Below are positions 1 through 38,825 of a DNA stretch of 38,825 bases, one piece after another. Both the position numbers and the translations under genes were made by a program. The notes under the pieces were generated by a model. That model was not told the origin of the DNA and ran no database searches. It saw nothing but the letters and a program-made list of their open reading frames with translations. The first letter of the stretch is position 1, and every line of letters starts with the position of its first letter. Source of the stretch: Mesorhizobium sp. (GTDB taxonomy: Bacteria > Pseudomonadota > Alphaproteobacteria > Rhizobiales > Rhizobiaceae); contig SAQE01000029.1 in NCBI GenBank assembly GCA_004020545.1, forward strand, positions 1 through 38,825. The letters run 5' to 3'.

Positions 1-23
1 GGGAGTATGCGAAGCAGGCGCGG

Positions 24-47
24 CTAGGCGGGGAGCGAGGCGCCTAG
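24..47. terminator. Weak hairpin at the end of the patatin-like gene
   Basis: CTAGGCG at 24-30 is the inverse complement of CGCCTAG at 41-47, with a 10-nt loop. The right arm overlaps the stop codon of the minus-strand gene at 44. No T tract follows. It may be a terminator-like fold or chance. Confidence 0.25.
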
Positions 48-901
48 ATGTATCGACTTTTGCAGGCTGTGGCCGGACTTCCATCAGTGCTGAGAGGATC
101 AGCGGCAAGCCAGTCTGCCGCGCGCTGCCGCCCCGTGTCGCGCATGTCGGTCAGTTCGCCCCAGTCGATCCAGGGCCGCAGGAGCAGCGAAGCTCCGGCA
201 CGGTATCGACTGTCGAATATGGTGTGAACCGGCACGCATTTGGTCAAGCAATGGCTGGCTGGGAGGCCGCGATCCGGACACGGCGTGGTGAATACGGAAG
301 GTCTGCCGGTGACAATCAGGCGATGGCGAGCTTCAGACGATAGGACAGGCGGCGACTGCAAGACGTCGCCGTCGCCCCAATAGATGTCGCCGTCGATCTC
401 GACAGGCAGCGAGAGGAAGGGGATCGTGGCTGCTGCCACGATCGCGTTGATGGACAACCGGTCGCTTGTGAATACCTTCACCGCATCTGTGCGCGCGTTG
501 ACGGCCAGGACGCCAAGTTTCACCGGGCAGTCTTCGTCACGGATTTGCTCGAGGTCGATTGACTGTTCCAGGACGGATCGAAGCAGGCTGGCTCTGCCAT
601 CGGCGAAAATCGAGGCGTGGCTGACGCGCCGCCAGAAATTGGCGAGTGCCGTCCGCGCGCCGCGCCTGCCGCCGACGCTCAAGCCATAGGCAAAGACGGC
701 CGCCTCCATCGCTGCAAAGCCCGACGCGGTGACGCTGCTGAAGCTGCAGCTCGGCTCGTCCAGCAGGCGATCGAGCACGCCCCACACGAAAGCGCCATGT
801 GCATCGTTTGCCAGCACGATGTCGATCGTCCGGTCTTCTACATTAAGATCAGCCACTGATGTGATGGCTTGGTCTGTTCTCATTGCGGGCTGGGTAAGCA
901 T
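44..901 (-). CDS. Patatin-like protein lacking the catalytic dyad (pseudo-phospholipase)
   Basis: The 285-residue product follows the rhizobial patatin phospholipase pattern: a beta strand leading into AHGAFVWGVLD near residue 35, then FAAMEAAVFAYGL near 62, a conserved FWRRVS, and DGDIYWGDGD near 170. Each functional motif is altered. The oxyanion GGG before AHGA reads AND. The nucleophile motif G-T-S-A-G-A-M-N reads A-S-G-F-A-A-M-E, so glycine sits at the serine position. The D-G-G/A motif after YW reads G-D-G. The middle also looks shorter than in active patatins. I infer a protein that keeps the fold but has lost hydrolase activity, perhaps a lipid-binding or regulatory role, or early decay of a still open frame. 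The start is ATG with a GGATGGAGA-type ribosome site. It is divergent from the small secreted protein gene at 1112, and a shared promoter motif lies 70 nt upstream (972-999). A patatin with intact motifs is encoded at 7516-8673. Confidence 0.8.
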   Translation of the reverse strand: MLTQPAMRTDQAITSVADLNVEDRTIDIVLANDAHGAFVWGVLDRLLDEPSCSFSSVTASGFAAMEAAVFAYGLSVGGRRGARTALANFWRRVSHASIFADGRASLLRSVLEQSIDLEQIRDEDCPVKLGVLAVNARTDAVKVFTSDRLSINAIVAAATIPFLSLPVEIDGDIYWGDGDVLQSPPVLSSEARHRLIVTGRPSVFTTPCPDRGLPASHCLTKCVPVHTIFDSRYRAGASLLLRPWIDWGELTDMRDTGRQRAADWLAADPLSTDGSPATACKSRYI

Positions 902-971
902 GGTTTGGTCTCCATCCCAAGATCGTCAACAAGGCGACTGGAGAGAGACTGCCGCATCTTCTTGTTCAGCC

Positions 972-999
972 GAAATGCCAAGGTGGCATGAAGTCCATA
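972..999 (-). promoter_or_regulatory. Shared bipartite motif, copy in front of the patatin-like gene
   Basis: Read on the minus strand, this is TATGGACTT-N12-GCATTTC. It ends 70 nt before the ATG at 901. It matches the motif upstream of lysR1, the cupin gene and bdhA in both half-elements and in exact spacing. It overlaps a second copy on the other strand (987-1014), so the divergent region carries two interleaved sites. A LysR operator is the favoured reading. Confidence 0.55.
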
Positions 1000-1014
1000 G
1001 GCAGATTGCATTGG
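987..1014 (+). promoter_or_regulatory. Shared bipartite motif, copy in front of the first small secreted protein gene
   Basis: CATGAAGTC-N12-GCATTGG lies 97 nt before the ATG at 1112. The left half is weaker than in the best copies, but the right half and the spacing are kept. It pairs closely with the copy at 1423-1450 in front of the paralogous gene. Confidence 0.4.
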
Positions 1015-1111
1015 CTGTCGGTCTTCGCGCGCCACACTCTTCATCCGATCAGGCCAGGTTGCTCGCTTGGCACCGTTGCTAGAGCCGCGGCCTGGAAGCA
1101 GGAGGATAATG

Positions 1112-1387
1112 ATGAGAGCAAAACTCACCTGTATGGCGGTGCTTGCCATAAGTCTTGGCGCAAATCCGGCGTCCGCCGACCCCTTCAGCGATCTTGCTGC
1201 ATTGCCGACGTTCTACACGGACGCCGCTATGAAGACGATGAAACCTATGGCTGGGTTCAAGAAGGCTTGGTTCGCCCTGTCAAAGCATGATCGGGTCAAG
1301 ATGACGAAAGCGTGCAACGACCCGGCAATGAGTAGGCCCCACGTTCAATTCTGCGCCAACGTGCTCGCTTTGGGCGGAGCCAATTAG
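1112..1387 (+). CDS. Small secreted two-cysteine protein, first of a tandem pair
   Basis: The 91-residue product starts at the second of two adjacent ATGs, 6 nt after GGAGG at 1101-1105; the ATG at 1109 is the alternative. Residues 1-22 form a signal peptide ending NPASA before DPF. The mature protein has F-Y-T-D-A-A-M-K-T-M-K, a tryptophan at 53, and a cysteine pair (C68 in ACND, C81 in QFCA) that could form a disulphide in the periplasm. It aligns without a gap with the next gene (1577-1852), with about 31 of 69 mature residues identical by hand count. I do not recognise a named family. The pair sits between a defective patatin and lysR1 and carries the shared promoter motif. Confidence 0.75.
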   Translation: MRAKLTCMAVLAISLGANPASADPFSDLAALPTFYTDAAMKTMKPMAGFKKAWFALSKHDRVKMTKACNDPAMSRPHVQFCANVLALGGAN

Positions 1388-1422
1388 CGGTGCTCGCCAA
1401 GCACCCTCGGAATGCATACCGG

Positions 1423-1450
1423 CATAAACTCCATTCGCACATGGCATTGG
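1423..1450 (+). promoter_or_regulatory. Shared bipartite motif, copy in front of the second small secreted protein gene
   Basis: CATAAACTC-N12-GCATTGG, 126 nt before the GTG start at 1577. The left half is the most diverged of the six copies. The right half and spacing are unchanged. Confidence 0.4.
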
Positions 1451-1576
1451 CCAGTTGAGCGCCGGATGAAGCAAAGTCCACCTCGGCAAGAAGGAACAAT
1501 AGAGTTCCAAAATTCTGTCGGTCATCAGTGCAGTCGTCAAAGGGGCGATTGCACAACTCCAGAGAAGGATCTTACC

Positions 1577-1852
1577 GTGAATATCAAAGCTATCTGCATC
1601 GGCGCATTTGCACTTTCCATGCTCGGCGGCGTCGCGTTCGCCGGCGCGCTCGACGAGCCGTCCAACATGCAGCCCTTCTTCACCGACGCCAGCATGCAGA
1701 CGATGAAGTCGAGTGCCGATTTCGCGGTCGCGTGGAAAGCCACGCCGAAGACCATGCAGGACGCGATGATGAAGGAATGCAACGACGCCGCCATGAGCAA
1801 GCCGCACGCTCAGTTCTGCGCCCAGCTTTTCGCCCTCGGCCACCACAGCTGA
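1577..1852 (+). CDS. Small secreted two-cysteine protein, second of a tandem pair
   Basis: The 91-residue product starts at GTG 1577, 7 nt after GAAGGA. A longer reading from 1412 would bury the signal peptide, so it was rejected. Residues 1-22 are a signal peptide ending GGVAFA. As in its neighbour, C68 and C81 are the cysteines, and the motifs FFTDASMQTMK, AW, ECND-AMS-PH and QFCA fall at identical residue numbers. Equal length and a gapless alignment point to tandem duplication with both copies under selection. Function is unknown. A small periplasmic binding or stress protein is possible but not shown. A hairpin follows the gene at 1887-1912. Confidence 0.75.
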   Translation: MNIKAICIGAFALSMLGGVAFAGALDEPSNMQPFFTDASMQTMKSSADFAVAWKATPKTMQDAMMKECNDAAMSKPHAQFCAQLFALGHHS

Positions 1853-1886
1853 TACTCCCAGATGGCGACCGACTACCGGACGCTTC

Positions 1887-1912
1887 GATGGCGGGTCTCT
1901 TGGCCCGCCATC
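1887..1912 (+). terminator. Hairpin terminator after the small secreted protein genes
   Basis: GATGGCGGG at 1887-1895 pairs perfectly with CCCGCCATC at 1904-1912 across an 8-nt loop, 34 nt after the stop at 1852. There is no long T run, so it may act as a transcript-end stabiliser rather than a classical terminator. Confidence 0.55.
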
Positions 1913-1928
1913 TGTCATGACGAAACGC

Positions 1929-1956
1929 TATCGACTTTATAGCCCCACTGCATTGG
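1929..1956 (+). promoter_or_regulatory. Shared bipartite motif, copy in front of lysR1
   Basis: TATCGACTT-N12-GCATTGG, 68 nt before the lysR1 ATG. The left half continues as TATCGACTTTATA, which fits the LysR-type T-N11-A dyad. A copy in front of the regulator gene itself would fit autoregulation. Confidence 0.55.
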
Positions 1957-2024
1957 CGTGATGGAATGCTTTGCGGCAGGGTTCGAGCCTGAACTTGCAT
2001 CTCTGCAGTGGAGGGACGACCCGT

Positions 2025-2939
2025 ATGGACATTCATCACATCCGCTATTTCCTGGCCGTCTGCGAGACACGCAATTTCACGCGCGCCGGCGAGAGGTGCA
2101 ACGTCACCCAGCCGGCGCTGTCCCGGGCAATCCAACAGCTAGAGGATGAAGTCGGCGGCTTGCTGTTTCGCCGCGAAAGAAACCTGACGCATCTGACGGA
2201 TCTGGGTGCGCTTCTTCGGCCACGGTTTCAGCAGATCCTCGATGAGGTGACCGGCGTTCGGCAGGAGGCGTCGAGGTTCCTGTGCCTGGAAAACGCAAAT
2301 CTGAAGGTCGGGGTCATGTGCACCATCGGCCCGCGTCGGTTCACCGGTCTCTTGGCGGACTTCAACAGGCGCCAGCAGGGCATCCAGTTGCAACTGGTGG
2401 AAGGTGTGCCCGCTTCGCTTTCGCAACTGCTGGAAGCGGGTGAGATCGATGTTGCCATCATGGCATCCAGCGATAGTTTCCCGGAGCGGTTCGACGTCAC
2501 GCCGCTCTATCGTGAGCGGTTCGTTCTTGCCTTCCCCAACGGCCATCGCCTGGCCCGCAACGACAATGTCGCCATCTCCGAGCTCGACGGCGAGAACTAT
2601 CTCAGGCGGCTGAATTGCGAGTATCGCGACCACCTCGCCGGCCTTTGCAACGATCGCGGCGTTAAGCTCAGAATCTCCTACGCCAGCGAGCGCGAAGACT
2701 GGATTCAGAACATGGTTTCCGGCGGGCTCGGGATTTGTTTCATCCCGGAATTCAGTGCCGTTATCCCGGGTCTGCAAATCAGGCCTGTCATCGATCCTGA
2801 AGTTTGGCGGGAGGTCTCGCTGGTCGTCGTGGCCGGGCGCCGGTTCTCGCCGGCGACGTCGACCTTCGTGAACAGCGTCAAGGCGCACAGCTGGCCGGAA
2901 AGCGGCATCGATCTGTCGGTCAGGAAGACCGCTGCTTAG
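2025..2939 (+). CDS. LysR-family transcriptional regulator (lysR1)
   Basis: The 304-residue product is of typical LysR length. The start at ATG 2025 follows GGAGGG with 9 nt spacing; an upstream in-frame start at 1971 was rejected. Residues 1-60 form the winged helix-turn-helix, with NFTRAGERCNVTQPALSRAI as the recognition region. A linker helix follows, and a two-lobe effector domain runs from about residue 90. Cysteines occur in LNCEYRDHLAGLC of the effector domain; the NCE is also present in lysR2 (5520-6431). The helix-turn-helix is nearly identical to those of lysR2 and lysR3 (12442-13347). The gene lies between the small secreted pair and the cupin-MFS-DUF302 group and probably controls one or both. 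The effector cannot be told from sequence. Confidence 0.92.
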   Translation: MDIHHIRYFLAVCETRNFTRAGERCNVTQPALSRAIQQLEDEVGGLLFRRERNLTHLTDLGALLRPRFQQILDEVTGVRQEASRFLCLENANLKVGVMCTIGPRRFTGLLADFNRRQQGIQLQLVEGVPASLSQLLEAGEIDVAIMASSDSFPERFDVTPLYRERFVLAFPNGHRLARNDNVAISELDGENYLRRLNCEYRDHLAGLCNDRGVKLRISYASEREDWIQNMVSGGLGICFIPEFSAVIPGLQIRPVIDPEVWREVSLVVVAGRRFSPATSTFVNSVKAHSWPESGIDLSVRKTAA

Positions 2940-3024
2940 CAAATGGAAGTGAAAGCCAAACGCCGCGATAAATGTCGTGGTGGGATGGCTGCGTTTGGTG
3001 CGGTCATCCACGATAGTTTTCAGG

Positions 3025-3052
3025 TATCGATTCAAGAGCCAGTCAGCATTTC
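3025..3052 (+). promoter_or_regulatory. Shared bipartite motif, copy in front of the cupin gene
   Basis: TATCGATTC-N12-GCATTTC, 77 nt before the ATG at 3130. Both half-elements are identical to the copy in front of bdhA (6559-6586), although the 12 bases between differ. That contrast argues for a protein-binding site rather than a recent duplication. Confidence 0.6.
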
Positions 3053-3129
3053 TCTTTCGTCGAGGCTGCCGTCACTCTCTTTTCATGCCCCGCCACCGCG
3101 ATTGGGCACCGACAAAGGAGAAATTAGAC

Positions 3130-3630
3130 ATGGCTTCCAAGACTATTGCATTGCGTCTGCCGCTGGAGGCGGCGCTGACACTCGGGCTTCTTACCGCAAC
3201 CGCTGCGTTTTCCGCAGCCCCGGCGTTCGCTGGCGACTGCCCTGCCGGCCAGGCCGCTACGACCGACATTCAGGAACATCCCAGCAAGCCGGTCGGGGTT
3301 ACTGACACGGTTCTCTCGGCGATCGACCTCAGCAGCAAGGGCGATGCCTGGAAAGGCAACATGCTGCGCCTGCGCAAGCTCGTCGTTCAGCCGGGCGGCG
3401 TGGTGCCGTGGCATGAGCACACGGTTCGTCCTGCCAACATCATCGTCGTCGAAGGCTCGATCACAGAATATGCCAGCACCTGCAAGGTCGGCATCGAGCA
3501 TCCGGCCGGCGACATGACCGCCGAGTTCGGTCAGCTCGCCCACTGGTGGAAGAACAACGGCAAGGTTCCGGCGGTTCTCTATTCGGCCGACATCCTGCCG
3601 CCTGCAATGCACGAAGACCACATGATGTGA
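3130..3630 (+). CDS. Secreted cupin-domain protein
   Basis: The 166-residue product starts at ATG 3130 after AAAGGAG (3114-3120). The first ~34 residues are a signal peptide with a long hydrophobic stretch ending APAFA. The rest is a single cupin barrel. VVPWHEHTVRPANIIVVEGSI gives the first cupin motif with a HEH metal-binding pair, and a second motif follows around GQLAHWWKN with one more histidine. The C-terminus has a histidine/methionine-rich MHEDHMM that might bind metal. Substrate is unknown; small periplasmic cupins include dioxygenases, isomerases and binding proteins. It lies after lysR1 and before the MFS gene, with a strong hairpin between. Confidence 0.8.
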   Translation: MASKTIALRLPLEAALTLGLLTATAAFSAAPAFAGDCPAGQAATTDIQEHPSKPVGVTDTVLSAIDLSSKGDAWKGNMLRLRKLVVQPGGVVPWHEHTVRPANIIVVEGSITEYASTCKVGIEHPAGDMTAEFGQLAHWWKNNGKVPAVLYSADILPPAMHEDHMM

Positions 3631-3673
3631 GCCGCTCGTTGCGGCCAGCAGATCCCAGCAGCAGCAACCAAAA

Positions 3674-3705
3674 GCGCGTCCTCGGGCGATCGCCTGGGGA
3701 CGCGT
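3674..3705 (+). terminator. Long hairpin between the cupin and MFS genes
   Basis: Bases 3674-3688 pair with 3691-3705 almost throughout (14 pairs with a 4-nt loop, three G-T), 43 nt after the cupin stop. No T run follows, and the downstream gene starts at once, so partial termination, attenuation or transcript-end protection are all possible. It would mask the GTG at 3704, which supports ATG 3722 as the MFS start. Confidence 0.5.
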
Positions 3706-3721
3706 GGCCACGGAGCCCGTC

Positions 3722-4924
3722 ATGACGACCACTGAACATACCGAACCGACGCGGCTCCGCATGGTGGCCGCAGATAGCTGGCGCTTCGGCCTGATCGCCC
3801 TGATTGCGTTCCTGACGCTCGTCGATCTGTTCGCAACCCAGGCCATCCTGCCTTCGCTGGTGACAAGATTTGGCGTCAGCCGCGCGACCATGGGCTTCGC
3901 CGTCAACGCCAGCACCTTCGGCATGGCGGTGGCCGGTATCGCCGTTGCGCTCTTCGGGCGCGGCATCGATCGCCGCAACGGCATCTGGATCAGCCTGGCC
4001 ATCCTGGCGATCCCGACGACGCTGCTTTCGCAGACAGAGAATATTGCGGTCTTCGCCCTGCTGCGCGTAGCGCAAGGTTTGTGCATGTCGACTGCTTTCA
4101 CGCTCACCATGGCCTACCTGGCGGAGCACTTTTCCGCTCGGCAGACCACGAGCGCGCTCGCGGCGTATGTGACCGGAAATGTTGCCAGCAACTTCTTCGG
4201 CCGGCTGATGTCGGCGGCCGTCGCCGACACGTTCGGCATCTCTACCAACTTTCTGATCTTCGCCGCCCTTAATCTGTTCGGCGCAGCTCTTGTCTGGTTC
4301 ACGCTGCAGAAGACCTCGGCAATGATGCGCGCAGATGCGACGGGCGGGCTCGCCCGCGCGGCCTGGAAAGCCCCGTTGCAGAACGTCGAGCTGCGGGCCT
4401 GTTTTGCGATCGGCTTCCTCATCCTCTTCGTCTTTATCGGCACGTTCACCTACGTGAATTTTCAACTCGTTGCGGCGCCCCTGTCATTGACCCCGATGGC
4501 GCTGGGCGCGGTTTATTTCGTCTTCCTGCCGTCAATGCTGACCACTCCGCTCGCCGGGCGTGTGGCCTCGGGCCTCGGCCCGAGGGTGGGGGTGGGCGCA
4601 ACACTCGGGCTGGCGATCGTCGGCTTGCTTCTGCTGCTCACACCCAGTCTTCCCATGGTCCTCGCCGGGATGGCGCTGGCTGCCAGCGGCACCTTCCTGG
4701 CGCAGGCGATAGCAACGGGACATGTGAGCAGAACGGCATCGCGCGACCGAGCCGCGGCAAGCGGGATCTATCTGGCCTCCTACTATGCGGGCGGCCTCGC
4801 CGGCAGCTTCGTCATAGGACAGATCTACGACCGGATCGGCTGGACGGCCTGCGTGGCCGCGCTGGTTGCGGTTCTCGCGGCTGCGATCGCGGTGGCCCGA
4901 ACGCTGAGAACGCCAGCCCCGTGA
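3722..4924 (+). CDS. Major facilitator superfamily transporter
   Basis: The product is about 400 residues with twelve hydrophobic segments, of the drug/sugar-proton antiporter type. The loop after helix 2 reads GRGIDRRNGIW, the usual motif A position. Helix 4 carries RVAQGLCMSTAFTLTMAYLAE, typical of the 12-helix exporters related to YnfM and the inner-membrane arabinose/purine exporters. ATG 3722 has GGAG 6 nt before it. A GTG at 3704 is in frame but lies inside a hairpin. It is followed closely by the DUF302 gene and is probably co-transcribed. Efflux of a small toxic or metabolic compound is likely; the substrate is not predictable. Confidence 0.88.
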   Translation: MTTTEHTEPTRLRMVAADSWRFGLIALIAFLTLVDLFATQAILPSLVTRFGVSRATMGFAVNASTFGMAVAGIAVALFGRGIDRRNGIWISLAILAIPTTLLSQTENIAVFALLRVAQGLCMSTAFTLTMAYLAEHFSARQTTSALAAYVTGNVASNFFGRLMSAAVADTFGISTNFLIFAALNLFGAALVWFTLQKTSAMMRADATGGLARAAWKAPLQNVELRACFAIGFLILFVFIGTFTYVNFQLVAAPLSLTPMALGAVYFVFLPSMLTTPLAGRVASGLGPRVGVGATLGLAIVGLLLLLTPSLPMVLAGMALAASGTFLAQAIATGHVSRTASRDRAAASGIYLASYYAGGLAGSFVIGQIYDRIGWTACVAALVAVLAAAIAVARTLRTPAP

Positions 4925-4995
4925 CCACCGGAGCTGCGCCGGAGGTCACCCGAGAAACTCAATCCATAGCCAACTCAGCAACCAAGGAGAATGCG

Positions 4996-5460
4996 ATGAG
5001 AGCCTACCTGAAAACCATGATTGCCGGTGCCGCCGTGCTGATGACGGTTGTCTTGCCGGCAGCCGCTTCCGACGGCGTCGTCACTATCAAGAGCGGCTAT
5101 TCCGTCGCCGAGACCGTGGCCCGCATCAAGAAGGACGTCCTCAAGAAGGGCATCATGTTCTTCGGCGTGATCGACCAGGCAAAGCTCGGCAACAAGGCCG
5201 GCAACGATGTCAGGCCTTCGCGGCTCGTCATGTTCGGCAATCCGGCGCTCGGCACGACGTTCATCACCTCAAATCCCGAGGCGGGCCTGGACTGGCCGGT
5301 GCGCGTGCTGGTCTACCAGACGCCCGATGGGCAGGTTTACGCCGCCTATAGCGACTTCGACTGGATTGCGAAGCGGCATGGCATTACTGACCGGCAGGCG
5401 CAGTTCAAGATGGCGACCGAGGTGATCCAGTCCGTCACGTCGTCCATCAGGAAGAACTGA
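4996..5460 (+). CDS. Secreted DUF302 protein
   Basis: The 154-residue product starts at ATG 4996, 6 nt after AAGGAG; an in-frame GTG at 4921 that overlaps the MFS stop has no comparable site. Residues 1-24 are a signal peptide (MTVVLPAAAS). The remainder is one DUF302 domain: SVAETVARIKKDVLKKGIMFFGVIDQ, then the family signature ALGTTFITSNPEAGLDWPVRVLVYQ, then YSDFDWIAKRH. DUF302 proteins are small alpha/beta domains of unknown biochemical role, often near stress or metal-handling genes. It probably shares a transcript with the MFS gene 71 nt upstream. It converges on lysR2. Confidence 0.87.
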   Translation: MRAYLKTMIAGAAVLMTVVLPAAASDGVVTIKSGYSVAETVARIKKDVLKKGIMFFGVIDQAKLGNKAGNDVRPSRLVMFGNPALGTTFITSNPEAGLDWPVRVLVYQTPDGQVYAAYSDFDWIAKRHGITDRQAQFKMATEVIQSVTSSIRKN

Positions 5461-5519
5461 CCGGCGCGAGGCGTCCAAATGCTTCGGCGCTTCGAGTCTG
5501 TCAGCCTTGCACAGCCAGG

Positions 5520-6431
5520 TCACTCGGCGGCGGACAACGCCTTTGCCCGCTCGCCGAACCATTTCTTCTGGGTCGCTTCGCGGACCAGGGCGCCGACCGC
5601 CGGCGAATGCTTGCGGCCGCGCACGGTGACGAGATTGACGTCGCGCCAGAATTCAGGCTCGGTGATCGGCAGGGCCACAACACCTGGGTGCTTGGCGGTG
5701 TGCTCTGGCATGAAACCAAAACCGAGCCCGGCAGCGATCATGGCAAGTGTCCAGTCGTCGCGGTCGCTCCAGTAGACGGGGCTGACGGTAACGCCCTGCT
5801 GGGCAAGGATGGCATCCGCGTAGCCGGCAAATTCGCAGTTGTTGCGGTGAATGTAACTTTCATTGCTCATGTCCTTTACCCGCACGACCCGCTGGTTCGC
5901 CAGCCGGTGAGCCAGGTGGACCGCCATCACCATCTGCTCGCGAAACAGCGGCAGGGCGTGCACTTCCTCGTCGGGAACGTCCGACGGCAATGCATAGATG
6001 GCGGCCTCGAGATCGCCTTCGAGCAATCTCTTTCGAAGATTCACGGCGTCTGAATCGCAAAGGTGAAGCTCCACGCCGGGGTGATGCCCACGGACGGCCG
6101 CGATCAGCTCGATGATCTCGTCCGGAGCGATCGTGCTCATGATGCCAAGCCTGAGCGGCATCCTTTTCAAATTCATATACTGCTCGGCGATCTGCTTTGC
6201 CTGGCGAGAATTCTCGAAGACACCCTCGAGATAGGTCTCGACCATGCGGCCGAGCTCGGTGAGGTGAGTGAACCGGCGCTCACGGTGGAAAAGCGCGCCG
6301 CCGAATTCGTCCTCCAGCAGCTTGATGGCACGCGAAAGCGCCGGCTGAGTGACGTTGCACTGCTCGGCCGCCCTGGTGAAATTCAGCTCCTTGGCAACGG
6401 CCAAGAAATATCTGACCTGGCTGATCTCCAC
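5520..6431 (-). CDS. LysR-family transcriptional regulator (lysR2)
   Basis: The 303-residue product starts at GTG 6431 with AGGGGA 8 nt upstream. The helix-turn-helix (NFTRAAEQCNVTQPALSRAI) is almost the same as in lysR1. The effector domain also matches: HRNNCEF against RLNCEY, SDRDDW against SEREDW, and EFWRDVNLV against EVWREVSLV. This makes lysR1 and lysR2 clear paralogues. It is divergent from bdhA across 274 bp, the classic layout for a LysR regulator and its target. A shared bipartite motif sits in that gap at 6559-6586. Its 3' end faces the DUF302 gene. Confidence 0.92.
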   Translation of the reverse strand: MEISQVRYFLAVAKELNFTRAAEQCNVTQPALSRAIKLLEDEFGGALFHRERRFTHLTELGRMVETYLEGVFENSRQAKQIAEQYMNLKRMPLRLGIMSTIAPDEIIELIAAVRGHHPGVELHLCDSDAVNLRKRLLEGDLEAAIYALPSDVPDEEVHALPLFREQMVMAVHLAHRLANQRVVRVKDMSNESYIHRNNCEFAGYADAILAQQGVTVSPVYWSDRDDWTLAMIAAGLGFGFMPEHTAKHPGVVALPITEPEFWRDVNLVTVRGRKHSPAVGALVREATQKKWFGERAKALSAAE

Positions 6432-6558
6432 TGCACGCTTCCCCTGGGCCGTGCATGGACGCGCGACCCGCGTTGCCGGGCGATCTTACAGGCTGCCCCA
6501 ACGTCAAACAACCCAGCCTGCAGATCTATGTCGCCGGCGAGCCGGTCAGACTGTCGGC

Positions 6559-6586
6559 TATCGATTCCATGTCTCAACGGCATTTC
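6559..6586 (+). promoter_or_regulatory. Shared bipartite motif, copy between lysR2 and bdhA
   Basis: TATCGATTC-N12-GCATTTC, near the centre of the divergent lysR2/bdhA region and 119 nt before the bdhA ATG. It has the same half-elements as the cupin copy. It could serve activation of bdhA and autorepression of lysR2. Confidence 0.6.
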
Positions 6587-6705
6587 CGCCTCTTCGCGCT
6601 GCTCGCCATACTTGATCAGAATTTCAGATTTGGGCGCACGCAAGCCCGTTGCTCGCAGCCGTTTGCTCGTCAATTCGGCCGCGACTTCAACAGAAGGAAA
6701 TGACG

Positions 6706-7488
6706 ATGCTCAGAGGAAAGACGGCGCTGATAACAGGCTCGACCAGCGGCATCGGGCAAGGCATCGCGGAAGCTTTCGCCGCCAAGGGCTGCAATGTCGT
6801 CCTGAATGGCTTTGGTGATGTCGCTGAGATCGAGCTGCTCCGATCGAGGCTCACCGCCGAACACGGGGTGACCGTCCGCTATGACAATGCCGACATGGCC
6901 AAGGGCGCGGCGATCACCGCGATGATGGACAAAGCCATCGCCGAATTCGGGGCAATCGACATCCTCGTCAACAACGCCGGCATTCAGCACGTGGCGCCGA
7001 TCGACGATTTTCCGATCGAGAAGTGGGAAGCGGTCGTGGCGATCGATCTCATGTCGTCCTTCTACACGATCCGGCGTGCCTTGCAGGCGATGAAGGCGCG
7101 CAAATGGGGCCGCATCATCAATGTCGCGTCCGCCCACGCCCTCGTCGCCTCGCCATATAAATCCGCCTATGTCGCCGCCAAGCATGGCGTGGCCGGCCTG
7201 ACCAAGACGGTCGCGCTCGAGGTCGCCGAACAGGGCATAACGGTCAACGCCGTTTGTCCCGGCTATGTGCTCACCCCGCTGGTCGAGAAACAGATTCCGG
7301 ATACGGCCAGGGCCCGCGGGATCAGCGAGCAGCAGGTGATCAAGGATGTGCTGCTGGCTGCCCAGCCGACCAAGCAATTCGTGACGGTGGAGCAGGTTGC
7401 AGCGCTCTGCCTGTTCCTGGCTTCGGACGAAGCCGCCTCGATCACCGGCGCCATCATGCCGATCGAGGGTGGCTGGACCGCTCACTAG
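6706..7488 (+). CDS. bdhA: D-3-hydroxybutyrate dehydrogenase
   Basis: The 260-residue short-chain dehydrogenase oxidises D-3-hydroxybutyrate to acetoacetate with NAD in the cytoplasm, a step in use of stored polyhydroxybutyrate. The start is the second ATG (6706), 8 nt after GAAGG; ATG 6700 is too close. The Rossmann motif TGSTSGIGQGIA is at residues 10-21. NNAGIQHVAPI follows, and the catalytic Ser142, Tyr155 and Lys159 are intact. PGYVLTPLVEKQI and the C-terminal GGWTAH are the features that mark this subfamily of SDRs. It is divergent from lysR2 and followed after 27 nt by a patatin gene and then a type II NADH dehydrogenase, so the NADH produced could be oxidised by the operon's own enzyme. 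Confidence 0.9.
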   Translation: MLRGKTALITGSTSGIGQGIAEAFAAKGCNVVLNGFGDVAEIELLRSRLTAEHGVTVRYDNADMAKGAAITAMMDKAIAEFGAIDILVNNAGIQHVAPIDDFPIEKWEAVVAIDLMSSFYTIRRALQAMKARKWGRIINVASAHALVASPYKSAYVAAKHGVAGLTKTVALEVAEQGITVNAVCPGYVLTPLVEKQIPDTARARGISEQQVIKDVLLAAQPTKQFVTVEQVAALCLFLASDEAASITGAIMPIEGGWTAH

Positions 7489-7515
7489 AAGCCAACGACG
7501 AGGAGCGACAGCGCC

Positions 7516-8673
7516 ATGAACAATGTTATTCGAAATCCCTCGAAGTCGGCGCCTGTGACGGATGCCGGGCCAGCGGTCAACATCTCCTCCCAGCGCCAGA
7601 CCGTTCTTGTCCTTCAAGGCGGTGGCGCGCTTGGTGCCTATCAGGCCGGCGTCTACCAGGCGCTCGTCGAGGGCAGCATTGAACCGGATTGGGTGATAGG
7701 CACGTCGATCGGCGCCATCAATGCCGCGCTGATTGCCGGGAACGAACCGCAAGATCGACTCTCCAGGCTGCGGGAGTTCTGGGACGGCGTCAGCCGGAGC
7801 AGTCCGATCGACGAGTTCTTTCGGATGATGGTCCCGAGCAACATGTTCGCCAATGCGACCACGCTGACGCGAGGGATACCGGGTTTCTTCGAACCCAACC
7901 CGAACGCCCTGTTCGGGATCAACCGGGAAGTGGGCGTTGAGAACGCCTCCTATTACTCCACGGATCCTCTGAAGAGGACACTCGGCAACCTGGTCGACTT
8001 CGACTATCTCAACCGGCGCCATACGCGATTGACGGTCGGCGCGGTCAACGTCAACACCAGCGAACTCAGATACTTCGACAGCAGTCGGATGCCGCTGTCG
8101 GCGGCCCACATCATGGCGTCGGGCGCCTTGCCGCCGGCCTTCCCGGCCGTGTGCATCGATGGCGAGCCCTACTGGGACGGCGGGGTCTATTCCAACACTC
8201 CGATCGAGGTGGTGCTCGACGCGCGGCCGCGGCGCGATGCTTTGATCTTCGCGGTCAATATGTGGCAGCCTCGCGGCACCGAACCGAAATCGATCTGGCA
8301 GGTCATGGGGCGGCAGAAGGATCTTCAATATGCCAGCCGGGGCAAGAGCCACGTCGCTCGTCAGGAGCAACTGCACCGATTGCGCCACGTCGTGCGCGAG
8401 TTGGGGAAGCTGGTCCCGGAGGAACGGCGCGACGATCCGATGTTCAAGGAACTCGCGTCCTATGGCTGCCCTTCGGTCATGCACCTCGTTCGGCTGCTTT
8501 CGCCGCGCCTAGACGGCGAGGACCATACCAAGGACATCGACTTCACCCGCTCGGGCATCCGCACTCGCTGGCAGGCGGGATACGAGCATGGGCAACGCGT
8601 TCTCTCGGAAAAGCCTTGGGAGTGCGAAGTCGACATGCTGCAAGGCATCGTCATCCACGAATCCCAAGAGTGA
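7516..8673 (+). CDS. Patatin-like phospholipase with DUF3734 C-terminal region
   Basis: The 385-residue protein has an intact patatin active site: oxyanion GGGALGAY near residue 37, nucleophile Ser64 in GTSIGA, and Asp221 in YWDGG. The family hydrolyses acyl ester bonds in lipids. The C-terminal third (IWQVMGRQKDLQYASR and HLVRLL onward) matches the DUF3734 extension usual in proteobacterial patatins of this type. No signal peptide is seen, so it is probably cytoplasmic or peripheral at the inner membrane. Linkage to bdhA suggests action on storage polyester granules or on fatty acyl supply; this is inference from context. It lies 27 nt after bdhA and 30 nt before the next gene, so it is in an operon. 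Confidence 0.88.
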   Translation: MNNVIRNPSKSAPVTDAGPAVNISSQRQTVLVLQGGGALGAYQAGVYQALVEGSIEPDWVIGTSIGAINAALIAGNEPQDRLSRLREFWDGVSRSSPIDEFFRMMVPSNMFANATTLTRGIPGFFEPNPNALFGINREVGVENASYYSTDPLKRTLGNLVDFDYLNRRHTRLTVGAVNVNTSELRYFDSSRMPLSAAHIMASGALPPAFPAVCIDGEPYWDGGVYSNTPIEVVLDARPRRDALIFAVNMWQPRGTEPKSIWQVMGRQKDLQYASRGKSHVARQEQLHRLRHVVRELGKLVPEERRDDPMFKELASYGCPSVMHLVRLLSPRLDGEDHTKDIDFTRSGIRTRWQAGYEHGQRVLSEKPWECEVDMLQGIVIHESQE

Positions 8674-8703
8674 ACGGTTTCGGAGAAGGAACGGAGAATT
8701 CCG

Positions 8704-10098
8704 ATGCAGATCATGACTCCGGGCATGCGGCTCATTCCGGAAGCGGTGCTTGCCAATAACGCAGCGCTTTTCCGCACGATCCCCGAGACACCTTCGCACC
8801 GGGACAAATCGCTGCATCGCGTGGTCATCGTCGGCGGCGGCGCCGGAGGGCTGGAACTGGCGACCCGCCTTGGTCGCAAGTTCGGCCAAGGGCGGCTTTC
8901 GGTCACGCTGGTCGACCGCAGTCGCACCCATATCTGGAAGCCGCTCTTGCATGAGGTGGCATCGGGTGCCTTGAACGCTTCGCATGACGCGGTCGAATAC
9001 ATCGCCCACGCCAGTCGCAACCACTATCGATACCGTATCGGCGAGGTCGTCGGCGTCGACCGTGCAAAGCGCCAGATCTTCGTCGCGCCCAGCTTTGATG
9101 ACGACGGCAGGCAGATCATACCGCCGCGTGTTCTTGGCTATGACACACTGGTCATGGCCGTCGGCAGCGTCAGCAACGATTTCGGCACGCCAGGTGCTGC
9201 TCGCCACGCCATCTCGCTCGATACGGCGGAGCAGGCCGCCCGTTTCAACAAGCGCATGATAGACGCATGCCTGCGCGCCAATGCTCAATACGAGCAGCTT
9301 TCGCCTGGACAGCTTCACTGCGTCATCGTCGGCGCCGGAGCCACCGGCGTCGAGTTGGCCGCGGAATTGCACAAATCGATGCGGGAAATTGCCTCGCACA
9401 ATCTCGACAATATCGATTTCGAGAGGCTGATCCGCATTACTCTGGTTGAGGCAGGGCCACGCATCCTTCCTGCTCTTCCGGAGCATATGGCCCACGCTTC
9501 GGCGCGCCTGCTCATCAAGCTGGGTGTGCAGATCCGCTGCGGCATCAAGGTCACCGAAGTCACGGAAGACGGCATCCGGCTTGGCGAAAAACTGTTCCTG
9601 CCGGCCGAGCTCGTGGTCTGGGCGGCTGGGATCAAGGCGCCGGATTTTCTGAAAGGCCTCGATGGTCTCGAAACCGATCGCATCAACCGCCTGATCGTCG
9701 ACGAAACCTTGCGGACGGTCGGCGATGAGAATGTGTTCGCGATTGGGGACTGTGCGAACTGCGTGCTGCCGGGCGAAGACAGCGCCTTGCCGCCGCGTGC
9801 TCAGACAGCCCACCAGCAGGCCGACCACCTAGTGAAGGTGGTTGCAGCACGCCTCGCGGGGCAGGCTGTGCCGGCGTATCGCTACCGCGACTATGGTTCC
9901 CTCGTATCGCTCGCCGACTACGGTGCGTTCGGCAGCCTGATCGGAGGACTGAAGATCGAAGGTCTCGTTGCGAGGCTTGTCTATCGCTCGCTGCACAAGA
10001 TGCATCTCAAGACGGTGCACGGCCTCGCGAAGACGGCACTGACTTCGATCGGCGAGATGGTAGCCAGGCGTGTCAGGCCGCGGATCAAGCTTCACTGA
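8704..10098 (+). CDS. Type II NADH:quinone oxidoreductase (NDH-2 family flavoprotein)
   Basis: The 464-residue product has two dinucleotide-binding folds: VVIVGGGAGGLELATRLG near residue 41 for FAD, and CVIVGAGATGVELAAEL near 207 for NADH. FAIGDCA near 345 and RAQTAHQQADHLV near 365 follow; the latter is the quinone-side AQxAxQxA signature of NDH-2. The C-terminal 60 residues are amphipathic and basic, as expected for monotopic membrane attachment. NDH-2 passes electrons from NADH to quinone without pumping protons. Co-transcription with bdhA is likely (30 nt after the patatin gene), coupling NAD regeneration to hydroxybutyrate oxidation. A GGAGAA ribosome site precedes ATG 8704. Confidence 0.87.
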   Translation: MQIMTPGMRLIPEAVLANNAALFRTIPETPSHRDKSLHRVVIVGGGAGGLELATRLGRKFGQGRLSVTLVDRSRTHIWKPLLHEVASGALNASHDAVEYIAHASRNHYRYRIGEVVGVDRAKRQIFVAPSFDDDGRQIIPPRVLGYDTLVMAVGSVSNDFGTPGAARHAISLDTAEQAARFNKRMIDACLRANAQYEQLSPGQLHCVIVGAGATGVELAAELHKSMREIASHNLDNIDFERLIRITLVEAGPRILPALPEHMAHASARLLIKLGVQIRCGIKVTEVTEDGIRLGEKLFLPAELVVWAAGIKAPDFLKGLDGLETDRINRLIVDETLRTVGDENVFAIGDCANCVLPGEDSALPPRAQTAHQQADHLVKVVAARLAGQAVPAYRYRDYGSLVSLADYGAFGSLIGGLKIEGLVARLVYRSLHKMHLKTVHGLAKTALTSIGEMVARRVRPRIKLH

Positions 10099-10100
10099 TG

Positions 10101-10252
10101 CATGTCGCCCAAAAGTGTGCAGCGGTTTTGGGAGAATGACATGCATCGAAAGAAAGGACGCATGTCGCCCAAAAGTGTGCAGCGGTTTTGGGAGAACGAC
10201 ATGCATCAAAAGAGAGACTTGAAGCGCGTCGATCGAATCCGTTTCGACGCGC
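10101..10252. repeat. Tandemly duplicated 60-bp rhizobial intergenic repeat with terminal hairpin
   Basis: Two 60-bp units (10101-10160 and 10161-10220) are nearly identical over their first ~45 bases. The core is CATGTCGCCCAAAAGTGTGC followed by AGCGGTTTTGGGAGAA-GACATGCAT. The second unit runs on into a perfect 9-bp inverted repeat, GCGCGTCGA at 10224-10232 and TCGACGCGC at 10244-10252. This is the familiar style of intergenic palindromic element in Mesorhizobium and related genomes. Open frames across it are artefacts of the repeat. Confidence 0.8.
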
Positions 10253-10271
10253 CTGGCGCAGAGGTGCTGCG

Positions 10272-11618
10272 ATGGAAACGTATGATGTTGTCATCCTCGG
10301 CGGCGGTAACGCCGGAATGGGTGTCACGCTCGCGACGCGCGCCGCCGGCCTCTCTGTCGCGATGGTCGAGGCGCACGACCTCGGCGGCGTCTGTCCCAAT
10401 CGGGGCTGCACGCCGAAGAAGGTGCTGGTCGCGGCGGCTCATGCGCTCGACGAGATCGACAAGGCCGATAGACATGAGATCAAGGTCGATAGGCCAAGGC
10501 TCGACTGGCGAGGTCTGATTGAGCGGGAAAAGGAAATCATCAGAGACATTCCATCCCGGCTGGCTACATTGATGGCCAGGCGTGGTGTCGATGTCATCTC
10601 CGGCGAAGCCGCATTCATCGGCAGCAATGCTATCCGCGTCGATGGCCGGGAACTCGAAGCCAGGAATATCGTCATCGCCACCGGCTCGAAGCCGCGTTCG
10701 CTGCCGATCCCGGGCGCCGAGCATTTGACGACATCCGACGATGTTCTGAGCGATCCGGAGTTACCACACGCCGTGGTTTTCGTCGGGGGCGGCGTCATTG
10801 CTTTCGAACTGGGGCATGTCTATGCGCGTGCCGGCGTCGAGGTCACGATCCTAGAGGCACTGCCGCAGCTCCTCGGAGGCTTCGACGCGGACGCCGTCGC
10901 TCTGCTCCGCGCCGAGAGCGAGCGGCTGGGCATCAGCATCCATACCATGGCTTGGGTGGAGAGGATCGACGAGGCCGATGGGCGACTACGGGTGAGTTTC
11001 GTGAAGGACGGCGTCGAATGCCTGGTGGACGCGGATCGGGTCGTCAACTGCGCCGGGCGCGTGGCCAATGTCGAGGGCCTCGATCTTGGCGCCGGTGTCA
11101 TCGTGCACCGAGAAGGCCGTATCGAAATCGATGATCACCTGCGCTCGCGCTCCAATCCCGATGTCTATGTCTGCGGCGACGCGGTGTGGAACTCCCCGCA
11201 GCTTTCGCCGATAGCGACCTATGAAGGCGGGATCGTGGGCCGCAACATCGTCGACGGACCGAAGCATCGACCCGATTACAGTCATATCCCAGCCTCGCTC
11301 TACAGCATCCCGGCCGTGGCAAGCGTCGGACTGACCGAAGCCAAGGCGAGGGAACGGGGCCTTCATGTCAAGATCCATGTGAACGACATGCAGGGCTGGC
11401 TCTCCGCCAGGACCTATGCCGAGGCGGTCGCATGGTCGAAGATCATCGTCGAGGAGCCAACGGGTCGGATTGTCGGAGCCCATCTGGTAGGCCATGCCGG
11501 CGAGGAGCTGATCCACATCTTCGCGCTTGCCATGAAGCACGGCATTCCCGCACGCGGGCTGTCCGAGATGGTCTACGGGTTCCCAACTTTTTCGGCGGAT
11601 ATCAAGAATATGATGTAA
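10272..11618 (+). CDS. Glutathione-reductase-like NAD(P)/FAD oxidoreductase
   Basis: The 448-residue product is a class I pyridine nucleotide-disulphide oxidoreductase. It has the FAD fold DVVILGGGNAGM at residues 5-16, redox-active C41 and C46 in GGVCPNRGCTPKK, a second fold VVFVGGGVIAFELGHVYARAG near 175, FAD-contacting VYVCGDAVW near 298, and a dimerisation domain at the end. The C-terminal motif that normally reads HPT-x-S-E reads FPTFSAD, so the His-Glu acid-base pair of glutathione and dihydrolipoamide reductases is absent. The disulphide substrate is therefore unlikely to be glutathione or lipoamide. ATG 10272 follows the repeat element. It is separated from the NADH dehydrogenase gene by 173 nt and is followed by a peroxiredoxin-like gene. 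Confidence 0.87.
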   Translation: METYDVVILGGGNAGMGVTLATRAAGLSVAMVEAHDLGGVCPNRGCTPKKVLVAAAHALDEIDKADRHEIKVDRPRLDWRGLIEREKEIIRDIPSRLATLMARRGVDVISGEAAFIGSNAIRVDGRELEARNIVIATGSKPRSLPIPGAEHLTTSDDVLSDPELPHAVVFVGGGVIAFELGHVYARAGVEVTILEALPQLLGGFDADAVALLRAESERLGISIHTMAWVERIDEADGRLRVSFVKDGVECLVDADRVVNCAGRVANVEGLDLGAGVIVHREGRIEIDDHLRSRSNPDVYVCGDAVWNSPQLSPIATYEGGIVGRNIVDGPKHRPDYSHIPASLYSIPAVASVGLTEAKARERGLHVKIHVNDMQGWLSARTYAEAVAWSKIIVEEPTGRIVGAHLVGHAGEELIHIFALAMKHGIPARGLSEMVYGFPTFSADIKNMM

Positions 11619-11759
11619 CGCGCCGATCCGGGGCCACGAATAGAACATGAACCTGGCCATGCATTGATGCACGTGGGGCATCGAAACCATGCAGGAAAAG
11701 CATGGTAAATGCCGAGGGGCTTCGGTGATAGGCTGCGGGCGACATGTGAAAGTGCAGAA

Positions 11760-12458
11760 ATGGCAGCCGAGGCAATGACATTCGAGCAGTCCGTCCAGGC
11801 AGCCATCGAACTTGATGCGCCTCTCAATGAACGGCTGGCGGTAGTTGCAGCGGCGGTCCGGCGCCTGAATTCCGAATTCGCGGACGCGGTGGAAAGGCTG
11901 GTGGATCGCCTGGAGAAACAGGGAGCCGGCGCCATGGCTCCGGTCGCCGGGGAGGTCATGCCCGGTTTTCTGCTGCCCGATGACGAGGGCAAGCTTGTCA
12001 GCCTGGCAGAGATCCTTGCAAAGGGCCCAGCCGTCGTCACCTTCCAGCGCGGGCATTGGTGTCCCTATTGCCGCTTGAACGCCATCGGCATTGTCGAGGT
12101 GCAGCGCCAGATTGCGGAACTGGGAGGCCAGGTCGTCGTGATCATGCCGGAGCGGCGCAAATTCGCCAAAGCCATGAAGGCTGCGGTCGGCGCGCAGTTT
12201 CCATTCCTGATCGACATGGATAACGGCTATGCCCTGTCCCTCAACCTTGCGATCTGGGTCGGAGCCGAGATGGAGCGGCTGATGGGTGTTGGTTATGATC
12301 TGCCGAGCTACCAGGGCAACAGCAGCTGGTTTCTGCCGATACCCGCAACCTTCATCGTCGCAACGAACGGGATCATCACAGATCGCTTCGTCGATCCGGA
12401 CTACCGCCGTCGGATGGACATCGACGAGCTGATCGCGGCGCTCAGGCGGGCTCGCTGA
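11760..12458 (+). CDS. Peroxiredoxin-like AhpC/TSA thioredoxin-fold protein
   Basis: The product is about 232 residues. An N-terminal helical segment (FEQSVQAAIELDAPLNERLA onward) is followed by a thioredoxin-fold domain starting at PGFLLPDDEGK. The active site is QRGHWCPYCRLN with C101 and C104, the CxxC form of AhpC/TSA-like proteins. It likely reduces peroxides or protein disulphides in the cytoplasm; there is no signal peptide. The start is uncertain: ATG 11760 is preferred, 11709 and 11775 are in frame, and none has a strong ribosome site. The stop overlaps the end of the convergent lysR3 gene by 17 nt. It follows the glutathione-reductase-like gene after 141 nt, so the two could form a reductase/peroxidase pair. 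Confidence 0.8.
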   Translation: MAAEAMTFEQSVQAAIELDAPLNERLAVVAAAVRRLNSEFADAVERLVDRLEKQGAGAMAPVAGEVMPGFLLPDDEGKLVSLAEILAKGPAVVTFQRGHWCPYCRLNAIGIVEVQRQIAELGGQVVVIMPERRKFAKAMKAAVGAQFPFLIDMDNGYALSLNLAIWVGAEMERLMGVGYDLPSYQGNSSWFLPIPATFIVATNGIITDRFVDPDYRRRMDIDELIAALRRAR

Positions 12459-13347
12459 CGCCGAAAGACGACCAGTCGGCCGATCTCAACAGATTGAGCA
12501 ACGTTGCCGCGACAGGCGAGCGCTGCCTGCCGGCAACCGCATAGACGGAAACGATCCGCGAAACGTCCAGATCACGAAGCTTGAGCCGGCGGGTGTTCGT
12601 GGATCGCGGTGCCGTAAGCGAGACAAAGCCGACCCCGGCATTGGCCTCAAGCAGCGCAAGAAGGTCCTGGTCGGTCTCGACTTCATGCGCAGTCCGCGGC
12701 GAATAGCCTTTTGCTGAAAGGCAACGCGACAGTTCCTCGCTCGTCTCCCAATCGATCCGGCTAAGCACGGGTTCCGCGGCAAGCTGAGCCAACGCGACGT
12801 CGGCCTCATTGCGCCGAGCCAGCGGATGATCGGAATTCACGGCTAGCTCGATCCCCTCCTGGAAAAGTGGCCATGTGTCGAGGCGATCCCAAACCTGGCC
12901 CAGCGGGCCGGCAACGGCTAGTTCGACTTCACCGCTTTTAAGCGCCTCTACTACAGCCGCCGGCGAGCCGCGATGGATTTTGAGATGCGCGCCGGGATAG
13001 GCTCGAAAAAGCTCGGTGAACGGCGAAACCAGCAGCGCAATGTTGACGCTGTTCGAAATCGTGACGTTGAGAGGGGCGACGTCGCTGCTTTGCACTGCCT
13101 TGGCCAGTGACTTGGCAGAGGTCGCCGCGTCGTAGCACTGCTGCAGCAAGGGCAGCATGCGCCGGCCAAGTTCGGTCAAGTGGGAATGTTGGCGTTCACG
13201 ACGAAGAAGCTCTCCGCCTAGCTCCTCCTCCAGCGTCTTGATGGCTCGCGTCAGCGCGGGCTGAGTGACGTTGCACTCCTCGGCCGCTCTGGTGAAGTTC
13301 AACGTGCTGGACAGGGCCAGAAAATATCGGACCTGCTGCATCTCCAT
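12442..13347 (-). CDS. LysR-family transcriptional regulator (lysR3)
   Basis: The 301-residue product starts at ATG 13347 with a GAGGGGG site upstream. The helix-turn-helix (NFTRAAEECNVTQPALTRAI) matches those of lysR1 and lysR2, but the effector domain (VNIALLVSPFTELF, WETSEELSRCL) is clearly more distant and lacks their NCE segment. It is divergent from gabD across 249 bp and convergent with the peroxiredoxin-like gene. gabD is the more natural target by layout. No copy of the shared bipartite motif was found in its upstream region, so its operator is probably different. Confidence 0.9.
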   Translation of the reverse strand: MEMQQVRYFLALSSTLNFTRAAEECNVTQPALTRAIKTLEEELGGELLRRERQHSHLTELGRRMLPLLQQCYDAATSAKSLAKAVQSSDVAPLNVTISNSVNIALLVSPFTELFRAYPGAHLKIHRGSPAAVVEALKSGEVELAVAGPLGQVWDRLDTWPLFQEGIELAVNSDHPLARRNEADVALAQLAAEPVLSRIDWETSEELSRCLSAKGYSPRTAHEVETDQDLLALLEANAGVGFVSLTAPRSTNTRRLKLRDLDVSRIVSVYAVAGRQRSPVAATLLNLLRSADWSSFGVSEPA

Positions 13348-13596
13348 GAAATTTCGCCCCCTCAGCGAAATCCGGCTTTTCAGGCATGGCTAATTCGTTG
13401 CTATGCTAACGCAACCGGAAATCCAAGCAAGGTCGAGGGACGATTCGCCTAAACTTGGCTCCGCGAAACAATTGTGACGCCGGCTGCAACGGGTGGGTCT
13501 ACCGCCGTCCTTCCCAGGCCCTATGAGAGGCGTGGATGCGCGGCATACACGTTGGCGCCATTGACAACCATCAAGCTGCTCGAGGAGGAGACCGGT

Positions 13597-15072
13597 ATGC
13601 CCCTGTGCCCGCCGATGATCCGCCACCTGAAATCCCCCGACCTGTTTGCAGCGATCGACCGTGTGCCGGCGCTTGGCACGCCGGCTGGCGGGCGTACGTT
13701 CGAGGTCTTCAATCCATCGACCGGCGAACTGCTGGCGGAACTTCCCGACATGGGCGTCGAGGAGACGCGCGCGGCGATCGACAAGGCCTATGTCGCTCAG
13801 GCCGAGTGGGCAGCGCTGACCGCCCGCGAGCGCAGCGAAATCTTGTGGCGCTGGCATCAGTCGATCGTCACCCACACCGACGATCTCGCGGCTATCCTCA
13901 CCGCCGAGATGGGCAAGCCGCTTGCCGAAGCCAAATCGGAAGTCTCGCATGCAGCCGCCTACCTGCAATGGTATGCCGAGGAGGCCAATCGTATATACGG
14001 CGAGACGATCTCGGCGCCATCGACGGACCGCCGCATGCTGGTGATCAAGCAGCCTATCGGTGTTGTCGGCACGATCACGCCATGGAATTTTCCCGCCTCG
14101 ATGGTGGCGCGCAAGATCTCGCCGGCGCTGGCGGCGGGCTGCGCCATCGTGTTGAAGCCCGCCGAGCAGACGCCGCTTGTCGCGGGCGCCATGTTCGCGC
14201 TCGCCGCCGCGGCCGGGTTTCCCGACGGCGTCGTGAACCTTATCTATGCCTCCGAGGGCGCCGCGGTGGGACGTGAGCTCTGCCACAACCCCAAAGTGCG
14301 CAAGATCAGCTTCACCGGATCGACCGAGGTTGGCCGACTGCTCATGCGCCAGTGCTCGGACCAGATCAAGAAGGTCAGCCTCGAGTTGGGCGGCAATGCG
14401 CCTTTCATCGTCTTCGACGATGCCGACATAGATGCCGCCGTGGACGGGGCGATCCAGGCGAAGTTCCGCAATGCCGGCCAGACCTGCGTTTCGGCGAATC
14501 GCCTTTACGTGCAGTCGGGCGTCCATGACGAGTTCGTCGATAAATTCGTCGAACGGGTTCGCCAGCTTCAGGTCGGTGACGGTTTCGATCCCGATGTCGC
14601 CATCGGCCCGCTGATCGACAGGCCGGCGCTCGCCAAGATCGAATCCCATATCGCCGATGCCGTTGGAAAAGGCGGTGCGATCCGGTGCGGCGGCGGTAGG
14701 ATTGGCAGAGACGGCACTTTTTTCCAGCCGACCGTCCTTACTGATATTTCCGGCGCAATGACGGTGGCGCAAGAGGAGACATTTGGACCATTGGCCCCGG
14801 TCATCCGCTTCGAGGATGCGGATCAGGTCGTGCGTGAAGCCAACGACACGATCTACGGCCTCGCCGCCTATTTTTATGCCTCCAACCTGAAGCGGGTCTG
14901 GCGTGTGGCGGAGGCCCTGGAATATGGCATGGTCGGTATCAACACCGGACGCATGTCCTCGGAAGCCGCGCCGTTCGGCGGCGTGAAACAGTCAGGCATC
15001 GGGCGGGAGGGTTCCCGCCACGGCCTCGAGGATTACCTCGAGATGAAGTATCTCTGCATGGGCGGCATCTGA
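13597..15072 (+). CDS. gabD: Succinate-semialdehyde dehydrogenase, NADP-type
   Basis: The 491-residue aldehyde dehydrogenase starts at ATG 13597, 6 nt after GAGGAGGAG. A longer frame from 13474 lacks such a site. It has the substrate-tunnel motif TPWNFPASMVARK, the cofactor motif FTGSTEVGRLL, general base Glu263 in LELGG, and nucleophile Cys297 in NAGQTCVSANR. EETFGPLAPVIRF and the C-terminal GGVKQSGIGREGSRHGLEDYLEMKY are typical of GabD. The reaction oxidises succinate semialdehyde to succinate in 4-aminobutyrate use. Close relatives act on glutarate semialdehyde, so the exact substrate is likely but not certain. No aminotransferase partner lies beside it in the window. Confidence 0.87.
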   Translation: MPLCPPMIRHLKSPDLFAAIDRVPALGTPAGGRTFEVFNPSTGELLAELPDMGVEETRAAIDKAYVAQAEWAALTARERSEILWRWHQSIVTHTDDLAAILTAEMGKPLAEAKSEVSHAAAYLQWYAEEANRIYGETISAPSTDRRMLVIKQPIGVVGTITPWNFPASMVARKISPALAAGCAIVLKPAEQTPLVAGAMFALAAAAGFPDGVVNLIYASEGAAVGRELCHNPKVRKISFTGSTEVGRLLMRQCSDQIKKVSLELGGNAPFIVFDDADIDAAVDGAIQAKFRNAGQTCVSANRLYVQSGVHDEFVDKFVERVRQLQVGDGFDPDVAIGPLIDRPALAKIESHIADAVGKGGAIRCGGGRIGRDGTFFQPTVLTDISGAMTVAQEETFGPLAPVIRFEDADQVVREANDTIYGLAAYFYASNLKRVWRVAEALEYGMVGINTGRMSSEAAPFGGVKQSGIGREGSRHGLEDYLEMKYLCMGGI

Positions 15073-15109
15073 GGTAAAACGACCAGGCCGCTTTTTGAAG
15101 AACGATGTG

Positions 15110-15130
15110 CCGCGGAATTGTCGCCCGCGG
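15110..15130. terminator. Short hairpin between convergent gabD and GGDEF genes
   Basis: CCGCGG at 15110-15115 and again at 15125-15130 can pair across 9 nt. It sits in the 83-bp convergent gap where a bidirectional terminator would be expected. The stem is short and there is no T run. Confidence 0.3.
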
Positions 15131-15155
15131 AGGCCGTTGGGGTTCTGCTCGCAGG

Positions 15156-15902
15156 TCAGTTGCTGATATGCGACAACGCCAGGTCGGTCTCGTCCTGGGC
15201 CTCCAACAGGAGTTCCTCCGCTGACCGGAACATGTCCTCGAACGCCAGTTCATGCTCGAAGACAACGCCGCCGACGCGGATGGTAAGCACGTCCTTGTCG
15301 CCTTTCGGCGCAAAATAAATCTGTCCGACCGCGTCTCGAACACGTTCGCCGATCTCCTTGGCGTCCTGGCTCGTAGCGCCGGGGAGGAAAACGCCGAACA
15401 TCGAGTTTCCGATGCGCCCGATCAGGTCGTCCTTGCGCACCGAGGACTTGATGGCCGAGGCGATGAGCCGCAAGGCCTCGTCACCCCATCCCAGACCGAA
15501 GCGCAGATTGATCGATGAAAGATGCTCCGGGTGAATGACGAGAAAGGCGCCGGAGCGCGGGCCGGATGGCCGCGCCGCCCGTCTGTCGACCATTGAGGTG
15601 AACACCGCCCCGTTAAGGCAGCCCGTCAGACGGTCATAGGTGCCGGACCTGGTAAGTTCCTGCCGGTAACGGCGGAGCTCGACCTCTCTCCAGCCGAGCA
15701 GGGCAAAAAGCGGCAGACCGATGATGATGGGCAGAAGCGCCGCCGTGACGACGCTGCGGCCGAACGGCGTCAAGACGTCGCTGAGCAGGAGCAGATAGTT
15801 GAGGCCGAGCGACAGGCCCACGCAGGCGGCGGTGCCGAGCAGGGACAGCCAAAGGACATGCTTCCAGGCCCCTGCCGGTGTGGTCTCGGTTTTTGTGCTC
15901 AC
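15156..15902 (-). CDS. Membrane protein with degenerate GGDEF domain
   Basis: The 248-residue product is read from GTG 15902, which has AGGAG 8 nt upstream; an in-frame ATG at 15926 is the alternative. Two hydrophobic segments (about residues 15-35 and 50-70) are followed by a GGDEF-type domain: YDRLTGCLNGAVF, then LSSINLRFGLGWGDEALRLIA, then the signature loop. That loop reads RIGNSMFGVFLP, where active diguanylate cyclases have R-x-GG(D/E)EF. Four of the five key positions are changed or shifted, so cyclic-di-GMP synthesis is unlikely. The protein may act as a sensor or partner in c-di-GMP signalling. The nearby Tad pilus and large adhesin are processes commonly tied to c-di-GMP. Confidence 0.82.
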   Translation of the reverse strand: MSTKTETTPAGAWKHVLWLSLLGTAACVGLSLGLNYLLLLSDVLTPFGRSVVTAALLPIIIGLPLFALLGWREVELRRYRQELTRSGTYDRLTGCLNGAVFTSMVDRRAARPSGPRSGAFLVIHPEHLSSINLRFGLGWGDEALRLIASAIKSSVRKDDLIGRIGNSMFGVFLPGATSQDAKEIGERVRDAVGQIYFAPKGDKDVLTIRVGGVVFEHELAFEDMFRSAEELLLEAQDETDLALSHISN

Positions 15903-16167
15903 TGGCCAATCTCCTGTTGGACGCATTGGCTTAAAGACGGGGTGTTACGATTTCCGTTTCAGCGAGGTCTACAATTTGAAGGAATTCAGCATCTTTCTCC
16001 GTGGGCGGCGTTGGATGGGCATTCTTTAGCGGCCGCGGCCTAGGCTCGCTTCGACGATCCGATTCGGTCGCAGCTCGGCATTTGGTAGGATCGCTTAACG
16101 CATTTAACCATTCCGTTATTACGCAATTCCGAACGGAAAGCCGTCACGCGCCTTTCCCGGGGGGGGC

Positions 16168-16905
16168 TTATTGCGGCGGGCCGAAGATGCCCATCTGGGC
16201 GCCCCGGGCCACCGATTCGGCCTTGCCGTAGGTTCCGCCGGGCGCCGCCATCGCCCAGCCATTGGCAACGAGCCAGGCGCCGACATCCTGCTTGCCGAGC
16301 GTGCAGGACGCGGCGATGACGAAGCGGTCGCCATCGGGCGGCAGGACGCATTTGAGCGCCCGGCCGCGCAGCCAGGCGTTGAAGGCGGCGCGGGCGCGCT
16401 GGCCGCAGGGCCAGATGGCGTCGTCGAACGAGCAGGTCCTGGCGGGGCCGATATCGACCGCGCCGCTGACGATGACCCTGCGCCCCATGGCTTCGAAGAC
16501 CGCTGACGAAATGGCGACCGGACGATAAAGCAGCGTCTCACGCCAGTCCTTCGGCATCGGCGTCTTCGGCGGCGAGGCGAGCCCAAGCTCGCCGAGCGGC
16601 GGGCGGGCCTCGATGCGCTCGATGCCTGCCACGTCGAGCGGCGGCGGCGCGATGAGATCCTCGGCGATCCGGCGCGCCGGCTGGCCGGGCCGTGCGTCAT
16701 GAACGGGGCCGTGAGGGGCAGGTTGCGCTTCGCCTGCCTCGGGCGGCGGCGGAAAGGAGGGGAGGGTGGTCGGCAACCAGTGCCTGGACCCGGCAATCAT
16801 CAGCGCGCCGGCGACCAGCCCGAGGCCGCCCAGCGTCATGGCAAGCCGGCCGGTCGATTTCACCTCGCCCACAAGCGCGCCCCATCGTTTCACCGGATCA
16901 TACAT
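16168..16905 (-). CDS. Thermonuclease-like (SNase-fold) membrane-anchored protein
   Basis: The product is about 245 residues, read from ATG 16905; a TTG at 16935 extends the frame. One transmembrane segment (LAMTLGGLGLVAGALMIAG) is followed by a proline-rich linker and a C-terminal domain. That domain has CSFDDAIWPCGQRARAAFNAWLRGRALKC and VGAWLVANGWAMAAPGGTYGKAESVARGAQMGIF, the second half of the staphylococcal-nuclease fold as annotated in rhizobial thermonuclease-family proteins. The first-half metal and arginine motifs of active nucleases are not evident, so activity is doubtful. Four cysteines in the domain fit a periplasmic location. It lies upstream of, and in the same direction as, the GGDEF gene, with a 265-bp gap. 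Confidence 0.65.
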   Translation of the reverse strand: MYDPVKRWGALVGEVKSTGRLAMTLGGLGLVAGALMIAGSRHWLPTTLPSFPPPPEAGEAQPAPHGPVHDARPGQPARRIAEDLIAPPPLDVAGIERIEARPPLGELGLASPPKTPMPKDWRETLLYRPVAISSAVFEAMGRRVIVSGAVDIGPARTCSFDDAIWPCGQRARAAFNAWLRGRALKCVLPPDGDRFVIAASCTLGKQDVGAWLVANGWAMAAPGGTYGKAESVARGAQMGIFGPPQ

Positions 16906-17002
16906 TAGGCACTGGCGACATTGCTTGAAAAGCAAGGCGTTGCGTTAAGTCTCGCGCAACCAATGCGGCCTACATTCAAGCATCGGTTGTCGAGGGGATG
17001 AC

Positions 17003-17539
17003 ATGACGCGCAAGCCGACACTGCTCCTTGCCTTCCCGGCCCTCATGCTGTTCCTGCTGGCGGCGGAGCGGACGGCGACATTCCTTCTCGGAACCTATTC
17101 GGCGAGCCCCGCCATGTGGCGTGTCTGGCTCGAGCTGCGGCCCTTCTCGACGATGTTCTGGCAGCAGGTGGACTTCTATCTCGGCGGCTCGATGGCTCTC
17201 GACGCAGCCATCATCCTCGCCGCGTCGGCCGCCTGCTGGATGGCCTGCCGGGCGAAGAGATCCGCCGGCTTTTTCCTCGCCAACCATGCCGCTCTGCTGT
17301 TCGCCGGACTGATGATCGCGGTCGGCAGCCATTCGGAAACGGCCAGCACGATTGCCACCTTCACCGCGCCGCGCGGCTTGCAGTTCTCGCTGGCGATCGA
17401 CTTCAGCTGGAAGAACAGCCTGGTGCTGTGCCTTGGCCTCGCGGCCTGCGCCTATTGCCATGTCGCTTTCCTGCGCGAAGCGAAACTTCGCACGGAAGCC
17501 CGCGCCGTCCGCATCCTGGCGCTGCAGCGCGACTTCTAG
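17003..17539 (+). CDS. Conserved-type integral membrane protein of unknown function
   Basis: The 178-residue product has about four hydrophobic segments: residues 7-25, around AALDAAIILAASAACWMAC, around NHAALLFAGLMIAVGS, and NSLVLCLGLAACAYC. A GAGGGG site precedes ATG 17003. No catalytic motif or family is recognised. It is divergent from the SNase-fold gene. The TAG stop lies inside the left terminal repeat of the palindromic element at 17536-17640. Confidence 0.7.
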   Translation: MTRKPTLLLAFPALMLFLLAAERTATFLLGTYSASPAMWRVWLELRPFSTMFWQQVDFYLGGSMALDAAIILAASAACWMACRAKRSAGFFLANHAALLFAGLMIAVGSHSETASTIATFTAPRGLQFSLAIDFSWKNSLVLCLGLAACAYCHVAFLREAKLRTEARAVRILALQRDF

Positions 17540-17640
17540 AGCAATTCCAGGAAAAGTGTGAGCGGTTTTCCGTCCGGAATTGCGTCAAAACAAAGAGATA
17601 GAGCGGGTCGCCGTTTCCGTGAAACGGTGAACTGCTCTAG
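17536..17640. repeat. Rhizobial intergenic mosaic-type palindromic element
   Basis: The element is bounded by CTAGAGCA at 17536-17543 and its inverse TGCTCTAG at 17633-17640. Inside are nested stems: GCAATTCC (17541-17548) with GGAATTGC (17576-17583), and GGAAAA with TTTTCC. The layout matches the RIME class of rhizobial intergenic elements. It supplies the stop codon of the upstream membrane protein gene and could fold as a transcript-end hairpin between convergent genes. Confidence 0.75.
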
Positions 17641-17660
17641 CCTGGCATCGCCAGCCGGCG

Positions 17661-18215
17661 TCAGTTGATCTTCTTGTAATAGACCTTGCCGTCCGCCTGC
17701 TGGATGCGCTGGTAGGGCGGGTTGGGTCCAGGCGGCGCGACCTTCCGCTTGAACATCGGCGAGGCGTTGTCCGGCTCGGCGGGGTTCTCGACTGCGGACG
17801 CCTCCGCCACGGTCGTGCCGGCGAAACCGGGTTCGGGCGCGCGAGGCGTCTCCGCCTCGGTTGCGACTGGCTGGCCCTGCTCCAGCTTGGCCAGGCTGCC
17901 GTTGATCTGCCCAAAACTCGCCTGCAACTGCCGGTCCAGCGTTTCGAACCGGCTCTGGAAGCCATTGTTGACCGTGTCGATACGGGTGCCGATCCGCTGC
18001 TCGAACTGGCCGAGCTGCTCCAGCCGCGCCTCCATCGCCCGCAGGTCGTTGACGCCGCGATAGAGATAGACGGCGGCCGTCACGTTGACGGCGGTGACGA
18101 GCGCAGCACCCACCGCGACAACGCCGATGGTTCTCGCCCTGTTCGGCTTGCCGGGCGCCTTTTCCTGCTCGCCGAGTTCGATTGCCGGAACGTCCGGTAC
18201 GCTGATCATCGTCAT
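17661..18215 (-). CDS. Single-pass coiled-coil membrane protein at the end of the tad arm
   Basis: The 184-residue product has a short cytoplasmic N-terminus with acidic and basic runs, one transmembrane segment (about residues 30-52, VVAVGAALVTAVNVTAAVYLY), and a heptad-rich stretch of about 60 residues (LRAMEARLEQLGQFEQRIG onward). A proline/alanine-rich linker follows, then a short C-terminal motif YQRIQQADGKVYYKKIN. The periplasmic coiled coil suggests a structural or scaffolding partner. Its start codon overlaps the stop of the L,D-transpeptidase gene by 4 nt (ATGA), so the two are translationally coupled. No family name is recognised. Confidence 0.7.
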   Translation of the reverse strand: MTMISVPDVPAIELGEQEKAPGKPNRARTIGVVAVGAALVTAVNVTAAVYLYRGVNDLRAMEARLEQLGQFEQRIGTRIDTVNNGFQSRFETLDRQLQASFGQINGSLAKLEQGQPVATEAETPRAPEPGFAGTTVAEASAVENPAEPDNASPMFKRKVAPPGPNPPYQRIQQADGKVYYKKIN

Positions 18216-18787
18216 TCAACCACCACCTTTGCGCCCACCGCCACGCGCTTGAAGAGATCGATCACATCGGTATTCGTCAGTCTAAAGCATCCGGACGTGC
18301 CGTCAAAGCCGACACCCTTGGGATCGTTGGTGCCATGGATGCGATAGAGTGTGTCGCGTCCGTCGCGCGACAGATACAGCGCCCTGGCGCCGAGCGGATT
18401 GTAAGGGCCGGCCGGCACCATCGCCGGCAGCTCCGGCTGGCGGGTGCGCATCTCCTTGGGCGGACGCCATTGTGGCCACTCGGTCTTGGATGCGACCTTG
18501 ACCGTCCCCGTCCAGCCGAACCCGTCGCGGCCGACGCTGATCTGGTAGCGCAGCGCCTGGCCCGGGCCCGTCACCAGATAAAGCGCCTTTTCGGTCTTGC
18601 GGATGATGATCGTGCCTGGTTGCTCGCCGGTCTGGAAGGCGACCGCCTTGCGCAGGCTGGGACCCATGGCGGGAAGCGGCGGCAGGCCCGATCCGGCTGC
18701 GGCGAAACCGCAGGCCGACACCAGCGCCATGCCGGCCAGGCACGCGCCCGCCACGCTCGCAGCAATGCGGCGCTTAGCGCTGGGCAT
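18212..18787 (-). CDS. L,D-transpeptidase (YkuD domain)
   Basis: The 191-residue product has a signal sequence that may be a lipoprotein signal (LVSAC near residue 26), then a YkuD catalytic domain. The active-site motif is complete: His151 in RIHGTND and Cys167 in TSGCFRLT, with the arginine two positions on. Such enzymes make 3-3 peptidoglycan cross-links or attach proteins to peptidoglycan. Its start lies 14 nt inside the end of cpaE. It is therefore transcribed with the Tad pilus arm, which is unusual and suggests a role in fitting the pilus machine through the cell wall; this is inference. Confidence 0.85.
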   Translation of the reverse strand: MPSAKRRIAASVAGACLAGMALVSACGFAAAGSGLPPLPAMGPSLRKAVAFQTGEQPGTIIIRKTEKALYLVTGPGQALRYQISVGRDGFGWTGTVKVASKTEWPQWRPPKEMRTRQPELPAMVPAGPYNPLGARALYLSRDGRDTLYRIHGTNDPKGVGFDGTSGCFRLTNTDVIDLFKRVAVGAKVVVE

Positions 18788-19937
18788 TGTCCAGCCGCTC
18801 CTTGAACATGCGCTTCAGGTCCTTGTTGAAGCGGGCGCGTGCGTCCACCTCGGAAGGCAGGATGGCGCGGTTCAGCGCGTCGGTGAGAAGCGCGTTGTCC
18901 AGCGTCAGCGACTTGATGTGCGGCGCCTTGAAGATCTTCTCCAGCTCGCTGCGCGAGAAGTGGTTGCCGAACCATTTGCGCTTGTGCTTGTTGGCGACCA
19001 GCGTGATCGAGACGCCGTTGCCGCGCATTTCGCGGATCTTCTTGTAGAGCCGCTTGCCTTGCCGCAAGGACGCGACGTTGAGCTCGAAGACGATGAAGAT
19101 CTCGTCGCTCGTCCGCAGCACCGAGTCGTGCCATGGCGTCTCGATGTTGGGCAGGTCGATGACGATGTCGTCGAAGCGGTAGGCGACGAGGTCGAGCAGC
19201 CGGAAGACGAAATCGGCGCCATGCGGCTCGAACGGCAATTGCGGCCGCTCGAAGGAGTAGAGCGTGAGCCCGGAGGGGCGCGAAAGCTTGATGACGTCCA
19301 TCAGCTCGACATCGAGCCGGTCCGGCTGGCCGATGATGCCAGCTAGATCGAACTGGTTGAACTGGTTGAGATAGGCGCCGCAATTGGCGCTCTGGAAGTC
19401 GAGGTCGACGAGGCAGGTCGAGGCCGCCCGCTCGGCCGACTTCGAGGCGAGATGCTCCGCCGCCGCGATCGCCAGCGTCGTGGCACCCGCGCCGCCGCTG
19501 GCGGCAATGAAGGTGATGATCCGGCTCTTCGTGCCCTGGCTGCCGGTGTCGTGGAAGGTGACGGCGTTGAGCAGCTCCTTGGCGTCAAGCGGCTTGTGCA
19601 GCCAGTCCGATGCGTTCATGCGCACCAAAACGCGCGTCTGCTCCGACGTCAATTCGCCCGAGACAGCGATCAGCGGCACCGAGGCCCAGGCCGAACGCGC
19701 CTCGACGAGCGCATTGTTGCCGAGCAGCTCGCCACTGCCAAGATCGAGGATGATGATGCCCGGCCGCGCATCGACCGGCGGCCCCTTCAGGAACTCGACC
19801 GCCTCCGAGACCTTGACGTCGTAGATCGCCAGCGCGTCGAGCCGCGTCGTCACGTCGCGCGTGAAGTTCGCATCGGACGAAAACAGGGCGACCTGTTTGC
19901 GTTTCGTGGGCAGCACTCTGGTGTCGATGGCGTTCAT
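18774..19937 (-). CDS. cpaE: Tad pilus localisation ATPase-like protein CpaE/TadZ
   Basis: The 387-residue product has an N-terminal receiver-like domain (about residues 15-125, with PGIIILDLGSGELL and the later KPLDAKELLNAV), then a ParA/MinD-like domain from residue 138. The Walker A region reads ASGGAGATTLA, lacking the signature lysine, as in TadZ proteins with an atypical Walker box. CLVDLDFQSANCG and DDIVIDLPN follow in the expected order. Known members place the secretion machinery at the cell pole. It is the last canonical pilus gene of the minus arm. Its start overlaps the stop of the preceding tadE-like gene (ATGA), and its end overlaps the L,D-transpeptidase gene. Confidence 0.9.
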   Translation of the reverse strand: MNAIDTRVLPTKRKQVALFSSDANFTRDVTTRLDALAIYDVKVSEAVEFLKGPPVDARPGIIILDLGSGELLGNNALVEARSAWASVPLIAVSGELTSEQTRVLVRMNASDWLHKPLDAKELLNAVTFHDTGSQGTKSRIITFIAASGGAGATTLAIAAAEHLASKSAERAASTCLVDLDFQSANCGAYLNQFNQFDLAGIIGQPDRLDVELMDVIKLSRPSGLTLYSFERPQLPFEPHGADFVFRLLDLVAYRFDDIVIDLPNIETPWHDSVLRTSDEIFIVFELNVASLRQGKRLYKKIREMRGNGVSITLVANKHKRKWFGNHFSRSELEKIFKAPHIKSLTLDNALLTDALNRAILPSEVDARARFNKDLKRMFKERLDNAQR

Positions 19938-20572
19938 GGCGACGTACTCTTTAAATCTTCACCCGTTACAGTACTCAGCATGGAAGGCATGGTGATGTTA
20001 GTGAACCCCATCAGTCCCTGGAGAAAGAAGAACTGGAAGGTCACGCTCTGAAGGCTGACGGTGATGGTCGGCACCGGGCCGCCTGCTCGCGTCTGGTAGC
20101 CGAGTCCGGTGGCCGTATATCGTACAACTACGTTGTCCGGCTGTAGCCTTGGAAAGAAATGACACATCCCCGGCCGTTGCCCCGCGGCAAGCGGCGGACA
20201 AGTGCCTGTTCCAGTCGCGTCTCCGCGAAAAATTCGATTGAAATTCGCAGGAGTAAAAGTTCCAGGCACGCACCCTGAGCCGGCACAACTGCACACGCTC
20301 GTGGCACCGTTGCATGTATAATCGAAATTGCCCGCCGGTATGGGAGCGCCTGGCGTGGTCGTAATTCCAGCTGTGGCAATCTGAGGCGCGATTGGATCCG
20401 AGATCGAGGCCAGCCGGGCGCCGATCTGCACTGCCTTCGTCGCCGCGTTCCATTGATAAAAGGCATTGCCGAAATCGACGAAGCCCAGCACGAGGGCAAA
20501 CAGCAGCGTCGACACGATGGTCATTTCGACCATTGCCGCGCCATCCTCCGATGCTGCGAAACGCCTGATCAT
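19934..20572 (-). CDS. tadE: TadE-like minor pseudopilin, second copy
   Basis: The 212-residue product starts EDGAAMVEMTIVSTLLFALVLGFVDFGNAFYQW, the TadE/TadF N-terminus. A prepilin-type cleavage site after glycine is followed by glutamate at +5 and a hydrophobic helix. The periplasmic part has several cysteines (CNGATSVCSCAGSGC) and a final hydrophobic stretch near LQSVTFQFFFLQGLMGF. Such proteins are minor components processed by the CpaA/TadV-type peptidase. It follows the other tadE-like gene after 2 nt and overlaps cpaE by 4 nt. Confidence 0.85.
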   Translation of the reverse strand: MIRRFAASEDGAAMVEMTIVSTLLFALVLGFVDFGNAFYQWNAATKAVQIGARLASISDPIAPQIATAGITTTPGAPIPAGNFDYTCNGATSVCSCAGSGCVPGTFTPANFNRIFRGDATGTGTCPPLAAGQRPGMCHFFPRLQPDNVVVRYTATGLGYQTRAGGPVPTITVSLQSVTFQFFFLQGLMGFTNITMPSMLSTVTGEDLKSTSP

Positions 20573-20574
20573 GA

Positions 20575-21129
20575 TCAGAACCGGATCAACCGCTCCTCGT
20601 GGGCGCCGCTCAAGGTGATCGGGCCGATGCCGATAATCGACAGCATGCCGATGCCGTTATACGGGTAGTTGCCGACCGCTCGGACGATGCAAACTTGTGC
20701 CGTGGTGGAGCGATACAGCGTGACGCCGGCTTGCACAGCGTCGTGGCAGGATGCGGCGGCGGCAATGGTCACCGTCGCGTTATTCGATGCCCCCCCCGAT
20801 TTCTGCCATCCGCTGATGCGCGCATTCCCAGATCCGGCCGCGTTGCCGAACACGGCTATGTTGGCGGCTACGTCGGCGCAACTGATGGCCGTGAAACCCG
20901 CGTACTGGGTATAAAGCTGACTATTGCAACGCGCCCCGAAGCGAGCAGCGTCGGTCAACCCGGCTTCCATCAGCAGCTTGTCATGGATAAGGTTGCCGAA
21001 CTCGAACACACCGGCTGACAAGATCAACATCAAAGGCGTGATAAGGGTCATTTCGACCAACACCGCGCCTCGACTGTCGCGTCGAAATTTGTTCAGGTGC
21101 CGGAGCAATGTTCTGATCATCGTCGTCAC
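20575..21129 (-). CDS. tadE: TadE-like minor pseudopilin, first copy
   Basis: The 184-residue product carries SRGAVLVEMTLITPLMLILSAGVFEFGN near residue 20. This is the TadE signature, with a cleavable glycine followed by glutamate at +5. Then comes DAARFGARC, the conserved short helix after the membrane segment. The periplasmic domain has paired cysteines. It overlaps the tadG stop by 4 nt and precedes the second copy by 2 nt. Two successive tadE-like genes probably give a minor-pilin pair (TadE plus a TadF equivalent). Confidence 0.85.
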   Translation of the reverse strand: MTTMIRTLLRHLNKFRRDSRGAVLVEMTLITPLMLILSAGVFEFGNLIHDKLLMEAGLTDAARFGARCNSQLYTQYAGFTAISCADVAANIAVFGNAAGSGNARISGWQKSGGASNNATVTIAAAASCHDAVQAGVTLYRSTTAQVCIVRAVGNYPYNGIGMLSIIGIGPITLSGAHEERLIRF

Positions 21130-22670
21130 CGGTAGAGCTGTGCTTCGTCACGCAGGAAATTGTCGAGCGTTCCCTGACCGGCGCCGCCAGTAACGTCGAC
21201 CAGTTCAACCATGACAGATGCATCATCAGAAGCAGACGCGACGGGTTCCGTTAGGAAGAAACTGCCAAAGGCTTCGACCGGCAGATTGGTGCTGTGGCCG
21301 GATAAGTCGTTGCCTGCCGCTTCGAGCGCGTTGCAATTCAGGATTGCGCCATAGAGAAGACGACGATCGACCGATGTGACAGGCGGCTGACAGGAGTTCG
21401 AAGGTGTTCCGACTTCGCCCCCGGGCGAGGCTGTCCCAACCAGACCGTTTGCGATCTCATATTTGTAGACCTCGTAGCGGGTCGGCTTGGTCGTATCCCA
21501 CGAAGATGGATGACTGGTGGAACTGAAGTTTGTGCTCCAATAACCTGGAAGGTTCCAGTTGCCATCGCCCATCCTGCCACCCATGTAAGGTGTTGTCGCA
21601 TCGCGCGGAAGGCCCATTGTTCCAGGCTCGGTGAATGAAAGCTGGTTCATAGCAGGGCATTGATTCGCGCTGCCTTTGGTCTGTACCGCCCCTTTTCGGA
21701 CATTCGCGGCGGGGCCGTATTGCGGGGTATTGAAGTGGCCGTTGGCTCCAATCCCAAACCGGACATTGAAGGCGTCTTGCACCGGGCCGGCATTCTGGCC
21801 GGTCTTGGTCGAAACACTACCGGATTCGTAGCAGCCGATCGGGGTGGATGTCGCGATCGTCTCAGCGAGGGCTTGTGCACCGTTGCCTACGCCCGGCGGC
21901 GGTTCGAGGAAGCCGAAATTGCCAGGACCGGCAGCAGCGCCGTTTCCGACCTTTCTCAGTTCGATCAGCCGGCGACGAACGGCCGGATTGGAGACAGCCT
22001 GTTGCAGCGTATAACCGCCGGCATCATTCGTGCCATTCGCATCCATCTCATAGGGGTTGCAGATGAACACAGGCGTGAAATCGCAGACACCAGAGGTAAA
22101 GCCTGCCACGGCGACCGCGCCGACGTTAAAACCGTTGTTGGCGGCGTTGCCGGTAAGGAACGAAGCCGGGAAGATTGCTGCGAAACCGATCGGCGCGACC
22201 GTCACTTGAATGAAACGCGTTTGCGCTTCCCCGACGGCGCGATTGGCATCAGCCAGATAGGTCGCAAGGTTCGCTGCCGTTATCTGGGTGCTGTCCGCGG
22301 CGGGAATCGCCTTCAAAAAACACCATGAAATATTCCCGGCATTGTTGCAGTTCAGGGTGCCGCCAGGTTGGCCAGAGGTCAGGGTAAGCCTGCCATTCGT
22401 CCCAACCGTCGAGAAATAGCTCTCGTTGCTGACCAGCGTCGCCATGGCGCGCTCGGCCCGCGCCCAAGAGCCGCTGCTGCCGTCCAATTCCGCAGCGCCG
22501 GCAAGCGCAAAAGCATCAGCCGCCTTTTGCAGGTCATTGTGCATGTTGTTGACCCGGCTCATGTCGATCGCCAGCAGCGAAAAGCCGATGATTGCCGGCA
22601 GCATGATGCTGACGAGCAATAGCGCTATGCCTCGCTGATCGCGCCAGAATCTGCGAATGGTCCCCAACAT
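21126..22670 (-). CDS. tadG: TadG-family pilus assembly protein
   Basis: The 514-residue product has an N-terminal membrane segment in RRFWRDQRGIALLLVSIMLPAIIGFSLLAIDMSR, then QKAADAFALAGAAELDG, both usual in TadG. A large extracytoplasmic domain with several cysteines (CDFTPVFICNPYEM, IGCYESG) follows. I see no clear von Willebrand A metal site, unlike TadG proteins of some other phyla. TadG is thought to be a periplasmic component that supports pilus assembly. A purine-rich GGGTAGGGT site precedes ATG 22670. It stands 69 nt after the small lipoprotein gene. Confidence 0.85.
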   Translation of the reverse strand: MLGTIRRFWRDQRGIALLLVSIMLPAIIGFSLLAIDMSRVNNMHNDLQKAADAFALAGAAELDGSSGSWARAERAMATLVSNESYFSTVGTNGRLTLTSGQPGGTLNCNNAGNISWCFLKAIPAADSTQITAANLATYLADANRAVGEAQTRFIQVTVAPIGFAAIFPASFLTGNAANNGFNVGAVAVAGFTSGVCDFTPVFICNPYEMDANGTNDAGGYTLQQAVSNPAVRRRLIELRKVGNGAAAGPGNFGFLEPPPGVGNGAQALAETIATSTPIGCYESGSVSTKTGQNAGPVQDAFNVRFGIGANGHFNTPQYGPAANVRKGAVQTKGSANQCPAMNQLSFTEPGTMGLPRDATTPYMGGRMGDGNWNLPGYWSTNFSSTSHPSSWDTTKPTRYEVYKYEIANGLVGTASPGGEVGTPSNSCQPPVTSVDRRLLYGAILNCNALEAAGNDLSGHSTNLPVEAFGSFFLTEPVASASDDASVMVELVDVTGGAGQGTLDNFLRDEAQLYR

Positions 22671-22739
22671 GACCCTACCCTTTACCCCTTGGTGTCAGGC
22701 TCCTCGCATACCTGATACAACCGCTTCCTTTCGTTCATT

Positions 22740-23033
22740 TCACTGCGCGGTCGTACCCGTCGGACCGACATTGACCGTCATGTTTGTTGTGGGCGCCGGC
22801 GCCGGCGGAAGCTTGTATTTCTGCACGACGCCGACGGACCGTGCGCCATCGCCTTCGATCCTGGTGTTGTTCGAAGCAGGATTGTACGGATCGACGGTCT
22901 GCAGCAGCTGGTTGGCTCTCTGCGAGTCGCCCGACGCCAAGGTCATCGTGTCGTAGTTGTTGAGATAGTCCGCGGCGCAGCCTGCAAGCAGGCTGGAGCC
23001 GAGAAGGACGAGCAAGAGCTTATTTCTTGACAT
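22740..23033 (-). CDS. Small lipoprotein in the CpaD position of the tad operon
   Basis: The 97-residue product has a lipoprotein signal, MSRNKLLLVLLGSSLLAGC, with the lipobox LLAGC giving lipid-modified C19. The mature part is short and polar: YLNNYDTMTLASGDSQRANQLLQTVDPYNPAS, then a proline/threonine-rich tail. It starts 14 nt inside the end of cpaC. In other Tad loci this place is taken by the CpaD lipoprotein of roughly 200 residues. The segment around SGDSQRANQLLQTVDPY recalls a CpaD N-terminal portion, so it may be a shortened CpaD-type pilotin for the secretin. That identity is uncertain. Confidence 0.75.
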   Translation of the reverse strand: MSRNKLLLVLLGSSLLAGCAADYLNNYDTMTLASGDSQRANQLLQTVDPYNPASNNTRIEGDGARSVGVVQKYKLPPAPAPTTNMTVNVGPTGTTAQ

Positions 23034-24474
23034 AGACCAGCTTGTCCTTCGATTTCACATCCAGCATGTGGCCATAGGGGCCGGTGACGCCGTCGCCATG
23101 CTCATACTTGCGGATCATGTCCTTGCTAACTTCGAGCTGTCCGAGCAGCATGAGTTCCGGGTCGTTGGCCGGCCTCGTCTTGTCGAATGGCGTCGCCAGT
23201 TGCTCGCCGGGCTTCACCGGCCGCACGAGGTGCGGTGTCACGATGACAACCAGCTCCGTTTCTTCCTTCTGCGTGCTCGAATTCTTGAACAGCGCACCGA
23301 TGATCGGCACCTGGCCAAGCCACGGCACCTGATCCTGAAGCCTCGTGTTCTTGCTGGACAGCAGGCCCCCGACCGCGAAGCTCTGGCCGTCGCGCAGGTC
23401 GACCACGGTCGCCAGCTTGCGGTTGGTGAAGATCGGGTCGCCGGCCGGCGTGAAGCCGGTCAGGTCGCTGACTTCCGGCGCCAGCTTGATATGGATCTTG
23501 CCGTCATCCAGCACCACCGGCGTGAAGTTCAGATTGACGCCGAATTGCTTGAACACAATCTCGATTTCGCCCTGGCTGTTGACGCTGCGGATCGGCACTT
23601 CGCCGCCGGCGTTGAAGCTGGCCGTTTCGCCGGAAACCGTGGTGAGGTTTGGCTCGGCCAGGAGACGTACGAGACCCTTCGACTCGAGCGCTTCGATGAT
23701 CAGATCGACCTTGACGTTGCTGTCGATGATGCGGGTAATTAAAGCTCCGAAGGGGCTGGCGGTCGACAGTAATCCGCTGAGCAGATCTCCATCGCCAAGG
23801 ACCACGGGATTGCCGTCGTCATCCTTCGTCGTGGTCGCGATCCCGGTGCCAACCCTGGACGTTCCGCTCCCGTTCTTGCTCCGGAAAGACACGCCGAGGT
23901 CGCGGCCGCTATTGCGCTTGGCCTCAAGGATGCGCACCGAAAGATTGACCTGCTCGCTGTCATCGATGGTGACAGCATTGATGATGGCGTCGGGGCCATA
24001 TTGCTGCGTCACCTCGACGATCTGCGCCAGTGTCGCGGCATCCTTGACATGGCCGCTCAGTCGAACCTTGCCGTTGATCGAACCGATTTCGATGCGCGCC
24101 CTCGGTGCCACCTGACGGATCGCGGCCGCCATGTCGCTGACATCCTGGCCGACCTCGATCTGGATGGCGCCCAGCGAGCGTTTGTCCTCGGAAAACAGGT
24201 TGACGGTGGTGGTACCGAGGCTCTTGCCGATAATATAGAGCGTCTTGTCTGTCATCGGCTGTGCATCGGCGATCTTTTCGTCGCCGACGACGATATCGCC
24301 CAGTGTGGCGTTCACCTGGATCGTGGCGGATTGAGAAACGGGCACGAACACGCGGTGCAGCGACGGGCTCGACACATCGATGAAGCGGTCAGCGGCACGA
24401 GCCGCGAAACTCAACGGCAACGCACAGGACAATACCACAGCGGCCGCCGTAAGTGGTCCCCAGAACGCACGCAT
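23020..24474 (-). CDS. cpaC: Tad pilus outer-membrane secretin CpaC/RcpA
   Basis: The 484-residue product has a signal peptide (residues 1-27, ending FAARA), then the pilus/MSHA-type N-terminal domain (SLHRVFVPVSQSATIQVNATLGDIVVGDEKIADAQP). A BON-like segment follows (INGKVRLSGHVKDAATLAQIVEV). From about residue 250 comes the secretin domain, with VRLLAEPNLTTVSGETASFNAGGEVPI, FGVNLNFTPVVLDDGKIHIKLAPEVSDL and VPWLGQVPIIGALFKNSSTQKEETELVVIVTPHLVRP. It forms the outer-membrane channel for the pilus. A GAGGGGG site precedes ATG 24474, 55 nt after cpaB. Confidence 0.93.
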   Translation of the reverse strand: MRAFWGPLTAAAVVLSCALPLSFAARAADRFIDVSSPSLHRVFVPVSQSATIQVNATLGDIVVGDEKIADAQPMTDKTLYIIGKSLGTTTVNLFSEDKRSLGAIQIEVGQDVSDMAAAIRQVAPRARIEIGSINGKVRLSGHVKDAATLAQIVEVTQQYGPDAIINAVTIDDSEQVNLSVRILEAKRNSGRDLGVSFRSKNGSGTSRVGTGIATTTKDDDGNPVVLGDGDLLSGLLSTASPFGALITRIIDSNVKVDLIIEALESKGLVRLLAEPNLTTVSGETASFNAGGEVPIRSVNSQGEIEIVFKQFGVNLNFTPVVLDDGKIHIKLAPEVSDLTGFTPAGDPIFTNRKLATVVDLRDGQSFAVGGLLSSKNTRLQDQVPWLGQVPIIGALFKNSSTQKEETELVVIVTPHLVRPVKPGEQLATPFDKTRPANDPELMLLGQLEVSKDMIRKYEHGDGVTGPYGHMLDVKSKDKLVYVKK

Positions 24475-24529
24475 CTACACTACCCCCTCGTTGGCTGATT
24501 CGGACTCCACCTATCCTAATGTGCCAACG

Positions 24530-25567
24530 TCACTTTTGTCGCGGCACCTCGTATGTTTCGAACTTTATACCTCGAAATACACGAACTGTCGCTTGCGCCG
24601 GTGGCTCCGGCTTTACATATTTGACCTCTTCCTTGACGATTTCCTTCGCTTGCGGCGCAGATGCCACAGCCGGGGCCGGTTTGACCTTGCTCAAGTCGTC
24701 GAGTTTGTTGCCTACCCGTTCGACGGCCTGGGCCAGCCCGGCGAGCTTGTCGTCGGCGCGTTTGCGATCGGCGGCGGCTGCGGCGTCCACCGCTGCCTGC
24801 CTGGCCAGTTCAGCTTGCCTCTTGGCAACGTCTTCCGGCGTGTCGCCGGTCAGATCCGAAAGCGTGACGCGTTCGGTCATCTCACCCTTGTTGGCCGCCG
24901 CCTGGCGAAGCGCCAGCGACAATTGGCCGGCACCTGCGGCGAGCGTAAGTTTCTGGGCGTCCTTGGTGCTGACTTCCACGGTGACTGCCTTGACCACCGT
25001 CGGGCTGTCCTTGCTTTCGTCAGCCACCTGGTCGACGGCGAGCACTTTGACGCTTTGCAGCAACACGTCGACGAAACTCTTGTCGCCTTCATCGCTGCGC
25101 ACGGTGCGCGTCAACAGCACGTCGACACGGTCGCCGGGAAAGACAAAGCCGGCTACGCCGAGCACATCGTTCACGCGGATGGAGACAGCCTTCATGCCTT
25201 CGGCAAGCACCGCCGAAAGCGTGGCGCGCTGGCCGGGGCCGGTAATCTTGGTGGCGAGAACCGGCTCATTGGTGCCGATCGCCTGAAGCGCCTGCTTGGT
25301 GCCTTCGCCCGCCAGCAGGTCCTTTGTTGTCTTGAAAGCTCCGGCTGGAACCGCGCCGGAGGGCCAGGCGACTTCACGCAGCTTGTCCGCCGACAGCGTG
25401 TCGCCGAACTTCAGCGGGACCGCGGCCACCACGACCGTGTCGCGTTGAACGTCTTCCGTGCGCGCCATGGCGCTGCGCTGATTGGCCAGCCAAATATTCG
25501 CCAGAACCACCGCCAATACGCCAAACACGCCGGCGAGAACAATCATAATTACAGTATTTGCGCGCAT
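24530..25567 (-). CDS. cpaB: Tad pilus assembly protein CpaB/RcpC
   Basis: The 345-residue product has one N-terminal membrane segment (MIVLAGVFGVLAVVLANIWLA), then a SAF domain (VVVAAVPLKFGDTLSADKLREVAWPSGAVP). The RcpC/CpaB core follows (MKAVSIRVNDVLGVAGFVFPGDRVDVLLTRTV). The C-terminal ~110 residues form a charged alanine-rich coiled coil and a proline-rich tail. Known members are periplasmic and work with the secretin. It follows the flp gene after 83 nt that contains a strong hairpin (25611-25635). Confidence 0.9.
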   Translation of the reverse strand: MRANTVIMIVLAGVFGVLAVVLANIWLANQRSAMARTEDVQRDTVVVAAVPLKFGDTLSADKLREVAWPSGAVPAGAFKTTKDLLAGEGTKQALQAIGTNEPVLATKITGPGQRATLSAVLAEGMKAVSIRVNDVLGVAGFVFPGDRVDVLLTRTVRSDEGDKSFVDVLLQSVKVLAVDQVADESKDSPTVVKAVTVEVSTKDAQKLTLAAGAGQLSLALRQAAANKGEMTERVTLSDLTGDTPEDVAKRQAELARQAAVDAAAAADRKRADDKLAGLAQAVERVGNKLDDLSKVKPAPAVASAPQAKEIVKEEVKYVKPEPPAQATVRVFRGIKFETYEVPRQK

Positions 25568-25610
25568 CGATTTTGCCCCGCCCGATTGCGTACGCCGCTA
25601 GTTCTATCAT

Positions 25611-25635
25611 CGACGCCGGGGATGTCCCGGCGTCG
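25611..25635 (-). terminator. Strong hairpin between flp and cpaB
   Basis: CGACGCCGGG at 25611-25620 pairs perfectly over 10 bp with CCCGGCGTCG at 25626-25635 around a 5-nt loop, 15 nt after the flp stop. No T run follows on the minus strand, so it probably acts as a partial terminator or 3' stabiliser. Either would raise pilin mRNA above that of the assembly genes. Confidence 0.6.
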
Positions 25636-25650
25636 GTGACTGTCAGGATA

Positions 25651-25824
25651 TCACGGCAGCGTCGTCGACAGCGTCGTCCACTGGGTGCCGACCCAACCGC
25701 CGACGAAAATGACCGAAGCGATCACGGCCACGGTGATGATGCCGAGCAGGATCGTATATTCGACCATAGCAGCGCCGTTTTCGTCGTCGCGGAACTGCCG
25801 GGCCATCGTCATGAGCTTTTTCAT
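25651..25824 (-). CDS. flp: Flp-type major pilin
   Basis: The 57-residue gene begins at ATG 25824 with GGGAG 8-12 nt upstream. The product begins MKKLMTMARQFRDDENG, followed by AAMVEYTILLGIITVAVIAS. Cleavage after Gly17 leaves glutamate at +5 and tyrosine at +6, the exact Flp/PilA processing motif. The mature pilin would be 40 residues: a hydrophobic helix and a short tail ending TTLSTTLP. It opens the minus arm of the tad locus. A CtrA box lies about 120 nt upstream (25944-25959). Confidence 0.93.
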   Translation of the reverse strand: MKKLMTMARQFRDDENGAAMVEYTILLGIITVAVIASVIFVGGWVGTQWTTLSTTLP

Positions 25825-26323
25825 GCCAATTTCTCCCTTTGGAGGTTTGAACCCGACGAGACAGAGCTAAGGATGAACCCCATACCCAAGCATCCCCCGT
25901 CACGTTCAATCCTAGGTCCCGCAAAAAAGCAGAGTCAAACGGATTAACAGTCCCTTAACCTTTCAATACTTGATGAATAGCCCTTTTCAGTGTTGACAAG
26001 AGCTTGATTCAGCTCGCTTTTCAAGCGATCTTAACCATTCATTCACAATTCCGCCGCCGCCATGCCACCACTGGCATCATATTAGGAACTATGCATAACT
26101 CATTATATCTGAGTTCTTAGGGAAGCGACTGCCCATGCGGCGACAAAGGTCCTAGGACTTTAGTCTGCAAGCCTAGAGTAAGGCAAAAATAAAACGATTT
26201 CCCGAAATTCATTTCTTAACTATGCCGCAAGTAATATGTCCAGTGTGTCCTTCAGGCCGCTTGTGCCCCTCGTGGTTAACGCTTAGTTTCGACGTGGGGA
26301 AAACCAGAAGGGGGTTGAGCGGC
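25825..26323. promoter_or_regulatory. AT-rich divergent control region of the tad locus
   Basis: About 500 bp with no credible gene separate flp (minus) from cpaF (plus). The stretch 25920-26220 is much richer in A and T than its flanks. It holds one full CtrA site (25944-25959), further TTAAC half-sites near 26030, 26216 and 26276, and a 10-bp palindrome GTCCTAGGAC at 26149-26158. Promoters for both arms must lie here; I could not fix -35 and -10 boxes with confidence. Confidence 0.7.
25944..25959 (+). promoter_or_regulatory. CtrA binding site (TTAA-N7-TTAAC)
   Basis: TTAACAGTCCCTTAAC fits the full CtrA consensus TTAA-N7-TTAA(C) exactly. It lies 120 nt upstream of the flp start codon. CtrA is the cell-cycle response regulator of alphaproteobacteria and directly activates the pilin gene in Caulobacter. 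Cell-cycle control of this pilus is therefore likely. Confidence 0.75.
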
Positions 26324-27706
26324 ATGTTAGGTCGCTTCATCAAAGGGCCGAACGAACAGAAACCGCCGCAGCCGGCGCCCCTTCCGGCGTTGAATGGGGC
26401 GCCAAGCGCTCCTGTTGTAGAAGCCGAATCGCAGGGCGACGACTTTCTGTCATTGAAGGTCGAGCTCCATCGCCATCTCATCGATCGCTTCAACCTGACC
26501 GCTCTCGAAAGCGCCTCCAAGGATGAAATCCTCAATGAGATCCGGCCGATCGTGCGCGAATTCGTGCGCGGCCGCAACGTGCCGTTGAATGCGCGCGAGC
26601 TCGACCAACTGACCAGCGACACCGCAGACGAGATGCTGGGGCTTGGCCCGATCGAACCGCTGCTCAAGGACGATTCGATTGCCGACATCCTGATCAACAC
26701 GCACAAGCGCGTTTTCATCGAGCGGCGTGGTGTGATCGAGGAGACGGCGATCCGCTTTCGCGACGAGGCGCATCTGCTGCGCGTCATCAACAAGATCGTC
26801 TCTGCTATTGGCCGTCGAGTTGATGAATCCGCTCCAATGGTCGATGCGCGCCTTGAAGATGGCTCGCGCGTCAACATCGCCGTACGGCCGATCTCGGTGG
26901 ACGGTCCGCTGGTGTCGATCCGCAAATTTTCCAAAAACCCCTATTCCCTTGAACGCCTGATGGCATTCAACTCGATCCGCCAGCCGATGATCGACCTGCT
27001 GCGAATCGCCGTGCAGGCGCGCAAGTCGATCCTGGTCTCAGGCGGCACCGGCAGCGGCAAGACGACCCTGCTCAACGCGCTCTCTAGCTACATCCCCGCC
27101 AGGGAGCGCCTGATCACCATCGAGGACGCCGCGGAGCTTCAGTTGCAGCAGCCGCATGTCGGCCGGCTGGAAACGCGCCCGCCCAATGTCGAGGGCAAGG
27201 GCGAGGTTCGCCAGCGCGAGCTGGTCAAGAACGCATTGCGCATGCGGCCGGATCGCATCATCGTCGGCGAGGTGCGCGGCGAGGAAGCCTTCGATATGCT
27301 GCAGGCGATGAACACCGGCCACGAAGGTTCGATGACAACCATCCACGCCAACACCCCGCGCGATGCCATATCGCGGCTGGAACAGATGGTTGGCATGGCA
27401 GGTATGCCCATGACCAATGAATCGATCCGCGCGCAGATTTCGTCGGCCATCGACATCATCGTGCAAACGCAGAGGCTTTCCGACGGTGGCAGGCGGGTTG
27501 TTTCCATATCGGAATTGACCGGCATGGAAGGCAATGTCGTCCAGTTGCAGGAAATCTACCACTTCGTGCGCCGTGATGTGGCTGCCGATGGAAAGATCAT
27601 CGGCGAATTTCGCGCGACGGGTGTTCGGCCGCGATTTGCCCAGGAGGCGGCGACGCTGGGGCACAATTTCGCCAAGGACGCCTTCAATCCGCAGGTCCCA
27701 CTCTGA
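26324..27706 (+). CDS. cpaF: Tad secretion ATPase CpaF/TadA
   Basis: The 460-residue product starts at ATG 26324, 8 nt after a GAAGGGGG tract; an in-frame codon at 26222 lies in the control region. The N-terminal domain has LTSDTADEMLGLGPIEPLLKDDSIADILIN. The catalytic domain has Walker A SGGTGSGKTTLL (Lys246), RLITIEDAAELQLQQPHVGRLETRP, and MNTGHEGSMTTIHANTPRDAISRLEQM. These mark a type II/IV secretion ATPase of the Tad branch. It powers pilus polymerisation at the inner membrane. Its TGA stop overlaps the ATG of tadB. Confidence 0.95.
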   Translation: MLGRFIKGPNEQKPPQPAPLPALNGAPSAPVVEAESQGDDFLSLKVELHRHLIDRFNLTALESASKDEILNEIRPIVREFVRGRNVPLNARELDQLTSDTADEMLGLGPIEPLLKDDSIADILINTHKRVFIERRGVIEETAIRFRDEAHLLRVINKIVSAIGRRVDESAPMVDARLEDGSRVNIAVRPISVDGPLVSIRKFSKNPYSLERLMAFNSIRQPMIDLLRIAVQARKSILVSGGTGSGKTTLLNALSSYIPARERLITIEDAAELQLQQPHVGRLETRPPNVEGKGEVRQRELVKNALRMRPDRIIVGEVRGEEAFDMLQAMNTGHEGSMTTIHANTPRDAISRLEQMVGMAGMPMTNESIRAQISSAIDIIVQTQRLSDGGRRVVSISELTGMEGNVVQLQEIYHFVRRDVAADGKIIGEFRATGVRPRFAQEAATLGHNFAKDAFNPQVPL

Positions 27707-28677
27707 TGCTGACCGGTCAGACGCTGCTCTATTTCATTTATGTGCTCGCGGCGGCCTCCGTGATCCTTGCGGCCGAGTCATTCTACCTGTCGTTTGCAGG
27801 CCGACGAGCGCGAGCAGGGGTGATAAACCGGCGCCTGCAGCGACTTGGAGAAGATGCGCCGGCTGAAAGGAGTTTGCAGGGGCTTCTGCAGGAGCGCGGG
27901 CTGACGGCGTCGGGCGACTACATTTTCGGCGCCGTAACGCTGAATCGGCTTTACACGCAATCCGGCATCACCGGGAACCCGCTGGCATTCGCGGCGATGT
28001 TTCTGCTCGCAGGCCTCGTGATTGCGCTCTTCCTGCCGTTGCTCCTAGGCTTCTCTGTCGTCGTCGCGGTCATCGCCTTTTTTGTTGTCGGATTTGTTCT
28101 GCCGATTCTCGTTCTGCGACGCGCGAGGGATAGGCGAATCCAAAAATTTGCTGCCCAACTCCCGGACGCGCTCGATATGATCGTGCGATCGCTGCGCGCC
28201 GGCCATCCAACCACCGTGGCCATCGGTCTTGTTGCGCGCGAGATGCCCGATCCGCTTGGGACCGAATTCGGCATCGTGTCGGACGAAATCACCTTCGGCC
28301 TGAGCCTTGAACAGGCGGTGCGGAAGCTTTCGGAAAGGGTCGGCTTCGAGGGGCTTCACCTTTTGTCAGTGTCGCTCTCGATTCAGGCCAAGACCGGCGG
28401 CAACCTGACGGAAATTTTGTCTAATCTCGCTTCCGTGTTGCGCGAACGGCGAACGCTCCGGCTGAAAATTAAAGCGCTTTCCGCCGAAGGGCGCATGTCG
28501 GCCTGGATCATTTCCCTGTTTCCGGTTTTCATGTTTGGTATTCTGATGCTCATCGCCCCAAGCTATTACGGCGATATATGGGAAAGCCCGCTGATTCTAC
28601 CGGTGTTTTTGATCTTTGGGTCTTGGGCGTTGCTGGGGGACTTCATCATGTACCGTATGGTCAATTTCGATTTCTGA
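27706..28677 (+). CDS. tadB: Tad pilus inner-membrane platform protein TadB
   Basis: The 323-residue product has an N-terminal membrane helix, two central helices (PLAFAAMFLLAGLVIALFLPLLLGFSVVVAVIAFFVVGFVLP), the type II secretion F domain (QLPDALDMIVRSLRAGHPTTVAIGLVAREMPDPLGTEF, then LSVSLSIQAKTGGNLTEILSNLASVLRER), and two closing helices. With TadC it forms the platform on which CpaF acts. Its start overlaps the cpaF stop, and tadC follows after 10 nt. Confidence 0.93.
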   Translation: MLTGQTLLYFIYVLAAASVILAAESFYLSFAGRRARAGVINRRLQRLGEDAPAERSLQGLLQERGLTASGDYIFGAVTLNRLYTQSGITGNPLAFAAMFLLAGLVIALFLPLLLGFSVVVAVIAFFVVGFVLPILVLRRARDRRIQKFAAQLPDALDMIVRSLRAGHPTTVAIGLVAREMPDPLGTEFGIVSDEITFGLSLEQAVRKLSERVGFEGLHLLSVSLSIQAKTGGNLTEILSNLASVLRERRTLRLKIKALSAEGRMSAWIISLFPVFMFGILMLIAPSYYGDIWESPLILPVFLIFGSWALLGDFIMYRMVNFDF

Positions 28678-28687
28678 GAGAGCCGAC

Positions 28688-29638
28688 TTGCTGACCGATA
28701 TCGGAAATTCGAGCCTTTTGCTCTCGCTTGCGGTCTTCCTGGCGGCGGCTGCACTTTTTACTGTGGCCGCGCTGGTTATTATGCCGGTTCTCCAAACCAG
28801 AAGAATGGTCGCGCAAAGCCTTTTGTCCGAGGGCATCAGCAATCGACGCTCGCTTGGCGCGCGGCAGGAGCTCAACAGGATTTCCGCGCAGCGGCCTGTC
28901 GATGCCTATTTCCGCGCCTTGGAGAAGGAGCGCGGCGAGCCGAATGCGCTTGAAGCCAAGTTGTTCCGGGCCGGATTCCATCAATCCAGCGCGCCGATCA
29001 TTTACACATTGTCTCGTCTTGCCGCCGTATGTGTCGGGTTCCTGGTAACCTACGCACTTCTTTCGCGTGTGTTGCCGCCTCAAATGCCAAGCATTGTGGT
29101 CTTTGCCGGTTCGGCTCTGATAGGTCTTGGCTGTATCGTCATTCCGAGCATTGCGCTCGACCGATTCGAGAACGGCCAGAAGCAGATCTATCGACGCGGC
29201 TTTCCTGACTTCATGGACATGATGATCACTTGCGCCGATGCGGGCATGAGCCTCGAGGCGGCCGTTGAACGCGTCGGCGCCGAACTGGCCGGAACCCATA
29301 AATGGCTCGGTATCCAACTATCGATCATGAATTTGCAGTTGCGGGCCGGCAAACCGCTGCGCGAGGCGCTGCGCGAACTTGCTGATCGCGTCGGCCTCGA
29401 GGAAGCGCGCGCCCTGGCCGTGCTGTTCCGGCAATCGGAAGAACTCGGCACCAGCCTGACAGAAGCCTTGCGCGTCTACAGCGACGAGATGCGCACACAG
29501 CGGATCCTCCGTGCCGAGGAGCGCGCCAACGCGCTCCCGGTAAAAATGATGATTCCTTTGGGGATTTGCATCTTTCCGGTCGTGATGATGGTCGTCATGC
29601 TGCCTGTGGTCATCCGCATGAAAGGCGTTTTCTTCTAG
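28688..29638 (+). CDS. tadC: Tad pilus inner-membrane platform protein TadC
   Basis: The 316-residue product is read from TTG 28688, which is preceded by GAGAGAG; no ATG or GTG lies near the tadB stop in this frame. It has helices at both ends and in the middle (IYTLSRLAAVCVGFLVTYALL) and a type II secretion F domain (FPDFMDMMITCADAGMSLEAAVERVG, then LFRQSEELGTSLTEALRVYSDEMRTQRI). It ends GICIFPVVMMVVMLPVVIRMKGVFF. It pairs with TadB. The start codon is the uncertain point. Confidence 0.92.
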   Translation: MLTDIGNSSLLLSLAVFLAAAALFTVAALVIMPVLQTRRMVAQSLLSEGISNRRSLGARQELNRISAQRPVDAYFRALEKERGEPNALEAKLFRAGFHQSSAPIIYTLSRLAAVCVGFLVTYALLSRVLPPQMPSIVVFAGSALIGLGCIVIPSIALDRFENGQKQIYRRGFPDFMDMMITCADAGMSLEAAVERVGAELAGTHKWLGIQLSIMNLQLRAGKPLREALRELADRVGLEEARALAVLFRQSEELGTSLTEALRVYSDEMRTQRILRAEERANALPVKMMIPLGICIFPVVMMVVMLPVVIRMKGVFF

Positions 29639-29691
29639 CTGAACATATGCTTTGGTCCGAATGTGGGTCGGGGGACTCTCGGGGAAACGAC

Positions 29692-30240
29692 ATGAAGAAG
29701 CTGATTGCCGCAGCCAGCCTGTTGATGATAGCGCTTGCCGGCTGTCAGACGAACGGGAACGACGCCACGGACGGTGTCGTTCGCACCAATGAGCCCGCCA
29801 AAGGCGACTACACTGCCTTTGGAGACGCTTTCGATGGTCTGAAGACGATTAGCGATGTCGACTACTATGCCTCGGACCAGGCGGTTGCCGAGGCCAAAAC
29901 CCAGTTCCGCTCCGAGAACTACGGCAATGCCGGCGCCTTGTTCTATAAGGCCACGCGGCTGGCGCCCAACGATGGGGTCGCCTGGCTTGGCCTTGCCGCC
30001 TCCTGCGATCGCATTCGGCGTTTCGATTTGTCTGACATGGCCTATGGCCGGGCTTATCGGCTGCTCGGCGCGACACCGGAATATTACAACAACGTCGGGT
30101 ACTCCTATCTGTTGCGCGGCAAGTTGCAGGACGCGCGGACCAATTTCCTCAAGGCGTATGAACTCGCGCCCAACGATCCGACCGTGGCTAACAATTTGAA
30201 GTTGCTATCATCCAGCGTGCGCAACATAGAGCGGTCATGA
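29692..30240 (+). CDS. tadD: Tad pilus TPR lipoprotein TadD
   Basis: The 182-residue product starts at ATG 29692 with GGGGAAA upstream. The N-terminus MKKLIAAASLLMIALAGC has a lipobox at Cys18. Three tetratricopeptide units follow: SENYGNAGALFYKATRLAPNDGVAWLGLAA, then FDLSDMAYGRAYRLLGATPEYYNNVGYSYL, then GKLQDARTNFLKAYELAPNDPTVANNL. TadD lipoproteins help secretin assembly or stability. Its stop overlaps the cpaA start (ATGA). Confidence 0.88.
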   Translation: MKKLIAAASLLMIALAGCQTNGNDATDGVVRTNEPAKGDYTAFGDAFDGLKTISDVDYYASDQAVAEAKTQFRSENYGNAGALFYKATRLAPNDGVAWLGLAASCDRIRRFDLSDMAYGRAYRLLGATPEYYNNVGYSYLLRGKLQDARTNFLKAYELAPNDPTVANNLKLLSSSVRNIERS

Positions 30241-30764
30241 GCCTTTTGCTTGCCGCATCGCTGCTGCTCAAGGCGTTGGCCATTCCATTGCTTGTCCGAG
30301 TCGCCTGGCTGGACTTCACCGTGCAGAGAATATCCAACCGCGATGTTCTGCTGCTCCTATGCCTCGGGCTGGGATCGCTTCAGCTCTCCTCGGTAGCGGT
30401 CGGATCGTGGTGGGACATGGGCTTGAGCGCGCTGGCTGGCCTCGTGCTGTTTGTCGGACTGTTTCCATTCTGGACCTTGCGGAAGGTCGGTGCTGGCGAC
30501 GTAAAGCTGATGGCGGTCACGCCATTGTTGGTCGGCGGTAGCGGCCTAGTCGTGTTTTCCCTGTTGTTGCTGGTGTTCGCCCTTGTCACGGCGCTGCTCG
30601 TCAAGAGCCCGTTCCTGCTGCCGGCAGGCGCATTCCGCATTTACGTCCAGCATCTGGATCGCAAGGGCGTTGTGCCATTTGGAGTGCCGATATCGGCTGC
30701 GGCGATCTGCACGGTAGCGTTCGAGATTGCGTACAGCCTCAACGCCCTAATCCTATCGCGTTAG
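30237..30764 (+). CDS. cpaA: Prepilin peptidase CpaA/TadV
   Basis: The 175-residue polytopic protein has the two catalytic aspartates of the A24 family: Asp26 in WLDFTVQRISN and Asp88 in KVGAGDVKLM, the GxGD motif. It lacks the N-methylation domain, as is usual for the short Tad form. It would cleave the Flp pilin (25651-25824) and the TadE-like pseudopilins. It overlaps tadD by 4 nt and closes the plus arm of the pilus locus. Confidence 0.92.
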   Translation: MSLLLAASLLLKALAIPLLVRVAWLDFTVQRISNRDVLLLLCLGLGSLQLSSVAVGSWWDMGLSALAGLVLFVGLFPFWTLRKVGAGDVKLMAVTPLLVGGSGLVVFSLLLLVFALVTALLVKSPFLLPAGAFRIYVQHLDRKGVVPFGVPISAAAICTVAFEIAYSLNALILSR

Positions 30765-30869
30765 CGCGAACTCCAGCCCGCAAGAGCCCAGGTTAACCTT
30801 CTGGAAACCATTAGCTTGCGCTAACGCTGTCGAAGTGGTTGTATCGGGACGTGTCGGCGGGGGCGCCGT

Positions 30870-31667
30870 ATGGATGTCTTAAATCTCAAAGCTCTTTTGA
30901 TTACGGCGCTGATCTTTGTGCCGATCGAGCATCTTTTCGCTCTGCGGCCACGTCAGAAAATTATCAGGAAAGCTTTCCTAAACGATTTGATCTATGCGTT
31001 GTTTAACGGCGCCCCAATAACTCTTGGACTGATCGCAACAACTACGCTGGCAACCGGCATGTTGGGATGGCTCGTGCCGGGCTTTGTCGGAGCAGCGATA
31101 TCATCGCAACCGGTCTGGCTTCAGGTCATCGAGATCATCGTCATAGCCGACATCGGCTTTTACTTTGCTCACCGGGCTTTCCACGCCATCCCGTTTCTGT
31201 GGCACTTTCACGCCATCCACCATAGTATTGAGGAACTTGACTGGCTTGCCGGGCACAGGGTTCATCCTGTTGACCAGGTTTTGACCAAAAGTGCTTCGTT
31301 CGTGCCGATCTACTTGTTAGGCTTTAGCGGCGAATCAATTGTCCTATTCGCATTTATCTTCCACGCCCATGCCCTGCTGCTGCATGCCAATGTTAGACTA
31401 AATATCGGTCCGCTTCGGTGGCTGATTGCTTCTCCTCAGTTCCATCACTGGCATCACGCAAATGAACGGGTAGCGTATGACAAGAATTTTGCCGGGCAGC
31501 TTTCCCTCATCGATGTTGCCTTCGGGACGATGTACCTCCCTGGCAAGACGGTGCCTGCGCGATATGGCGTCGATGACGCCATTCCGTCGAACTACATCGA
31601 GCAACTCGCTTATCCACTAGTTCCAAGAGGCAGGGTCAATGAAACTCCCTCCGCCAACGACGCGTGA
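30870..31667 (+). CDS. Fatty acid hydroxylase / sterol desaturase superfamily protein
   Basis: The 265-residue membrane protein has the superfamily's di-iron histidine boxes in order: HRAFH near residue 107, HFHAIHH near 117, and FHHWHH near 192, with further histidines at HRVH and FHAHALLLHAN between. Members hydroxylate or desaturate alkyl chains using oxygen at the cytoplasmic membrane face. It is the first gene of a four-gene membrane-enzyme cassette and overlaps the next gene by 29 nt. The substrate is unknown; bacterial relatives act on sterol-like, carotenoid or acyl-lipid substrates. The start ATG 30870 lies 105 nt after cpaA. Confidence 0.87.
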   Translation: MDVLNLKALLITALIFVPIEHLFALRPRQKIIRKAFLNDLIYALFNGAPITLGLIATTTLATGMLGWLVPGFVGAAISSQPVWLQVIEIIVIADIGFYFAHRAFHAIPFLWHFHAIHHSIEELDWLAGHRVHPVDQVLTKSASFVPIYLLGFSGESIVLFAFIFHAHALLLHANVRLNIGPLRWLIASPQFHHWHHANERVAYDKNFAGQLSLIDVAFGTMYLPGKTVPARYGVDDAIPSNYIEQLAYPLVPRGRVNETPSANDA

Positions 31668-32328
31668 TTTCATCGGTCGCGCGACCATGACGCTTTACTT
31701 CACGGTTTGCGCAACCTTGAAAGCAGCAACAACCGTCGCGGACAAAAGCAACGCGGAATGGACGATATCATGGTCGATCGACATAGGGGCGGGCATTGCT
31801 GCGCTTGGCTTCATGGCGCTTGTGGTGGTGACAACCGTGGTGCGACTCCCCCCTGTGAAGACGGCGCAAGGCCTCGAGCCGCGCATTTCTGCGCTGATAG
31901 GATGCTTTGCGACTGTGACATTGATCGCCGTCCCTCGCGTGAAAGTAGCCCCGCAGCTTGAGTTGACGGCGGATCTCATCACGATTTTTGGCTTCGCCCT
32001 GTGTATTTGGTGCCTCTGGTGGCTCGGTCGATCGTTCAGCATTCTTGCCCAGGCAAGGCGGCTTGTTACGGCGGGGCCGTACCAGATCGTGCGTCACCCG
32101 CTTTATGCTTGCGAGGGGATTGTCCTGCTAGGCATCATTCTTCGCAATCCGACATGGCCCACGATGGCAGTGGGTGCGATTGTCCTTGCGTTCCAATATC
32201 GACGGGCAGTCAATGAGGAAAGGGTCTTGCGGGCGGCTTTTCCGGAGTATCAGGAATACGCGCGGCGCGTCCCGATGCTCTTGCCACGTCCTTCGAGCAT
32301 TGGGTTGCCTGCGTCCGAACCACGTTAG
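31639..32328 (+). CDS. Isoprenylcysteine carboxyl methyltransferase-like membrane protein
   Basis: The 229-residue protein has about five membrane segments and the C-terminal ICMT/phospholipid methyltransferase signature: RRLVTAGPYQIVRHPLYACEG, then NEERVLRAAFPEYQEYARRVPMLLP. These form the SAM-binding RHPxY...EE site. Bacterial proteins of this type methylate small lipid or carboxyl groups; the real acceptor is unknown. ATG 31639 has AGAGGCAGGG before it and lies within the previous gene. ATG 31687 is an alternative. Overlap with the hydroxylase gene indicates coupled expression. Confidence 0.85.
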   Translation: MKLPPPTTRDFIGRATMTLYFTVCATLKAATTVADKSNAEWTISWSIDIGAGIAALGFMALVVVTTVVRLPPVKTAQGLEPRISALIGCFATVTLIAVPRVKVAPQLELTADLITIFGFALCIWCLWWLGRSFSILAQARRLVTAGPYQIVRHPLYACEGIVLLGIILRNPTWPTMAVGAIVLAFQYRRAVNEERVLRAAFPEYQEYARRVPMLLPRPSSIGLPASEPR

Positions 32329-32337
32329 GACAAGCTA

Positions 32338-33327
32338 ATGGGGACAAGAAACTTTCTTTACGCAACGCTGTGCACATCAGCCCTACTGGGACTTGTTGAT
32401 CTGACTTGGCTTTCTCGCTCCCAAGTCCGATTTTCACCAGTAAATTGGCGGGACATTGCAGGGGTCGCCCTGTGCATTTGCATCGCTGGATTGATTTACT
32501 GGCTGGTTTCGTGGCGGGTTCGAGGCGACAAGTCCCAAATGGGCCTAGTTGTTCGCAAAGCTTCCGATTTCCTGGGGAGCTTGGCGCTTGCCGGAGGCGC
32601 CTTTGTTCCACTGCTGGTCGGCTCGACTGTTTTAATGCATGTTGCCAGCGCCACTGATCGTCCGTTTGCCGATCCGACACTTGCCTATATAGACGAGCGG
32701 CTCGGCTTTCATTGGCCTTGGTTCCTGTCCGTCACCAATCATCAATTGATTGCGCCGGTGCTCAGCTTCGCTTACCACTCGCTAGGACCACAAGTGCCGT
32801 TTGTGTTCTTGTTGAACATCGCCAGACACAGAAACGACAGGTTGTTGGAGTTCATCACGCTTATGGCCATGTCATCCATTCTGGCGGGCGGGATAATGGC
32901 GTTTGTACCGGCAGAGGGCGCCTATGCCTACTTCAAGCCGACTGCAGACCAGTTCAGCCATTTCACCGCTCACGCAGGCATGTGGCATTACGAGACGCTC
33001 ATGGCGCTGAGATCGGGTGCACCGTTCGATCTGATCATGACCAACAGTAGCGGGCTGGTCACCTTCCCGTCCTATCACACAGCGCTCGGCATCATGGTCG
33101 TCTACGCGCTTCGCGACTATCGCTGGCTGTTTTGGTCCGTAGGTTGCCTTAATGCGGTAATGATAGTCGCCACACTTCCTGAGGGCGGCCACCACCTGAT
33201 CGATGTGCTTGCGGGCGCGACGGTTGGATTGGCCTCTATCTTTGTCGGGAGGATGATTGGTGCATACGAGCGCAGGCGAGCGGGTAGTCCTGAAAATATC
33301 GGCGACTGGCCCGTAACTTTACATTGA
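32338..33327 (+). CDS. PAP2 / AUR1-like membrane phosphotransferase or phosphatase
   Basis: The 329-residue polytopic protein carries the later parts of the PAP2 active site: a serine-histidine motif in VTFPSYHTALGIM near residue 243 and PEGGHHLIDVLAGATVGL near 285. The spacing and the EGAYAYF region resemble the AUR1/inositolphosphoceramide-synthase-like PAP2 branch rather than the small phosphatases. It would transfer or remove a phospho-headgroup on a lipid at the outer face of the inner membrane. It begins 9 nt after the methyltransferase gene, with AGGAC as a ribosome site. Confidence 0.8.
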   Translation: MGTRNFLYATLCTSALLGLVDLTWLSRSQVRFSPVNWRDIAGVALCICIAGLIYWLVSWRVRGDKSQMGLVVRKASDFLGSLALAGGAFVPLLVGSTVLMHVASATDRPFADPTLAYIDERLGFHWPWFLSVTNHQLIAPVLSFAYHSLGPQVPFVFLLNIARHRNDRLLEFITLMAMSSILAGGIMAFVPAEGAYAYFKPTADQFSHFTAHAGMWHYETLMALRSGAPFDLIMTNSSGLVTFPSYHTALGIMVVYALRDYRWLFWSVGCLNAVMIVATLPEGGHHLIDVLAGATVGLASIFVGRMIGAYERRRAGSPENIGDWPVTLH

Positions 33328-33376
33328 CGCACCATCCCGATCAAACGCCGGTGGTTCAAGCGATGCAGGCTTTGGC

Positions 33377-34399
33377 GTGATCTGGTCTTTGCAAATACTT
33401 CGCTTTGTCGCTGCTCTCATGGTCGTATATGTCCATGCTGCTCAGACTGCCGCTGAAGCAACCGGGTCCAATGGCCTGCTGCCCCGTGACTTTCAGGTTG
33501 TCGGCCGCGCAGGCGTAGATATCTTCTTCGTCATATCAGGGGTGATTATCGCTAGGACGGCGCCTGGTCTGACATGGAAATCTTTCGCTTGGCGAAGGTT
33601 TCGGCGCATCGTTCCGCTCTACCTGCTGGTCAGCATCCCTTATGCAATCGTCGCCTACAAAACCGGCTTCGGTTGGCGGGACGCTCTGGCGACGCTGCTG
33701 CTTTGGCCGGCTACCGACCAAATGACTGCGCCAGCCTTGCCCGCGGCCTGGACGCTTTGCTTCGAGATGCTGTTCTACGCGGCAGCAACTATCGTCCTTG
33801 TCGATCGGAGACTGTTGCCGGGACTCCTCGCTATCTTCGGTCTTGCGATGATCTTTCGCTCGGCCGGTCCAGTGTTGCAGTTTCTCGGCAATCCGTTGAT
33901 CGTCGAATTCGGCTTTGGTGTCCTTCTCGCCTATGCCCCTAAGTGGAAACCGGCAGCGTGGTGCCTACCAATAGGCGCCGTGATCATGGTGGCTGCTGGG
34001 TTCATCGGAATAGCGCCGCAAGGTGGCACTATGGAGTTCCTTACAGGCGAATATGGCTTTCAGCGTGTGCTGGTATACGGTCTCCCAGCCGCGTTGATCG
34101 TTTTCGGCACGATGCAAATCGATGCTAAGCCGAGTGCATGGACGGTTCTCGGTGACGCCTCCTATATGCTTTATCTGACCCACACCCTGCCGATAACGCT
34201 GCTTCTGATACTGTGGACCGCGTTCACGATCCCGCCAGACCTCATCATCGTGATCGGCATGGCCACGTCAGTCCTTTTCGCTTGGCGGATGTATATTCGT
34301 TTCGAGTTGCCACTGCGCGAATTCCTCAGTCGTGCTGTCCCTATCCCCGCGGTCGTGGACGAGAAGTCGCCGTCCACCAGCATGATTGGAAAACGATAA
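33377..34399 (+). CDS. Acyltransferase 3 family membrane protein (OafA-like)
   Basis: The 340-residue protein starts at GTG 33377. It opens with the family pattern SLQILRFVAALMVVYVHAA (catalytic-type histidine near residue 20), then GRAGVDIFFVISGVIIA, FAWRRFRRIVPLYLL, and about ten membrane segments. AWTLCFEMLFYA is the conserved W-x-L-x-x-E site. These proteins acylate sugars or lipids on the periplasmic side. As the last gene of the cassette it might acylate the product of the upstream enzymes, which is inference. Its stop is 6 nt from a decayed copy of the next gene's 3' end. Confidence 0.88.
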   Translation: MIWSLQILRFVAALMVVYVHAAQTAAEATGSNGLLPRDFQVVGRAGVDIFFVISGVIIARTAPGLTWKSFAWRRFRRIVPLYLLVSIPYAIVAYKTGFGWRDALATLLLWPATDQMTAPALPAAWTLCFEMLFYAAATIVLVDRRLLPGLLAIFGLAMIFRSAGPVLQFLGNPLIVEFGFGVLLAYAPKWKPAAWCLPIGAVIMVAAGFIGIAPQGGTMEFLTGEYGFQRVLVYGLPAALIVFGTMQIDAKPSAWTVLGDASYMLYLTHTLPITLLLILWTAFTIPPDLIIVIGMATSVLFAWRMYIRFELPLREFLSRAVPIPAVVDEKSPSTSMIGKR

Positions 34400-34404
34400 T
34401 CCTC

Positions 34405-34455
34405 TCAAAACCCAACCGTCTGCTTTCTCCACCAGCTTCAGCTTGCCCTTGGCCA
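34405..34455 (-). pseudogene. Relic of the 3' end of the binding-protein gene
   Basis: This segment matches 34643-34693, the 3' end of the downstream lipoprotein gene including its stop codon, at about 44 of 51 positions with one extra base. Read on the minus strand it gives KGKLKLVEKADGW where the intact gene gives KGQLKLVEKQTAGF. The extra A shifts the frame so that the stop is lost. Only this tail remains. It lies directly against the end of the acyltransferase gene. Confidence 0.7.
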
Positions 34456-34620
34456 CATCCCTTGCTGCTCCGGCTTTTTCTTGATGATGGGCAGAGGTGG
34501 CGGTTCGTCGGATACAGCTGGCTTCGGGGCTTCAAACATCAGGCGTTCGGCGAGCACGACGGCACCAGCCCCCGCCGCGCCGACAACAGCCAAAATGAGC
34601 AGCTTTCTAAGAAAATCCAA
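34438..34620 (-). CDS. Possible 60-residue single-pass membrane protein
   Basis: A minus-strand frame from TTG 34620, with a GGTGGCGGG purine-rich stretch upstream, gives 60 residues. It has FLRKLLILAVVGAAGAGAVVLAERLM as a clear transmembrane segment, then a proline-rich tail (EPPPLPIIKKKPEQQ). It starts 22 nt after the stop of the binding-protein gene and would be co-transcribed. Its last six codons run into the relic at 34405-34455. The hydrophobic segment and the spacing support it; the TTG start and small size count against it. Confidence 0.45.
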   Translation of the reverse strand: MDFLRKLLILAVVGAAGAGAVVLAERLMFEAPKPAVSDEPPPLPIIKKKPEQQGMWPRAS

Positions 34621-34642
34621 CGACCCGCCACCCCAGTGAAAT

Positions 34643-35944
34643 TCAAAACCCCGCCGTCTGCTTCTCCACCAGCTTGAGCTGGCCCTTCTCCACCTTGAAG
34701 AACGGCATCGATCGCTGGCTCGAGCCGTCGGCGCGGAAGCGGAACAGGCCGGTCGAGCCGCGGAAGCCGCTTGCATTCTCCAGCACCTGCTTGGAGAAGC
34801 CGTTCGGGCCGACCGAGCTCGCGATGCCGGCCGTCAGCGCCACCATGTCGTAGGCATAGGCGACGTTGACGTCGGGCTGATAATTGTAGGTCGCCTTGAA
34901 GCGGTCGGCGATCGGCCCGGTCTCGCTCTGGTCGAGCGTCGCGATATAGGCGCCTTCATAGAGCGGATCCACCGGATGCTCGAGCCAGCGGTTGGTGCCG
35001 ATCAGGCTCACGGCCTTTCCAGGAATGCCTTTCGCTTTCAGCGCGCTCAGCACGGCGATAGGGCTGCCGTCGCCGCTGGCGACGACGACCGCATCGGGCG
35101 CCTCGACCAGCGAGCCCATGTCGGACACCACCTTGGCGCCGTCCGACGCCGAATAGGGGAGCGTCACGGCAAGCGCCGCGCCATAGATGCTGAGCGCGTT
35201 GGCGACCCTGGCCTCGATGGCGCCGGCATTGGCGCCGGCCGGCACCATCAGCACGAATTTCTTGGCGCCCTTGCCGGCCACGGCGGCCGCGCCAGCGGCC
35301 GCGCTGTCGGCCTCGCTGAGTCGCACCGAATAGACGCCGGGGCCGCCGGCGAAATTGTCGGCCAGCGCAAGCACGGGCGGCCGCGTCGTGCCGGAGAGCT
35401 TGGCAAGGTGCTGCGCCGCCGTAAGCTCGGCCGGCCCGATGACCACCTTCGCGCCGCCGGAGGTGATCGCCTTCACCGCCAGGTCCTTGGCAAAGGAGCT
35501 GTCGCCGCGCGTGTCCTCGATCGTCAGTGTCACCAGCTTGTCGCCGAGATCGCTCATCGCCAGCCTGGCGGCATCATACATCTTCCTGCCGTTCTCTCCC
35601 GTGCTGCCCGAGGCGGAGAGGGGCAAAAGCATGGTGATTTTGGTCGCGCCCGTGCCGAGCGTGAGATTGCCCTTCGGCGCGGCGGTCGCGGCGGAGCTGG
35701 CGGTCAGTTGCGCGGGCGTCGTGGCGGGGCTCCCGGCCTGGCTGGCCGGAGGGCGAAGCGCCGCCGGATCGAGCACGTCCGATGCGCCGCTCTTCGACTG
35801 GCAGCCGGAGATGGCCGCGACGGCGACAAGCGCGAGCGCCAAGGCTGGCAGAGGATGCTGCCGGAAATGCCGGGCAACGCCGGCACGCATGGTAACCGGC
35901 GCCGCACGCGCGCAGCCTTCTGCCCAGTCTCTCATGGCCATCAT
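34643..35944 (-). CDS. Periplasmic-binding-fold lipoprotein (penicillin-binding protein activator type)
   Basis: The frame gives 433 residues. The true start may be ATG 35890, since the residues before it are polar and no site is strong. A hydrophobic stretch ends in the lipobox AAISGC. The mature part is a type I periplasmic binding fold: ITMLLPLSASGSTGENGRKMYDAARLAM, VTLTIEDTRGDSSFAKDLAVKAITSGGAKVVIGP, and YAYDMVALTAGIASSV. This is the branched-chain amino-acid receptor/LpoA-like class, which rhizobial annotation calls penicillin-binding protein activator. No ABC transporter genes are adjacent, which fits a cell-wall role more than nutrient uptake. A decayed copy of its 3' end lies 188 nt beyond its stop. 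Confidence 0.82.
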   Translation of the reverse strand: MMAMRDWAEGCARAAPVTMRAGVARHFRQHPLPALALALVAVAAISGCQSKSGASDVLDPAALRPPASQAGSPATTPAQLTASSAATAAPKGNLTLGTGATKITMLLPLSASGSTGENGRKMYDAARLAMSDLGDKLVTLTIEDTRGDSSFAKDLAVKAITSGGAKVVIGPAELTAAQHLAKLSGTTRPPVLALADNFAGGPGVYSVRLSEADSAAAGAAAVAGKGAKKFVLMVPAGANAGAIEARVANALSIYGAALAVTLPYSASDGAKVVSDMGSLVEAPDAVVVASGDGSPIAVLSALKAKGIPGKAVSLIGTNRWLEHPVDPLYEGAYIATLDQSETGPIADRFKATYNYQPDVNVAYAYDMVALTAGIASSVGPNGFSKQVLENASGFRGSTGLFRFRADGSSQRSMPFFKVEKGQLKLVEKQTAGF

Positions 35945-35977
35945 CGCAACCGATCGGCGCGGCGTTCGCCTGTCAGC

Positions 35978-36346
35978 TCAATGCATGTATTCGACCATGC
36001 GGTCGTGGAAGCACTCGCATTTGTTGAGCGTATCTTCGTCCTTATAGTTCGTCTTGAGATAGCCATAGGCCATGCCGCAGGCGACCTTGGCTTCCGATGC
36101 CCAGACGAAGGCGGGGCGCGACGAGTTGATCCATTCCGGGCTGTTGGCGACGGCGATGGATTCGTCCATCAGCTTCACCACATGGTCCTTGAGCTCGACC
36201 ATGTTGTCGGTCAGCACCAGGTCCGACGTGCCCACGGTGCGGCAATAGTTCACCGCCGGCTCGCCGATGATGTCGGCGGCAAAGCCCGTCGACCCGGCCA
36301 AGAGCAGCGCCGTGGCCGAAGCCAGAAGTCTTACGGAATGTTTCAT
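35978..36346 (-). CDS. Small secreted four-cysteine protein
   Basis: The 122-residue product has AGAGAGGGG before ATG 36346. Residues 1-24 are a signal peptide (LLLAGSTGFAA). The mature part has four cysteines in YCRTVG, ACGMAYGYL and KCECFHDRM, enough for two disulphides in the periplasm. VELKDHVVKLMDESIAVANS and TNYKDEDTLNKCEC look helical. I do not recognise a characterised family. It stands between the adhesin and binding-protein genes, all on one strand. Confidence 0.75.
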   Translation of the reverse strand: MKHSVRLLASATALLLAGSTGFAADIIGEPAVNYCRTVGTSDLVLTDNMVELKDHVVKLMDESIAVANSPEWINSSRPAFVWASEAKVACGMAYGYLKTNYKDEDTLNKCECFHDRMVEYMH

Positions 36347-36418
36347 GTAAGCCCCTCTCTAAATTGCGAATTCATGGTTCGCCAATGCATAGCATGGGAG
36401 TGTGACTAAGCATAAGCG

Positions 36419-38825
36419 CTAAATGGTGACAGTGTGCTGTGTATGGTTCGTGTCGTCATAAAGGATGTTGATAGTTCCGGCAGCGGGTCCGTTCTGCAAC
36501 ACCGCGACATCCACGAAATTGGCGCCGCCAGTCGTGCCGTTGGTGTCCACGCTCAGCGTGTGTGATGCCGAATCGTATTTCACGTACTCGGCGATATTGC
36601 CGCCCACCGAGGCGTCGAACAACGATGACAGGTCGATCTTGTCGCCTTGGCCGCCGACGCCGCTGTAGTCGGAGATGAGATCCTTGATGTCGAGGCTGTC
36701 GAGCTTGAACGTGTCGGCGCCGGTGCCGCCGGTCATGGTGTCCTGGCCAGAACCGCCGATCAACAAGTCATTGCCGGCGTTGCCAATGATCGTATCATTG
36801 CCGGCGCCGCCATAGAGCACGTTGTTGCCGCTGTCGCCGTTCAGCGTGTCATTGAAGTCCGACCCGATAATATGCGGGGCTGCCAGCGTCGACGTGTACG
36901 AGTGAGGGTCTCCGGCCAGCGAGGACGAGTAATTCTGAATGTTTTCTCCCGTTGGGCTCAGCGTGATGCCGATCGTGCCGCCGGCGATATCGCCATCGCC
37001 ATCGACCACGCTGACCGGAATGTCGAAGCTCACAGGCGTATGTGTCGCGACGGCCGCGCCGAAATCTCCGACCTTGAAGGTGTCGCCCGAAACATAGGTG
37101 TATTCAAGGCTATTGTAGCCGTCGTTGGTGAAGACTGCGATTTCCGTGCCGATCGCGCCGGCGCCGGAGGTGCCGTAGACACCGCCGATATTGACGCTGC
37201 CATCCGCGTTCAGCTGTACCGTATAAACATGGCCGTTGATGGTATAGCTCTCGAGGAGAGCGGTAGCTGTTACGGTCTGGAACACGCCGTTGTAGCCGAT
37301 GGAGACCGAATTGATGTGGTCAATAGCGCCATCGCCGACCACGTTGTTGCCGTCCGTATCATCGGATGCCGTGATCCTGATCGTCGACCCGGTGGTGGCC
37401 GTGAATGTCGCGGTCGAGCCGTTGACGGTGTAGTGGGCATCGAACACGTGATCGCGGTTGGTGGCGTCGCTGTAGCCGCCCGACCCTGCCGGATCGCCGC
37501 GCAGGTCGGTCACGAAATCCACTCTCATGCTTTCCGGAAGGCCACCGTCCAAACCGACCGAACTGCCAGAGCCAACACCGCCCGAAATCGCACTCGAATT
37601 GATCGTGCTGGTGCGCGCTCCATTGACCTCGGGGGTTATAAGCAGGTCGGAGCTGTCGTTATCGATCGGTGAGCCGGCGCTTTCTGTGCTCGGAATGAAT
37701 CCGGCCCAGGCGCCGTTTCCGCCGACGAAGTTGTATCCCCCCGAGCTGAAGTCGACTTGGGTTACGCTGTCCACCGCTCCGTTCATGTCGACGGAATAGG
37801 AAGCGGTCGCCGGGTCGAGTGTTATGACAAACACAGAAACGGCGCCAGCAAAACCCGTGAGCGTGTGGCCGTCTGCCGAGACGTCGTACACGATCGAAAC
37901 ACCATTGGAGGTCAGCCCGCTTGCCGTGCCGTCGAGCGACGACGGGAAGATGACGGTTCCGCCGTCGGCGCCGTAATTGTTCGTCAGTATCCCGTCGATA
38001 TCGAGATCGAACGACACAGGCGCTCCTGCCCCGTTTGCCACAACCGCGGAGGCCGGGGTGATGGCCGTCGGTACGTCGTCGGTTACGTCGATGGTGATGG
38101 TGTTGGTGACGATGTTGCCGTTGGCGTCGGTGGCCTGGTAGGTGAAGGTCTCGACGTTGTTGACGGTGTTGGTGCCGTTGTTGGCGTCGACGCCGTCGAC
38201 CGGCGAGGTCAGCGTGTAGCTGTAGGTGCCGTTGGCGTTGAGGGTCAGCGTGCCGTGCGAGCCGGTCGGGCTGCCGACCAGTGTGAAGGTATAGGGACCG
38301 GTGCCCCCCGACACATTGTCGGCGACCGTGCCGGCCACCGTCTCGGCCGTGCTCGCCGGGTTGGAGCCGATCGCCAGCGCCGCCTCGTTGACGGTGGCGT
38401 CCTCATTGGCGGCGGCCAGGCCGCTGTCGGTGAGATTGATGGTCAGCGTGGTGGTCGACAGGTCGCCGTCGCCGTCCATGATGGTGTAGACGAACACGTC
38501 GGTGGCGCCGCCGGCCGGAACCGCATTGGGATTGCCGTCATAGCTGTAGGAGCCGTTGGCCTGCAGCGTCAGCGTGCCGAAGCTGCCGTTGATCACCGTA
38601 TTGACGCCGGTCACAACCGCCGTGGTGGTATCGCCGCCCGCGGCGCGCACGCCGACCACGCCGCCGCCGGCGGCCGCGCCGTCGGCGCCGAACACGTCAT
38701 CCGTGCCGTCGGTCAGCACGTTGCCGCCGACGATGCCGCCTTCGGCGACATTGTTGGTGTCGGCATGCGCCGTCGGTACGTCGTCGGTTACGTCGATGGT
38801 GATGGTGTTGGTGACGATGTTGCCG
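36419..38825 (-). CDS. Large VCBS/RTX type I-secreted adhesin, C-terminal part (5' end outside window)
   Basis: The open frame runs 802 codons from the window edge to the stop at 36419; the N-terminus lies beyond 38825. Bacterial Ig/VCBS-type repeats come first, with the recurring NGSYSYD, VFVYTIMDGDGDLSTTTLTINLTDS, TFTYQATDANG and TITIDVTDDVPTA. A ~300-residue lectin-like or unassigned section follows. Next come RTX calcium-binding nonapeptides (GGAGNDTIIGNAGNDLLIGGSGQDTMTGGTGADTF, roughly 36716-36870). The C-terminal type I secretion target (DLISDYSGVGGQGDKIDLSSLF, ending HTQHTVTI) closes the protein. It should be exported by an ABC/MFP/TolC system and act in surface attachment or biofilm. 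No transporter genes are in view. A 57-bp exact repeat 705 bp apart shows near-identical repeat units. Confidence 0.92.
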   Translation of the reverse strand, partial: GNIVTNTITIDVTDDVPTAHADTNNVAEGGIVGGNVLTDGTDDVFGADGAAAGGGVVGVRAAGGDTTTAVVTGVNTVINGSFGTLTLQANGSYSYDGNPNAVPAGGATDVFVYTIMDGDGDLSTTTLTINLTDSGLAAANEDATVNEAALAIGSNPASTAETVAGTVADNVSGGTGPYTFTLVGSPTGSHGTLTLNANGTYSYTLTSPVDGVDANNGTNTVNNVETFTYQATDANGNIVTNTITIDVTDDVPTAITPASAVVANGAGAPVSFDLDIDGILTNNYGADGGTVIFPSSLDGTASGLTSNGVSIVYDVSADGHTLTGFAGAVSVFVITLDPATASYSVDMNGAVDSVTQVDFSSGGYNFVGGNGAWAGFIPSTESAGSPIDNDSSDLLITPEVNGARTSTINSSAISGGVGSGSSVGLDGGLPESMRVDFVTDLRGDPAGSGGYSDATNRDHVFDAHYTVNGSTATFTATTGSTIRITASDDTDGNNVVGDGAIDHINSVSIGYNGVFQTVTATALLESYTINGHVYTVQLNADGSVNIGGVYGTSGAGAIGTEIAVFTNDGYNSLEYTYVSGDTFKVGDFGAAVATHTPVSFDIPVSVVDGDGDIAGGTIGITLSPTGENIQNYSSSLAGDPHSYTSTLAAPHIIGSDFNDTLNGDSGNNVLYGGAGNDTIIGNAGNDLLIGGSGQDTMTGGTGADTFKLDSLDIKDLISDYSGVGGQGDKIDLSSLFDASVGGNIAEYVKYDSASHTLSVDTNGTTGGANFVDVAVLQNGPAAGTINILYDDTNHTQHTVTI
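38064..38120 (-). repeat. Adhesin repeat, copy matching 38769-38825
   Basis: These 57 bp are identical to 38769-38825 at the window edge, 705 bp (235 codons) away. They encode GNIVTNTITIDVTDDVPTA. The identity probably continues past the edge, so the gene likely holds a tandem series of ~235-residue units. Confidence 0.85.
38769..38825 (-). repeat. Adhesin repeat, copy at the window edge
   Basis: Exact partner of 38064-38120, cut by the end of the window. Identical DNA at this distance suggests recent repeat expansion or gene conversion within the adhesin gene. Confidence 0.85.

Follow-up and report, generated by a model that had tools for sequence, protein, structure and literature searches.

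The window analysed here, the whole stretch of 38,825 nucleotides of Mesorhizobium sp. contig SAQE01000029.1, carries the genes listed below, among them two genes for LysR-type transcriptional regulators (LTTRs), lysR1 and lysR2, which lie within the cluster discussed here. This genome carries the cluster twice, the second, paralogous copy being on contig C166.

44–901, minus strand: patA, patatin-like protein; Pfam Patatin match under the cut-off, nucleophile-serine position replaced
1109–1387, plus strand: sm1, small protein whose N terminus is signal-like; without a match in Pfam or NCBIfam
1577–1852, plus strand: sm2, small protein that resembles sm1 and likewise has a signal-like N terminus; without a match in Pfam or NCBIfam
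2025–2939, plus strand: lysR1, LTTR with Pfam HTH_1 and LysR_substrate; co-occurs with the operator
3130–3630, plus strand: cupin-domain protein (Cupin_2, slightly under the cut-off)
3722–4924, plus strand: MFS transporter (domain search)
4996–5460, plus strand: DUF302 protein (domain search)
5520–6431, minus strand: lysR2, sister regulator of lysR1
6706–7488, plus strand: bdhA, 3-hydroxybutyrate dehydrogenase (above the TIGR01963 cut-off)
7516–8673, plus strand: patB, patatin with DUF3734 (domain search)
8704–10098, plus strand: ndh2 (name from the preliminary description), pyridine nucleotide-disulphide oxidoreductase family
10272–11618, plus strand: flavin disulfide reductase family protein; relatives (54–58%) also lie near distant LysR1 relatives in loci L097 and L098
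11709–12458, plus strand: peroxiredoxin-like protein (Redoxin/AhpC-TSA)

A four-box element upstream of the cluster genes

The preliminary description had reported a two-part motif with an invariant 12-nt gap at six places and had read these as possible sites of an unrecognised LysR regulon. All six sequences and the gap were reproduced, including the A at position 11 (6/6 readings), the AT at positions 11–12 (5/6) and the placement of three sites 68–77 nt before a start codon (patA 71, lysR1 68 and cupin 77 nt). The six readings nevertheless amount to only five operators, because 972–999 (minus strand) overlaps 987–1014 (plus strand), the two being both strands' readings of one palindromic operator at 972–1014. 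The element also exceeds the two-part motif: it comprises four boxes, ATGC-N8-TAT-N7-ATR-N8-GCAT, spaced by about one helical turn over 43 bp. A further copy, O6, had been missed.

972–1014, no strand assigned: O1, symmetric GAAATGC-N8-CAT-N7-ATA-N8-GCATTGG, upstream of patA (minus) and sm1 (plus); holds the first two sites described earlier
1408–1450, plus strand: O2, before sm2; the weakest of the sites described earlier, with a score inside the shuffle range
1914–1956, plus strand: O3, before lysR1; present in 39/39 of the close set, in identical alignment columns
3010–3052, plus strand: O4, before cupin-MFS-DUF302
6544–6586, plus strand: O5, before bdhA-patB-ndh2, between bdhA and lysR2
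11664–11706, plus strand: O6, upstream of the peroxiredoxin-like gene; right box in the variant form GCATGG, operator-model E 0.34

Across 64 aligned operators, A17, T18 and A26 are invariant, and the central dyad TAT-N7-ATR shows the variants CAT on its left and AAR or ACA on its right. In the outer-left box, which was absent from the search pattern that collected these operators, A4 and T5 are conserved at 90% or more in the same alignment. The dyad has the T-N11-A form upstream of the target that is expected of an LTTR operator.

Downstream of the right box, a −10-like hexamer CANNNT begins exactly 20 nt away in five of the seven window readings and 21 nt away in a sixth, that of O2; O6 has no CANNNT at +20.

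946–951, minus strand: CAGTCT (patA), +20; CANNNT in 97% of 39 distinct close-set patA promoters
1035–1040, plus strand: CACTCT (sm1), +20
1977–1982, plus strand: CAGGGT (lysR1), +20
3073–3078, plus strand: CACTCT (cupin), +20; CANNNT in 100% of 38 close-set and 22 other cupin promoters
6607–6612, plus strand: CATACT (bdhA), +20; CANNNT in all 35 bdhA promoters of the close set and in 96% of 25 others

Outside the close set, CANNNT is weak in lysR1 promoters (19% of 26). At 19 further places (best strand, score of at least 20, loci L148 and L160–L173), CANNNT stands at +20 in 13 and NANNNT in 18, with at most two at any other offset. The element thus keeps a fixed placement relative to the predicted promoter.

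Distribution in the genome and conservation in orthologous promoters

With a matrix built from 49 operators from outside the 38 closest loci, which still included four loci labelled Mesorhizobium (L065, L066, L068 and L079), operator readings took places 1–7 in the window with scores of 37.1 to 13.8. A stricter matrix of 33 operators, free of Mesorhizobium-labelled loci, placed operator readings at 1–8 (35.6 to 10.9), O6 among them. Since the best scores in 100 dinucleotide shuffles reached 16.1 and 17.5 with the two matrices, respectively, O2 and O6 fall within the shuffle range by score alone and the other four operators do not. O2 is kept at no more than two mismatches in 26 of 32 distinct sm2 upstream regions, and O6 is conserved in 6/6 loci (L139–L144).

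Genome-wide, TATSGAYTY-N12-GCATTKS has six exact matches, none of them outside the cluster of the window and its paralogous copy, and four of the five one-mismatch matches lie in the cluster copies or on the adjoining contig C10. The 55 two-mismatch matches are scattered over the genome and, as a reversed-pattern control gave 12 matches against 66 in total, exceed the control level; none of the scattered matches reached an E value below 0.1 with the fuller operator model in this genome. The 14 matches that this model gave with E below 0.1 fall in both copies of the cluster and on C10, and all stand before genes, so that the motif is not as frequent inside genes as upstream of them. A genome-wide regulon was rejected, no match with E below 0.1 being found outside the cluster copies and C10. 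The proposal of a LysR regulon is supported in the form of a clustered one with five operators in place of the six sites.

To compare the half-elements with the 12-nt spacer, orthologous promoters were aligned in eight sets without reference to the motif. The right half was conserved above the spacer in all eight sets and the left half in six, being equal to it for sm2 and lower for patA; conservation of the two halves versus the spacer was 0.95/1.00 versus 0.75 for lysR1, 0.77/0.97 versus 0.70 for the second bdhA set and 0.89/1.00 versus 0.79 for the second cupin set. The Mesorhizobium bdhA and patA sets do not discriminate, because in them spacer and halves are conserved to about the same degree. 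Taken over all sets, the half-elements have not diverged as fast as the spacer and are mostly better conserved. Ranked among frames slid along the same alignments, the two-part frame came 16th of 122 for close-set cupin and 18th of 104 for close-set patA, and was among the first three in each of the remaining six sets. In loci L031–L106, a site (at most two mismatches, either strand, within 420 nt) precedes lysR1 in 68/77, cupin in 61/63, bdhA in 64/65, patA in 37/37, sm1 in 26/26, sm2 in 23/28 and lysR2 in 32/33 cases, counting genes with at least 250 nt of upstream sequence and leaving out lysR1 rows below 40% identity and patA and bdhA rows below 50%. The bdhA operator is lost in L046.

LysR1, LysR2 and alternative explanations

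The occurrence of the operator follows that of LysR1. Among 41 genomes, the nine with at least four operator matches coincide with the nine that carry LysR1 at 79% or more, and among 297 genomes all nine with LysR1 at 77% or more belong to the ten with an operator, P values for this co-occurrence ignoring shared ancestry. Five of the 41 genomes (G012, G017, G024, G032 and G036) have one weak match each and no LysR1 at E 1e-60. Beside six of eight distant LysR1 relatives, the same spacing with variant boxes was found, with no match elsewhere in their loci; the variant operator was not found at L103 and L104 (44% and 41% identical), and a ninth relative, L099, stands outside this count as it has no upstream sequence. 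In G072 and G129, with relatives at 51–52%, the operators next to the regulator are all weak, and no operator above threshold was found for G245 or for a second LysR in G104 (47%). Together with the T-N11-A dyad, the coincidence of operator-rich and LysR1 genomes supports the link to LysR that had been proposed, and LysR1 is the likely main reader of the operator. LysR1 and LysR2, for which nearly identical DNA-reading helices had been noted earlier, share 69% identity in the HTH region versus 31% elsewhere in the protein; this, and the LysR2-clade regulator beside the same operator in G258 (see below), make cross-regulation plausible.

By sequence, the solved structure closest to LysR1 is that of an OxyR, 4x6g. 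Oxidised OxyR makes four contacts about one turn apart, like the boxes of this operator. LysR1 Cys208 aligns with a cysteine of 4x6g, and Cys198 aligns one residue beside what we take to be the OxyR reactive position. Of these two candidates for a redox cysteine pair, Cys198 is present in 69/70 near, 7/8 distant and 34/34 LysR2 rows, and Cys208 in 65/70, 1/8 and 0/34, respectively (L104 not among the rows). Considered as a true OxyR, LysR1 scored 123.6 bits, below the NCBIfam OxyR equivalog cut-off of 329.

We consider it highly probable that the motif is the operator through which LysR1, perhaps with LysR2, controls a clustered LTTR regulon, activating at a fixed distance from the −10 element. 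That LysR2 reads the operator in place of LysR1, or that each reads some of the copies, seems unlikely to us, even though lysR2 adjoins O5 and LysR2-clade regulators accompany the operator in other genomes: in G258, which has no LysR1 match at E 1e-80, such a regulator and cupin are divergently arranged with the same operator, and DUF302 is preceded by another copy, and in G564 (L165) one lies between operators. Against this, the bdhA operator persists in 3/3 loci in which a search of the locus found no lysR2 (L051, L054 and L095), and operators persist in Rhizobium and Sinorhizobium loci that have LysR1 but no LysR2 within the stretch examined.

The spacing of the right box and the hexamer at +20 is promoter-like, and, according to PMC3511200, ECF sigma factor F drives the bufferin-type operons of Caulobacter, so that the conserved blocks might be the −35 and −10 elements of an alternative sigma factor and no regulator operator at all. 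We regard this as very improbable: two more boxes lie upstream of any −35 element, symmetric about the T-N11-A dyad, the element tracks LysR genes, the only NrsF gene found in the genome is on a different contig (C148), and the elements differ from the sigma-F sequence GTAACC-N16-CGAA given in PMC3511200. Least credible of all is that the sites are alike because promoter segments were duplicated within the cluster, and that they have no present function. The cluster is indeed duplicated, and sm1/sm2 and patA/patB are paralogue-like, but the boxes persist while the remaining upstream sequence diverges, other families of the class carry the same boxes before these genes, and the −10 spacing is fixed.

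The bufferin operon and a proposed LysR-type regulon

The most telling member of the regulon lies just outside the window. Contig C10, the first 46 bases of which are the reverse complement of window positions 1–46, carries directly left of the window a bufferin (copper-binding-peptide) operon preceded by the same operator, which the preliminary description had missed. The gene content is that of a bufferin cluster, with a DUF2282 precursor and an MNIO enzyme identified by Pfam on C10, and a DUF2063 partner and DoxX identified by Pfam in the relative L083, with homologues next on C10 and C166 (tblastn). No NrsF gene was found in the cluster, the sole match in the genome being at C148:12376–12963. 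In two sets of bufferin promoters, NANNNT stands at +20 in 36/36 and 24/24, the first base of the hexamer being G instead of C in 34/36 and 21/24. Across the class, a scan of 385 genomes found 14 places in 10 genomes other than this one, 10 of them before homologues of bufA, bdhA(-patatin) or cupin(-MFS); at the other four, no target gene was recognised.

Based on these features, we propose the following mechanism, in which (i) LysR1 would bind the four boxes as a tetramer, with the central T-N11-A dyad as the primary site, and its sister LysR2 perhaps uses the same sites; (ii) the GCAT box would abut a putative −35 element, TTTCNN or TTGGCN, and because of this and of the −10 element at a fixed 20 nt, the bound regulator would touch RNA polymerase and activate transcription; (iii) because the element is symmetric, one copy could serve two divergent promoters, such as those of patA and sm1 here and of bdhA and lysR1 in Rhizobium and Sinorhizobium. 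The predicted regulon would comprise the bufferin operon, bdhA-patatin, cupin-MFS-DUF302, lysR1 itself, the patatin with the degenerate sequence, sm1 and sm2 (both small and probably secreted) and, as a weak member, the peroxiredoxin, and would probably answer envelope metal or oxidant stress.

Canonical LysR-type divergent regulation, as reviewed in PMC4834489, uses a T-N11-A primary site and a secondary site. The present system resembles it in the T-N11-A dyad upstream of target promoters, in a regulator gene that lies in the cluster and is often divergent, and in secondary contacts predicted to reach the −35 element. Relative to that account, the outer boxes here are conserved in sequence on both sides, so that the element can be symmetric and used bidirectionally; the predicted promoter of the Mesorhizobium lysR1 is a separate forward one built to the same plan, in place of a divergent repressed one; and the dyad centre would lie near −54 as compared with −65, an estimate that assumes a start 7 nt after the −10 element. 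DUF2282, MNIO (DUF692), DUF2063 and DoxX are shared with the sigma-F/NrsF-controlled bufferin (gig) operons, as described in PMC3511200 and PMC12452194. The operon here differs from those in that NrsF lies outside the cluster and the promoter has an LTTR-type operator common to bdhA-patatin and cupin-MFS.

In the literature from 2024 on, with subscription journals largely outside the coverage, we found no work joining LysR with bufferins, none combining LysR, patatin, 3-hydroxybutyrate dehydrogenase and Mesorhizobium, and none combining LysR, DUF302, cupin and hydroxybutyrate dehydrogenase; among the matches listed in searches on LysR with patatin, DUF302, DUF2282 or bufferin, this regulon was not described.

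In summary, our analysis yields a predicted regulator and a precisely placed operator for a bufferin operon without an adjoining NrsF gene. It links the same predicted response to bdhA-patatin, to cupin-MFS and to small proteins whose purpose is obscure, making their role directly testable, and provides an operator that can be used as a probe for further members of the regulon. As a tentative extension, which we put at well below even chances, LysR1 and LysR2, as OxyR-related sister regulators that share a single operator, may form a one-component stress switch in several alphaproteobacterial families, turning on the bufferin metallophore together with bdhA-patatin and cupin-MFS; the symmetric four-box element would make this switch bidirectional, and the two regulators might bring different signals to the same promoters.

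Design and genomic distribution of the predicted operator

The preliminary description counted six copies of a two-part motif with a 12-nt gap. All six sequences are present in the window and the gap is constant throughout, but 972-999 (minus) and 987-1014 (plus) overlap as the two strands of a single symmetric element, GAAATGC-N8-CAT-N7-ATA-N8-GCATTGG, so that the window holds five reported operators. Gap-free alignment of operators (n=64) gave a four-box, 43-bp design: outer-left ATGC (variants ATAG, ATGA), TAT, ATR and outer-right GCAT, the last mostly followed by TTC or TGG, with box centres at -16.5, -5, +5 and +16.5 relative to the element middle. Columns A17, T18, A26 and GCATT (37-41) are invariant across the 64 operators, and A4, T5 and A21 are conserved at ≥90%; the operators were picked with a 28-nt pattern, which favours its own columns, and the outer-left box lies outside that pattern. 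This geometry resembles the contact spacing of OxyR.

We collected 76 loci around LysR1 relatives. The close set (L031-L064, L090, L091, L095, L096 and the window; LysR1 ≥93% identical) is labelled Mesorhizobium throughout, except L045 and L051, and the second set (L065-L088, L093, L094, L105; LysR1 74-80% identical) is mostly Rhizobium and Sinorhizobium/Ensifer, with L065, L066, L068 and L079 labelled Mesorhizobium, the genus of the nearest named relatives of the window. When a matrix was built from the 49 operators that do not belong to the close set, operator readings took ranks 1-7 in the window; with the four Mesorhizobium-labelled loci also removed (33 operators), they took ranks 1-8, scoring from 35.6 down to 10.9: 972-1014 (each strand), 6544, 3010, 1914 (each strand), 1408 and 11664. 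The best scores in 100 dinucleotide shuffles were 16.1 and 17.5, respectively, so the operators at 1408 and 11664 are not significant by score alone and are supported instead by being conserved at the same position in relatives.

The own genome comprises 7.0 Mb, with the window as contig G000:C110. A sequence-only model found 14 matches there at E <0.1, all in the window or on contigs C10 and C166. The simple pattern matched exactly six times, always in these three places; at one mismatch 4/5 matches fell within them, and at two mismatches 55 were scattered. Overall, the true pattern gave 66 matches vs 12 for a reversed-pattern control.

Genes and promoters preceded by the predicted operator

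Beyond the genes listed in the preliminary description, an operator also precedes a bufferin-type operon adjoining the left end of the window, where bases 1-46 of C10 are the reverse complement of window bases 1-46:

G000:C10:107-2818, next to window position 1: operon of the bufferin type with DUF2282 and MNIO, followed by homologues of DUF2063 and DoxX

Pfam identified DUF2282 and MbnB/TglH/ChrH MNIO on C10; DUF2063 and DoxX were identified by Pfam in a relative (L083), and tblastn places their homologues next on C10 and C166. Both MNIO genes of the own genome lie in operons under the operator. A weaker operator (11664-11706) precedes the peroxiredoxin-like gene and is conserved in all six relatives examined (L139-L144). 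The whole cluster occurs a second time on C166, at about 88850-103860 (L146; LysR1 98%, patA 84%); this copy has the same operators, apart from its peroxiredoxin gene, upstream of which none was seen above threshold. In the patatin relative patA (44-901) the nucleophile-serine position is replaced (TSAGA to SGFAA); despite this, an operator was present in 37/37 patA-type genes with enough upstream sequence. A class scan of 385 genomes placed operators at E ≤0.001 in ten besides the own genome; of 14 places, ten precede homologues of bufA (5), bdhA (3) or cupin (2), and those in L160, L166, L171 and L173 precede no recognised gene. With 972-1014 read as one of five reported operators, and the bufferin operon and 11664-11706 added, the original observation is confirmed and the proposal of a LysR regulon is supported, the repeated motif being its predicted operator set.

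In the window, the first base of a CANNNT hexamer lies precisely 20 nt downstream of the right box (+20) for patA, sm1, lysR1, cupin and bdhA, as it does for the bufferin operon on C10; it stands at +21 for sm2, and none is at +20 for 11664-11706. Within the close set, CANNNT occurs at +20 in 100% of bdhA (n=35) and cupin (n=38), 97% of patA (n=39), 95% of lysR1 (n=41) and 90% of sm1 (n=10) promoters; outside it the values are 96% for bdhA (n=25), 100% for cupin (n=22) and a weak 19% for lysR1 (n=26). For sm2, 88% (n=26) have it at +21. It is rare at +20 in bufferin promoters (3%, n=36; 12%, n=24), where NANNNT occurs in 36/36 and 24/24, with G as first base in 34/36 and 21/24. Of 19 additional places scoring ≥20 in L148 and L160-L173, 13 have CANNNT and 18 have NANNNT at +20, any other offset accounting for at most two.

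Other features of the window are:

10100-10213: 1.9 copies of a 60-bp unit, in the stretch that separates ndh2 from the disulfide reductase gene
12442-13347: third LysR-family gene, outside the operator set, beside an aldehyde dehydrogenase gene (13474-15072)
18774-28677 and 36419-38719: pilus genes of the Tad/Flp type (Tad, secretin, T2SSE, T2SSF), together with a large RTX-type-repeat protein

Conservation in orthologous promoters

Promoters were aligned blind to the motif. The comparison of half-elements with spacer suggested in the preliminary description favoured the halves, which by these identities mostly outlast the spacer; in the remaining cases conservation extends over the entire stretch.

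Mean pairwise identity (left half / spacer / right half / remaining upstream) and rank of the site among same-shape slid frames

lysR1, close set, n=39: 0.95 / 0.75 / 1.00 / 0.53; 1st
cupin, close set, n=25: 0.89 / 0.87 / 1.00 / 0.70; 16th
bdhA, close set, n=38: 0.96 / 0.95 / 0.98 / 0.52; 3rd
patA, close set, n=32: 0.93 / 0.97 / 0.99 / 0.69; 18th
sm2, close set, n=32: 0.82 / 0.82 / 0.99 / 0.58; 2nd
bdhA, second set, n=24: 0.77 / 0.70 / 0.97 / 0.47; 1st
cupin, second set, n=17: 0.89 / 0.79 / 1.00 / 0.50; 2nd
lysR1, second set, n=25 (site in 16/25): 0.63 / 0.53 / 0.75 / 0.29; 1st

The operator is missing upstream of bdhA and lysR2 in L046, of cupin in L072 and L088, and of five sm2 genes; it is also missing at nine lysR1-like genes, of which seven are distant and two are the second tandem gene of L089 and of L092. 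In L046 (10373-10535), a Mesorhizobium locus, the operator between lysR2 and bdhA is lost and the gap is shorter than in relatives.

Candidate regulators and signal

When the own genome was compared with 40 relatives (41 genomes), four or more operator matches at E ≤0.1 occurred in nine genomes, and exactly these nine encode LysR1 at ≥79% identity; five others have one weak match each. Across 297 family genomes, an operator reaches E ≤0.001 in ten, and these include all nine genomes that have LysR1 at ≥77%. The bdhA operator is kept in L051, L054 and L095, close-set loci where a lysR2 search found none. This co-occurrence, together with bdhA operators kept without lysR2 at the locus, indicates that LysR1 would be enough to explain the predicted sites. 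The cross-regulation proposed earlier holds up as plausible: LysR1 and LysR2 are 69% identical in the HTH and 31% elsewhere, and the tenth operator genome (G258, L148) encodes a LysR that shares 56% identity with LysR2 against 42% with LysR1 and is placed in the LysR2 clade by a tree; its gene diverges from a cupin-MFS-bdhA-patatin run, the operator lying in the gap between the two. LysR2 can thus plausibly share the operator sites.

Distant LysR1 relatives (41-49% identical) have the same box spacing directly upstream in 6/8 cases, with boxes AT(A/G)C and (G/T)TAT and none elsewhere within the same loci; the letters of this pattern were taken from the distant relatives themselves, the spacing was not. 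Near such relatives we also observed a disulfide reductase like that at window 10272-11618 (L097, L098), a cytochrome P460 gene (L098), DUF417 genes (L098, L101) and a sulphur transporter (L097).

NrsF has a single match in the own genome, on a contig other than those of the bufferin operons. In the papers from which the name bufferin is taken (PMC12452194, PMC3511200), sigma factors and NrsF occur with bufferin clusters, and sigma-F controls DUF2282-DUF692-DUF2063-DoxX operons in Caulobacter; the canonical LTTR layout follows PMC4834489. Among the papers searched, none from 2024 on combines LysR with bufferin or bufferins, nor does one of any year combine LysR, patatin, 3-hydroxybutyrate dehydrogenase and Mesorhizobium. 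In keeping with the cited bufferin papers, metal or oxidant stress is probably the signal. The operator loss in L046 would provide a natural test of bdhA control.
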